From Chytriomyces cf. hyalinus JEL632 (lineage: Eukaryota; Chytridiomycota; Chytridiomycetes; Chytridiales; Chytriomycetaceae): DNA of 64,000 bases. The DNA is taken from the NCBI GenBank assembly GCA_025435555.1, contig JAIWWG010000001.1, forward strand, positions 982,753 to 1,046,752. Reading direction: 5' to 3'. Shown piece after piece: positions 1 through 64,000 of this stretch (the stretch's first letter is position 1; every line of letters begins with the position of its first letter). A program made the translations under genes and the position numbers. The notes beneath the pieces are model-generated. The model was not told where the DNA came from. It worked only from the letters and a program-made list of their open reading frames with translations, and did no database searches.

Positions 1-850
1 CGCTGATTCCATACTTGAGTATTACGCAAGGTAACTTGGCCTTCCATTTGTTCTAAATTTTCCTGACAGCATGCATCTTCAGCCGTTCGCATTGGTGATT
101 TGGCAAAGTTCACTGAGACACTTGCCAAAAACATCGCCACGTTCCGCGCAGACAAAACTTACACTCTGATTTTGAGGTACTAATACCTTCTTGCTCTCAC
201 GCATGGCTTTAATTTTCCTGTATTTTTGTTCTTATCCATTCGTCCGACTCAGACTCCGTCACAATGTCATCAAAACTGGTATCCGTATGATCAGTTTGGC
301 CTATTCGAAGATTTCCCTTCGTGACATTTGCTTGAAACTGCAATTGGAGAGCGAAGAAGATGCGGAGTACATCGTCAGCAAGGTAAGAAATCGACAGGTT
401 GAGTTGAACCAACTAAATGATGCGATGTCATGCATGAATAGGCTATTCGCGACGGAGTTATTGATGCTGTTATTGATCACGAAAGTGGATACATGAAATC
501 GAAGGTTGTTGGCTCTTTGCATCCTCTTAGTCTTCTCCTTTTGTAACCCGCTCCAATTATCAGGAAAACGTGGACATCTACTCCACGAACGAACCTCAAA
601 ATGCGTTCCATCAACGCATCAGCTTCTGCCTCAATCTTCATAACGACTCTGTCAAGGTCAGCTCGTTCGAGAAATCAAAACGTGTTTCGTTATTTAACCG
701 ATGAATTTCTAACCTTGGTAGGCGTTGAGATTCCCTTACTCTCAGCGTAAGGAAACAAGCGGGATGGACGCCATTCGTGAAGAAGAGCGATTGATTGCGG
801 GGGAACTTGCGGATGCGGAGATGGATGATGATGACATGGGAGAGTTTTAA
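1..850 (+). CDS. RPN3: 26S proteasome regulatory subunit RPN3 (PSMD3), C-terminal part
   Basis: Non-ATPase lid subunit of the 19S regulatory particle, needed for degradation of ubiquitinated proteins in nucleus and cytoplasm. The gene enters from the left edge, so the N-terminus is missing. Exons read as <1-30, 83-176, 253-382, 442-504, 564-656 and 722-850, all in phase. They give the PCI-domain tail of the family: LIPYLSITQ, then [55 protein letters not shown], and [19 protein letters not shown]. The product ends in the acidic tail [13 protein letters not shown]. Match to known RPN3/PSMD3 proteins is close over the whole visible part. Introns are 50-76 bp with GT-AG ends. Confidence 0.95.
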
Positions 851-1036
851 GGGTGCCGACGCATTTAATTTCATCTCTGAAATCATGTCTATTTGCCGAT
901 TTTTTCCAATGCCCTTTCCCGGGAGTTTTATTTTATAAAGCAAAGGTTGGGAAGAAGGCGGAACACTTCTCTTCCAAAGTGTTTGAAGGGAGGATAACAT
1001 CCTGCAAATATTTCTGCATCGACAATTCTCCAAAAA

Positions 1037-4000
1037 ATGGCAATGGAGCTCGCCAAAGTCATTGGGGATGCCCACCCAAAAACGATACTTTGCTCCAGCT
1101 TTAACCCATTCCGTCGCGAAATCTACACTGGCGGCGAAGGTAGCGTTGCCCGCATCTCGATATTTCTTCAGCATGCGCTGAAGTCAGAGATTTGTTGCGC
1201 GAAATAAGACGCGACAATCAGGGTTTGGGAAGCTGAATCTGGAAAGCTGCTCAACGTTTTGACGGAGCACGTTGGATGGGTCACGAACTTGTTGTTTTGG
1301 TAAAAAAGCGAAAGTGCCTTGGTCAACGCGTGCACTGATCCAATGCTTCATCGGACTATTTGAAACACTAGCAAGGAGCTGAAAGTGCTCTTCTCGGCTT
1401 CCATCGACGGTTTTATTATTGCCTGGGGTCCGAGCGGAAAAGTGCTTCAAAAGATCCCGGTAACAACTTGCCAGCGAATGTGGGCTTTCTCTTTCAGCAT
1501 TCTCAGACTTTTTATCATGTTCCAGACCGGATCGCCCATTTACTGCATGGCATACAATTCTCGTCGGCAGAAACTACTTGCTGGATACAATAAACGGATT
1601 CGCGTTTTTCAAATGATATCTCCAGAGGACAGCCACTTGTCGAGCGAAGTGCTTGAACGAAAAGCTGTGTCATGCAGCGAACATAGCGATGTTGTCAGTT
1701 GCCTGGTTACTTGTGAAGGTCGTTGCTTTTCTGCAGGGTATGTGTTTTTATATCACTGCATTCATGAAGGGATTCTCAGAAGGCACTTGTCATCAGATAT
1801 GACCGTAAAATCGTAATTTACGACATACCTCATCATGGCGACTTAAAAATGACGGCCTCCAAAACCATTTCAAATGCGCATGACGCAGCTATTTCTTGCA
1901 TGGTTTTTGGAAAGGATGCCGACAACAGCTGGTTTGAATGCAGATCTTTTTGCTGTTAACAAATTCATCTGATTCAAATGCGTGCAGGCTGATCACTGGT
2001 TCTTTTGACCGCATTGTAAAGCTGTGGTCTCTGGACGGGAACTTGTTGCAGCGCTTTGACGGTTTCGGGTACGTGTTCCGATGCGTGTGGGTGTACCAGT
2101 CGTTGTCTCATTCCGAACTGCAGCGACACAATCACGTCTATCTGCTACGTTCTTCCGACTCAGACACTTTGGATCACGGCCAACTCACAAACGCCGATTG
2201 TGTTCGATCCTCGCAGCGGAATCAATGTGAGAAGTCATGCACACTAGGAAAAATAACGCGACATCTGAAAGACGAAAAAAAAGGTGTCCGACTTTATCGG
2301 AACAAGCAGCGAAGAAATCCACCAAAAGAAAAACATTTCTTCCTTCAAGCAAATAACGTTTGTGCCGGAACTCAACGAGGTCGTCGGAGTCACGAATCGG
2401 CGCGCGATTGTGGTGTGGAAATACAATCCTGCAGCATCCATCACGGTGTTATCCGGGCATTCAGATTCGATCGAATGTCTGACATTTAGTGAGTGCGCGA
2501 AAGTTGCGAGCAGAGTCCATTTGCGCACTCATATCTCTTATACAGCCATGAAGGAGCCGTTGCTAATATTCAGTGGCAGCAGCGACGGCCTCATTCGAAA
2601 ATGGGAACGCCTGCAGCTGAACACTTTCATGTACAGGTGAAGAAGACTTATTGGATGAAACGGGGTGCAGAAATGCTGACAAGCCGAAACTATACAACTG
2701 CACAGCCAAGAGAATCTTCACCTACCAAAAGAAGAACGCCACGAAGAAGAAATCACCGTCAATTCATTTTCGAAAAACCCAGAGGAACGGCGAAAACGTC
2801 AAACGGCGCTGCACCGGCAGATTGTTGAAAAGCTGGACCGGTGGAAGCGCGGGCTGGAAGAAGACATGAACAAGCAGGACAACCAGATCGAGCTCATGTC
2901 CAGCGATGCCGTACGAGCGTTCAAGCGGAACCAGACGAAGTTGAAAACGGAACTGCAAATTTCAAAGACATTTGAAACTGATGTTAAAACTGGGTCGGCA
3001 GCTCTGAAGACCTCACGACAAGGAGTGTTCTCACTGTTTTACTATGAAGAGATGGATTTGTTGATGTCTGGTTATGAGGATAGCAGAATTCGTGAGTGAT
3101 TTTCTCATTTTGGAATCCATGTCAGCAGGTGATAATCTTCGTTTGTATGAAGGTATTTGGGGCTACAATGAGGAAGCCGTCAAGTATTCTCCTGACGACG
3201 GTGAGAAGGAAGCCGCGGACCAAGCTGGACTGTCCAGCGAGAATGTCACGAATCGAGTTTCTGGAATGAGTCTGAAACATACATTCAATGACCACAAAGA
3301 CTCTGTCACTGGGATCTCATGCTTTCATCGTGATGGGCGTCACTGGATGGTGGGTGAAGAGAGGCAATGCTTTCGTGCAACAACCAGCTGATGTACAAAT
3401 CCAAAGATCAGTACAGGATGGGACCGGAGAATATGCATTTACGACCTCAAGCAGCTTCGGTTGCACGATGTGTTCAGGAATCAGCAAAAAGGATACGGTA
3501 AAGAAGAACTGGCTGCCGATGGAATCATATTCGATTTGGAATATAGCCCCGATAGGAATGAGTTTGGCTATGCATCGGCAGATAAAAGCGCATATATCAG
3601 AAAGTTTTCGTCGAAGGGAGATGAAATGCTCTTGCAGGCAGTGCTGATTGGACATGAAGCTGAAGTTACCAAAATTAAATGGAATCGCAAGCATCAACAA
3701 TGGGTGACGGGATCTGAAGATAGGACCATACGAATCTGGGTAAGTCTTCAAGTTGAAAAGGTTTTGAAGTTTGCTAAATGACGCGAATGAAAGGCTGCGG
3801 AAGGGTTACCACTCCTGAACGTGATCAACAACGACAGTCCCGTTTCAGCTCTCTGCATCGATGCTATAAATGGATGCATAATTGCCGGTTCCCAAGACAA
3901 ATGTGTTCGGTGTGTAGGCTGTCTGTCTCACGTAATTTGAAAGACTAACTGCCGTCCCCGACTTTGACAGGGTCTTTGACCCAGAAAAGAAAGATGAAGT

Positions 4001-4568
4001 TGCTCAAAAAAATGTTGGGCACATGGATGAAATTCGAGCCATCATTCATATCCCAGTCAGAAATCAGGTGCCTTCCGACATAGTTGGTAGCATGCAATCT
4101 AACAGCTTTGTTCACGAATAGTACGTCACTTCCTCCTTGGATAATACCGTGCGCATCTGGAATGCCTACATGAAGAAGGGTACAACAAACCGATGCCACA
4201 AAATGCCACAGCTAATCTAATTATCTCTCATACTGTCCTTCTCAGGCCAAAGGAGAGTAGCCATGAGCAATAGCAAAGCCTCCTTGAGTCTAAACGCGAA
4301 CGGTACCGCGTTTGACGCGGAGGAAGACGGTCACATGTATTCAGAACTGAACCCACTGATGGTTACAAAGCTTGCCAATTCTGCAGCAGCAGCAGCGGCA
4401 TTGCGACCAACCGGACGAGTCACCGTTGAAGATAATTCTGAAGCCACACAAGCAAAAGTCTTGGAAGACGAGCTGAGGACCACGCTGAGTGATCTTGAAT
4501 TTGCTCTGACGGCCGAGAAAGTTCTTCAACCGAAACGGCAAGGCACTGGCGGCACTCAGAAGAAATGA
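1037..4568 (+). CDS. Large WD40-repeat protein with central coiled coil
   Basis: Multi-exon gene starting at the ATG at 1037 (product begins MAMELAKVIGDAHPKT) and ending at TGA 4566-4568. Exon 1 (1037-1139) joins 1209-1299 to give TGGEDATIRVWEAESGKLL, a typical WD40 blade. More blades follow: SASIDGFIIAWGPSGKVLQ, TGSFDRIVKLWSLDGNLLQ, FSGSSDGLIRKWERLQ and TGSEDRTIRIW. A charged helical segment (about 2690-3000, with EERRKRQTALHRQIVEKLDR) sits between two propeller halves and looks like a coiled coil. The last exon joins as IWNAYMKKGQRRVAMSNSK, so the 4263-4568 frame is the tail of this gene. Large WD40 proteins of this layout are common in cilia and flagella (the WDR49/WDR64 type), which would suit a zoosporic fungus; that assignment is only a guess. 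No orthologue is claimed. Confidence 0.8.
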
Positions 4569-4647
4569 CAGATCGTTTTTAATAAATAGTTAAGAAAATA
4601 AACGAAAATATAAGACCAAGCGAATCTTTCTCAAGACCACCAGAATA

Positions 4648-6418
<1,771 letters not shown>

Positions 6419-6952
6419 ATGCCTTTTCTCTTTCGTCATTACTGCACTGGTCTTTCCATTTGTCCCAGTTTTTTTTTTTTTTTTTTGTTATGATTGCGGC
6501 AGACTGATGCGAAAGGGGTGGGGAAAGAGCGTCCAGCTTTCAAGATATGCTCTGCTTGTCAATAGTGGTCTTTCGGAAATAAAGTGCGCGTACTTCCTCA
6601 AACTTTGCTGTGCTGCAGCATAACGAAATTGTCAACAAATTGTGCATTCTTTTTGGAGGTGTAACGAAGGAATCAATGAGAGAGCTATGGAATAACGAGA
6701 AATCAAAAACAAACTATGAAAAAAAAACAAGGCAAAAACAAGGGCTACATCCGACTGCAACCCCAACAGCAAGATTCAAAGTAAAAATCACCCAGTTTAA
6801 CTTTCAGTTGTCAGATACATGCTCATCCCTCCCTCCCTTCCAATGGCGAAACCCCCTTCCTTCACTTGCCAACCTTTCGAACTACAACAACCCTCAGAGG
6901 CTGCTCCACCACGTTAACTTAATACAAACGAAAATCAACCATCAAGACTCCC
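6419..6952. other. Convergent intergenic region, DHH1 / Ariadne 3' ends
   Basis: 534 bp between two converging stop codons. It contains a poly-T run near 6470-6487 and AT-rich sequence such as AATAAAG at about 6579 that could serve 3'-end formation. An open frame at 6610-6963 has low-complexity composition and no recognisable motif, so I do not call a gene. Confidence 0.5.
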
Positions 6953-9022
6953 TCACTTCTTAATGTCTCCACTTTGAAGTGAAAAAGTGTTGCCAATATC
7001 ATCCACATTCCACGTCATTTTTCCATCCGCCAAGTCTTTGCTGGTAGCACTTAATAACACGTCCCTCCTGCCAGCAACGTACACACTTTTATCGATAACT
7101 TGCTGCTTCAACTCGCTCAACTTTGCCGGCTCAAACTGACTTTCAAGCAACCCTGAAAGCTGCTCTACAGCCATCTCGAGGTCACGTTGATTGTCTTCAA
7201 ACAAAAGTGTCGTGTTACTCCGTGTCAGATAATATGCAAATGAATAGGTCCATTTGAGCGTGTTGCGCGCTTCAAGAAGCGTTTCTTTGGCAGACTTCAT
7301 GAATTGAACCTGGATCCAGGACATGTCGCTCGTTTTCTGCATTTCCTGCATTTTTAATTCGATTTTTTCGCTCAGATCCTTATCGAGTTTGGCGCTCAGT
7401 TCGTGGTTGGCGTATCGGTTGAAGTACTGCAAGACCGATAAATATTTTGTTACTTTAGGGAGAGATAGGGAGGTCTGCGTACATGTAGGTATCGTTCAAG
7501 AAGCGCCCGCGATTTTGCCTGGTTGTCCCTCGCATCTATTCCTGCTTTTTCGTCGAATCGATTGCAGTTGTACCATTGTGTACCGTGATCCGTCCAAGGT
7601 CCCATGCACACCCAGCAGAATCTGGCAGTATGTAAAAGATTGCCGATTTTTTAAAAAAAATCAACCAGCTGGAAATGAAGGGGGTATAACAAACTCGTAT
7701 TTGCATTTGCGACATGTCATATGATTGCAGCCTCCATTCTTTTCAATGGTTGATTGGCATTTTTCACACTCTTTCTGTGGACAAGACGATTCAGTTGTAA
7801 TTTCGCGGCAGTGAAGGAGAGAAGTAGAATACTCAACAGTATTTGCGGATATCCAGTTGGCGGTTTCGCTGTCATCGGCGCATTTTTTAAGCCACAATTT
7901 GACGAGACTGCACGGACAAGGTTGATGGTCAGACAAGGAGCAGCCAAAACAGAAGCGGTGACCGTCGCCGCATGCAACTGAGGGAACAATTTCGTCCAGC
8001 TGCGACTGTAATACGCGACATTCAACGGCGTATTCGCTGTGGACACATTGTTATATTGGTAAATAAATGAACCAACACCCCACTTTATCTTCAATGGACT
8101 AACCAGTTTGGGTAGGGACACCATTTCAAGAACTTGTTGTCATCTACATAGGTTCTAAGCAAGAGAGTCTGGTACCTGTAGCCGGATTAGCGCATCACCC
8201 ACCATACTTGAAAACGAAACATGTACTTTTCAAATACGGGCGCTTCCACCAGCAACTGCACAGTCTTTTCGTCCACAATGAGGGAGCAAGCAGCGTTGAG
8301 ACACTGGATGCGGCGTGACTCGCCTTCCTCAGCAATCTTGATGGTGAGGTACCTGGAGTAGCACGGCTGGCAGTGTCTGTGACCGCACTCGAGCGCAAGC
8401 GTTGATTCGGGCTCGTCGTCATAGCAGACCGGACACTCGAACGGCCGCGTCTGCATCAGCCGTGGTTGTTTGCCCGCATCCACAATCACGCCCGCCGATG
8501 CGCAAACAGCGCGCGAGTCGCCATCCGCGTAGAAGCGGTCGATAAGTCTGTCGCAAGTGTTTCGTGAGAAATAAAAATTACGAATGCAGCTGGATGAGTC
8601 ATACCTGTCCTTGTTCCACTTGAAGTGTCTCAGCAGAGTCGCGGCGGTTGAGGGCAAGCAGCCGATAATGCCACTGACGTGATCTACCGCCGCAGCCTGT
8701 CTCTGCGTAATATCCGCGACAGACAGCACCGCGTGCGGAATCTGTCGCATAAGCGCAGTAAAAGCGCGTGGGCAGGACAGCGAAGGAAACACAGTCAACA
8801 GAGCACAAAATAGGACCAACAAAGAAAGAGCACAGCAAGTACCTCATGGCCCTTTCGAGTGTGTCTCTCCGTCACCACGGGCTCGAATAAGGACTCTTCG
8901 TCGCCGTTGGCATTGGCATGGTCGTCGTCGAACTGGTCGTCGTCGTCTTCCGCGTATTCGTAGCTCATGCTCATGCTCATGCTGATGCTCTGCTCCTCGT
9001 CGGATTCGCCAATGTCGCTCAT
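6953..9022 (-). CDS. Ariadne-type RBR E3 ubiquitin ligase
   Basis: RING-between-RING ligase that takes ubiquitin from an E2 onto its own cysteine before transferring it to substrate; in the Ariadne (ARIH1/HHARI) subfamily it works with neddylated cullin-RING ligases. The minus-strand gene starts at 9022 ([14 protein letters not shown], acidic N-terminus). RING1 is at [19 protein letters not shown] with CQPCY. The IBR follows ([24 protein letters not shown]). RING2 is at [19 protein letters not shown], where the Cys of GGC is the catalytic residue in this family, followed by WVCMGPW. The C-terminal helical Ariadne domain includes [24 protein letters not shown] and [11 protein letters not shown]. 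Several short introns interrupt it. Its start codon lies 53 bp from that of VMA21. Confidence 0.93.
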
Positions 9023-9075
9023 CGTGCTTATTCTGCGTGCGTAAAATAAATATTTATTTTTTCTTCATTCGTAAA
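9023..9075. promoter_or_regulatory. Very short bidirectional promoter, RBR ligase / VMA21
   Basis: Only 53 bp separate the two divergent start codons. The stretch is AT-rich and contains AATAAATATTTATTTT at about 9048-9063, a symmetrical sequence that reads as a TATA-like element on both strands. Both transcripts must therefore have very short 5' leaders or start sites overlapping the neighbouring gene. The promoter role is inferred from position. Confidence 0.6.
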
Positions 9076-9684
9076 ATGTCCACACTCAGAAAGCGAAACA
9101 CAGTCACCTCCTCCACCGCCCCCGCGCAGGAAACCAAGCAGCCTGTTCTCCCTGCTTCCCGCAAGCTTACATCGAATGCAAGCCCAGTAATCCCCGCGTG
9201 AGTGAGCAAATGGTCGGTCGAACCCATGTTCTTAAAAAGTATTTCAAAGTTCTGTTCTCGCGAAAGTCGCCTTTTTCACTGTCCTTATGTTCACTCTCCC
9301 CATCGGAGTATACTACGCCACAATTGATCGCTTGTTTGCTGGTGCGTTTCTCCCTCATTTTTTGTTGCTGTTTTTGACCTTGCTGACACGGCTATAAAAG
9401 GTGAATCTCTCTACTCAGCAATCTGCGCAGTGGTGGCTGCGAATTTGGTCTTGGTTGCGTACATTGTGGTTGCATTTTTGGAGGATGACGGAGATCAAAC
9501 CCACTCCGAAAACTCGAATCGAAACTATGCTGGCCTCGCGAAACCCATTCAAAAAAAGAGGGTGGAAAAAGTTGACAAAGTTATCGATGGCATGATCAAG
9601 GAAAGCGGCCGTCCGAAAACAGATGTGCCTAAGACCGATACTGATGCAACTGATGAGGCAGAGGCAGCGTCGAAAGAGAAGTGA
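9076..9684 (+). CDS. VMA21: V-ATPase assembly factor VMA21
   Basis: Small ER membrane chaperone for assembly of the Vo sector of the vacuolar H+-ATPase. Three exons (9076-9197, 9250-9341, 9401-9684) join in frame to 165 residues. The core has the two family membrane segments: SVLAKVAFFTVLMFTLPIGV then a loop YYATIDRLFAG, and SAICAVVAANLVLVAYIVVA followed by FLEDDGDQ, the conserved end of the second helix. The N-terminus (MSTLRKRNTVTSS) is polar. The C-terminus is longer than in yeast and ends SKEK, so the dilysine ER-retrieval signal of yeast Vma21 is not in canonical form. Converges with FANCD2. Confidence 0.88.
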
Positions 9685-9861
9685 CAAAGTCATGATCTGT
9701 GACTGGCATGAATCATTGTACTTGTAAAGAAAATCATTTGCGACGAAATAAAGCTCTGTGTACAAAGTCCTTGCAAAATGCTCGCGTTTTTTGGTTTCTG
9801 GGATTTAGTACCGGACAGCAGGCCATATCATCAATCGATTAGCGGTGACTGAAACAACCCT

Positions 9862-12800
9862 TTATTCATCTTCCTCTTCAACCGTCTCTGCGCTTTGAAA
9901 TGATGGTTTGCTACCATCACGGAAACCTTGTTGAGTCAGAGTCAAACCCCCAGAAACCTTTTTCGTGAGCCCAACTCGACGTCCACCAGTCAGATGTTTT
10001 GAAAGGCCACCGCCTCCCAGGATTTGAGAGGGTCCAGGGCGAGCGACCTGATGTGCTTCTTCAAAAGACGGATGCTCTTGAATTTTTGGCTGCTTTACAG
10101 GAGGAGCCTGGCAAGTGAAATCATTAAGGCTTGATGGTTCCAAAGAAGTCAAATAACGAACAATTACAGGGGAATTTTCCTCCTCTTCTTCTTCTGAATC
10201 ATTTGGCTCAGCTTCTTGCTTTCGCTTCTGTGCAAGGTTTCTTACCAAGGGCTGCTGTGGAGATTAGTAAATGCAGTTTCAAGATTGCGGCTGTCGAATA
10301 CCTTCACATCCTCCTCCTCGCTCTCACTCTCATTTTCCTCTTCGTCGTCGCGATCATCATCATCCATAGCTTCTTGCGCGACAGAGTATCCCCCATTGCC
10401 ATCGGCTGCTAATTCGTCTTCACCCTCGTCTTCAGAGCTTGACTCTCCACCACGAGTTTGTTCTTCAGTTGCAGACTCTTCTTTCCGCTCCTTTTTCGAT
10501 GGCTTTGCTTTGGTATTTTGCGGTCGATTTCGCACTTTTGCCTCCGGTTCGACAGGTTCCTCATTTTCAGTGTCGACAACTTCATCGTCGTTTTCTTCGT
10601 CAGAGTCGGCAATTTGAGATGAAATTTGCTCGCCTCGCAAGTTTTTGTGCTTCAGATTGGCTGATGAACAAACGAGAAGTCAAACAATTGAAACAAAAAA
10701 AAAAGGCGGTGAAAAATACCCATAATAAACGCGTTTCCGCGCTCATTGTCGACCATGAGCCTCTAAAAAAGATGACCCCAAAATTTTCGATCAGTACAAC
10801 GATCGCAAATCAGAGAGCCCTATGGATTACCTTGACTTGAAAGATGAAGGCCTCCATGGACTTGCGAAGAGGTGGTATATGAGGCAGAATCAGAGATTCT
10901 CTTCCGGCTTTAAATTCATTCGATAAAGTCTGAAACAAACTGTAAGCAACGCCCAAAATTAGTCAGAAAACTCACTTGCAAGATTCGAGTGCCTGTTTGA
11001 ACATTTCTGAGCGCTGCAGTCACCTTTTCCTGCGAATCTTGAAGAGCTTTATCCAAAAACGGAATAATCCGCTTGACATACGACTGTAGGAAATTCTTGG
11101 AGTATTTCATCAGAGCTACAATCAGCTTGTGATCATGATTCCAAATCTTGCTGAAGTCTACGGCAGTGCTGAATGCTGCTCCGATGCGAACCACCTCTTC
11201 AATTTCGATGGTGCAGCTAGCGTTTTCAACAATGGACACGAGTTCAACGAAAACGATCTGCGTTTTGCGTATGTGATGTGCATAAGAGTCTGAATTTGGT
11301 GCGTATTGAGAGAGAAAGAGCAAACCTTGAAAAACGCAGGAAAAGTGGTCTTGTCGAGCAAAGGATATTTTGACAAGATATTTTCATCTTTGTTATTGAA
11401 CGCTCGAAGGGCTCGGGTGACATATTCATGGACGACTTCAAAGGAATCCACCGAATTCTTGATTTGCGCCTGCAAAAGTGTGCTGCAGGCATGTAGCGGC
11501 AAAATTTTTGCTCGTTAAGAGCCAATCTCACACGAAAACAACCAAAAAGCTTACGGAATGCATTCAGCCTTGTTGCGTTTATCATCCCACTGACTGGCCA
11601 TTTGATTTTTTGCAAATTCGCTCACTTGCAGTCGCAAATGCTCCCATGCTTCGCTTTCAGGTAAACAAAACTGTTGAAACTCCAGCAACAGCTTAAGAAG
11701 AAGCACCGAAGATGGCAGTGAAGGAACAAAGTCCTTAAATGCGTAAAAGTAGTCGTGTGAGTCAACGGCACATTTTGACAGTGCAGTTCGCGCTCCTTGG
11801 CTTGGAATGAGTTCGAGTTCTGGGTTTGTGCGAGACGCGATACTTTTCAAGATTATCTGCGAAAACAAGTTGGACGGTGAGGAATAAAGTGAAGCAAAAG
11901 TTAGTATTAGTTACCAATTGATGCCTCTTGCTTTTCTTCATTTCCGGCCATTGCAAGAGAAGCGCGAAGCACTGAAGCACGGAATCGAACGTATCAGTGA
12001 CAGCTTGAACGTACTGATATGGAATTGGCAAGTGAGCTTAAAGTCGATTAAGTTTCCGCCAGAAGTCTCACATGTTTGTCTTTGGGGATGAAATCCTCAT
12101 CATTTTCAAACTGCTCATGCGCCTGTCGATTGATTTTGATTAGATGCATCGTCCCGCTCGCGTGGATTTACTACCTTTCGAAGGAAATTGTGTGCTGACT
12201 CAAGCGCAGTGCATAGCGCTGGCACCATGCCAACTAAGCGATCCATAAGCGTTGTCGTTTGAACACGTTGCAAATTGCTGAAGGCAACAGATCCACTGCC
12301 AAGTAAACCCACACGAGAGAGGGCAACCTTTTCTTTTTGACTCGGTCCCGCCATGAACTCAAGTTTATACTTGAGTTCATTGAGCAGAAAAAGAAGCTCA
12401 GGAAACTTTTGCAAGCAACCCGGTTAGCAGTGCACTTCGGAAGATCATATTTTGCAAATTATGACAAAATACCTGTATAACATTCTCTGACGGCTGATCA
12501 GTCTCCAACCGATCCAGCGCGTCCGGGGTCGGTAAACTCAAATCTGAACAAGTAAGTAGATTGAAAACATCGATCTAATGTCAGAGGAAAAGCACGATAT
12601 GGTCGGTGATTGATTTCTTTAGAACACAATGCGTAACAAACCTCAATTTCACGCATTATTGGCTTCAAGTCAGACAGTTTTGAAAATCGCGGGGCAATTT
12701 TAGCCTTCCCTTTTCCTTTGCGTGATTTTTGAGTTCCTTTTTTACTCGCTGTGGCAGTAGGAGGCTGCGACACTCCATCTGCATTTTCATTGTCTGATTG

Positions 12801-15800
12801 CTCCGCCCACTAAAACGAGTAATTTATCAGTCCAGGAAAATGAATATAATAGCATGGTAAATGTCGCCCACAGCTTCGTCATCGCATAGCTCTCCATCTC
12901 GAAAGAATCCAACGGGTGCCCACCGAGGAGCCAAACCCAGCAGTTTCTCCAACCCCTTTGTCAGTTCGATAACGTTTTTGATCCGGAGCAAGCATTTTAT
13001 CGCACTTCCGTCCAATTCTTCGCGGTTTTCCAGGATAGACTTTTTCGAGAAGGCATTTAAAACTTCGATCAGGCTGTTGAAAATATTAAATGAACATTAC
13101 CATTCAGTCAGCACAAACACTTGAGAGAAAAACGTACCAATTGATGGCGTAAAATAGAGACGAGCAGCATATATCGACAGCCTGTCCAGATAACGTATCC
13201 TGAAAACCAAGTTAGCAGCAAACCAATACACAATGATTGGATCAAAAAACCCAACCTCAAACACAGCCCGGTCAAACATAATAAGTCCCACATTCAACAA
13301 CTGTCCAATGTCATTTAAGCTGTCATTTGTAGCCATTTCAACTGCCTGCAGGAACTTGAAACTTGCTGGAAGAAGCATAACCAATTGCTTCTCATTATAT
13401 ATTTTACTGGGCGGCTCCGCAGCGTCCGTTGCGTCCAAGTCATCTGAATCTTCAAGAGCATCTTGCGGTTTTAATGCGCGCTCAAGTTTTCCCGAATACG
13501 CCCAAGCCGTTGGGATGAATATCTGAATACATGATGCAGGGTCTGGTGAATCTTCTTCTGTAAGCCCAGTGTCGTAATCCATGATGGTTGCTTCGACCAC
13601 CTCGCTCATGACAGTTTCAGGCACGACTTCGTCGAAAGATTTCGCGACATTGGTTTTTGGATCGTGCAGTGCGTACCAAATTTGATTTTCAATTGTGATC
13701 ACGTCCGCTTTTTCGAAATGCGCATCAGTCTCCGCAATCACGAAATTGTCAATGAAAATGCTTGCGAAGCTTTCATTGACCCAAGTTAGGAAACACGGCT
13801 TCAGCTTGCAATGAGTTATCAGATACGAAAGTTCGTCCAACAGCAAGGATAAACATTGCTAGAGACAGGAAGCAATCAGATTTCTGTCGAAGAAATGAAA
13901 CAGTCACTCACAATATTTCCACGCTCGCAATTGCTGAAAATTTGGCCAATTAATTTGATCGCCGCATTGGAGGAAATAGACGCCCTTTCAGCAAGCTGGC
14001 TTCTCGAATAGTTGACACCAGCCTGGCGACTGGATCCACCTGCATTCGTCGCGACACTTCCTCCAGAAAACGACGACACTGAATCTGGCGCATCATCCTC
14101 TGCAAGTCTTTTAATAAGCGCAACAGCACCCAAGACCCCCATCTGCTTGAATTTCGGGTCGTCGCTGCCGAGTTGCTTGCGGATTGTGATGCGCATATCA
14201 CTCAAAAGTGCCGATTCAAAAGTGATTTGGTCTTCAGATGTGTCCTCATCTCCACCAATTGGTCTCTGATTATATGCCGAAAGTGGGGCGTAGTTTAGTG
14301 ATATTTAATGCAAACGCACCAATCGCTCACACTTAGGGCCAGCATTGCAAAAATTTCGTACAAAACGCGAATTTGGAGAATACTCAGTTGGTCGAGATCT
14401 AAAATCACCAAATCAGCTTATCGCGAAGTGTGTAAATTTGCGCAATCAACTCATGCAAACTTACAGTCCAACAGACTCTTAACAAAAATGCTGAATTTCA
14501 GAACAGCCTCAGGGTTATCTTTGGTGAGCTCCAATAAAATGTGCAGCCCGCAGTCGACTTCATGCATGATTCCACTTCCAATGTGCGCAATCAGACATCC
14601 GATGAGTTGCTGAACAGAGCAAAAATATAAGCCCTCCATCATCAAGAAGTGATAACATTTAACATACCTGACGATAGTGAATATCAAACACGCGAAAGCA
14701 AATTCGATAAAGAACAGATGCAACATCCCGATATTCCGAGTCTTCCCTCACCAGCGATTCACAAAGGGATAAAATACTCGAGAAGTATTGCTGAAGTCCA
14801 CCAAAGAAACTATCAATGGTGGTTTGCAACACGTCCAGTGAAAGAAGGCCCTTCTTGATTTTAGTTTTGATCAAAAGATCCACGCGCTTTTGAACTTGAC
14901 CGTCGGATCTCAGTAGCAGAAGAACAATAATGTCAATGGGTTTATAATCGATCTGGAAGGTGAGGGAAGAAATGCGTAAGTTCCAGCTGCTGTGGTTCCA
15001 TTTATCGAATAATCACCTGCTTTGTCATTCTGTCGATGTTCTTCAACCATGCATCAAGAAGGTACTTTTGCCTCAGAATACCAGACTTCAGCGCATCTGC
15101 ATAGAGATGAGCGAGAAGCAGGATGGTAAGTTTTAACGAGTCGTACACACATTCATGTCGAAACATGTGCAAACCAAAAATCAATGTGGCATCCGATCCA
15201 GCAGCTGAGGGTCTGTTCAAACTTGCAGCAATTGCATCAAAATCCATCGCGTCCCTCATTTTCGGGATGAGTTCATTGATCTTGTCCGCTGGCGCTGTTT
15301 GAAGCAGGAAGCGAATTATAACTGGCTTTATGGCGAAATTTTTGTCAGCACGTGTGGTTGTTGAGAATTTCGAGGTATCTTACCAAACTATCCACTTGTG
15401 CCTGATCCATTAATTCAATCACAGAATCTGTGATTTCAGGCTTTTGCAATCTGTCAGGACATATCCAAATAAACGCGAAGCGAGCTTACAAGCTTATGAG
15501 GAGGAACTCCAATAGTTCCAAGAGTGTCCAAAACGCAGACAGTCACATCAACGTTTCTTGTCATACTCTCTTGCAGCGCATTTACCACATCCTTTTTCGT
15601 TTGTGTTTTTGTGAAAAAAGTTTTAATGATAAACGCGAACTTTCGAAACAAGACAAAACTAACCTCTAAACCGGAATCTGGCATAATTTCCGGAATGCAT
15701 CCAACAACTTCCTTATGTACATGCAAAACCGGCTGTGTACTCTTCAGCAGATGCACCAACTGCAAAGTCAACAGTTTGGAATCCGATATTGAGTCGAGGA

Positions 15801-16650
15801 AGCGCAATTGATGCAATATCAGCAGCGGCAAGTTTTCATTTAAACTTGCGTCTTCCCTTGAATAAGAAAGGCAAGTCAAAAAAAAATGCGAAACTTGAAT
15901 TGAACAAACGCGTTGTTGCTTTCGAAAAAAAAGTTGCAGTGAATTGATGCGACGTACGGAATGGGTAAGTTCATGACTTCCGGAATCATATCCATCAGAA
16001 TTGAAATCATGGCTGATTGAAGAGCAGGAATAGACAGAAAGACCTTCGCAACGGAGTAATTTGACGCAATTCTGTTCATACACTGGGTTAATCAAGGTAC
16101 AAGCCAACATGATTTCTGTCCAAAATACCTGAATTCGGGTGTTTTGCTTTCATGGGCATCTTCAGGAATGTTCATTCTCGTCAAGAGAGACGTAAGGTTT
16201 GCAAATCGCTGCGATGGGGAGACTGACGACGCGGAGAACGCAAAAGCGGATCGCGCATCTTCTGCAGCAGATGAGGAAGCAGGCGCGGCGAATGCAATAA
16301 AACCTTAAGGAATGCGCAATGGCAATGTAAGTGGGGCGGTGGTGAAAGAGAAAGACTTTGAGACCTTCAGTCCATGATTTGACGACAGCAGGAACATGCC
16401 CGGTCTGTCTCAGCCTTCGCTCCAGGCGGCGTCTGAACAATGCAGGTGAGCAGTCTGATGTATCTTCTCGTCAGTGTCACGGGATGCAGCTTGAATCTTG
16501 AGCAGGACACTTGCCTAGGGATATAGATTCCCCCATTACTGCTCCACACGCTTCTAGAATCGCTGCAAATGCTTGCGCATCGGCTGTGTTTGTATCGAGT
16601 TCTTTCCCTTTCAAGGTTCCGCTTTGAGTGCGTTGCAGAAGGCTGAGCAT
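9862..16650 (-). CDS. FANCD2: Fanconi anaemia protein FANCD2
   Basis: DNA interstrand-crosslink repair scaffold. With FANCI it forms a clamp on DNA when monoubiquitinated by the Fanconi core complex. The minus-strand gene has about 25 short introns. Human FANCD2 is followed along its length: FRRRLERRLRQTGHVPAVV, EFRIASNYSVAKVFLSIPAL, LGTIGVPPHKL, DIHYRQ then QLIGCLIAHIGSG, LHILLELTKDNPEAVLKF, FVKSLLDYLDQLSILQIR, ITIRKQLGSDDPKFKQMG, and LLFLLNELKYKLEFM. The C-terminus is acidic (about 10250-10640). The exon join at about 14390-14470 restores the segment around human Lys561, the monoubiquitination site; the Lys codon is 14478-14480. The proposed start (MLSLLQRTQSG, ATG 16648-16650) is in frame but lacks the basic N-terminus of vertebrate proteins, so an upstream exon is possible. 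DNMT2 lies 75 bp upstream in the same direction. Confidence 0.9.
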
Positions 16651-16725
16651 TTTATTCGGACTTTTTTTTTCTTAAAACGCCAAAGCTTCGCTGCGACAAG
16701 GAGCGCACAGTGGAAATGGCATGAG

Positions 16726-18194
16726 TTAAGGAGCGATTTGACTCCCTTCCTCCAATAAATAATTCATTAATCCTTTCACAACATGGACATGAATACTGTT
16801 GCCCAGCAATTTCCAACACTGCTCATTCGTCAGCACAGACTTCTCTGGAAATTGAAACCACTCAGGAAAACCTTGCAACCGTGCGACTTCTCTTACGCTA
16901 AAGTATCTCAGACGTAAAGCCGAAAGCGGCGATGGAGGGAGAGAGTCCGGCCAGCTGCCTCTCTCCATGTCGAGTGCGCGTTTACGTTTAGCAGAAATGC
17001 GCTTTTCGCGAACAGGTTCGCCTGTCCGCGGGTTAATCTTCGGTGGTTCCGATTGCGCTGCATCGATAACGGGCTTGTGCTTGGCACGGAGAGTTGAGTG
17101 CAGGTCAAACAGAAAGTCAAGAGCGGCGATAATGTGAGGAGATGTGTCTCCACCCGTCCAGTCAATTTGCGTACGACGAGCTTTTGCTGAGTCAGCGGTG
17201 ATATTGTGGTTGTCGTTTGTGGTTGTGTGCGCTTCTTGAGTCCGACTCATGTCTTTCGAAGCTGTCTGGCTTGTTTCTTGGAAGCCCAGCTGCACGGCCC
17301 GCTCCAAAATTTCATCGTCAGAAGCCATACAAAGAACGGACCCAGTTCCGCGCGCAAATTTCCCATACCCTTTCGTAAAACAGCATGTGCGCGAGTGTGT
17401 TGGCCGCACAATGTCGTACTGATCAGCCGCTTTCCACAACGCTCGATGAGAGATGCGCAACGATTCGTCCAAGTTTGCTGAAACTTCCAGGTAATTTGAA
17501 ATAGAATTTGGTGTGGCGTTGGTTGTCAATCCTTCCAACGAAACAAGATCATGTTTCCCATTGTTTTCAGCGTGTTTAAAGACGTACGGTGCGCGTTTCG
17601 CCAAGAGGTAGAATCTGGGACGTGAATTTGGGAACCCGCAAGTGTTTGAATTGATGAGATACCCTTGCGTCTTGTAACCACAATTCGCGAGAACTTCAAG
17701 AAAGAGTTGAAATGAATCCGACTTTTCGAAGCCCAGCACATTTTCGAGCAGAATTCGAGGAGGGGGTTGCTTCAACAAAGGAATTTGCTTCAACAGCGAC
17801 AGGAATGAATTTGCACGCATATCTGCGCTCTCCAGGCGTGGGCCATTGCGGGCTAGATACATTGTAATTGAGTTCAATACGAAGCAACGGAATCGTGACA
17901 TGGAGCAAGAAAGTCGTTTACTCAACTGTATGGCTGACAGGGGGGAGACATTGCCCACATATCAAAAGAATCAAGATGTAGCTCTGCTGTCAGCAGGGAG
18001 ATGTCTATGGTTGATGGTGTGTGGGCATAGTTCAGTGCGTAAACGGAGTTCGCATGCTCGTTGACGTCATAGGCGGTCACGATATCTGAGAGAGAGGGGT
18101 CGCTGTCCGTTCCTTGTGGATCTTTCGTGGTTGTGTGCAGATGCAGGGCCGCTCTGTGTCCGCCGACTCCCGAATACAATTCGAGCACTCGCAT
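16726..18194 (-). CDS. DNMT2: tRNA (cytosine-5) methyltransferase DNMT2/TRDMT1
   Basis: Methylates cytosine 38 in the anticodon loop of tRNA-Asp and related tRNAs using S-adenosylmethionine. Two exons (18194-17927 and 17852-16726, intron 74 bp) give 464 residues. Motif I is MRVLELYSGVGGHRAAL at the very start. Motif IV is MSPPCQPYT with the catalytic Cys, and the intron falls inside the following Thr codon. Also present: NSFLSLLKQIP, LLENVLGFE (ENV), NSRPRFYLLAKR, and the DNMT2-specific block CCFTKGYGKFARGTGSVL. The target-recognition end reads LRYFSVREVARLQGFP then LLGNSIHVHVV. A polar insertion of about 120 residues, rich in charged residues, separates the CFT block from LRYFSV, making the protein longer than the roughly 390-residue human enzyme. 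Confidence 0.95.
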
Positions 18195-18970
18195 TTGGAA
18201 AACTGCGAAAGAAGGAACAACCCGTTTTATTTATCAGATTGTTTCCACAAACGTAAAAACGAATTGAGCTGTGTGAAGGTTTCGGCGAACGATGCAATCC
18301 ATGTCTGCCCAAGCGTATCCATACTTTGGCTACGTCAGTTCCTGCCGGGATAATAATGGAGATCGTCGCTGACCCAGAATCGACCCCCTGTACACAACCT
18401 TCACACGCAAACAATCAGCGTGTTTCAGTACACAAACAAAATTGCGCACAGCGGAACGCGTAAGAGTCGATGATTTCGCCACTTCCGTTGGTTCCACTTG
18501 TGGTCCTCTTTCTGATGGTGAATGCAAAAACACGGATATCCAGCGGCATGCAGGGCATGGTGCTGGCAGAAGCAGTTGTCATTTTCTGCACTGCGTGCCG
18601 TTGACGCGGATGAGGCCGTGTTTTCGAAAATCTCCGCTGTTGTTATCGTTTTTCTTGGCTGGACATTCAGGCAGTCGTTCGTATGAATTAAGTGCGCGCA
18701 AGGGTTGGAACATGTACTGGTACTGGCCGTGTGTCAGTTCTGCAGACAATAAGACGGGTCCTGAAACGCGAGAAAACGAAGGAACGATGTGAATGAATAA
18801 ACTCAAGGATGCGATCATCTCAATTGAGCGCCACTTGCGCAGCACCGATGGCAAGAGGTGGCATGACGTGAGTTTGTATGACGCGGCAGCAGGGATGGAC
18901 GTGACAAGTGGTTCAATAAAAAATACCTGTTCAACTGTCTCACCATCCATTTATTTTTCAGTCCCAAACA
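18195..18970. other. Intergenic region with an unresolved minus-strand frame
   Basis: 776 bp between divergent DNMT2 and an LRR gene. The only notable frame is minus 18579-18950 (listed separately). Both genes' promoters must lie here; no clear TATA box stands out. Confidence 0.4.
18579..18950 (-). CDS. Possible hypothetical protein (123-residue frame)
   Basis: An ATG-initiated frame (MDGETVEQVFFIEPL) of 123 codons with ordinary amino-acid composition, including LLSAELTHGQYQYMFQPLRA. MDGETVEQ is directly followed by GTATTT, so it may be the first exon of a spliced gene continuing toward 18300. I recognise no family. The opposite strand also carries open frames here, and codon bias does not decide between them by eye. 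Low-confidence call. Confidence 0.3.
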   Translation of the reverse strand: MDGETVEQVFFIEPLVTSIPAAASYKLTSCHLLPSVLRKWRSIEMIASLSLFIHIVPSFSRVSGPVLLSAELTHGQYQYMFQPLRALNSYERLPECPAKKNDNNSGDFRKHGLIRVNGTQCRK

Positions 18971-19915
18971 ATGGACGCTCTCCCGCACGAGATTATCGTG
19001 CTGACGTTGTCATGGATCCATCCCACGAATCTTCTGCTTCTGCGCGTGCTCTCGTCCAAGTTCAACGCCCTCATCTCAACGCGCTCTTGTATCGCAGCCA
19101 CAATACTCCGCTTTGTTCCCCACAACAACACGGACTCTAAGCTCTACTGGACAGAATTCGACCTACTCTTCTTCTCGTGGCCGCCCTTGTTTCAGTCTGT
19201 CTACGCCGAATGTATTCTAAAAAAATTCACCCGCATCGACTGGGCTGCCGCCCCTTCCTCAGACCTACTGCTCATGAAACCTATTCCACGAGCGCTGGGC
19301 ATCTTGCACAATCTGAAAGACTTGGATCTGTCCGAGGCCGGAATATCGGGCCAGTTTCCCATCGAGCTGACACGACTTCCCCTTCTGGAGGCCTTATGTC
19401 TCGCGCTCAACTGCCTGCATGGCCCGATACCCCGAGAAATATCCCAGCTGTCCAATTTAGAGCACCTGAATCTCGCGTGCAACAATTTTACGGGACCGTT
19501 GGACCCAATCTATGCTCTCAAAGCGATCAAAACGCTAATTGTACGCGTAAACAGTCTCTCAGGCACCCTCAGTCCAGAAATCTCAAACTTGACTTCCCTC
19601 ATCCATCTAGACCTCAGCCACAACAACTTTCGTGGCTTTATACCTTTGGAAATTAAGGGCTGCAAAGCTTCGTTGCGGGTGCTGTATCTTCGCGGGAATA
19701 ACTTCGGCGGCACCATTCCGCAGTCGCTGTTTGAATGCAATCTACTCCGAAAACTGGATTTAAGTGAGAACGAGCTGGAAGGCGTGATTTGTGGACAAAA
19801 CGTGTTGAATCTGGCGGAGTTGCGCGAGTTTATTGTCATGAAGGGTAATCGGCTTGAGCGGCCGTTGCCGTGGATGGAATTGAGTCTGCTGGAGCACTTG
19901 ATTGAGATTGAGTAG
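18971..19915 (+). CDS. F-box-like / leucine-rich repeat protein
   Basis: Intronless 314-residue protein. The N-terminus MDALPHEIIVLTLSWIHPTN resembles an F-box helix pair (LPxEIIxxxLSWI). From about residue 110 it has plant-type LRRs of 23-24 residues with the GPIPREISQLSNLEHLNLA pattern: LKDLDLSEAGISGQFPIEL, LIHLDLSHNNFRGFIPLEI and LRKLDLSENELEGVI. No signal peptide or membrane segment is visible, so it is probably intracellular, perhaps an SCF substrate adaptor; that role is inference. It is related in layout to the minus-strand LRR gene ending at 20933. Confidence 0.85.
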   Translation: MDALPHEIIVLTLSWIHPTNLLLLRVLSSKFNALISTRSCIAATILRFVPHNNTDSKLYWTEFDLLFFSWPPLFQSVYAECILKKFTRIDWAAAPSSDLLLMKPIPRALGILHNLKDLDLSEAGISGQFPIELTRLPLLEALCLALNCLHGPIPREISQLSNLEHLNLACNNFTGPLDPIYALKAIKTLIVRVNSLSGTLSPEISNLTSLIHLDLSHNNFRGFIPLEIKGCKASLRVLYLRGNNFGGTIPQSLFECNLLRKLDLSENELEGVICGQNVLNLAELREFIVMKGNRLERPLPWMELSLLEHLIEIE

Positions 19916-20338
19916 CCGTTGCCGCAGTTTATTTTAGATATATCGTTTGTATTATTGATTTCTGTAGAAGGAGGATGTATTCTATTGGTAGTTGGATAAA
20001 AAGAGGGCATCATCACCATCAGCATCAGCATTGGTCTGAAACATGGCAGTCGCGTTGCAAGATGGATGCCAAGACAGTTTTTACATTCGTGTTTCAAGAT
20101 GCAAAATAATGGATGTCGATCGCGTTTCCGTTTCCGTATTTACAGTTCAAAATGTGGCCGGGATATGTTTCGTTGCAGTTGAGTTTTGGTGGGTATATAT
20201 ACGCGTGGTAAAACAATAACGCACAAATTTGTGATTACATAATACCGGGCAATCCCAAACCCGCCAAGACGCCGCAAACAACAACAAAAAAACAACACCC
20301 AAAAACAAACAGACAGCAAAGGAAAAGAAACTTGCCCC
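19916..20338. other. Intergenic region
   Basis: 423 bp between two plus-strand genes. It holds the LRR 3' UTR, a TATATATA element near 20194-20201 about 140 bp before the next start codon, and a CAA/AAAC-rich leader directly before 20339. No gene is seen. Confidence 0.4.
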
Positions 20339-20775
20339 ATGAATCTTCACCTGTACGCCATTCTTCTCTCCGCTTGCGCGAGCGTGACTCAAGCCATGCA
20401 AGTCTGGGCTCCACAGCAAAATGCCGAGGTGAAATGATAGCACACCCCCCCCCTTGCCCAAAGATAAAAAAAAACAAGCCTGACACTTCAAATTCACATT
20501 TTGCCCAGTACCCTGCGTCCTCGAAAATCGACGCCAAGTACCAGATCTCCAACGCGCTCTCGAGTGGCACGCGCAACATGTACGTGTACGTGGAGCCGGG
20601 ACACAAGCTGGTGCACAAGTCCTCGTATCCGTACACAAGCATGGACGTGAGTTTCACGTTCAGAGCGCCTGCGAAAACGGGGCCCTTCGCGCTTGTGTTT
20701 TACGACGAGCAAACAGCGGGCGTGTTGCAGTTTCCTTTTGTCAATGTTGTGAATGTGGCGCTGACTGCTGTTTGA
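20339..20775 (+). CDS. Small secreted protein, possibly GOLD/p24-like
   Basis: Two exons (20339-20428 and 20509-20775) give 118 residues. The N-terminus MNLHLYAILLSACASVTQAM is a clear signal peptide with likely cleavage after TQA. The mature part is short (VWAPQQNAEYPASSKIDAKY) with a beta-rich body: NMYVYVEPGHKLVHKS, MDVSFTFRAPAKTGPFALVF. The FTFRAP...GPFALVFYDE run faintly recalls the GOLD domain of p24 cargo receptors, but the p24 membrane helix and cytosolic KK tail are missing. Function unknown; secreted or ER-lumenal location is inferred from the signal peptide. Confidence 0.6.
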
Positions 20776-20932
20776 GGAAACGCGTTCATTAAAGGTTTTC
20801 TTGGCATCATTGTTGGGGCGTCGCATTTTGGTTGGTTAGAATAAAGCGACTTGCAATGAGTGCACATTCCATCTTCTTAACTTTATTTAGTTTACTGTAC
20901 AATAATCTCCGCGTTCATACGCGTCACAACTT

Positions 20933-21886
20933 TCAAAAATGAGACCACCTCAAGTGCTCCAGGTTGAAAAATTCACCCGGCACACACACAGAATCAAACC
21001 GATTTCCCTTCAAATCAATCGTACGCAATCGAAACAACCGCGTCAGCCCGTTACCGCCCACATGACCCGTGAGTTCGTTTTCCGCCAAGCTCAGCGTCTT
21101 TAGATTTGTCAAGTTCCACAACGTCGCCGGAATTTCGCCGCACAACCTGTTTTTTGACAAGTTGAGCACATGGAGGTTTTGCAATTGACCAATTTCTGAC
21201 GGAATGGGTCCATGGATCCGGTTATTTTGCAAGTGGAGGCATTGCAAAGATGACAGGTTGCAAAGTTCGGGCGGCAGAATGCCCTCAAGCTGGTTGTCAA
21301 ACAAATTGAGGATCGTGAGGTGTGTCAGGTTTCCCACAGATGACGGAATGGGCCCTGAGAATGCATTGAGCCCGAGATACAGAACTTTCAGCTGAACGAG
21401 CTGGCCAATTTCAATGGGTATGGGGCCAGTGAGTTCGTTGTTGTGCAGATTCAGATGCTCCAATTGGATGAGTGTGCATAGTTCGACAGGGATTTCATCC
21501 GTCAAACCCGATGAATTTAGGTCCAAATGCATCAAATTGTGCAGGTTGCGTATGGCTTTTGGGATTCGTAATCGCCATGTGGGTGAGACGGGCTCCAGAG
21601 TTGCCTTCAGTTCTCGCAATGAAAAAAGAAACAGCTGCGAAAACGCACTGCTGTACTTTGCCTCCTCAGGCCAAAAAAGGATGTTATCGGTTGACGGGTG
21701 GAAGGATTCAAAGCGCCGCTCAATGCAGCGAGAGAGATTCAACCGTGTAAAGTACGGCGAGGTGAGGTATTGGTTGAAGCGTTTTGCGAGGCGCCGAAAC
21801 TGAAGAGTTGAGCGCGGGGGCAGCCAGCTGAATATCTGCTCGACAAGATCTGGTGAGTGCCAAACTTGGTCCCGGACGTGGTTCAT
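20933..21886 (-). CDS. F-box-like / leucine-rich repeat protein
   Basis: Starts at the ATG at 21886 (MNHVRDQVWHSPDLVEQIF); the open frame continues upstream to 21976 but without an ATG. The N-terminus SPDLVEQIFSWLPPRSTLQF fits an F-box. Nine or so LRRs follow, for example LMHLDLNSSGLTDEIPVEL, LEHLNLHNNELTGPIPIEI, LTILNLFDNQLEGILPPEL and LHVLNLSKNRLCGEIPATL, with the GPIPxEIGQL signature of plant-type LRRs. 317 residues, no membrane segment. Its repeats are more regular than those of the plus-strand gene at 18971, but the two share organisation and probably an origin. Confidence 0.85.
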   Translation of the reverse strand: MNHVRDQVWHSPDLVEQIFSWLPPRSTLQFRRLAKRFNQYLTSPYFTRLNLSRCIERRFESFHPSTDNILFWPEEAKYSSAFSQLFLFSLRELKATLEPVSPTWRLRIPKAIRNLHNLMHLDLNSSGLTDEIPVELCTLIQLEHLNLHNNELTGPIPIEIGQLVQLKVLYLGLNAFSGPIPSSVGNLTHLTILNLFDNQLEGILPPELCNLSSLQCLHLQNNRIHGPIPSEIGQLQNLHVLNLSKNRLCGEIPATLWNLTNLKTLSLAENELTGHVGGNGLTRLFRLRTIDLKGNRFDSVCVPGEFFNLEHLRWSHF

Positions 21887-22420
21887 GTTTGGTTCCTTCT
21901 GTATGACTAAGTTGAAAAGGAATTCTTGCGACGGTCTGTCAGTGGATGATATATTTTTAGAATCACACCACTTCAAATACGAATACCAGAGACAGGAGAG
22001 GTTGAGATGGGTAATAACAGAGAAGAGGAGAGGTTGAACAGGAGGACTGAAGACTGACCATCATTTTGAAGAGGGGGTTCCGCCACTCAAAAAGAACTCG
22101 ATCCAAGAGTCACGAGTGCCACACAGACGAGTGCAGTGACGGGGCCGAGAAGCATCGCATCTGTATGTATCTGTATGTATCTGTATATGCTTGTGTATAG
22201 AAACGAGTGTGCCTTTTATCTCCAAGCAAAGCTCACGTTTTTATGAAACCGTTCGTTGAGATTTTGTACTATTTAATCAACCGCACTGCGCAGTCACAAA
22301 CCCTGACACCAGAATAATTTATTAATATTTACTGTGCCAGAAAAGAAAACAAAGAACCCAACCAGCAACTGGCTCCCTCAAGAGCTACATCCACCCCCCC
22401 TCCCTTTCCACCCCCACCAA
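21887..22420. other. Divergent promoter region, LRR gene / MAPKKK
   Basis: 534 bp between divergent genes. It contains a short tandem repeat of (TCTGTATGTA) near 22157-22186 and a C-rich run just before the kinase start. No additional gene is seen. Confidence 0.4.
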
Positions 22421-25400
22421 ATGACAGAGAGTCCCAGGCTGAGCCCCATGCCCAGGCGCATACGTGACTCCTCTGTCGCTCCCTCCCAAGGTGACTCTCC
22501 CATCTCTGCTACACCAACCTCCGCCTTTCTGCGTCGTCTCCCGCTATCACCCGCTGTCGCTTCATCCGCCAACTCGTACGAATCACCTACCATACCCTCC
22601 GCACTTTCGTCCACTTTGCAAGACTCCGATCTCGTCTCTCCGCGGTCCATCAGCTCAAATCCTTATGCGAAACTGTCCTCCGCAACACCGCAATCACCAT
22701 CTATTTCAGTAGGTCGCTCATCTTCAACAGGAAGGAGTCTGAAGGAGAAGACGGGCGGTTTCTTATCGAGGCTGTTCAGCTCCAGAAGCAAATCAAGAGA
22801 GAGGGACAGAGGCAGAGAGAAGGATAGAGTCAGAGATCACCCCAGGGAGACATCTTTATCAAGCAAGGGCTCTATTCCTTCAATCGACAATGTCCGGTTC
22901 CAACACGTGAAGGCAGTGGATGCGAGGACGAGCACAAAGAAACTGATTTCACCGTCGAATAACGACTTTGCCGTCATGTTTCCGAGTATGGTTCGTCCGA
23001 AAGATGATGTCCCTGCCTCGGCTGACACTGGATTTAAAGTATACGTAAGACGCTTTTTTATTTTTTGTCGGGGGAGACGCCTGGGTTTTCGCAGTGCCAA
23101 TCACAAACTAATCAGATTGATTCTCGCAGACCGTCACTGTCCATTCGTTCAATGACACAAAGCACGTCAAAATATCCGAATCGGACGATGGATTCATGGT
23201 CCGTTTCGAAATATACAAGGCGTTTCAGATACCAGCCTCGCAAATGTCCGGTTGCTTCTCCATGTACAACTCGAAAGAGTTCCACTCGAGTGAGTGTTAC
23301 TCAGACAATCATTACCCGTTCAAGAAACTGAAATCTGAACCCACTCCCACCATGCAGATAATTCAGATTTGAGTGACGACGACTTGTTTCAGCTTTGCCG
23401 TCAAACACATATACCCGATTTGATTCTGATTCCCACCACTGGAAGACAGAGCGAAACTTACCCAAAAATTCCTCAACCTACCAAAGCAACAAACGAAGAA
23501 GGCAAAGCGCAGGATGCCGCCAGGTCGACTGCTGCTGAACATGAAAACACACCGCCGTTGCCGCTTTCTCCGCCGCAGCAGCCGGTTGTATCGAAAAAAC
23601 CAAAACCGTCACTCCATATTTCCACATCAGTAGCGTCCAATCCTGTCAATATATCCGAAACATCCCATAATCCGCCCGTGAAACGTGTCATGGTTGAAAC
23701 GCCAATGACAGCATCACCCAGTGCATTAGTTGGAGGCGATCCTCGCCCGCGTGCAAATAGCTCATCATCTCAAGTCAAATTTTTGGAGGATGATCTCAAA
23801 TCCGCAGACTCTCTCGGCACTTCTCCTATCATGGCTCGACGACCGAAACGAATCGGCACAGTTGCCAAATCTCGGCTCTCCAAACAAGCTCCCATCGCAA
23901 ACGGAATCGTAATTCAAAAAGATGTCTCGTCATCAAACTTATATCAAAAAGACTTTCGATCAGGAGGAGTTTCCATGCCCCGCACAAACCGAAACACGAA
24001 TCCACCTGCCCTTGCACCTGTCGCAGCAACAATGCCGCGCAGCCTGCTGCCTCTTCCCCCCAATACCACTGCAATTACATCATCCTCAAAAGACTTTATC
24101 CCAGTTGCAGTTTCAAGTCGACACATTCTTCGTCACAGTAACGCATATGACGATCTAAGGCAGGGCGTCCTTGAATTCGGTGATCGTCCAAGTGCGCCAA
24201 CAATTGTTCAAAACTTGAACAACTTTTTCCCATCCATTGTTGTGGACGAGAAAGAAGCGGCGGAATTCTCAATTAGCAGAAGCAGCACAAGCAGCGGAGA
24301 AAACTCATTATCCCGAGTAGGCGGTGCTACCTCTGCTGCGAATTCTTTGTCTGGGATCAAAATTCGGGATGGTAGCCTTCTTGTGTCCAAAGACACTGTT
24401 CGCATCATGCGGGAAAATAGCGAACGCAGTGTGGCGAGTGCAACAAGTAGTTTAGGGCGACTTGCAGGGCCAAGCAAATTGGGTCTAATGAGTGCGGACA
24501 GTGCGGACGGGGAGGAGTTTAAAGAAGAGGTTACCAGCGTCGTCGTTCCAGGAAGTCTTCGGGATACACATGCTTTGGAGGTGGGATCGCCCACTTTCAG
24601 CTTTGACTACTTGCAAAACACCACACTCGATCGATCAGCGTATGCAACAGTGGATCGACCTGAGGGTGGGTTAGATCGAGTCCCAACGTCCAGTGTCCTG
24701 TCGCTTTGGCGCACTCGAGCGGATGAAATCGCAATCAAACGAAATGTGACGGACGTGTGGAAAGAAAAAGTCGCGGGACTGGGTTCAGGAGGACTGTTCC
24801 TGTCTCTCGATGCCAAAGCGATTCAAAAGCCAAGCGAGGGCCTTTCTCCGACGAGTGAGGGCATCTCCCCCACAAAGTCGTTCGAATCAGACACTTCACA
24901 AGATACAGATGGGATATCTCCAAGCGAGGAGAAGCAAGAACCTCTTCATGACGAGTTGCTTCCACCACTTATTTCTCGTCGCACAAAACGGCACACTTGG
25001 AAGGGATTCGTGCCTCAGCCGGGAGTTCCAGATGACGAGCAATTGGTACCATACAACGGCGAAGATAATCTTCCACGACAACAGACATCGTCACCTGTAC
25101 AAGATGAACTCATGGAGTCTTCCTTCGATAACATTGCCATTGTGCCGCCTGCCGCCGAAGTGGATGTCATTGACCACCACCATGAACCACATCCAAGAAG
25201 CACCATTGACGAGCTTAAAGCTGCATCCAGCGCCGAACCGTCTCACATTAAATTTTGGAAAGGCAAAATGATTGGTCAAGGGTCTTTTGGGGCGGTTTAC
25301 TTTGGTGTCAATATTGCCACCAGCGAATTAATTGCCGTTAAGCAAGTTGCTCTCGTGCCTTTAAAAAAGACGCGGGGTGGAGGAGGGAAACCATATGCAC

Positions 25401-26190
25401 CTTTACCGCCAAGCAGGGTAAACAAAATGGTGGATGCACTGAGTGTTGAGATTTCGTTGCTGCGTGAGTTGAGTCATGACAACGTTGTGCGATATCTCGG
25501 TAAGTTTTTAAGTGATGGCCACTCTTGTTCCAAAACAATTGACTGATAAACTTGTGTTTTTAGGGTTTGATGTGGTTGAAAACGTTGTCAGTGTATTTCT
25601 GGAGTATGTTGATGGTGGCTCATTGGCAACCATGATTTCTCGTTACGGACGATTCGACTATGCCTTGGCGCAGTCTGTCACACACCAAGTTCTGTCTGGA
25701 TTGGAGTATCTCCACGACCGCTGCATCATTCACCGCGATATTAAAGGCGCCAACAGTGAGTGTTTTGTCCACACACCTCATATGAATTTTTTTTCAAAGC
25801 GGCTGAAAAAAAAAAAAACTTCCACAGTCCTTGTCAACCGACTTGGAGTCGCCAAAATCGCCGACTTTGGAATCTCAAAGAAAAACGAATACAAATACCA
25901 AACCAATTCTCGCATGTCCATGCAAGGTACCGTATACTGGATGGCACCTGAAGTCATGGCCAACAAGGGTGGATACAGTGCCAAAGTCGATATTTGGAGT
26001 TTGGGCTGTGTCGTGTACGAGATGTTGCAAGGTCATGCGCCGTGGAAGGATTTGAACGAAATGCAAATCATGTGGAAAGTCGGGATGGAGCATGCAACTC
26101 CTCCGGTTCCTGCTTCCTTGCGTGATGATGCAAAAGAGTTTTTGGAGCGGTGTTTTGTCATGTAAGCCGAAGAACTTTGAATCGTATTTC

Positions 26191-26229
<39 letters not shown>

Positions 26230-26490
26230 CATCAGTTGTTTTGTTTTTGAAATTCACACAGTGAACCTGAAGACAGACCAACCGCAACCGAGTTGTTTTC
26301 TTGTGAATTCCAGAGAGTTGATTATTTGGAATTCAACTTTGAGGAATGGTGGAACCGCGTGGAAAGTCAGCGACTCGCGCGGGAGGCAGCTGAAGAAGCA
26401 GAAGACGACGACGACGACGATGAAGATGACAATGACAATGACTCAGATTCATTTGACGAAATGGGAGATTCGGATGATTCACAAGATTAG
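22421..26490 (+). CDS. MAP kinase kinase kinase (STE11/BCK1 type)
   Basis: Serine/threonine kinase at the head of a MAPK cascade. Start is the ATG at 22421 (MTESPRLSPMPRRIRDSSV); upstream in-frame codons lack an ATG. The first ~700 residues are Ser/Pro-rich regulatory sequence. Exons around 23140-23360 form a folded block (VTVHSFNDTKHVKISESDDG, QMSGCFSMYNSKEFHS) like the Ras-binding/ubiquitin-like domain of fungal MAPKKKs. The C-terminal kinase domain shows GQGSFGAVYFG (P-loop), IAVKQV (ATP Lys), HRDIKGAN (catalytic loop; the intron after the Asn codon joins to ILVNRLGVAKIADFGISKK with DFG) and GTVYWMAPEVM. The gene ends in an acidic tail rich in Asp. A late intron contains a long poly-T run (about 26193-26226). 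Bck1-like (cell-wall integrity) is favoured over Ste11 by the length, without proof. Confidence 0.9.
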
Positions 26491-27037
26491 GGACGTAACG
26501 TGTTTTTTTTAGATTTATATTGGCGCGGCTTTTTTTTTTTTTTTTTTCTTTTCCTTTCATAATGCAGGCTGATGACGTAGCCAAAAATATAACTTACTTT
26601 GGAACTGTATGTAATCCACAGCATGGTATTTTGCCTCGACGAAATCCCCATAGTTCAAGACAACCACACTGTGTGGTCAAAATTTCCAGGCAAAAAAAAT
26701 AAAAAGTCACCACACGGCATTAACCTCTGAGAGACGTCATAAAAATGCACACGGCGGATCCTTGAGCAATTATTTCATCAGGTATTCCGCACCACTGTTG
26801 ACTGCATTTGAGTCGATCAACTCTGGAGCTATCCATTTGGGCAGTTTTACAGAAAGGGCATGGCTACCTCATCCACCTTGGTCAGGGTCTTCAGAACATC
26901 TTCACCTCCAAAAAAAAACATTGTTTTGGATTTTTTGAGCGATGAAGAAAATGGCACACAACTAAAATGTGCTCACGGCACAAAGTGGGAAATATGCATT
27001 TTTTTAAAGTGGTTGTTATTGTCCAAAGAACCGGTCA
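26491..27037. other. Convergent intergenic region
   Basis: 547 bp between the MAPKKK stop and the stop of the minus-strand family gene. It includes a poly-T run near 26530-26547 and AT-rich sequence. No gene is seen. Confidence 0.4.
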
Positions 27038-28539
27038 CTACACGTGTGACAAAGTAAATGTTCCCGTCCGTCCATCCGAAGTTTCCCAAGTACCATTCAT
27101 GTATCCACCTGACACTTTGGCTCGATACATGACATTGACGGGTGCCCCAACTTCGGCAGTTTCAGACAAAGTCTCCATAAACTCAATTCGAGTTCCAGAT
27201 TCATGACACCGCCCCGAAATGGCCAAATCATCCACCAAGTTTTTTCCAGATACAGTCACACCTTGAACATGGATGTTGAATTTCATGCGATATTGTACAG
27301 GCACAATGACTTCTTGTTTTGTTTCATCGGGGGTTCCAGCGCCTTTGACAACTGTTATAACCGCATTGGCGGTATTACAAAGACGCGCAGTCACATTTTT
27401 CCCGCTTTCTGATGCAGCTGCTTTGAAAGCGTTGGCCGCCGAAGTGATTGAAGTTCGTGTTTGAGCTAGGGCCGTGTTTGTTGAAGCCTGAACAGTTGCG
27501 ATGGCGTTTTTCAGAGAATCGAGAGATGAGGAAATGGATGCTTTTGCAGGAGTGATTGGTTCTGTTAAAGGGGGAGGCAATCCAGTGGGGACGGCGGGGA
27601 GTGGTCTTGCTTCCTCCGGTTGCTCAGGGTTCGCGGCTTCAGGAGAAGTACTGGTGGTATCAATAGGATCGTACAAGATGGAGATGGCAGTTCCCGTCCA
27701 TTCGCCCGACAGATGGGCTGTTGCGGCAATCACTTCAGGTTTCGGACTGAACAAGGCAAGGGTGAATGCAAAAGGATTCATCTTTTTCTTGTCCGAAGCT
27801 GGTGGGGATGGAGGGAGAGAGTACACAGGTTGAGACTGCGTGCCTGCTGCGGTATCGAGAGCAGCAGACTGCTTGGAAGCAACACCCGCAGACACTTTGT
27901 CTACTCCAGCTATCACTGAATTTGAGACAACAACGTCAGTTGCCTTTCCAGCAACCAAACGCGTGGATGAGGCTAGGGCACCAGCGGTGATATCAGCGAC
28001 TGAAAAAAAAGAGACAGATTAGATCAATGACTCATGGGTTCCCAGTGACGCCCTACTTGGCTGGACGAGATGCTCGACCTGTCCCGCGACAGCATTGCCC
28101 AGAACGACGGCGGCCAGCTGGGCACCAACCAAGACAACTGCAGACTCATCCTGAGTCTGAAAACGGGAGTAATAAGTCACACAAATCGAATTCGCCATTC
28201 ACTGCAATGAGGATGAATAATCACCTTTTCCAAGACGGTGAGACCTCTCCGCCGCACTTCTGCAATTAGTTCGTCGTGGCTCCAAACACTGCGCCGTGAG
28301 CGTTGCGCACTGCGAGCAATTCCAAAAACAGCCATGGGCGAGCTGTGGTCGCAGATTATGATAAGCGAGATCGCGAGACGAATGAAAGGAACTCACAGCA
28401 GCAGCAAGGATGCGGTACCGCCAATGACGGCGCTGTTTGCGCGTGCATGTGCTGTACGAGTAGCTTTTTCAGCGAGAAGAAGTGTAGCGTCGTCCAGAGT
28501 CACGACAGGGACCGAGTTTGTGGGGCTGCGATGGAACAT
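27038..28539 (-). CDS. SPIAV/GEW-family protein A (unrecognised family)
   Basis: One of three paralogues in this window. Starts at ATG 28537-28539 (MFHRSPTNSVPVVTLDD), with introns at about 28400, 28210 and 28010. The N-terminal half matches the two other copies: SPMAVFGIARSAQRS, HDELIAEVRRRGLTVLE and VVLVGAQLAAVVLGNAVAG (a hydrophobic helix). A Ser/Thr/Pro linker follows, then the conserved C-terminal domain: LSGEWTG, QYRMKFNIHV, VSGKNLVDDLAISGR, EFMETL, VNVMYRAKVSGGYMNGTW, ETSDGRTGTFTLSHV. The alternation of hydrophobic residues and G-W / G-F-L closure suggests a small antiparallel beta-barrel. I know no named family with this architecture. The linker here is longer and Ala-rich compared with copies B and C. 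Confidence 0.75.
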
Positions 28540-29351
28540 TTTTATGATGAGTTTTTATTGATTTAAATACTCAAATATTTACGTAAATATCCGTGTGATT
28601 GCAAATCATCATTTTACCCAAGCTCTTGCACGTGCCAACTGAGACAAGGCACATTGCAGCATAGTCAGGTACAAGGGTCAGTGCCGCGCGCATTTGTGAG
28701 CGTGTTAATGTTTTAATATGCTTGGGTTCGGACAACTGCATCCGTCCATCCATCGTCAGTCACTCGCTCCCCATCATGCAGAAACACGTGCGCAGGAAGA
28801 CTATGATGGGTGGGAGTAGTGGATGCTGTGATTCAGCTGTCCAGAATCGTGTGTCTTGCTCTGTTTTGATTCAGCTGCGCCGCGTAAACAACAAGCAGGA
28901 TTCAAAGCGACTGCACAGCACAGATGGATCATTGCATGACTAAAATATACGCAGCACAATTGTGGAATTTGCTCTCATAGAAATACTGACGATGAGGCGG
29001 TTGGAAATGGGAAAACCAAGTGAAACCAATTTGCGCATTTTCCCCAATCAAGCCCATCAGCGAGAGTGCATCTGCCATTGAGGGACGGCAGAGGGGACTG
29101 CACGGGCCCAGCAGCCAGCAGCAAACACGCCCTCTGCAAGCAGCATCCATGGACCCGTACACGCCGTACCAACGTGTCGAGCTCCAGTCGCTGCCGTCTT
29201 TCAAAGTGCAGGTGGCGTTGTAGTCAAAACCCTAATAATCGCAGAGTGGCAAAAAAATTTAAATTCTCACGAGGCAAAGAGATAAATACAGCGCCTTTCT
29301 CCCTCCACAAAATAAGATAGCACAAACCTCCTCACAACAACTACCCAAACC
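28540..29351. other. Intergenic region
   Basis: 812 bp between divergent genes. Several open frames occur on both strands (for example minus 28929-29204) but they are cysteine/tryptophan-rich, short and without recognisable features. The last 100 bp before 29352 form an AC-rich leader. No supported gene. Confidence 0.4.
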
Positions 29352-29660
29352 ATGAGATTCAACGCCGTTGCCCTTCTTGTTGCTGCCGCTGCCGTCCTTG
29401 CACAGGACTCCTCCATTGAGGCCACCGGCACTGTCGCTGCCACCGCTGCCGCTACCAAGGCTGCTGCCACCTCTGCCGCTGCCGCCGCTGCCGAGACCAC
29501 CTCCGACGTCGTCATCAACCCCAACTACGTCAACGAGATCATGGGACGTGGAAAGGCTCTGTGGGCTTTCCTGCCAGTCTCCATTGTCGGAACCGTTGCA
29601 TCCCTCATTCCATTCTTCCGCAACTTTGACCAGGGAGTCCAGGCTGACGAGCAGTCATAA
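29352..29660 (+). CDS. Small Ala/Thr-rich secreted or membrane protein, copy 1
   Basis: Intronless, 102 residues. Signal peptide MRFNAVALLVAAAAVLAQ, then an Ala/Thr-rich stretch (ATGTVAATAAATKAAATSAA), a conserved-looking segment VVINPNYVNEIMGRGK, one hydrophobic helix (ALWAFLPVSIVGTVASLIPF) and a short polar tail RNFDQGVQADEQS. Topology is probably N-out with a single membrane span. Codons are strongly biased to C- and G-ending forms (GCC, GTC, ACC), suggesting high expression. It is a tandem duplicate of the gene at 30380, with only three residue differences (positions 14, 46 and 51). Family unknown. Confidence 0.85.
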   Translation: MRFNAVALLVAAAAVLAQDSSIEATGTVAATAAATKAAATSAAAAAAETTSDVVINPNYVNEIMGRGKALWAFLPVSIVGTVASLIPFFRNFDQGVQADEQS

Positions 29661-30379
29661 ATGTAGAACTTCCTAGACGGCTGATCAAAGATAGATTGTT
29701 TTGGTCTGGCCACCCACAGCTGGTCTGCAACTGCGCTTATTTGATTTCCTTCATTAGTTCTTCGTTTTCTGTTTCATAATCTAAGGTTCGGTGAAAGTGT
29801 GCCTGTTCTTTTTGCAGCGATTCGTGCAAAGGGAATAAACAACAGCAACTATGGTTGTATAGAGTAGAATCAATACACCACCACTATCACCATTTTACCT
29901 TGAGACTCCTGCTGTGTTTTGTAGTTGAGAATGCAGATGGATCCGTGCTTACGGCAATCGGAACACGGGAGCCATATGACAAGTTAGTAATTCCGGTTGT
30001 GGGTCAAATTGCATTATTGCATCCATCCATCCATCCATCCATCCTTGGCTCATTTGGGAGCAGTGCGCATAAAATTTCATGAATGCTTTCTCGTCAGCTG
30101 TCCATGTCGAAGGAAGGCTGACATATCCTGTCATTGGTTGGCATCCCCATCACTCACTGGCTACTGCGAGAGCCAGTTGATGTGTTGCTCTTTCAAAGGG
30201 GCGTAGCAAGGAGAGAGATGGATGCCAATTGGAAAAAGACCGGAGCGATTAAAAAAAAGCACAAAGATACCGGCCGCTTGCCATTTTTTAAGAGGTGGCG
30301 TCGGACAGATATGTTGGCAAATCTCCGGCAAAGAAGAAGAAGAAAAAAACAAAAACAAATCAAACACACTCCAAATCAC
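29661..30379. other. Spacer between duplicated small genes
   Basis: 719 bp. It contains an ATCC/CATC microsatellite at about 30019-30043 and the promoter of copy 2. Unlike the coding sequences, the two upstream regions are not obviously alike apart from A/C-rich leaders. No gene is seen. Confidence 0.4.
30020..30043. repeat. (ATCC)n microsatellite
   Basis: About six tandem ATCC units in the spacer between the duplicated 102-residue genes. Confidence 0.9.
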
Positions 30380-30688
30380 ATGAGATTCAACGCCGTCGCC
30401 CTCCTCGTCGCTGCCGCTACCGTCCTTGCACAGGACTCCTCCATTGAGGCCACCGGCACTGTCGCTGCCACCGCTGCCGCAACCAAGGCTGCTGCCACCT
30501 CTGCTGCCGCCGCCCCGGCTGAGACCACTGCTGATGTTGTCATCAACCCCAACTACGTCAACGAAATCATGGGACGTGGAAAGGCTCTGTGGGCTTTCCT
30601 GCCAGTCTCCATCGTCGGAACTGTTGCATCCCTCATTCCATTCTTCCGCAACTTTGACCAGGGAGTCCAAGCTGACGAGCAGTCGTAA
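30380..30688 (+). CDS. Small Ala/Thr-rich secreted or membrane protein, copy 2
   Basis: Start at ATG 30380, in the same context (ATGAGATTCAACGCCGT) as copy 1. The frame stays open far upstream but the homology begins exactly here. 102 residues, with the same signal peptide, Ala/Thr-rich stretch, VVINPNYVNEIMGRGK motif and membrane helix as the gene at 29352. The differences are A14T, A46P and S51A, and synonymous changes are few, so the duplication is recent or the copies are being homogenised by gene conversion. Confidence 0.85.
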   Translation: MRFNAVALLVAAATVLAQDSSIEATGTVAATAAATKAAATSAAAAPAETTADVVINPNYVNEIMGRGKALWAFLPVSIVGTVASLIPFFRNFDQGVQADEQS

Positions 30689-30964
30689 GCACGGAAACAA
30701 AAGCAGTGATACCTGGCCAACACAACACCCATCAAGTGAAGGCCTCTGTCGACAGACTGGGTCTTGTTTTATTTTTTATTCTCCTATGTTTTACTTAACC
30801 TATGTATGCTGTTAGTCTTTTTCTTAATACTGCTGATTCCATTCGTGCAATGCGTGCGCAGTTGGGTAATAAATCCAGTCAGTGTCGTGTGATTAAATGC
30901 TTCGCAATATATATTTACTGGACTTATTTTAAGTTAAAAACATTTACGAAATATAAAAATAGAA

Positions 30965-32816
30965 ATGTTAGTAAAACGGGCTCTGGCGACTCTGCGACGA
31001 CTACTCTCAGGCCACACCCGGCGCCTGCCCGTCACTGTGCTAGCATGCGTGTTTACCGTGCTGGTACTCGCAGCGGTGCTCGACTGCCCGGACCTCCTCC
31101 TGCGCACCACGCTGCACTACTGGACAAACCGCGAGGGCACGCGCGCAAGTAGCGCTGTCGCGCACGTCGGAACAAACAGCGACGGAACACTGCGCACGCC
31201 GATCCCCGCCTTCATTCTACGCACGTTCAAGTCCGCCGACAGGCTTGACATTGAAAACGCCGCTATGAACGGATCAGACAGCGCCAGAGAGCGAATGACC
31301 TGGTGCGCGCAAGTCGAGAGAGATATTATATACCATCACGTTCATTTATTGTTTTCATTTACATCAGGTTTAAAACCTGGGAAGGGCACAACCCGAATCA
31401 CGTTCAAATTATATTCAACGACGATGATGCGGATAGATTCATCAAAGGAACATTTGATCCGTATGTTGTCAAAGCTTTTTATAAGCTACCCAGGATCGTA
31501 CAGAGAGCCGACATGACGCGGTATCTGATGCTCTACGAATTTGGTGGAGTATACACGGACATGGATACGGAATGCTTCACTCCAATTGATCAATGGACGT
31601 ATGGACATCAAATGGTGCGAGCGATTGTTGGTGTCGAAATGCCTGGAACCACGAACGATGGACTGGATCAAATTGTGCAGTGGACCATGGCAATGGCACC
31701 AAAGCATGAATTTCTAGACGATGTAATTCGTGAACTATCACATAGAGTTCACACGAATACACGCGAGTTTCTCACACACGTGGATAATGTGGTTCCCATC
31801 ACGGGTCCTGGACTGTGGACCGATGTCTTTTACGATTACCTGCGAAAAAAGGAGTTTGATCCGAAAGCGGTTATCGGAATGCATCGCGCGTACAAGCTCA
31901 TTGGAGATTTGGTGCTTCTGGGACGAGTTCATTTTCAAGTACCCTTCATCTTTTCAATGCATCGATTTTCGGGCGAATTCAAGGACGGATGGAAAAAGAA
32001 GCAAGAAAAGCTGCTCGTTTCACCTGCCGATATATCCACGGAAGAGACAAAAGATTCACCGCCAGCCTCCATCAAACTGAACCGCACCATACCCCATCGA
32101 ATCTTGCGCCCGATGCGATCAAGCAGTCGCAGGCAGCTGAAAACCATGTTGACTCCTTCCCAATGGCACTGGTTCAACTCTTGGGAACACGAGAATCCAA
32201 CGCATTTACAGCTCCTGTTTGGCGAACGCGATTTGGATCGATTTGTGAAAGGAGCTTTTTCAAAAAAGATTGGGGCAGCGTATTTCAAGTTGAAAAGGGA
32301 GTTGAGGCCCCTGTTTGGTCGATATTTAATGTTGTATATATTTGGGGGAGTATCAACACGGGACTCGGTTGAATGTTTGCGGCCGTTTAGTGAATGGGAT
32401 GGGGTGGACGACAGGACAAGTCTTGTTTTGAGCGTGGAGGTTTGGTGTTCACCATCGCTTATTTTCTTGAAATACGTACCCTTAACTCCGGCTCTCTTTT
32501 TCGTTCCCCATAGATGAACGGGAAACTCGGCGATTCTGTTATTGCGGCATCACCGAAAAATCCATTCATTCGCGACTTGATTGCAATCATTGCTGAACGA
32601 ATCAGAACGACATCCGAAGAATGGCTCGATAAAAATGCATTTGTGGCGGCTGCGATTGGCGATTTAGCTGTGATTGAGATTGGCAAGCAATACAAGTTCA
32701 ATGCATCTGCCGCAGAGACGTCGACCACTGGATACACAAAATCAAGTGATATTTTATTGCTTTCAAGCAAATATGCGGTGGGAGAGGACGCCATCTTCAA
32801 GATTCATGAAGTGTGA
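30965..32816 (+). CDS. Two-domain GT32 (OCH1-like) glycosyltransferase
   Basis: Golgi type II membrane glycosyltransferase of the OCH1/alpha-1,6-mannosyltransferase family (GT32). Exons 30965-31302, 31368-32439 and 32514-32816 give 570 residues. A basic N-terminus precedes the signal anchor LPVTVLACVFTVLVLAAVLD. Domain 1 has IPAFILRTFKS, WFKTWEGHNPNHVQIIF, RADMTRYLMLYEFGGVYTDM and the DXD metal site in YTDMDTECF. Domain 2 repeats the fold: IPHRILRPMRSS, WFNSWEHENPTHLQLLF, FGRYLMLYIFGGVSTR, but its equivalent of YTDMDTE reads STRDSVE, so both catalytic Asp are lost. Introns fall so that the repeats align across junctions. Domain 2 is probably structural or regulatory. The nucleotide-sugar donor is assumed GDP-mannose from the family, not shown. 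Confidence 0.85.
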
Positions 32817-32913
32817 GGAAGGGGTGAGGCTAAAAAAACAAAAAACAAAACTAGAAAATACAATATTTAAAAGGCGCATCAATGTTTGTTGTTTTTTGCA
32901 ACCGTGCAATTTT

Positions 32914-33268
32914 CTAGTGTTCTGCTTGTTCTAAGATTTTGACAATGTTCCACTCATTCCGCCGAATGGCCTCTCTTTTGGCGATCGAGTTTTCGTAGTG
33001 AACGTCCGCGCCGTACGAAATCAGGGCTTCCACAACCGCAGTACTGCCAACACAAGCTGCCGCCTGGAGCGGTGATTTCCCACTTGGGACACCATGCATT
33101 GGTATATTCGGCGAGGCTCCAGCTGCAAGTAGCTGCAGGCAAACGGAGTCATTGCACATTTCAATTGCTCCAAACAATGGCGCGTTATTCAATGCTGACA
33201 CTGAAGCGCCGTTCTCGATAAGAAATGCGACAACTTCTGAGTTCCCAAGACTTGCGGCGAATCTGTTG

Positions 33269-33306
<38 letters not shown>

Positions 33307-34051
33307 GATGTTTCAAAATTTTGATTAGACACGTTTTGTTGCCCTAACCAACGTTAAGCTTAACGAACCTCAATGCCTCATCCGCTCGTGCATGTACGTT
33401 GGCGCCTGCATGCATCAGCAACTGCATCGTGCCAATATTCTTTAACCTACAAGCTTCACGAAACGCTTCGTCTTCACGAACGCCAATCAGCTTCCTCCTC
33501 GCTTCCAAACTAGAAGCGCCTGCATCCAAAAGAGCCAGCACGATGCACTCTCCATCCTCACGTTTGCAAGCAAGACGCAGTGCACTTGATTCCAACGCAT
33601 CAAAAGACGCTCCACAGCGGATGAGTGATTTGAATAAACTTGAACAGTCCATTTCAAAGTAGCTGTAGAACTGTAGCCATGTTTTCTGTGGTTTTACGAG
33701 CATCTTGACGGCGGCGGCGGCAGCAGCAGCAGCTTCATCATTGTCCGAGCCGCCGTCATAGTCATCGTCCTCATCATCGTCCTCAGCACAGTCTTCATCG
33801 TCAATGTCCATAGCAAGCATGTGTCGAACGGGGAAGCCTGGAATGACTGGTTCCTTGAGCAGGGCAATCATGGCCAGGTCGCTGCCAAACGCAGCCTTGA
33901 TGATTTGTGCGTGCACGGCGGGTGAGGACCAAGTCTCCTGACGCAGGGCCTTGAATAGGGAGGTGACTTGGGCAAACTGAGACAGCGACGCAGTGCTGGA
34001 GACGCTGTGGATTGTGATGGACACCCACAGTTCGATAGGCAGAGCTGTCAT
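32914..34051 (-). CDS. Ankyrin-repeat protein with F-box-like N-terminus
   Basis: Starts at ATG 34051 (MTALPIELWVSITIHSVSST, F-box-like: LPIELWVSI). An acidic Asp/Glu stretch and a poly-Ala run (about 33710-33800) follow. Ankyrin repeats come next: LFKSLIRCGASFDALESSAL, VLALLDAGASSLEARRK, MQLLMHAGANVHARADEALR, then, after an intron, AASLGNSEVVAFLIENGASV, LQLLAAGASPNIP and SPLQAAACVGSTAVVEALI. It ends ILEQAEH at 32914. The intron (about 33264-33368) contains a run of over 30 T on the coding strand (poly-A on plus, 33269-33302), long for a pyrimidine tract. Ankyrin/F-box proteins act as interaction adaptors; substrate unknown. Confidence 0.8.
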
Positions 34052-34418
34052 TGGCGGAGTACAAATTTTTTGAAAAAAAAAAAAAAAATGAAAGGGCTGG
34101 GCCTCCGGAAAAATAACTTGTTTCACTTTGACCGCGTTGGTCCTCTGGAAGACCTTTTTACTCCATGTGAGGGAAAGTTTCCATGCGAGGTAAGGTAACA
34201 GAAGAGCAAGCGTTTCTCCACCTCGAGTGCACGCACATCGGAGACAGTCAGCGACGCTTTGCCAGCTACCCAGCTGTCTGCGCCGAACGCACCCATCCTG
34301 CTTCCTCTCACACCACCACCACCGCTCCTGATTCAACAGGTTCGAGAGGGATGAGACAACCTGGGCATGAACCCCCTTTAATTATGTAATCCGAGTGCGC
34401 CAAATTGTGTTACAAAAA
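34052..34418. other. Divergent promoter region
   Basis: 367 bp between the ankyrin gene and family protein B. A 16-A run at 34073-34088 lies just upstream of the ankyrin start. No gene is seen. Confidence 0.4.
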
Positions 34419-35778
34419 ATGGTGTTTTGGAGCAAGAAGCAACCGACTCCGAAGCCGCTGTCCAAACCAACAGCGCAGACACTTGCTTCCATCGACGATA
34501 AGGTGATCAGCCTCTCTCTCCCATTCCTTCATGTGGACCGCACGCATCTGATTTGCTTTAAACAACAGACACTGCTGGAGCTCGAACGGGAATGCCGGAC
34601 AAGACACAAGCAAAACATTGCGCAAACCGTTGGATCTGCGGGACGAGTCTTGTCAAAGTCACCCATTGCGGTGGCATCCATTGCTCGATCTGGCCTCGCC
34701 ACCTCAAAAACATTTGTTGAGCATGACGAGATCTTGAAGGAAGTTAAGCGGCGCGGCCTGACTCCGCTCGAGCAGCTATCCAGCGAGAATCTGTACGTCA
34801 TGGTGGCAGGACAACTTGGTAAAAAAACATTCATCTCTTTGCTTTTGTGTCTCAGTGGGGGTACTTAAATTTACAAAAACATGCATGCCCTTCCCTCACT
34901 CAGTCGCTGTCGCAGTTGGGCACAAAATGGGAGAAAAGATTGCGCACGGTGTTGTCGAACCAATCATCACCCGATTCGGCGGAATCGCTGTGGAACGAAT
35001 GACGCAAAAGTTTACCGAGCAAGTAGTGGAACAAGTCGCGGAAAACGTTTTGAGCTCTGCCGCAATCAACGCGCATAGACCTGTTGACCCTTTCTCTGCT
35101 ACTCCTTCAAGCTCTGCGACCGCCTCTGCCGCTGGTGGTGCAACTGCGGGATCTGCAGCTTCGACACCGGCTGCGGGATCTTCGCGATCAAGTATTTCCC
35201 TAACAACCGCTGTGTCGGTTGCAAATGCAGCAATGTTAATGGGAAGAAAGACGATCGTTGGTGTCTCGAATACCGTGTTTAAAAAATCTGCTGCCGCTGA
35301 AACTGGCAGCAGCAGCAGCTCCGGCAGCTCTAACCCGCTCCACATCGTAAACTCGGTTCAATCCCAGCATTTCTCGGGTCAATGGGTTGGTATAGGAGAG
35401 GAACTCGAAATCGCTGTTGAAGACAACTTTTTGGATGAAAACGACATTCGTGTGCTCAAGAACAAGTTGGCTGCCATGCCCGAAATGGACGACGCGGGGC
35501 ACACGAAAGTAGCGCAAGTCGTTGCTCGGTACCGCATGAAATTCTCCTTCCAGTTTAGAGCGCACGAGTTTTCAGGCGAAAATATGGTCGACAACTTGTC
35601 TGTCAACGGGGTTATCGATGATCAGGGAACGAATGTCGATTTTGCAGAGATGGTGATTGCCCCGGATGGCCAGGAGGTGGTTGTTTCGTACGTGGGCAAG
35701 ATTAGTGGGGGGTTAATGATTGGCGAGTGGGTTTCCTCGGACGGACGGAGTGGGCTTTATCGCTTGAAGCATGTGTAA
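34419..35778 (+). CDS. SPIAV/GEW-family protein B (unrecognised family)
   Basis: Exons 34419-34502, 34569-34818 and 34904-35778 give 402 residues starting MVFWSKKQPTPKPLSK. The conserved N-terminal region has LELERECRTRHKQNIAQTVG, SKSPIAVASIARSGLATSK, HDEILKEVKRRGLTPLEQL, LYVMVAGQL and VGHKMGEKIAHGVVEP. A Ser/Ala-rich linker (about residues 165-240) follows. The C-terminal domain has FSGQWVGIGEELEI, ARYRMKFSFQFRAHEFSG, ENMVDNLSVNGVI, FAEMV, VVVSYVGKISGGLMIGEW and SSDGRSGLYRLKHV. No signal peptide. The GQL...AVAVGH stretch could be a buried or membrane-associated helix. It is followed 69 bp later by paralogue C in the same orientation. Function unknown. Confidence 0.8.
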
Positions 35779-35847
35779 ATAAAGTATGGTGAAATACAGT
35801 TCAAGAAGGAAAAGTGGGTGGACAGATTTGCAGGAAAATCTCTCAGC

Positions 35848-37188
35848 ATGAGGGGGTCCATGAAACCCGCGTCCAAGGGTGACTACAAGCGCTTCGACGA
35901 CTACACTCTCCTCCGAATGGAGCAAGAATCTCGCAAGAAGCATAAAATGTCTGTCGCCAAAGCGGTGGGTGCAGCGGCCAAAATTCTCTTCAAATCACCC
36001 ATCGCTGTCTTTGGAATCGCCAAAACTGGCTTCAAGGCTCATCAGACGTACATGGATCATGATGAAATCTTGGATGAAATCAAACTTCGGGGGCTTAAAC
36101 CTTTGGAAGCAGAGCCACAAGAAAGCATTTATGTCATGGTTGCGGGGCAGCTTCTCGCCGTTTTTATTGGGCACAAGCTCGGTGAAAACATGGCAAATTC
36201 GTACGTGGAGCCTCTGATAACGCGCTTTGGCGGTGCTGCCGTTGAAAAGATGTCAGAGAAGGTACGACTTGTCATAACACCCTCTTTCAACACCAAAAGT
36301 AAACAACGCCAATCTCATTAGCTCACAGAACACATTGCCGAAGAAGCTTCCGAAAGTATATTCAGCAATCTATTCGCAAAAGCGCACTTGCGCCCAAATT
36401 CCGCCAACCAAGCCACCACCACTGCTGGACAACCGGCCACACAACGCCCCAACTCTGCAAACTCTGCAAACTCGAGCAATTCTCATTTAAGTTCTAGACC
36501 CGCATCAACGCGACCAACTTCAGCCCATTCAGCTTCATCAGAAGTCACCGCACCCGACGCCAATGGCGGCCACCCAGGAACTTTGAAACCATCACGGTCC
36601 GCAACGTCCCTTGCTGCCTTGAAAGAAATGGCAACTTCTGTGACAGCCTTTGGTGTCTCCAAGGCCACAGAAATGGCTCAAAAGTATCTTTCAAAGCCGT
36701 CAGTCACGTCAGCGAGCTTACAAACCATCAGCCCTACGTACAGCGGCGAATGGACTGGCTTTGCCGAGGAACTGGAAATTGTGGCGGTTCAAGGGACAGA
36801 CTCTGACGATGACCACTCGAAACAAGACTTTGGCGTCCATGCTTTGTTCTTGAAGTTGTCGGCGGGTGTCACACAGCTGGAGCGTACTGCAAATGGTCAG
36901 AAGAAGGAAGTAGTTTGCATTGCGCGTTACCGGATGCGGTTCTTGGTTCAGTTTGAGGGCAGTCGTGTTACTGGTAAAAACATGGTCGATGACTTGGCAA
37001 TTGTAGGACAAGTCCAAGACGCGCAATCCCATTTTTACTTTACAGAAATGGCAAAGGAGTCTACTGGGCAAGAGATAACAGTGTATTACCAGGGTGGGGT
37101 GGTTAATGATGAGTTGGTTGGGGAGTGGGTCGCTTCTGACAAGCGGCAGGGGCTTTTCCGTCTCGGCCGAAGCGAGAAAATTAAGTGA
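35848..37188 (+). CDS. SPIAV/GEW-family protein C (unrecognised family)
   Basis: Exons 35848-36261 and 36322-37188 give 426 residues starting MRGSMKPASKGDYKRFDD. N-terminal region: LLRMEQESRKKHKMSVAKAV, FKSPIAVFGIAKTGFKAHQ, HDEILDEIKLRGLKPLE, IYVMVAGQLLAVFIGHKLGE and VEPLITRFGGAAVEKMSEK. The linker is rich in Asn, Ser and Thr (RPNSANSANSSNSHLSSRP). C-terminal domain: YSGEWTGFAEELEIV, ARYRMRFLVQFEGSRVTG, KNMVDDLAIVGQV, YFTEMA, TVYYQGGVVNDELVGEW and DKRQGLFRLGRSEKIK. It is closest to B and is a tandem duplicate of it. The linker diverges fully while both end domains are kept, which argues that both are functional. Confidence 0.8.
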
Positions 37189-37982
37189 ACAGTATTCTCA
37201 GCTAGCTTTAAATAAACTCAAAAGTGGTCAATCATTGTGAGGAAATATTCTGAACGTATTGCTGAGCTGCACTTACCACATTTGGATAGTAGGTTGTCAA
37301 GGGATCGCATGTGTTATGGTGGATGAGATCAGGATCACAACAAATTTTTGGGGGGAGACTGCTAATATGGGGCTGAATCTGCTCATCGGAACATGACAGA
37401 ATATGGAGACAGTCTTCCATTGTCATTTTTATAAAATTACGCGTTGACATGTCTTTGCAAAGACTCAGTGTCCAACCAAGATGCTCTGTGGATGGTGACA
37501 CTGCTAAAGCAAGATGTGTATAAGCCATTCTTGCGTTATGAGGTTCCGACTTTTTTTTTCAGTGGTAATGAGTTCCTATTTTTTCAAGGACAATAAGGTT
37601 TGTATGTCAGTTGAGTTGGTTGAAATATTGTTTTTTATCATTTCAGTTCCTGTTACTGCACTTTAGGGTCCATTCCACCCTAACATTGCATTCCCACACT
37701 CATATTCTTGCCTAAAACTCTGTCTTTCTCCCATTGAAAAGCAGTTACAAGATAAGAACACTGATGCAAAACGAACCATATGAAGTTTCCAGCAATAAGT
37801 TCTTTGACAGGAGTGTCAGCAGGTAGAAACCCTGGAGCTGCTGGGCCAACTGGAGAATCAGACAACAGAAACAACATTCAAAATGTCAAAGCAGTACACA
37901 TGCTGATTCAAGTTTGCATTTCACAGACAGGGACCATTCTGGAGATCATTACCAGCAAAAATAATTGTCTCAAAAAGGCACT
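37189..37982. other. Region between family gene C and the retroelement
   Basis: 794 bp. An ATG-initiated minus frame at 37232-37528 (98 codons, MAYTHLALAVSPSTEHLG) has no recognisable feature and may be transposon-derived. The rest is AT-rich and noncoding as far as I can see. Confidence 0.35.
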
Positions 37983-38177
37983 TGTTGTTGAGTTTTGTTT
38001 TGAAGAGAGCAGTGTTTATTCGTCCGAATATGCCGTGTTAAATACTTAAAGTAAAGTCCGATGAAAATGTAATAATAAAAATCAGTGGCGAATGAATGAC
38101 AACAAACAATCTCATGAACCACCCAAGTGCTGCCCGACAATCTCATGAGCGGGACACTGACGCTGGGGATTCCAACA
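37983..38177 (-). repeat. 3' LTR of the copia element
   Basis: 195 bp, bounded on the element strand by TGTTGGAATCC (at 38177) and CTCAACAACA (at 37983), i.e. 5'-TGTTG...CAACA-3' inverted ends. Immediately upstream on the element strand lies the polypurine tract GGGTAGGGGGAG (about 38178-38190), the usual plus-strand primer position. AATAAA on the element strand near 38014-38019 could be the polyadenylation signal. The pol frame reads on into the LTR. No matching 5' LTR was found in the window. Confidence 0.8.
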
Positions 38178-39520
38178 CTCCCCCTACCCGGCGACGCTAG
38201 TCTCCAACCCATCGTGGCTCGGAACCTCTCGAACTCGCTTGGTCCTTTCGACTTGGTAAGTCCATCTGCCTTCTGATCTTTGGTAGGTATGAACACTAAC
38301 TCGATGTTATGTTCCTTGATGGCTTCTCTCACAAATGTGGTCTTCCCAACCATGTGTCTTGTATGGTCGTTGATGATGGTGTTTCTGCTCGAAGCTATGG
38401 CCGCCTGGTTATCCTCATAGATGATGGTCTTGATACCCAAGACACCCAAATCGGTAAGTAACTCTCTTAGCCACATCACCTCCTTGATGACATCTACTAA
38501 CGCATTTACTTCTGCTTCCATTGATGATAGTGCTACCAACTTCTGTTTCCGGGATCTCCAGCTGACTAGGTTCCCTCCGATGAATACTGCATGTCCACTC
38601 ACTCTGTATGCTCCCTCGCTGAGATAGCTAGCATCGACCCACGCCTCGATTGAGTTCTCCTTTCCAGTCCTGTACGTTAGTTCCAGTCCTTTTGTGTTCA
38701 CCAAGTACCCGGTTAATCGTTTCAACGCTGTCCAATGCAGTTCTGTTGCTTTTGATGCGAATCGCCCCAGGTAAGCTGTTGCGTATGTTATGTCAGGTCT
38801 TGTAGATACTGACGCATACATTACTGCACCCAACAGGCTCCTGTATTGTTCCATTGTTGATTCTGCTGTTTCATCTGGTAGTTTGATTCCGGTTTCCAGT
38901 GGCGTCCGGTACTTTGTGTTTTCCAGCTTGTATCGTTGTCCAATCAATTGGATGTAGCTCTTTTGTTGAAAGCTCGCCTTGCTGCCCTTCCAGTCGTACT
39001 TGATAACCAATCCAAGTAAGGTATGTATCTCCCCCATAAACTTGACTTTGTACTTGTCGACTAAGTGTCCTTCCACCCATTTTCGTAGTTCTTCGTTGTT
39101 CGTGGCGACTAAGATATCATCCACGTATAAGGTAATCAGCAACTTGCTCCCGTTTCTTTGAATTCTGAATAATCCTGGATCTGACACCGACTGTTTGAAT
39201 CCAATGATAACCAATGTTCCCTTAAATTCCTCGTTCCACAGGTAGCCTCCTTGCTTCGTTCCATAAAGCCCTTGCAAGAGCCTTAGCACGTGTCGCTTTC
39301 GATCAATTTGTGGGTCCAAGAGTTCGTAGCCATCTGGGATCCAGATTACGACATTGAAGTCCATCTTCGAGTTAAGGTAAGCTGTTACGACATCCATTTG
39401 TGTGATGTGGTACACCTTTGCTAACAAAACACTTAATACTTTGATTGTCGTAGATCTTACCACAGGTGCGAATGTCTCATTGTAGTCCACTCTTTCCACC
39501 TGGGTGAATCCTTGAACCAC
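38150..39520 (-). pseudogene. Copia reverse transcriptase and RNase H region
   Basis: Long open frame beginning at LVVQGFTQVERVDYNETFAP (the conserved VQGFTQ...Y.ETFAPVV start of copia RT). The catalytic YVDDILVAT box is present. RNase H follows with EAWVDASYLSEG, GNLVSWRSRKQKLVALSSME (SSxEAE-like) and YEDNQAAI. The frame upstream is closed by a TGA at about 39536, and the RT N-terminal part (WKAAILDELNSLVENGTWEV, TKWVHKQK) continues in the same frame to about 39760. Apart from the stop, the catalytic residues look intact. Confidence 0.88.
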
Positions 39521-40210
39521 AAGTCAAGATTTGTATTTCTCAAATACTCCTGCTGCATTCTTCTTCTGCTTGTGCACCCACTTAGTGTCTGCAATATTTT
39601 CAGTAGGTTCCTTCCTCAGGTCAATCACTTCCCATGTCCCATTTTCGACTAATGAGTTTAGCTCATCCAGGATTGCGGCCTTCCATTTCGCAGCATCGTC
39701 CCTTTCCAGAGCCTCTGCAATCGATCTTGGTTCTTCTGTTATTGCTGAAAATGTGTAAGTCGCTTTTCACTGTCTTCCACTTTCAATGATGTTTGACTGA
39801 TCGACTGATGAATTAATGTCTTTTGCAGCAATCTTGTTTCTTGGTTCGATCACTTGTTGCGTTTGGTCTGGTATGGCTGTCTTTGATCTTGGTGCTTGGA
39901 CTTGTGATAGCTGTCTTAGGATTTTGATTGGTGATGGGCTGCGGGGTTCTGCTTCCTCGTCTGAGTCTCGGTTTACTGGTTCCGGCGTGTGTTGCCTCTG
40001 TGGTTAGGTTGCTTCTCGTTGTTCTGGTGGAGGGTTTCTTGCTGTTGGTTGTCTTGCCGGTTCAGCTTGTTCGTCTTTCTTGTCTTCGGAGTCTGAGAGT
40101 AACTCAGGTAGCTCATCACGTGGTGTCTCTGCGTCGGAATCTTGATCTTGCTTGGAGAACTTGACATGGATGGATTCGAAAATTCTGCCGTTGCTGGTTT
40201 CTTCCAGTAA

Positions 40211-41698
40211 TTACCCTTTCCCCTTGATTCCTAGGACCCTACACTGAACTCCCTTGCTGTCTAGCTTTCCGCGCTTATGTCCATTGACGTACGCCACACA
40301 TTTTTCCCCGAATCGCCTCATGTATTTCAAGTTTGGCTTCTTTCCCGTCATGGCTTCGATTGGAGTTTTGCTGCTGGTTGTTGATCGTGTTGGGCATCTG
40401 TTCCTGATGAAGACTGCCATCGCAAGTGCGTATATCCAGTAGTTCTCTTTGTCCATCTTTGCATCTGCTAACAATGTCCTGCACATTTCTACCACGGTAC
40501 GGTTCTTTCTTTCTGCGATCCCATTTTGTTCTGGTGTGTACGGTGTTGATACATTGTGTTTAATTCCATTTGCTTTGCACCACCTCATGAACTTGCTGTT
40601 GATGAATTCGCCTCCTCTGTCGGACACAATTGACTTCAATTTGTGGTTATACTGAGTTTTGATCAATTTGATGATGTCAAGGATTCCTTGAAGTGCGTCA
40701 CTTTTCTTTCCTAGGATCTTCGCGAACGTGCATCCACTTCTGGTGTCTGATACCATGAGGACTGGCGTTCCCTTCACAAAGGTAAGATCTAGGTTCAATT
40801 CTTCTCCAGGTATTTCAACTTTCTCTGATTTCTCCTTTCCGATTTTCCTAGTGGCTTTTGATTCCATGCATGTGCTGCAGTCTCCGAGCTCATTGTCCCC
40901 CAGTGTTATCCCGTCAGCTTGTTCGCATAATTTCCGTAGGTCTCCCGCATTCAAGTGGCCCATGAGATGGTGAGCTTCCTTCATTGTGAGTTCCCTGTTC
41001 ATTGATGACTGTGATGTTAATCCAACTGCGTTTTCCTTCAAGGTGTAGAGTCCTTCATGGATATCAGTGGCATGGAGGATGATCTTCCTGTCTATCGAGA
41101 CTGAAGTGCCCTTTTTGTTGAAGTTCACAGTTGCACCTTTCATGCAGAGCGCAGAGATTGACAGGAGGTTCACTGATAGTTCAGGTACGTAGAGAACCCC
41201 TGTGATTGTGATTGTTCCATCCTCACGAATTAAGTCAACAGCTCTTACTCCCATGATTTTGAACCGGTCACCGCTTGCTGCCGTGATTTTCCTGAGGTTG
41301 TCCTTGACTGTTAGATTCTTGATGATTTCCTTGTCGCCTGTCATGTGGTTGCTTGCACCAGAATCCAGTATCCAGTCGCCATCTGCTGATTTGATTTTTG
41401 CTGCGGTGAGAACATAGTTTCTTGATTTGTTCACTTGGTTTGCTTTCTTCTCATCACTATGCTTTTCTTTTTGCTTTGGTCCTTGGCCTTCCTTGTCGCC
41501 ACCTTTGCCCCAACAATCCGTCTTTTTGTATGACAGTGTTGAGGTGGAAAATGTGATCGAAGCTATGCTGGGCCTGGTTTTGGCAAGTGACACTGGTGAA
41601 GTCGGGGTTGTTGAAGCTGAGCATTTGTGGGGTTTGTATGTGGGTCGTATGGAAGTCTCGAGAGTGTTTGTGGCAGATTTGACGTAGTATGTGGACAA
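40211..41698 (-). pseudogene. Copia protease and integrase region
   Basis: Protease motif WILDSGASNHMTGD near 41330-41375, preceded by a damaged zinc knuckle (KKTDCWGKGG). Integrase has the zinc-binding HLMGHLNAGDLRKLCEQ with CSTCMESKA, and a DDE core: DLTFVKGTPVLMVSDTRSG (first Asp), IVSDRGGEFINSKFM (second Asp) and TPYTPEQNGIAERKNRTVVE (Glu). The frame ends after GIKGKG. The homologous continuation NYWKKPATAEFSNPS lies in another frame, showing a one-base shift. Confidence 0.88.
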
Positions 41699-41740
41699 TC
41701 AGAAGATGTGGGAAGTCATGACCTTTCTGGATGGACATCT

Positions 41741-43121
41741 GGATGCCATTTCTATAAAACTAAATCAACATCAAGAAGGAGAAGAGATGGAAAATAATGG
41801 GGAAAAAGGTTGAATGAGGAAAAGAGCTTGGACAGGGAAAAGAGCTTGGATGGGCAAAAGAGCCAGGAACAAATCAAGGGGTTGAGGATTGGGGATCCTG
41901 TACATACATAGTTGAGGAGTTGAGGGCCATTAGCAGAAGAAGCATGAGGTATTTCTTAAGAGATGGTTTGTTATGGAGGAGAGGTGATGAGACATGGGAG
42001 CATCTGTTTGAATTTCTATGAGGCCTTTCTACCAAACTTTAACACAGCAACTGTTAGTTGTGTGCACAGCCAGATCAGAGATGTCGGTACAAATGGTGGT
42101 GGCACGCAGTACGAGGGTTTGTGACTTGAGGACTAGGTGCTACAACGATGATTTTGGTCTAAGAAGATGTTTATTTGCCTTGTGGAAGCTCTACCATTTA
42201 TACCCTTTGGAATAGAACATGAAAGAATCACTTATGGGTGGAAAATCGTGGGTATCTCCATGGTTTTCTATTTTTTCACGGTAGAAATTATAAAGAACCG
42301 AGATGGAAATCCCCCGAACGTCCCCAAAGACTGTTGGGCCTTTACCAATCCAAAAAGTTACGATTTGAATAAGAAACTATCCAACCAACGTCCAAAGTGC
42401 ATATGACTGTATCCTTGGACCTCTGACGGGGACTCTCCCACCTGGGCAGGGAGCCATGGGTCCAAGTGACGGTGTACAGGTAAGCAGCGCTGCCTGCTGT
42501 CCATGTACGTTTCAGCGTGTCAGTTTGACTGTGGTGTACTAACTTTGAACTTTGCTTATGCAAGATCTAGGTCCTCAAGTGCCGCCTATCCAGGCTCAAA
42601 CCTTCGTTTCAACTACACAAGCTATGTACTGGTGTGTTTCTGCCGAATGCTTGGTGTTGCAGGTAGTTTGGCTTAGTACTGTTGGTATTCTCTAGAGTGA
42701 TAGAGTCTGACACCTTATGACGACTTGGTGAGGGTGTCATGTGATGGTGTGTTATCGTGGTGGATCGTTTAAGGTCCCAACTTTGTGTAAATAAAGCTTT
42801 ATTGGGGTCTTGGCAGTATGCCTCACAACTTCTCATCCAGTGACCATAAATAGCCGTGGATGGCACGTGGGTGCTTGTAGGACTTGGCAGATGTGCCAGA
42901 GACCTGTGTGTGTGATCGACGGTGTGTTACCGTCCCCGTGGCTTGTCTATATTTACACGAAGTCGTGTGTATTTCACGTCTTTGTTACGTATGGGGTCTG
43001 CAGGTGCTCAAACACCTGTTTCCCACATCTTCATGCATTCCAGAGATTTTGAGCTCTCCTTTATGTTGAGTACATGAGGAGACCGCTGGTCCACCTTGAC
43101 CAGGATCCGCAACAAACGTGA
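41741..43121. other. Repeat-derived sequence without recognisable genes
   Basis: About 1.4 kb. It starts with three degenerate copies of a ~17 bp unit (GGAAAAGAGCTTGGA) at 41817-41870. A 7-bp inverted repeat TGACACC/GGTGTCA occurs at 42708-42739, and AATAAAGCTTTATT at about 42790. Short open frames on both strands have no clear motif. Position between two retroelement remnants suggests decayed transposon DNA. Confidence 0.4.
41817..41870. repeat. Short degenerate tandem repeat
   Basis: Three imperfect units of GGAAAAGAGCTTGGA(C/T) and (GGCAAAAGAGC) in a row. Confidence 0.6.
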
Positions 43122-43853
43122 TTACTGGTTGAGAGTGCTTGATTTAACAGTAGAGTGGTCATTGGCTTCATGGGGAGCTGCTTGACTGGTGGGTTTGCTG
43201 GAAAACTTGGAGTTCTTTCTGGCAGGTGACTTAGACTGGATGTTGTGGGACTGGGAGGAGCATTGAGGGGAAATTTGGGCTTGGCATTGGGCTTCAGTGG
43301 TTTCAAGGGCTTGGGTCATGGTCACGATATATCCAAACAAATTTTGAATCCATTTTCAGTATTCATCCCAGGTCATAGTGTATCGATCAGATTCAGGCAG
43401 TTGTCTCCAGATCATGCAAGCATGCTTCATGAGTCCTAAGGAAGTGAACTGAATGTAGGTAGGTTGTCCAGTGTGTGTAACCATAGATAGAGATAGAGCA
43501 AAATTGTGCAGGTGGCAGATTTCCAAAGAGCATTTGCGGTAGTCATCAAAAAGGGGTTTGAAGTCAGAGGCTTATTCTTCACCATTGAATGGAATTGGTT
43601 TGATTGATGGCATCTTGAAAAGTGGTGGAGGTGTGGTTGGTGTAGTGTCTGGAGTTGAACGTTGAGGCAGCAGTGTGCTGTTTTGAGGTGGTACCAAGGC
43701 AGCAGGTTGCAGCTGAAAGAGTTGATGGCAAAGTTTGGCGATTTCATTCTGTAGGAACCACTGGTGTTCCATGAGTTGCGTGACAGCAGCAGTCAGTTGA
43801 GGGAGTTGGTCCATGGTTACAGGAGGTCTTGGAATAGCAATGTGAGTGGCCAT
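43122..43853 (-). pseudogene. Retrotransposon gag remnant
   Basis: One minus-strand frame reads MATHIAIPRPPVTMDQLPQL, QLMEHQWFLQNEIAKLCHQL, FKMPSIKPIPFNGEE, then a TAA, FKPLFDDYRKCSLEI, MIWRQLPESDRYTMTWDEY, a TGA, and KWIQNLFGYIVTMTQALE. The helical leader followed by PIPFNGEE and a W...Y...W core is typical of retrotransposon gag (Ty3/gypsy-like). Both stops lie in otherwise continuous coding sequence, so they are point nonsense mutations. No zinc knuckle, protease or polymerase of the same element was found downstream; the match to a particular gag family is tentative. Confidence 0.65.
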
Positions 43854-44153
43854 GTTGAAATCAGTGTTGTGTTGAGATGGCAGCTTGCTCAGCTTGAGGA
43901 AGCAGAGGACTTGGATTGGGGATATTTCCGATGCTACCAAATGATACGGAATTGGGCTCAGTTATTCAGGATGTGGAAGATTCTGTTGATTCTTTATTGA
44001 GAAGGTGGAGTTTTTACAGTTTGTTTTCAAGGGAAGGTTCTGGAAGCTTTAGCGGTAAGGGAATTTGAACCATAAGAGAAATAGATGGAAATAAAAAGAA
44101 CACTAGGAAATTATCAGGGTAAATTGAGAAGAGCCTATTTTGAACCTAATCAT
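43854..44153. other. Spacer between gag remnant and LTR-like sequence
   Basis: 300 bp, AT-rich, no gene seen. It would be the leader of the gag-bearing element if the 44154-44360 sequence were its LTR. Confidence 0.35.
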
Positions 44154-44360
44154 TGTAACGTAAATAACCCTGACTTCCAGAGTCTTCGAAACCCTGACTT
44201 CCAAATTCTAACCTGTCATTTCTTTTAATCACCTTTCGATCTCTTTCTTCGACATTCCAAGAATACGGGTATAAAAGACCTTCCTCTGATCTACAATAAA
44301 GAACATCTTATCCTCGGAATATTCAAAAACTTGCTAATAATATGAGCTCATTCCGTCACA
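44154..44360. repeat. LTR-like sequence immediately upstream of tRNA-Leu
   Basis: 207 bp bounded by TGTAACG (44154-44160) and CGTCACA (44354-44360), near-perfect terminal inverted repeats. On the plus strand it contains GGGTATAAAAGACC (TATA-like, about 44267-44280) followed by CAATAAAGAAC (polyadenylation-like, about 44295-44305), the usual order in an LTR. It ends 8 bp before the tRNA. Whether it is a solo LTR or belongs to the adjacent gag remnant is unresolved, because the gag runs on the minus strand while the promoter-like signals are on plus. Confidence 0.55.
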
Positions 44361-44368
44361 ATTATCAT

Positions 44369-44451
44369 GGGCAGATGGCCGAGTTGGTCTAAGGCGTCAC
44401 GTTAAGGCCGTGATCTAGTAATAGGCGTGGGTTCGAATCCCACTCTGCTCA
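44369..44451 (+). tRNA. tRNA-Leu (anticodon AAG)
   Basis: Type II tRNA without intron. The acceptor GGGCAGA pairs with TCTGCTC, with discriminator A. The D arm is GCC...GGC. The anticodon stem TCACG/CGTGA encloses TTAAGGC with anticodon AAG (codons CTT/CTC via A34-to-inosine). A long variable arm (TCTAGTAATAGGCGT) and T arm GTGGG-TTCGAAT-CCCAC follow. B box GGTTCGAATCC is intact. A T-rich stretch after 44453 could terminate Pol III. Confidence 0.93.
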
Positions 44452-44819
44452 GTTTTGTTCTTTTCCAGATTAGCTGCCATTCCGTTCACTCCTTTGTTCC
44501 TTTGCGATGCATGATGGCTCTCAACAGTTTCCGTACCGCATGCATTGGCTCAACATTAATTTTCCTTTCGCATCAGCCCCAATGCAATCAAGCACTTGTG
44601 TCTGATACAGGAGAAGGAACACGACGGACGGTGGTCTTCACTTCAATTTAAACGCACGATACTGAGATGCGAGCAACAGTTTTAAAGCAAGTAACGTTTC
44701 AGGCAGTGAACATTGAGTCTGCATTTATCAGGGAATTGTTCAGACAGTTACAGCAGTTTTATTCGCAACGTTTGTTTGGTATATGCAAGTCGATTTTTCG
44801 CTAAAGAACATTCCAGCGT
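44452..44819. other. Intergenic region tRNA-Leu / histone H4
   Basis: 368 bp holding the tRNA terminator (GTTTTG) and the H4 3' region. An open frame at 44427-44651 overlaps the tRNA and is not credible. I see no metazoan-type histone stem-loop. Confidence 0.4.
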
Positions 44820-45767
<948 letters not shown>

Positions 45768-45951
45768 TTTTAAGCGCTGTTGTTTGTGTTGCTGTTGTAA
45801 TAAATAATCGGGGATATAAATACCTGTGAGCAATGTTCGATAGTGCCCTTATTTTGACCATCAACTATCGTCACTGGAATGAATATCGACACCTCCAACA
45901 CACATAAATCGAGATGAAGGTGAAGTCGCAATATCGCCGGTCTATGCAGAG

Positions 45952-46403
45952 TCAGTCTCTGAGGAGTTTCCGATGGCTGGTTGCAGGACCGTAGGCAAAT
46001 GTTCTCAACTGCGGTCTAATGGTTCTTCGATGGTCTTTACAGCCGCCTGTAATGGAGCACGGTTTCCACGAAAAGTTCTGGGCAATGTCTTTGATAGGGA
46101 TGTCACGAAGGCGGGTATAGGACTTTTTCCTGTGGTTTTGCAGGCCATGAACTTCGTTCAACAGATGAAGCTGACTGCTGATGATAGACAAGTGAGCCTC
46201 TTTCAGGTCGGCGACTTCCTTATGCAGTGTATTCTGCATTGCAGCCATAGTTGATTGCATCGTTTCGAGGTGCGTAGGATCACTGAGTGGGTTGCGGTAT
46301 TCTCGTCCGCAGGAGACTTGAACAGCGCTTCTGAAGCAGTATCAGGAGTCGTTCCTTGTGCATCGCTCTCTGAGGTTTGTTCAGTTCTCTGCCGTTTTTT
46401 CAT
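45952..46403 (-). pseudogene. F-box-like gene remnant, copy 1
   Basis: Related to the copy ending at 46644: KKRQRTEQTSESDAQGTTPD (compare RRRTQQTSESGAQGATPN), then, in a shifted frame, LHKEVADLKEAHLSIISSQL, HLLNEVHGLQN and LRDIPIKDIAQNFSWKPC. The frame changes near 46230-46260 and the sequence after the F-box is scrambled, so the gene looks dead. A transcript start at MKKRQRTEQ (about 46403) is assumed from alignment with copy 2. Confidence 0.6.
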
Positions 46404-46643
46404 CAATTTGTTTACCGCACTCACTCTCTGTTGATTTGTGGACAGTAAACAACACTCAGATTCCTGATTGCCTTTATACATAGCTGCTTCGGAATTAAAG
46501 CGCTTGCGTGAAACGCGTCACGAACAAAGGAAGTGACGCGTTTGCGGCGACGAGAAAATTGAAATGGATGAATGTGCTGAAATCACAGATTCGCGGCAAA
46601 TGAAGCTGTTTGTACACAAGTTTGAAAAACATGGATCGATCAA

Positions 46644-47182
46644 TTAAGGTGGAATAACAGTGAAGATTCCAGTTTGTGTGATTGTTTGAGCGACACATAT
46701 TTCGTATTCCAGGGTGGTTTCGTGTTCAATTGCGGCAGCGGCGATGGACAGCACGATCTGATAACGCTCAGGAAGATGGATCCAAGCCAAATCCATTCTG
46801 TTCTTACATCCTTTCTGCACATTGAGAATCGCAAATTGCGTGGCCAACAAGCACTGATTGATCGTTTTGGAAGCCGCCTGGGAATCCACGAAAAGATCTG
46901 GACAATGACTTCGACAGGGATGTCCTCAAGGCGGGTATTTTTCTTTTCATTTTGCAGGCCACTAACTTCGTTCAACAGATGACGCTGGGTCTCTTTTATG
47001 TCGGCGACTTCATTATGTACTGCGGATACTGCTGCTTGGATGTTGTCGAGAGCGCGGGGGATGATTGATAGAGTAGTGGCATCTGAGTCCCTGGAAGGCA
47101 TGGACGGTGCTTCTGAAGCTGCGTTTGGAGTCGCTCCTTGTGCGCCGCTCTCTGAGGTCTGTTGAGTTCGCCGGCGTTTCAT
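46644..47182 (-). pseudogene. F-box-like gene, copy 2, probable frameshift
   Basis: Starts MKRRRTQQTSESGAQGATPN (ATG 47182). A short coiled coil (AVHNEVADIKETQRHLLNEV) is followed by the F-box start LEDIPVEVIVQIFSWIP. The sensible C-terminal half (INQCLLATQFAILNVQKGC, MDLAWIHLPERYQIVLSIAA, TQTGIFTVIPP, ending 46644) is in another frame, with the switch near 46870-46900 and no credible intron there. Either a frameshift mutation or a sequencing error. Coiled-coil plus F-box is a common layout in large fungal F-box families. Confidence 0.55.
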
Positions 47183-47278
47183 TCATATATTTATACCGAT
47201 GTTTTTAACGGCGACTGGCTCTTTTTAATCGGCTCTTGCTTGAGAGCAAGTCCGAATGCACCAACGAGAGGATGCACC

Positions 47279-47602
47279 TCATGTTGGCTGCTGCAATACT
47301 TGCCATCTTGCCACACCAAGTGATATACTTGAAGGTCTGGATCCACACACATCGTGACCAAATTTACTCCCGCGCATGTCCAGTATTTCACCCTCGGAGA
47401 ACCGATTTCCAATCGTCGAATACAAATATTTCAACTGCTGCAAGCTACTTATTTCACGGGACGGCAGCTCGGGGATTCCAAGGGCTCTCAGGTTCCAAAC
47501 TTTCACGAGGTATTTCAGTTGCAAGAAGGGCTCCCGCTGGTTCTGAGATAGACTAGCCTGGATGATTGACAGGGTGACGGCATTTGCTTTTCCAAGAGGC
47601 AT
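47279..47602 (-). pseudogene. F-box-like gene remnant, copy 3
   Basis: Frame with PLGKANAVTLSIIQASLSQN, echoing the DATTLSIIPRALDN segment of copy 2, and SLQQLKYLYSTIGNRFSEGE and ISLGVARWQVLQQP downstream. No F-box core is visible and the copy is short. It is called only because of its position next to, and similarity in one segment with, copies 1 and 2. Confidence 0.35.
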
Positions 47603-47728
47603 GTGGGCAGTTGACCAGGATCACACGAAGTAAATAAAATGAAGCAAAGTAAAAAATATTTCGCATTTTCCCAAAGTTCAAGTCAAGTTGAACACTGCCA
47701 TAAAAAGGGTTCGACAAACACACACTTG

Positions 47729-48394
47729 ATGCTTCAGACGCTCGTCCATCCTTTGCTGCTCCTGCTGCTGGCCTCGACGACTGCATACGCCTTGCAGCAT
47801 GTAGCACGAGTTGTGCCTGGCACCGACAATGGCATCAGCAACATCAACAGCAACAACAAGAACATCCAGGCATGGACCCACCTCCGCAGTCTTCTTGCCT
47901 CCACGAACCACCGCGCCGCAGACGCAGCAGTAGGAGCACCTGCCTCCGCCTCCCTCTCAGGCCCAGCAGAGGCTCCTCGGGGAATGTCGGGCGCTGCTAT
48001 CGCAGGCATCGTCGTTGGTGCGCTTGTGCTTGTATTCCTGCTGGCGGGCGTTGTATACTTTGTGCGCACACGCCGCTCTTCCTCCTTCAAAAGAGTCTCG
48101 ACTGTGCAAACGATGCGCGTGCGCCGTGTCAACTCCACCGCAAAGTCGGCCATGGGTTACGCACGTACCGAGGATTCCGATGCACCTGCTGCTGCGAAGC
48201 CACTTCGTTCCAATGCCACTGAGAAAGTCATCATCCCATACTTGGCGACTTTGCCGGATGAGCTGACTGTCGAAGTTGGCGAGCTTGTGCAGGTTGTCGA
48301 GAGATTCGATGATGGATGGGTTAAAGGTCGCCGCGTGAAGACTGGCCACGAGGGAACCTTCCCAGGTGCTTGTGTTGGATACGGTAATCCATAA
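47729..48394 (+). CDS. SH3-domain single-pass membrane protein 1
   Basis: 221 residues from the ATG at 47729; the frame is open further upstream, but this start gives a signal peptide (MLQTLVHPLLLLLLASTTAY). A short Ala/Ser-rich ectodomain precedes the membrane helix AAIAGIVVGALVLVFLLAGV and a basic stop-transfer (RTRRSSSFKR). The C-terminal SH3 domain reads VIIPYLATLPDELTVEVGEL, VQVVERFDDGWVKGRR, GTFPGACVGY: ALYDY-like start, ELxxxxGD loop, DDGW and the FPxxCV close are all present. Type I topology puts the SH3 in the cytosol. The layout resembles yeast Fus1 and similar fungal surface proteins; the role is inferred only. Confidence 0.85.
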   Translation: MLQTLVHPLLLLLLASTTAYALQHVARVVPGTDNGISNINSNNKNIQAWTHLRSLLASTNHRAADAAVGAPASASLSGPAEAPRGMSGAAIAGIVVGALVLVFLLAGVVYFVRTRRSSSFKRVSTVQTMRVRRVNSTAKSAMGYARTEDSDAPAAAKPLRSNATEKVIIPYLATLPDELTVEVGELVQVVERFDDGWVKGRRVKTGHEGTFPGACVGYGNP

Positions 48395-48687
48395 GCTGTG
48401 CGGTTTACCCCTCTTCTTCATATCACTGGGGCCAGACATGGTTTTTTATTTTATCAGCGTGTCTGAGTTGGAGGTGTCTCTGTTCTCAATAAATATCAAT
48501 ATATGCACGAAAATAGCGTTGTAGTCGTGGTAGCCAAGAGTAGTTGAGAGTGTTGGTGCGGGTGATGGCTGCGGTATGTTCAGCTTTGACCTCGTCAGTT
48601 GAACCTTATCAAGTTCAACTCCCTTCAGGTTTCTCAAAAGAATTGAAATAACAGTCACCAAAACACAGCCCCAAACTTTACAACCAA
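48395..48687. other. Intergenic spacer
   Basis: 293 bp with an AATAAATA signal near 48488 and no gene visible. Confidence 0.4.
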
Positions 48688-49491
48688 ATGCATCTCAGTC
48701 TGATCATCGCCAGCACGGCGCTCTCCTTCCTTCCCACATACGCACTCGCAGAACCGGGCCAGTTCCTCGCAGCGATCGCCAACAGCAACCCAGTTCCATT
48801 TTCTCCATCTAGTCCGCAGCCAGTCCATCACCTTGCAGGAGTGCACCGCAACGGCCCAACTAGTCCAATCAGCAACAGCAAACATGTCGTCGTAGACTCG
48901 TTCAAAAACTTTCTCTCCTCACAAAGGACCAATGTTGGGGGACCCATGGCTGCGGTCGATGGCGCCGCCGCCGCCGCCGCCGCCGCTTCCCCGTCAACCA
49001 GCCCCGAATCGGCGACTTCTTCTTCATCTTCAGTTTCATCATCCTCCAATGCACTAAGCACACCCGCCATCATCGGAATCGCAGTCGGCTCCGCTGTCCT
49101 CGTTGCCGTGATTGCATATCTGATCATGCGCATTCTACGCTCCAAAAAGTCAAACACTAAACGTACCAGCACAATGTCATACCTTCCAAGCACATCCAAA
49201 GACGCCGGCCCTTACATGAGCATCAAAGCCCAACCCGTGAATTCCATCTCTGGTGGTCGACAGAGCCCCACAGGACGCACTGGCGGGGAAAAGGTTGTCA
49301 TTGGCTACACTCCAGCAATATCGGACGAGTTGGAGATTGCCGTTGGAGATTTGGTCAATGTACTTGAAAGCTTTGACGATGGGTGGATGAAGGGAGTGAA
49401 TGTGCGGACGGGGGAGACGGGGCTGTTCCCGGCTGCATGCTTGGGGTACGTGCCTTCTCCGACAGGCAATGATGGAGCGTTGATTGTTTGA
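48688..49491 (+). CDS. SH3-domain single-pass membrane protein 2
   Basis: Intronless, 267 residues. Signal peptide MHLSLIIASTALSFLPTYAL. The ectodomain is Ser/Pro-rich with a poly-Ala run (about 48960-48990) and Ser runs, probably O-glycosylated. Membrane helix IIGIAVGSAVLVAVIAYLIM is followed by RILRSKKSNTKR. SH3: VVIGYTPAISDELEIAVGDL, VNVLESFDDGWMKG, ETGLFPAACLGYVP. Of the array members it is closest to members 1 and 6 in the SH3. Confidence 0.87.
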   Translation: MHLSLIIASTALSFLPTYALAEPGQFLAAIANSNPVPFSPSSPQPVHHLAGVHRNGPTSPISNSKHVVVDSFKNFLSSQRTNVGGPMAAVDGAAAAAAAASPSTSPESATSSSSSVSSSSNALSTPAIIGIAVGSAVLVAVIAYLIMRILRSKKSNTKRTSTMSYLPSTSKDAGPYMSIKAQPVNSISGGRQSPTGRTGGEKVVIGYTPAISDELEIAVGDLVNVLESFDDGWMKGVNVRTGETGLFPAACLGYVPSPTGNDGALIV

Positions 49492-49894
49492 TGTTTAAAA
49501 TTTGTTGTTGGAGTTGCTCTTGTTTTTTTCTTCTGCGCCTGTATCCCCTTTCCAGAATACAGCTTTCTTTTTTGAAAGGTTATCAAAAGTGCTTTGTTAT
49601 CATTGGTGTCCGTGTTTTCTTGCTCTTCTACCTCGTATCTAGCTGATACAACGCGAGGTTCTTGCGGAGTTGGCGTTTCATAAATTGATTTGCAATGCAC
49701 ATGCCACTATTACGCACTCTACCATCGCATTATCAGGGACACTGCTGTAACGGTACAACAGTGCCAGTCCAATGTCGCGTCCGTTGAACGTCGGGGTTGA
49801 GCAAAGGATGTTCAAACATGACGTATGTGCATCGGTGGCAGAAAATAATCAGCATTTAAAATCGAGAAATTAAACACAAACTCAACTTAAAAAA
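49492..49894. other. Intergenic spacer
   Basis: 403 bp; TTTTTTCTTCTG and AT-rich sequence, no gene seen. Confidence 0.4.
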
Positions 49895-50710
49895 ATGAGA
49901 GTCATTGCAGCTCCGCTCTTTTTCAGTCTCTGTCTCGCAAGCATCCAAGCAAGGGCGGACCGTGTTCCTGGCGATGACTTGCCTCCGGTTGATACGTTGG
50001 TGGACCCCGCCGCCGCCGCGATGACCTCCCCCGCTCCCGCAACTTTGGCACCGATCAAAGGCAACTTCGAGCGCCGTCAAGGGCTGTTTGATTTCTTCAA
50101 AACGACAACTTCCTCAATACTTGTATCCTCACAACTTGGATCCTCAACGCTTGGATCCTCAATCTCTTCAAATGCACCCAGCCCTTCCTCAACAAGCTCT
50201 GCAGCGTCAATAACCGAATCCCTTAAAACCAGCAACAGCTCACCGGATCAAAATATGGCCTCCTCCCTCACACAAACCGCAACGGTATCAGCACCATCTA
50301 CTTCCGACAACCCGTTAGCAAACCCCATCATTATTGTATCCATCGTGATTGCATGCCTCGCATTCCTCGGCATCACACTCGCACTCATTTGTTTCCGTCA
50401 CACGCTATTCCCGCGTTCCTTTTCTGAACTAGAAAACCGGAGATCCATTCACACCATCGCCGGCGCCGCCGACACGCACAAACCATACCAAGAAATACCT
50501 TACAAACCTCTCGTGAACCCTTTAAAAAGACTTCGAGCCAAAAAAGTAGTATTCAGTATACTGCAGCAGCAAATTCGAATGAATTGAGTGTGGAGATTGG
50601 GGATTTGGTGGATGTTCACGGATGTTGTCGATGATAATTTTGTGAGGGGTGTGTTGTTGCGGACTGGGCAGGAGGGTGTGTTTCCGAGGATATGTGTTGA
50701 GACGGTGTGA
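49895..50710 (+). pseudogene. SH3-domain single-pass membrane protein 3, SH3 domain frameshifted
   Basis: The intact part (49895-50587) has signal peptide MRVIAAPLFFSLCLASIQAR, a Ser/Thr-rich ectodomain with three LGSS-type repeats (about 50115-50165), and membrane helix IIIVSIVIACLAFLGITLAL. The frame then ends KVVFSILQQQIRMN. In a second frame the SH3 begins IQYTAAANSNELSVEIGDLV, and in a third it ends VVDDNFVRGVLLRTGQEGVF and PRICVETV at 50710. Two frame changes are thus needed, the first next to a run of six A (about 50539-50544). The gene has either lost its SH3 domain recently or the assembly carries indel errors. Confidence 0.7.
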
Positions 50711-51079
50711 AGGGGATTGTGTGTGTGAGGAGGATCGAGAAATGTGTGAGGAAGCATCGAGACGGATCTGTTCATTCTCGCGCAGAGCGTATCTTCGCGC
50801 ACCTGATTTAAAGAAGGGAATAAATGTGCAATAATATAATAACAGCAATAATAATAAGAAGAAAGAAGAAGAAGAAGAAGAAGAAGAAGAAGAAGAGAAG
50901 AAGAAGAAAGACGAATAAGAAGAGAAGACGCCGCAGACGCAGAAGAAGACGAAGAAGAAGAAGAAGAAGAAGAAGAAGAATAATGTATAAACGACACCAC
51001 AAGTTTGAACTCTTTCTTGTTGGGTTCAACACCCATCACACATTTCACAGCCAAAAAAAGACAGTGCACCCATCTCCAA
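50711..51079. other. Intergenic region with GAA-rich microsatellite
   Basis: 369 bp. It is dominated by a (GAA)n / (AAG)n tract from about 50860 to 50982. Long open frames over it (poly-Arg or poly-Leu/Ser) are products of the repeat and not genes. Confidence 0.6.
50860..50982. repeat. (GAA)n microsatellite
   Basis: Interrupted purine-rich trinucleotide tract, about 120 bp, upstream of SH3 membrane protein 4. Confidence 0.9.
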
Positions 51080-51628
51080 ATGCAGTTCAGCACAGCCTTC
51101 CTGACAGCCATCCTGCTGGCAGCGTCCGTCCACGCCACCATCGTCAACATGGCCGAACGAAAGTCATCTCTCCAGCCCATCAGAGCTCTCTCCAATCTCA
51201 GCGCGAAAATGGCTGCCATCCAGCCACCCACCGAATCGAATCCATCAAACGCATCCACGGCCCCAGCACCACCCGCTAATGGTCTCAGCGGCGGTGCTGT
51301 CGCTGGTATTGCCATCGGCGGGTGTGTTGCTGTCGTGGCCGTAGTCGGCGGCGTGTTTGGTTTACAAAGACGGAATCGATTCAACAACGGCGTCACTGGC
51401 ATTGAAGGCGGGTACTCCAAAGTCAAAACGGCCACGACACCAACTTCGAGTTTGGTGATGCGCTCTGTGGTGAAGGGTTTCACGCCCATGCGAGATGACG
51501 AGCTGACATTGTTTATTGGGGACCAGGTGCGTGTGGTGGAGCGTCATGACGATGGATGGGGTAGAGGGATTGTCAAGCGGACTGAGGGAGAGGGATATTT
51601 CCCACTGAGCGTGATTGGAGAGAAGTGA
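51080..51628 (+). CDS. SH3-domain single-pass membrane protein 4
   Basis: 182 residues from ATG 51080, the start that exposes the signal peptide MQFSTAFLTAILLAASVHAT. Short ectodomain with SLQPIRALSNLSAKMAAIQP. Membrane helix GAVAGIAIGGCVAVVAVVGG, then LQRRNRF. SH3: MRSVVKGFTPMRDDELTLFI, GDQVRVVERHDDGWGRGI, EGYFPLSVIGEK. Conserved Asp-Glu-Leu and DDGW are intact. The ectodomain is the shortest of the signal-peptide members. Confidence 0.85.
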   Translation: MQFSTAFLTAILLAASVHATIVNMAERKSSLQPIRALSNLSAKMAAIQPPTESNPSNASTAPAPPANGLSGGAVAGIAIGGCVAVVAVVGGVFGLQRRNRFNNGVTGIEGGYSKVKTATTPTSSLVMRSVVKGFTPMRDDELTLFIGDQVRVVERHDDGWGRGIVKRTEGEGYFPLSVIGEK

Positions 51629-51690
51629 TTTTGTGGTTGGTGTTGGAAAGCTGCAATAACAATAAAAAATTATTATCCGTGTTCATTCAA

Positions 51691-52239
51691 ATGCCTGCTC
51701 GAAACATTGACGGTGTGCAGAGGGTCGACTTGCCTGATACGGACCCTGCGCAGCCGTCCAGCAGTATGCTCTCAGGCGCTATCCCGCTGCTGGCAAACAT
51801 CACAGCAACAGCAGACACCCCAGAGTCACCGCTGCAGCTACCGCAACGCCAGGCCCACTCCAGCGCAGTGTCACTGTTTCTATCCATCCTTCTAACGGTC
51901 GTCCTTGTTGGCCTAATTGCCGCAATTCTGTGGATCCACGTGTTCAAGCAGCCCATCCCACGCATCATCCGTGTACGCCAACTATACAAAAGTCTCGGCT
52001 CAAGCAGCAGCGCAGACAGCGACGAATTCGGGCTCGTTATCCAGAAAGTGAAGCGGTCGCATACGGCTGTGATGGGGGATGAATTGACAGTGGTTGTTGG
52101 GGAGTCTGTGGAGGTGTTGGAGGAGGATGAAGGGATGGATGAAGGGTGGTGTCTTGTGAGGCGGGTGCGGAATGGCGAGACTGGGAGTATACCCATGCAT
52201 TGTTTGACGGGGGAGGCCACCTCGTTTACGCTGCAGTGA
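51691..52239 (+). CDS. SH3-domain single-pass membrane protein 5 (no signal peptide)
   Basis: 182 residues from ATG 51691, 62 bp after member 4. The N-terminus MPARNIDGVQRVDLPDTD is polar, so no cleavable signal is seen; membrane insertion would use the helix VSLFLSILLTVVLVGLIAAI. An unnoticed upstream exon could supply a signal. SH3: RSHTAVMGDELTVVVGESVE, VLEEDEGMDEGWCLVRR, ETGSIPMHCLTGEA. The aromatic start (ALYDY-type) is lost and FP is IP, so ligand binding may differ. Confidence 0.75.
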   Translation: MPARNIDGVQRVDLPDTDPAQPSSSMLSGAIPLLANITATADTPESPLQLPQRQAHSSAVSLFLSILLTVVLVGLIAAILWIHVFKQPIPRIIRVRQLYKSLGSSSSADSDEFGLVIQKVKRSHTAVMGDELTVVVGESVEVLEEDEGMDEGWCLVRRVRNGETGSIPMHCLTGEATSFTLQ

Positions 52240-52402
52240 GGCTGATGAGGAACAGGGGGGATGTATACGTTTGTGGTAGTGTTGTTTGTTGGTGCGAAAA
52301 TAATAGGATGTAGTAATGTGTGTATTCTGAATCTTAACTCAGCTTGTGGTTGGTTTTTCAGTTGAAGGACTGGACCAATTGAAAAACCAGCACTCAAAAA
52401 AA
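52240..52402. other. Intergenic spacer
   Basis: Short spacer; no feature beyond an A-run before the next ATG. Confidence 0.3.
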
Positions 52403-54066
52403 ATGTCCTTTGCGGTCCTTGTTGCTCTGGCTCTATCCACGGCCACCAGCATGGCCATCCCGCAAGAAGTGCAGGCATTGTTGCGAGAGCGCCGTGCTGG
52501 AGGTGTGCACCGGAACGTGCACAAATCAGCCGTCAATACCCATGTTCAAATTGAGGTGGGGCTCAGCATCTTACTTCCATCCCTTGATATGTCCCACTCC
52601 AGGATTGCTTATCGAACCCCCAGCACCAGGAATGCGTTCCAGTCCTCGCTGCGTCAATCTGCAATCCGCTGGGCGTAGGCAGCTTTATCAATGCAACGGC
52701 CGTATCCGCTTTCTACGGAACACCAATCGCTAATGCAGCGGACTGGGAGACTGCGCTTCTTGCATCAACAAGCGGCAGCACAGCAGGCAGCGCTTTCTTT
52801 GAGAGAGTGTTTGGGTGCGGGGGAATGGACGACTCGCCCGTGCCCTTCCATCTCACACACTCGTGCGCACGGGATCTGTCTGCGCTATCGGCGGGATGCA
52901 ACGTAAAGAGCGGCGTTACTGCGGGTGAGCTCAGTTTTTTTTTGGAGGGAGTTTGGCGGACTTGGCACGCCCCGGGATTAAACAAGTTAGGGTTTTGCTT
53001 GGACAAAAAACGATAGCCGCGTCGTCTTCTGTGTGCGTAAGCACCTGTACCCGATTCAGCGATGCTCTCGGTCCCGTGTTGTTTGGAAATGCGCGCGCAT
53101 GTGCTCCAGTCGCCAGATCGAACCCTCTTTTCGATTTGCGCGCGGAAGCTCTTCGATCCGACTTTTGTAGCAAGGAAACAACCTCGTGTGTGGAGGCTGT
53201 TGAGACTGACTTGAAATCATGCGGTACATAATTCCGTATGACTTGCGTCGCTGAATACTTAAACTGTCTCATCATCCGCGCCAGGTTTCGCTAGCAACTT
53301 GGATGCAGCGCATTCTTACTGCGCCCAATACTCTGACAACCCACCTCCTTGCTGCCTTCACTTGAAGAATGAGCAACGCACAGCCAACACCAAATCCCCA
53401 CTCAACATTGTCAGCAAATTCATCAAAGCGTCCAAAGACATGAAAGCCGAAGGTGCATCGACACCAGCAGCAGCGTCCAACAATGACGCGTCTACATCTG
53501 TCCAATCCACTTCCGGCCTCAGTGCAATCTCAATTGTTGGAATTGTTTTGTCTGTGCTCTTTTTACTGGGTCTCGCGGCTGGCGGATTTTACTTTTACAG
53601 GAACCGTGTGGATTACCGAATTCAAAAACGTCGCTCCACTCGTAGACCTTCGCAAGGTTATTTCAACAACAGCAGCAACAACAACACTTCCAGACAAACC
53701 AATCCATATTCAGTCGGACGCATTGTTGTATCCCCCGTCGCCACGAATATAACCAACAACAAGTACTCCAAAATCCAAGACGATGAATCGAATCCACCTG
53801 CTTCAAGTACCACACCCTCACCTGCTGCCGGTAAACCTTCGCAATCCATCAATGCAAGTTCAATCTTTGCCGCGCAGCAGTTGAAGAGCAATAGTCCCGC
53901 ACGGCCAGTGATTCTGGAATATACCGCCGTGCAAGGGGATGAGCTGACGTTGAAAATTGGCGATATGGTGCAAGTCGTGGAACTATTTGATGATGGATGG
54001 GTGAAAGGGACTGCTCTAAATTCAGGCAGTGTGGGAATGTTTCCGGCTGCGTGTATTGGGGTATGA
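52403..54066 (+). CDS. SH3-domain single-pass membrane protein 6 with Cys-rich ectodomain
   Basis: Multi-exon. Start ATG 52403 gives signal peptide MSFAVLVALALSTATSMAIP. Exons then encode a cysteine-rich ectodomain: VGSFINATAVSAFYGTPIAN, FERVFGCGGMDDSPVPFHLT, HSCARDLSALSAGCNVKS; after an intron, SSVCVSTCTRFSDALGPVLF, ARACAPVARSNPLFDL, DFCSKETTSCVEAVETDL; then AHSYCAQYSDNPPPCCLHLK. The membrane helix is ISIVGIVLSVLFLLGLAAGG. The cytosolic part has Asn/Ser runs and the SH3 ILEYTAVQGDELTLKIGDMV, QVVELFDDGWVKG, GMFPAACIGV. Introns lie near 52510-52660, 52925-53010 and 53223-53283; the first is uncertain. The Cys-rich part may bind an external ligand. Confidence 0.8.
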
Positions 54067-54208
54067 AAAGAAAGAGAGTGTGTGTGCAGCTTATAAACAG
54101 TTTTGAATAAAAATAAAACAGTAACATTTATCCTTGGCGTTGTTGACGACAGGGGATCATAAAATGAGCTGTTTTTTTAATGATATTATTATTCAAATAG
54201 TTGAGCAT

Positions 54209-56463
54209 TCAACCCATCGCTGACACTTGCGTCAATAAAAACACGTTCAATACAGTGATGAAAACTGCGACAAGAACCATCAAACTCCCAAACCACCACG
54301 AATTCGCATAGCATACTACCGTCTCACCCGCTTGTCGTCGCTGATCCCCCAGCACACCCACATCATCAATACTCACATCCTCCACAGGAGACACAAACTC
54401 CACAGTCATAATCCTGCGCGAGTTTGTAAAATACACAAGCGGCCACACAGCAAACGGTAGCAACGCGCTTAAACACACTTGCGAAATCACCAACAGTCGG
54501 TCCACGGCTGAATCGCCAAACACCAGCGTTACAATCAAAGAAGGAACTATAGCGATACTGCGTGTGATTAAGCGTCGCGCCCATTGCCGCTTTCTGAAAA
54601 AGAAGACCATGGACGAGGCGCAGTCGGACAGACGTGCCTTGTTTCTTTTGAATGCCGCGTTTTGCGCGTCTTTTTTTTCGTCAGTACCGTTCGTTCCTGC
54701 AACAAGGAACCCGTCACTTGATCCTCTTCCATCACCACTCACAACCCCAACATCATCATCCACACCATCCATCAACCCACCCATCCCTCCCAAAAACCCT
54801 TCCATCACAATCTGGCTTGCCAGTGTGCCAGTAATCGTACTACACTGCCCACTAAAAAGCAACCCCAAAGCAAACAGCGCTGCAACAGCCTTCCCAAGCA
54901 TTTGCTGCAACAGCCCATACGCATCTTCAATTCCACCCATTTCATCCGCCTGTGGGGTTCCATAAAACGCTGCCGCCGCAGTCATGAGGATGAAACTGTT
55001 TACGATCGTTGCGTAGAGCAGGCTACACATGCTGTCCACGTTCAAGTGGTGGAGGGTTTGCTTGAGGATGGGTTGATGGCGGGCGGGCATTGTGCGTTGT
55101 TGGGGTGGTGGTTTTGTGAATGCGTATTGAATGGATTGCGCGAGAGAGTGTGTTGGTACTTGAGGTTGTTGCAGTAGTTGCTGTGGATGGAGGGTTGGCT
55201 GTGGATGGTCTTGATGGTCGATGATTGAGATTGCTGATACATCTTGATGTTGAGGGTGTTCTGCTGGATTCGGTAGCGGGTTTAACGTGAGTACTGAGGA
55301 TTGATGCGTGGGTCCACCTCCCTTTACCCCCGAGGCGTGATTCGAATTGCGCATACGCAGCCGTGGAGGATCCATTACGATTGTTTTGGACGAATTTTGA
55401 CGATTGTCTTGTAATGTATTTGAAGAAGGGGGAGTGTCTTGCGCAGAAACATGTTCCACCATTTCGTGTCCTCCTTCGCCGGTGTTTGTATGCGCGGTAC
55501 CGGTAGGCGCGATAGCGCCATTGCCAGTTTTATTGAGCAAGCCCTGTTGCCGCTCTCTGTAAGCAGGCGACCGAAACTGCACTAGCGCACCATGAAGATA
55601 CAAGTTATGCGGCATCACAGTAGCACCAAGAATTCCAAGGGACATGTACAATGCTTGTGGGTCTGTGACGAGGAGTGAAGACGGAACGTATCCTTGCAGC
55701 GCAGTTCCCCAGCTCACAGGGAGACGCGAGAGTAGGACCGTGAAGCATAGACCGATACTGAAGATGAGAAAGAAAATAAACATTTCAAAGTATCGGAGAT
55801 GTTTGTCGCTGAATCTGCACAAAATAAAACGCGGAACCAATCGTTTTTCAGAAAGGGAAACCTGTGACATCAAGTAAAACCTCTCACCCGGCAAGGACAA
55901 CAAACACGTCCAATCCCATGATCAACACGCCATAAGGAATGCGCAGTCCAAATAACATGTGCAACGCAATCGCAGCTCCAAGAACTTCGGCAAGATCCGT
56001 GGCAATGATGGCCAACTCTGCTAATATCCACAACACAAAGTTTGCGGTGGGATGAAACTCTTGGCGGCACATTTGAGGCAAATCGCGGCCGGTAACAAGC
56101 CCCAAGCGGATCGTGAGTGATTGTAGCGAGATTGCAATGATTCCTGACAGGAGCACGACAGACAACAGTTTGTGTTCAAAGTTGGCACCGGCTGAAGAGC
56201 AGTTGGTGTAGTCCATGTTAAGTTCGTTAGTGCACAGGTGACGAAAGTTGGAAGGAGATAAGAGTCGTCACCAGCAAGATCGGTTGCCCTGGGATCACAG
56301 GCTATCAATTAAGGAGTATATATCACCGGGCAGACATATCTTACCAATTTCCCGGGTCCATGTAGCCGACGGCAACAAAGCTGCCTGGACCGACAGTGGA
56401 GATGATGATGGCTACGAGGGATGCCGCTTTCGTTCGAACGCGGTGCCACAGCGAGGTTGACAT
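54209..56463 (-). CDS. NRAMP (SLC11/SMF) divalent metal-ion transporter
   Basis: Proton-coupled Mn2+/Fe2+ transporter. Starts MSTSLWHRVRTKAASLVAII at 56463. Motifs: GPGSFVAVGYMDPGNW (TM1 metal-binding DPGN), then ATDLA, LSVVLLSGIIAISLQSLTIR, RLGLVTGRDL and IIATDLAEVLGAAIALHMLF. After an intron come GILGATVMPHNLYLHGALVQ (TM6 MPH motif) and QIVMEGFLGGMGG with RLITRSIAIVPSLIV. Introns fall at PGNW, at ATDLA and after VVLAG. Two long polar inserts occur: about 140 residues between TM6 and TM7 (Gln/His-rich) and about 60 residues before the RRLITR helix. Both DPGN and MPH are intact, so transport is expected. The gene splits the SH3 array. Confidence 0.93.
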
Positions 56464-56873
56464 GGATGCAAGTGCTGTGGTGGGGAATGAAAGCTGATGG
56501 GAAGTTTTTTTATATTGTTCGTCTCCGAGGTTGAAAAAATTGGAGTCAAAGTCTGCTTTTCCCCGACATCCATTTTTTTGGATTTATGTACTTTAAAGAG
56601 AGGTAGGTGTTTAGGGTGTTCTGTTGGTGCTCCTACGGATGCTTCGGATGCCTGGCGGGGGATGCCGTGAATGCCAAGGTCTCTGGTTTTCGTATTTATG
56701 GAGCTGGCCTTTAAACTGCTCAGATGCGGGAACAGGAGGCAGGGACCGTGCGATCAGAGTAGACGTGGTCCAGGACGACCGGTGCTTCAGTTGTGCTTCA
56801 GTTGTGGTGGTTTTTCAACTGTGGTTCAAATGTCAATAAAAGTTGAACATCAATCCAAACATTCCAATTCTTG
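56464..56873. other. Divergent promoter region, NRAMP / SH3 protein 7
   Basis: 410 bp. A GGTGCTTCAG-type direct repeat occurs at about 56779-56800 (TTCAGTTGTG twice). No gene seen. Confidence 0.4.
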
Positions 56874-58225
56874 ATGCGAGCTGAAACGGTGGTCGCAGCA
56901 GCCATAGCCATAACAGGCTGCACAGCTGCCTTCTCTGCCAACTCATTCACAGCATCGGCGTCGCCATTAGCATCAGACTGCGTCCCAGTCCCTCTTCCCT
57001 CGCCGTGTACTCTGTTCGGCCTGGACAACGTCAACCTTACTTCAGTGTCCCTCCATCTTCTCTCGACTGAAACACATCCAATCAGCACTGCATCGCAGTG
57101 GAGTGCACGACTCGACAATCTCCTCCGCTCAGCCACTGCACTCAACACGCACCTGCGCTCAGAGTTTGGATGCGTCTCGCAGGCACATTTACATTTGGAT
57201 GCGAGCGTCGTTGTCGAGCAACTGTGTCTCGAAGCACGCGTGAGCAGCGTGTCTTGTGTGCGGGATTCTCAGTGTGAGTAGTCGAACCCTTCCGGCTTGA
57301 ATTTTATTCCAAACTCAAACACCAAACTTATTCAGCCACCGCCTGTCCGTCCCTCTGTCCACGCTTGCAGTCGTTCAATGCCGTTGTGAGCAATCGGCGT
57401 CTGTGTCCGAAAGAGTCTCTGTCGGACACGCAAATCAATAATCGCATCAAACTCGCGCAAATGACTGACTCTTGCAAAGACTTGGTCGCGCGCTTTTGGC
57501 CATGTACCGATAATTCATGCTCTATTCCATCTTCCGAGGGTCAACACCTGCTCCGCCAGCAACGAGACGGCTTTTCGAACCCCCTCAAAGGGAATAACGT
57601 AAAAGAACAAAACCACGGCGCAAGCACAAGGCCCAAATTCTCAAACTTTCTCAAAAAGGCGGTTTTCGACGAGAGCAATCCAAATTCACCGATTGAACAC
57701 TTTCTGGAACAAAAAAACATGAACTTGGATGCTGCGCCGGGTGACGCTGGAAGTGCCAAAGCAGCTTCAACGGGCGGACTGGGCACGGGCGTCATTGTAG
57801 CCATTGCAACTGCATCGCTCGTTGCTGTTGTTGCGCTCATTTTCTGTCTCACCGCACTGACTAAAAAGAAGGCACCCAAAAAACTGGAGACGGAGCAAAT
57901 GATTCCTGGACGCGAGCCGCTTTCTACTCTTGCGTCGTATGATAATCGGGGAGGTGTTCCTTCGGATTATAGTCCTCTTGCGGAAGCGGTGGTCGCGAAG
58001 GAGTTTGCGCCCAAACCAAGACCCAAGATTCTGGGCAGACAGAGTGTTGTGCTAGCGTATACCGCGGGGCAGCCGGATGAACTGAGCCTTGTTGTTGGAG
58101 ATGTGGTGATACTGCAGCAGTACAAACAGATTGGGTGGGGTGAGGGAGTGCTGGAGCGGACGGGAAAGAAGGGGGTGTTTCCGCTCGTTTGTGTTGGGAT
58201 CGTTGAGGCGTCGTCGCCAGCGTGA
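56874..58225 (+). CDS. SH3-domain single-pass membrane protein 7 with Cys-rich ectodomain
   Basis: Exons 56874-57273 and 57336-58225 give 429 residues. Signal peptide MRAETVVAAAIAITGCTAAF. The ectodomain has regularly spaced Cys: SDCVPVPLPSPCTLFG, SEFGCVSQAHLHLD, EQLCLEARVSSVSCVRDS, TACPSLCPRLQSFN, DSCKDLVARFWPCTDNSC. Membrane helix VIVAIATASLVAVVALIFCL is followed by TALTKKKAPKK. SH3: VVLAYTAGQPDELSLVVGDV, VILQQYKQIGWGEGV, KGVFPLVCVGI; DDGW is replaced by QIGW. Organisation matches member 6, with which it probably shares the Cys-rich domain. Confidence 0.83.
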
Positions 58226-58374
58226 TGCTTGCTTTGAAATTGCGCGTGGACTTTGTGGTTTCGATAAGGAAAATGAATGACTGGGTTCGCAGAAAGTAAT
58301 TAAGGTGCAAACAGAAAATTGTTTGACGTCAAACTCTGCGCCAATCAAAAACCCAATAACACATATTGGAAGAG

Positions 58375-59949
58375 ATGGACACACCCAAAGACCCCAGCAA
58401 CAGCAGCAGCGCAGACCGGCTGCCTCTGCTCTCGCCGAATGTGTTCGACATCGAGAAGGGATCCTCTCCTCTGCGTCGGACGATATCGGGCGTGTCTGTC
58501 GGAACTCCCCCGCCCTACACCCAGCATTACTCGCAGTCGCCAGCACCCACCCTTTCATCAATACGTCTTCAAAGAGATTCTAAACTCCTCGAACAGTCCC
58601 TGCGGGACAATGCTCCCTTCATTGTGGTGTGTCTGCTTTGGTACCTGGCTTCGTCAGTGACGTCCAACGTGGCAAAGGAGCTGCTGACTGTGTTCAGATA
58701 CCCATTAACGCTGTCGTGGATCCAGTTTGCTTTTGTCGCTGTGGGGTGCCTGCTGGTTGGGGCTGTGCAGTGCTACATCCTCCGCATTCCAAACACCGGC
58801 GTACGGTGGCCTACGCCGGAGGCTTTTCGGACAACGGCGCCGCTGACTTTGTTCTTAATCTCGGGGCATGCGTTTTCATCCATGGCCATCTCAAGAGTGC
58901 CCGTTTCATTTGCTCACACAATCAAGGCATGTGTTTCACCCTTTATCGCAGCACCCACAAGGCCTGCCACAAAAACTAACACCCCCATTGTTATACTGCT
59001 ATATTGGTGTACTGTTATACTGTTATGCACTGCACAGGCGCTCTCTCCGCTCTTTACTATTCTGATTTACAAGCTCGTTTTCAAAGTCAACTACGCCGCA
59101 AAAGTATACGTGGCCTTAGTCCCGTTGACCCTCGGCGTCATGCTCGTCTGCACAAACAAACTCTCGTTCCATCTCCTCGGCTTTCTCTGCGCCTTAATAT
59201 CGACCCTCATTTTCGTTGTGCAAAACATTGTATCGAAAACCATCTTCAACAAGCAAGCCACGCGCAAACACAGCAAACGCATGGACAAGTTTAATCTTCT
59301 ATTTTACTCCAGCATTACGTCGTTTTTTGTCATGGCGCCGATTTGGTGGTTTGCAGATGGGCTGGCCATGGTTAGTTGGGGGTCCACGGCTTCTCCTGCA
59401 ATGGGACCTCTTGCACCGTTTGAAATCGCAAATCAGTCGTCAAACCCACTTGCAACTGCAACTGCGGACTTGAATCAACCCTCATTCAACTGGACAGATT
59501 CCGTTTCCACAATGCCGATTTATCCGCGCAACCACACCGACAACCACACACACATGATCATCACCGGCGACCCCCGCATCACCGCCTCCGCATCACACAT
59601 TACCCGCCTCTTTCTCCTCAATGGCGTTACCCATTTTGCTCAAGCAGCCTTCAGCTTCACAGTCCTCGCACAAGTCAGCTCTCCCGTCACTTTTTCAATT
59701 GCAAGCCTGTTTAAACGGATTGTTGTGATTGTGGCGAGTTTGGTATATTTCGGGGAAGCCCGGGGTGTTGGCGTTGTGCAAGGAGTGGGGCTTGTGTTGA
59801 CGTTTTTAGGGCTGTATATGTATGATCAGGCAAAGATGGAGGTGAGGATGGAAGGTCCTGATGGGCATACAGCTGAGGAGGTTTCGTTCTTGGATGCATT
59901 GGATGCCGGCGCTAAAAAGAAGAGGAGGGATAGTGGGTTGCCTGTTTGA
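58375..59949 (+). CDS. TPT/SLC35-family nucleotide-sugar or phosphate transporter
   Basis: Drug/metabolite superfamily transporter of the triose-phosphate translocator type (yeast Sly41 and SLC35E relatives), probably Golgi/ER. Start ATG 58375 (MDTPKDPSNSSSADRLPLLS); the TTG upstream is not used. About ten helices, with WYLASSVTSNVAKELLTVF, LISGHAFSSMAISRVPVSFA, HTIKALSPLFTILIYKLVFK, LVPLTLGVMLVCTNKLSFHL, IFVVQNIVSKTIFNKQ and FSIASLFKRIVVIVASLVYF. The HTIK|ALSPLF join requires a 111-bp intron (58927-59037) with a GC-AG donor/acceptor pair; its length is a multiple of three and it has no stop, so an unspliced mRNA would encode a 37-residue insertion. Predicted 487 residues when spliced. Confidence 0.88.
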   Translation: MDTPKDPSNSSSADRLPLLSPNVFDIEKGSSPLRRTISGVSVGTPPPYTQHYSQSPAPTLSSIRLQRDSKLLEQSLRDNAPFIVVCLLWYLASSVTSNVAKELLTVFRYPLTLSWIQFAFVAVGCLLVGAVQCYILRIPNTGVRWPTPEAFRTTAPLTLFLISGHAFSSMAISRVPVSFAHTIKACVSPFIAAPTRPATKTNTPIVILLYWCTVILLCTAQALSPLFTILIYKLVFKVNYAAKVYVALVPLTLGVMLVCTNKLSFHLLGFLCALISTLIFVVQNIVSKTIFNKQATRKHSKRMDKFNLLFYSSITSFFVMAPIWWFADGLAMVSWGSTASPAMGPLAPFEIANQSSNPLATATADLNQPSFNWTDSVSTMPIYPRNHTDNHTHMIITGDPRITASASHITRLFLLNGVTHFAQAAFSFTVLAQVSSPVTFSIASLFKRIVVIVASLVYFGEARGVGVVQGVGLVLTFLGLYMYDQAKMEVRMEGPDGHTAEEVSFLDALDAGAKKKRRDSGLPV

Positions 59950-60206
59950 GGGTGCCCTTTTATTTCTTCTCTGTTTTCAGCGCGGTTTTTTTTTTTTTAG
60001 AGAATGCTTTGTTGGGCGAAACAAAACAAAACAAAAAAAAGGCCGAGTGTGGCAATGCTATGTGGATTCTTCCATCTCTCCCTTTATTCCGTCTGCTTCG
60101 GGGTTTGTCAGACCTGCAGCCTCGAGCAACGACAAGTTAGGTATCCCTTTAATTTAGCTTAGATACAAAATAGGTTTAATATTAAACACAAATAGTGAGA
60201 AGTATC

Positions 60207-60278
60207 GACTCCTTGGCGCAACGGTAGCGCGTTCGTCTCCAAAGCGAAAGGTTGCGTGTTCAAATCACGTAGGGGTCA
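60207..60278 (+). tRNA. tRNA-Trp (anticodon CCA)
   Basis: 72 nt, no intron. Acceptor GACTCCT pairs with AGGGGTC, discriminator A. D stem GCGC/GCGC. Anticodon arm TTCGT-CTCCAAA-GCGAA with CCA. T arm GCGTG-TTCAAAT-CACGT. B box GTTCAAATC is intact. A TCTTTTC stretch directly downstream could terminate Pol III. Confidence 0.92.
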
Positions 60279-60595
60279 TCTTTTCTCAAGTCACGGAGTC
60301 ATTTTTATTTTACCTTTGCAGTAGGAAGGTGGAGACTATGTGAAGGCGGTGTTTGTGCACGTTCAGAGAAATACCCAAACTGAGAGCAGCGAGGCACCAT
60401 AAGATAATTTCTTTGTTTTGACAAATTTTCGTGTGCCCCTGCTTGAATTGCACTTTTTGGCGGGGTTGGTTACCCTGGCATCAAGGGTGGTGCATGCTCT
60501 CTCTCTAACATCCACAAACATTGCTGCGTGCGGAAAAGGGAATCTGTTTTTGATTTGTTCGAACTGTTCCCATCTGCCCACTCCAAACTTGAACC
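60279..60595. other. Intergenic region
   Basis: 317 bp between tRNA-Trp and the next gene; no feature recognised beyond short T-runs. Confidence 0.35.
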
Positions 60596-61718
60596 ATGTC
60601 GATATCAACCAATTCTCCATGCGTAGTCAACGCATTCAACAACTACGCGTGCGCATCCGACGACTTCTCAACCATCCTGGAGTGTATCCCGACATTGGTC
60701 GATGCAGATATCGGGACGTACCAGTACCTTGGTTCTTGCGGTCAAAGCAGAGTGTGCAGCATTAGTGTCTTGCAAGACGGGACTCCATCGCCAGACTGTT
60801 TGGCGCTTTCGACCTTGCAGCAGCCGGTTTCTGAGCAGCAGCATCCACGCCGTAATAACGACAACAAATACAACCACGGGGGCGTGAAGCCGGGGAGAAG
60901 TTGGCGGTTCATGCTCGCCAGGGACGTATACATGCAATCTGGAAGGTACAACTGCATTGGTGTGTAAACACGATGGAATCTATGTGGAGCAATTGGGGAT
61001 GTGTGTAAGCGGGTGTTCCATCCAGTGTGGAAGGCCTTATTGCGATGTTGCGCCAGGGTTTGTAGCATACTGCGATGGACAGACATTTGGAGGATGGGTC
61101 GACGGGTCGACGAGCACTGTTTGCGAGGATAAAACAACTAGCGAGTGGGTCTACAGTGTGGCGGAGTCTTGCACGGACAAGGGGAGTCCATCGGAAGAAT
61201 GCACGGACAAGACGACTACATCGGAGGAATGCACTGATAAAGCAACAACATCGGAAGAATGCACGGATAAATCGACCACATCGGAGGAGTGCACGGACAA
61301 GGAAACTACGTCGGAAGAATGCACGGACAAGGAAACTACAGTTGATGAGTGCATTGAAAAGACGACTTCAGATTGTGCGGAGGACATTACCTCAAATGAC
61401 AGCGAAACAGTTCACATCTACACCGACACAATGTGGGGCACTGTAACCCCGACGCAAGTCACTACACCCTACTCAGTAACAACAGCAACAAGAGATAAAT
61501 GCATTCCGAAAACAGAAACTACAACAACAACAAGAGATAAATGTGCGCCAAAGACGGAAACAACGACATGGGTAATCCCTCCCATCACACTCACAGCAAC
61601 TACCACCACCACAAACTCGAGCGACGGCGCCATTGTGATTCCCATTCCCATCCCGATTATTATCCCGATCAAAGAACAAAAACTCGACAACGAACGCGTC
61701 TACGCTGGGATACTATGA
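60596..61718 (+). CDS. Secreted-like Cys/Thr-rich protein with EECTDK repeats
   Basis: Exon 1 starts MSISTNSPCVVNAFNNYACA (60596). A second exon reads GGSCSPGTYTCNLEGTTALV, CKHDGIYVEQLGMCVSGC, CGRPYCDVAPGFVAYCDGQT. The two frames differ by one, so an intron of roughly 60-70 bp (about 60828-60895) is needed. Then come six 10-residue units of SEECTDKxTT (61191-61370) and a Thr-rich tail with DKCIPKTETTTTT repeats. The annotated frame ends at 61718. An alternative last exon in the next frame would end MMIGFAAAFHFALDFAFTYF, a hydrophobic tail suitable for GPI anchoring. The Cys modules look like those of fungal surface carbohydrate-binding proteins, but no signal peptide is obvious at the assumed start. 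Family not identified. Confidence 0.6.
61191..61370 (+). repeat. 30-bp tandem repeat (SEECTDKxTT units)
   Basis: Six in-frame copies of TCGGAAGAATGCACGGACAA-type units, encoding SEECTDK followed by TTT, ATT, STT, ETT and ETT, the last copy degenerate (VDECIEKTT). Confidence 0.9.
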
Positions 61719-62293
61719 TAGCCATGCCATGAAGGGGCTCGGAGGTGCTTGGATGATGATTGGGTTTGCGGCAGCGTTTCATTTTGCGCTCGACTTTGCA
61801 TTTACGTATTTTGGAGTGTGATGATGGGCGCGACAGTTTGCTTGGTATCATTATTTCTGTTTTTTGGGGATGTAACTGCATGGTATTGTCTGTATTTTAC
61901 GTTGTTTTTATTTTACTGAAGGAGAAGCATTTGTGTGTTTGCGAGCCCAGTTTATTTATTAAAGTCATTTTCAATCAATTTATGAACTAGATTTTTCGTA
62001 AACTTTTCCAATTTGAAAACAATGCGCCGAGTGAACGCAACGTCAACTTTTCATGCGCCGCTGTTTGCCAACAGAGGTAACAACGAAGCAGCTCTTGTGC
62101 ATATGGACTCTTCAATATTCAGTTTTTGCTCAAGTTGAACTGAACATAAAAGTTCCCTTTTTGCCATGAGTGAATTTTTCCATTTTACTAAGTCATTGCC
62201 CGGAAAATGTCGGAGCCGGGTTCCCTTCCCACCCGACACTTCATCCCATAGAACAAAACAAAAAAAGGACCCCCCCCCTTCGCCCAGCAAGAA
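61719..62293. other. Intergenic region
   Basis: 575 bp. The first ~100 bp may still be coding for the preceding gene (alternative hydrophobic C-terminus ending at about 61821). The rest is AT-rich. No other gene is seen. Confidence 0.4.
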
Positions 62294-63408
62294 ATGCACG
62301 TCAAGAATCTTCGTGCATCAATACCGCCATCCGACCTTTTCTCAACCACGGCGGCATACCTGAAAAGAAGTCCCGCACTCTACGCCGGACTTGGTTCAGA
62401 AGAAAAGGCTCGAAGAGCCGTAAAATTTGCTCTCACCACACATGCCACTACCTTCTCCGACGTTTACGCTGTGCACCGGATAGTTGGAATCGGCGCCAAC
62501 GGTGTCGTTCTTGCGGCGCAAGATCTAACTGATAGCAGTAGACCAGTAGCAATCAAGATTATCTACAAATCCAGGGTGTCCACCACGAGTTTGCCGCACC
62601 CAGAATTGGGGAAGCGTACAAACATCTTGCCGGCTGTGACTATTCAAAGCATTTGCTGCAGTTGCTTGATGACTGGCAAGACAGCCATCACATTTACCTT
62701 GTCACGGAGTTGTATGGCTTCAACTGGGCGGCGCGTGGGTCTTTGAGGCAGCAGCTTCAACCTTTGACCATTACATTCACAAGGCAAAACGATACCGTTC
62801 ATACTCGGACACTAGATTTCTATGCGGGGTCTAGCGACCTCTGGGCATACCGGGATCACCTTACGAGCACGTGCGGTGAATGCACTGTCCCCTTGTTCCA
62901 AATCAAGGAAATCATCAAACAAACTGCGCTCGGACTTCAGTACGCACACAACCATGGATACTACCACGGCGATGTCAAGGCTGAAAACATTCTCTTGGCG
63001 CAAAGTAGCCGCCCTGGCGTCAAGATAGCCGACCTTGGAAACTGCAAACACATTTCCACTGGCCTTTACCAGTACGGTACTGTGGAAGCGACACCACCAG
63101 AACTCTTATTTGACTCCCCCTTTAGTGCGTCTGAACTGGATGGCCGTGATGCCGACGTGTTTGCTCTCGGGTTGGTGCTCTATACACTGTTGCAGGAAAC
63201 AGGCAAGCCACCTGAAATTATGGCGCGCATTCAAGATCATTCGGTTGGATACAAGACATTGATGCTGTCAAATGGGGGACTGTTTCCTTTGGGAGATATG
63301 TCCAAGTTTGACAGAGACGCAGTGCATCTTCTGAAAGGTATGACCGAGGTGGAGCCAGCGATGCGAATGAGTGTTGCGCAAGTTTTGGCGCATCGATTTC
63401 TTTTGTGA
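62294..63408 (+). CDS. Atypical protein kinase, apparent frameshift in N-lobe
   Basis: Starts MHVKNLRASIPPSDLFSTTA. P-loop VGIGANGVVLAAQDL and the ATP-binding Lys in VAIKIIYKS are in the first frame. From about 62572 the homologous sequence (GVHHEF, IGEAYKHLAGCDYSKHLLQL, LDDWQDSHHIYLVTELYGFN) continues in another frame, with no intron visible. The second frame carries the catalytic loop YYHGDVKAENILL (HGD in place of HRD) and IADLGNC (DLG in place of DFG), then TPPELLFDSP, DADVFALGLVLYTLLQ and MRMSVAQVLAHRFLL. DLG is also used by active SRPK-type kinases, so activity is not excluded. Either an assembly indel or a damaged gene. Confidence 0.75.
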
Positions 63409-63836
63409 CTGATCTCTTTGGTATCGATTTCAGGATTTGGTTTTGTTATAGTTCGTTATTTTTGTTTTGTAATATACCCACCCTTCTTCCTTGTGACTTT
63501 TGGTGCCTTCAACATTGCGTTCGGTTTAAAAGTAAATGGAATGTGAATTCAGATTTGAGTTGTTGCAGTTTATGTGGAATATGAGGGACGCTGTACACGT
63601 CGCCGCTGGTTGTGAAGCTCGGTTCTGGTGAACTTGGCACTGGAATATGCGCTCCGCCACTTGTCGTCCCCCAAAAGCGATGTGACAATCCCGTCGATGT
63701 GGGTTGTATGAAGATCGCCGATACCACAAATCAAATTTTACAAAAATCTGCGTACAAAAGGAAAAGCTGTCAAGCTGGAAATACTAAACATAAACAAAAA
63801 CTCCCAACAACAACTCCCCAACAACAAAACAAAACC
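63409..63836. other. Intergenic region
   Basis: 428 bp. Minus-strand frames at 63509-63729 have no recognisable content. The last 50 bp form an AAC-rich leader to the next gene. Confidence 0.35.
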
Positions 63837-64000
63837 ATGACTATCCACAACATGCAAGCAACTGGACCCTCTGAGACGCAGAAAGTGCAAGCACACATGG
63901 CCCAAATGATGCCCACAGACGCCGCCGTGGAAATGCAAAACTTCTCCTTCTCGTTCGGCGCTGACGCTCCCAGGATCATTGATGACGTGACGCTGTCCAT
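63837..64000 (+). CDS. ABC-type ATPase, N-terminal fragment (possibly CAF16-like)
   Basis: ATG 63837 starts MTIHNMQATGPSETQKVQAH, then VEMQNFSFSFGADAPRIIDD and VTLS up to the window edge. The V-x-N-F-x-F-x-F-G...I-x-D-V-x-L pattern is the A-loop region just before the Walker A motif of ABC ATPases. No membrane segment precedes it, which fits a soluble ABC protein such as CCR4-NOT-associated Caf16, but the fragment is too short to decide. Confidence 0.55.
   Translation, partial: MTIHNMQATGPSETQKVQAHMAQMMPTDAAVEMQNFSFSFGADAPRIIDDVTLS

Follow-up and report, generated by a model that had tools for sequence, protein, structure and literature searches.

The question raised by this locus is whether three neighbouring genes in a window of 64,000 nucleotides from Chytriomyces cf. 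hyalinus JEL632 belong to a described protein family, and what kind of protein they encode. Our study refers to them as genes A, B and C (Table 1). Gene A has four exons and three introns, all with GT-AG ends, and its product is identical, letter for letter, to the deposited protein BJ741DRAFT_586454 (P0003, Chytriomyces cf. hyalinus JEL632); the product of the three-exon gene B is likewise identical to the deposited BJ741DRAFT_586461 (P0008). Gene C has two exons, shares 96% identity with C. hyalinus HDU78_003595, and has P0001 as its orthologue. An artefact or pseudogene was excluded as an explanation of the locus, since the frames are open, the introns have GT-AG ends, two of the three models coincide with deposited proteins, and orthologues are known. 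The stop of gene B and the start of gene C are separated by 69 bases (35779-35847, plus strand), and as a consequence the promoter of gene C would overlap gene B, or both genes may be co-transcribed.

Table 1. Positions in the window of the three genes and of the parts of their products.
Feature	Position	Strand	Exons or residues, and basis
Gene A (A-type)	28539-27038	minus	exons 28539-28397, 28342-28225, 28156-28057, 27999-27038; 440 aa
Gene A N-terminal helical block	28058..28494	minus	residues 16-120, exons 1-3; low-pLDDT helices
Gene A barrel strand 1, including SGEWTG	27671..27712	minus	residues 217-230
Gene A long in-barrel stretch, strand 1 to YRMKF block	27320..27670	minus	low-confidence predicted helix, residues 276-317
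Gene A remainder of barrel	27041..27319	minus	residues 348-440
Gene B (B-type)	34419-35778	plus	exons 34419-34502, 34569-34818, 34904-35778; 402 aa
Gene B N-terminal helical block	34494..34965	plus	residues 26-132, spans two introns; modelled on relative P0002
Gene B C-terminal barrel	35365..35775	plus	residues 266-402; modelled on relative P0002
Gene C (C-type, sister of B-type)	35848-37188	plus	exons 35848-36261, 36322-37188; 426 aa
Gene C N-terminal helical block	35896..36219	plus	residues 17-124; by alignment
Gene C C-terminal barrel	36742..37185	plus	residues 279-426; by alignment to modelled relatives

The paralogy of the three genes is far above chance. The alignment of genes B and C extends through almost the full proteins (about 430 columns, E about 5e-80), and gene A matches them in two separate blocks, with 82 bits (B) and 77-83 bits (C) at the N-terminus and 78-79 and 72 bits, respectively, at the C-terminus; between these blocks, just two matches of 10 and 27 residues around the GxW motif were found (E 0.29 and 0.17). 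In our chance control, A was shuffled 200 times and compared with itself and with the other two, which gave a maximum of 26.6 bits. These scores and the two-block alignment confirm the proposal, made in an earlier note on this DNA, of three paralogues that share both ends and differ in the linker. One correction concerns SGEWxG and YRMKF, which do not lie next to each other and are separated by 44-54 residues in B/C-type proteins and by 88-132 in A-type proteins (131 in gene A). Introns at common positions were looked for as a sign of recent duplication; the three, two and one introns of genes A, B and C share no aligned position by eye. When the 37.8-Mb genome was searched exon by exon with five queries (from C, B and two distant relatives), with scoring limited to the best candidates, the matches with E <= 0.001 corresponded to these three genes only, and a stray match at another place (E 2.0) is interrupted by five stops.

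The C-terminal block was modelled as a small beta-barrel in two structure predictions, those of full-length P0002 and of gene A, and the predicted barrel is an antiparallel meander of eight strands. For gene B, identity with P0002 is 64% and 58% in the two parts of the barrel. The GxW motif of the first strand is present in 17 of 17 alignment rows, and a GxW in this position is the signature of the streptavidin-like or calycin-type barrel fold; the predicted fold is one already known. The guess of a beta-barrel was borne out: the earlier note had named an unfolded C-terminal domain as an outcome that would refute its proposal, and both predictions show a folded barrel instead. In each model, strands 1 and 2 are also separated by a helix, at residues 280-290 in P0002 (pLDDT about 45) and, with a length of 42 residues, at 276-317 in gene A (pLDDT about 31-39), where it occupies part of the GxW-YRMKF stretch.

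From YRMKF onward, the strand residues alternate between conserved and variable positions. With 13 of the 17 rows analysed (the near-duplicates hyal_HDU77, hyal_HDU81, C_hyal_HDU78 and confervae were left out), the more hydrophobic parity was the more conserved one in seven of seven strands, and the less conserved faces had mean entropies of 1.84-2.37 bits in all seven. Two further strands were not counted: 347-354 fits the trend, whereas in strand 1 the more conserved face is the less hydrophobic one as aligned (0.17 vs 0.28), in a region where the subfamilies are misaligned. The conserved face comprises Y357, M359, F361, N374, F/W394, E396, V410, Y412, W425, F435, L437 and H439, the last of which, a C-terminal His, is replaced by Arg both in gene C and in the orthologue of gene C. 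We infer that this face probably corresponds to the barrel interior, and the presence of invariant polar side chains on it would then favour a ligand pocket over an outer docking face; core packing alone would equally be expected to conserve an interior.

The N-terminal block has about 105 residues and carries the motifs DDxTLLxxExxxR, SPxA..IA, H.....E..RR.L..L, E and Q..A...GH. The models of P0002 and gene A predict helices for it with low confidence (pLDDT of about 27-64 in the block), and in both of them the SP pair begins the second helix, which may represent a helix cap. In A-type proteins the block contains two hydrophobic stretches, the first with the conserved Ser-Pro inside it. The best 19-residue Kyte-Doolittle windows, 1.39-2.08 in A-type vs 0.98-1.54 in B/C-type proteins, have overlapping ranges, and most B/C-type members have a Lys or Arg inside the first stretch; as membrane segments, the B/C-type stretches appear marginal, and the membrane association suggested for this region is not established by these values. 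Helical periodicity in conservation or hydrophobicity was not found in any of four N-block segments (p >= 0.178), and one of the 15 uncorrected tests, on conservation in a fifth segment that belongs to the linker, had p 0.048.

The linker has a length of 57-226 residues and shows lower conservation than either domain in seven of eight pairs of relatives, as in P0008/P0002 (N-block 74%, linker 45%, barrel 58%), which agrees with the description of two conserved domains joined by a looser linker; the accompanying interpretation as a bridging protein found no direct support. The exception is P0003/P0004, whose linker identity is 97% vs 99% in the N-block and 95% in the barrel. In P0006/P0015 the N-block (41%) falls below the barrel (67%), in a comparison where the P0015 model is without its start. 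The GxW-to-YRMKF stretch is also loose in six of the eight pairs (51-85%), the remaining two having 94% and 100%.

To what extent is this family distributed? Three overlapping protein searches gave 2 matches among 6,683 scored candidates, 6 among 7,997 and 13 among 7,998, and yielded the proteins P0001-P0016, which include P0003 and P0008. The 16 proteins come from the genera Chytriomyces, Rhizoclosmatium, Siphonaria, Obelidium, Entophlyctis and Podochytrium, all of them placed in the Chytriomycetaceae, and the third search, a profile search at E <= 10, thus yielded 13 proteins from this single fungal family. The family is apparently lineage-restricted under a search that detects relatives sharing exact 5-residue words and scores the best word-sharers alone, for which absence elsewhere is no proof. 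An unrooted FastTree tree of the full-length alignment separates A-type from B/C-type proteins with a support of 1.0. Both types are found in Chytriomyces, Obelidium and Rhizoclosmatium (C-type in Chytriomyces only), so the split is likely older than these genera. The B-type gene of Rhizoclosmatium globosum is BCR33DRAFT_852469. The locus names of two A-type genes with consecutive numbers in Siphonaria, and of two that are three numbers apart in Obelidium, suggest further local clusters.

With respect to named families, the scans of Pfam (12 of the 17 sequences: genes A-C and nine relatives; P0001, P0002, P0004, P0005 and P0009 lay outside it), NCBIfam (four sequences), PADLOC and PHROGs (three each), together with PDB sequences, gave nothing below E 0.01, and the matches were scattered over unrelated families. 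In Pfam, genes A-C had a single match at E <= 10, to Hamartin (E 1.4). Matches to HARE-HTH (P0006, E 0.24), SseG-like (E 0.021) and MccV-like (E 0.099) sequences fall within the N-block or directly behind it and were disregarded. The PDB profile search returned nothing below E 0.17. Among prokaryotic and viral sequences, 21 pattern matches in genome contigs and 43 in viral contigs contained no barrel relative confirmed by tblastn, and the best structural match in a library of viral structures, to a Cedratvirus protein (E 1.5e-4, TM 0.36 by target, rmsd 14.1), was discarded as uninterpretable, the model being partly of low confidence. In the literature searched, no mention was found of the locus prefixes BJ741DRAFT, HDU78, BCR33DRAFT, BDR26DRAFT and CcCBS67573, and the R. 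globosum gene number has no occurrence in the main text of PMC8887899. The family is likewise absent among the titles listed on gene families and zoospores of Chytriomyces and Rhizoclosmatium and on chytrid lineage-specific genes, and among those listed on avidin-like or calycin barrels in fungi. The view in the earlier note that no described family fits is borne out by these sequence searches, and we file the family as undescribed, its second domain having a known fold. The novelty is of an ordinary kind, that of a gene family which is uncharacterised and apparently lineage-restricted.

Fold searches were conducted with the full-length models, and their lists cover the barrel only. The best Foldseek E-values are weak (2.4e-3 for P0002, 7.0e-3 for gene A), and fold similarity shows no function. 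Streptavidin and avidin-like barrels (4jnj, monomeric streptavidin; 2zsc, tamavidin) have 12-20% identity with the family barrel, to which the family adds the helical N-block, the linker and, in A-type, the long stretch after strand 1. The biotin site of streptavidin uses three Trp of one subunit and one from its neighbour, whereas whole proteins of this family have 2-5 Trp (two in gene C; three each in genes A and B, one of them outside the barrel). Membership in the avidin family was rejected, given the absence of both this Trp set and sequence similarity to avidins: neither gene C nor profile A3 matched any PDB sequence at E <= 10, and no avidin was among the six barrel-profile matches. Fatty-acid-binding proteins head the Foldseek list for P0002 (E from 2.4e-3 upward) and are among the first matches for gene A, with TM-scores of about 0.3-0.4 by target; no sequence match to them was found. 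These proteins have ten strands, with a helical lid between the first and the second, and are devoid of an N-block and linker. The P0002 model has eight strands, and that of gene A ten listed elements, of which two may not be separate barrel strands; both models have a helix at the lid position, at the low pLDDT given above. The third comparison is Cap15, the cyclic-dinucleotide receptor of bacterial CBASS (8% identity), which has N-terminal transmembrane helices. The N-block has the hydrophobic windows given above, and the present family is fungal and carries a linker of 57-226 residues. The PADLOC scan of three proteins contained no Cap15 match, only PDC-S34 (E 0.01) and ThsA (E 0.037), and Cap15 membership has no support beyond the fold.

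The reading that we tentatively prefer, as quite possible and short of probable, is a two-domain family acting as a tethered binding or transfer module within the cell. The helical N-block would be an anchor, attached to a partner or, most plausibly in A-type, to a membrane, and the barrel could reach away from this anchor on its flexible linker. The barrel interior, presumably lined by invariant Tyr, Asn, Glu and Tyr residues, would hold a small, probably amphipathic or lipophilic ligand, and the stretch that follows strand 1, which bears a helix and is long in A-type, may cover or gate the pocket. The weak Foldseek E-values, the low-confidence and aperiodic N-block helices, the low pLDDT of the helices after strand 1, the marginal hydrophobicity of B/C-type, the reversed trend of strand 1 as aligned, the replacement of H439 by Arg in gene C and the identities in P0003/P0004 and P0006/P0015 count against this model. 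A barrel that serves without a small ligand as a structural or protein-docking module, comparable to the cathepsin C exclusion domain or the PvdP barrel, in a scaffold linking two proteins, is possible but somewhat unlikely: since the less conserved faces are variable in all seven strands, a docking surface would need to be formed by loops.

Less probable still, and compatible with the other readings, is that these proteins form a rapidly evolving branch within a widespread family and that homology detection failed, so that the apparent restriction alone would be special. Barrels of this fold are common, the protein search depends on shared words, and the linker and barrel change rapidly, as the P0008/P0002 identities illustrate; however, the profile search stayed within one fungal family, the PDB profile search gave nothing below E 0.17, and the better conserved N-block might be expected to reveal relatives in other chytrids. 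We consider it improbable that the family is an invention at the base of the Chytriomycetaceae, a membrane- or organelle-anchored, linker-tethered barrel for a lipid or metabolite that divided early into two subfamilies retained together and serves a zoospore-specific structure. Very improbable is a further reading, that of an N-block forming a membrane hairpin in a chytrid organelle, with the barrel handling its lipid. The two hydrophobic stretches of A-type, with Ser-Pro within the first, and the fatty-acid-binding proteins at the top of one Foldseek list would fit such a hairpin, but B/C-type proteins are not clearly membrane proteins. A candidate organelle is the lipid-rumposome-microbody complex of zoospores, which is described for those of Rhizoclosmatium with its lipid globule and rumposome (PMC8887899). 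Should the barrel bind lipid and the front part be anchored in a membrane, the family would offer a way into the lipid and organelle biology of chytrid zoospores, which is poorly known. In any case, proteins annotated as hypothetical can now be described by a predicted ligand-barrel fold, by strands with one conserved face and by a clean division into two subfamilies.

The neighbourhood of the three genes contains other features. On the plus strand, 29352-29660 and 30380-30688 encode tandem 102-aa proteins with 99 of 102 residues identical (16 synonymous and three amino-acid-changing codon differences); by eye they start like a signal peptide, contain a stretch rich in Ala and Thr and have a hydrophobic C-terminal part, and their Pfam matches are weak (E >= 0.014). 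Between genes A and B, the frame at 31255-32514 (plus) contains the DXD sugar-binding region of a glycosyltransferase (PF04488, E 9.7e-15). Next to gene C, on its downstream side, two Copia-like retroelement frames lie at 37970-39523 (517 aa) and 40211-41698 (495 aa) on the minus strand; by eye, they resemble reverse transcriptase/RNase H and integrase. Finally, at least five genes at 47615-58225 (plus), with frames starting at 47615, 48652, 50984, 53263 and 57278, encode a C-terminal SH3 domain (SH3_1, E 1.4e-10 to 7.2e-7) and, by eye, a hydrophobic segment, a layout that we take to recall membrane-anchored SH3 osmosensors.
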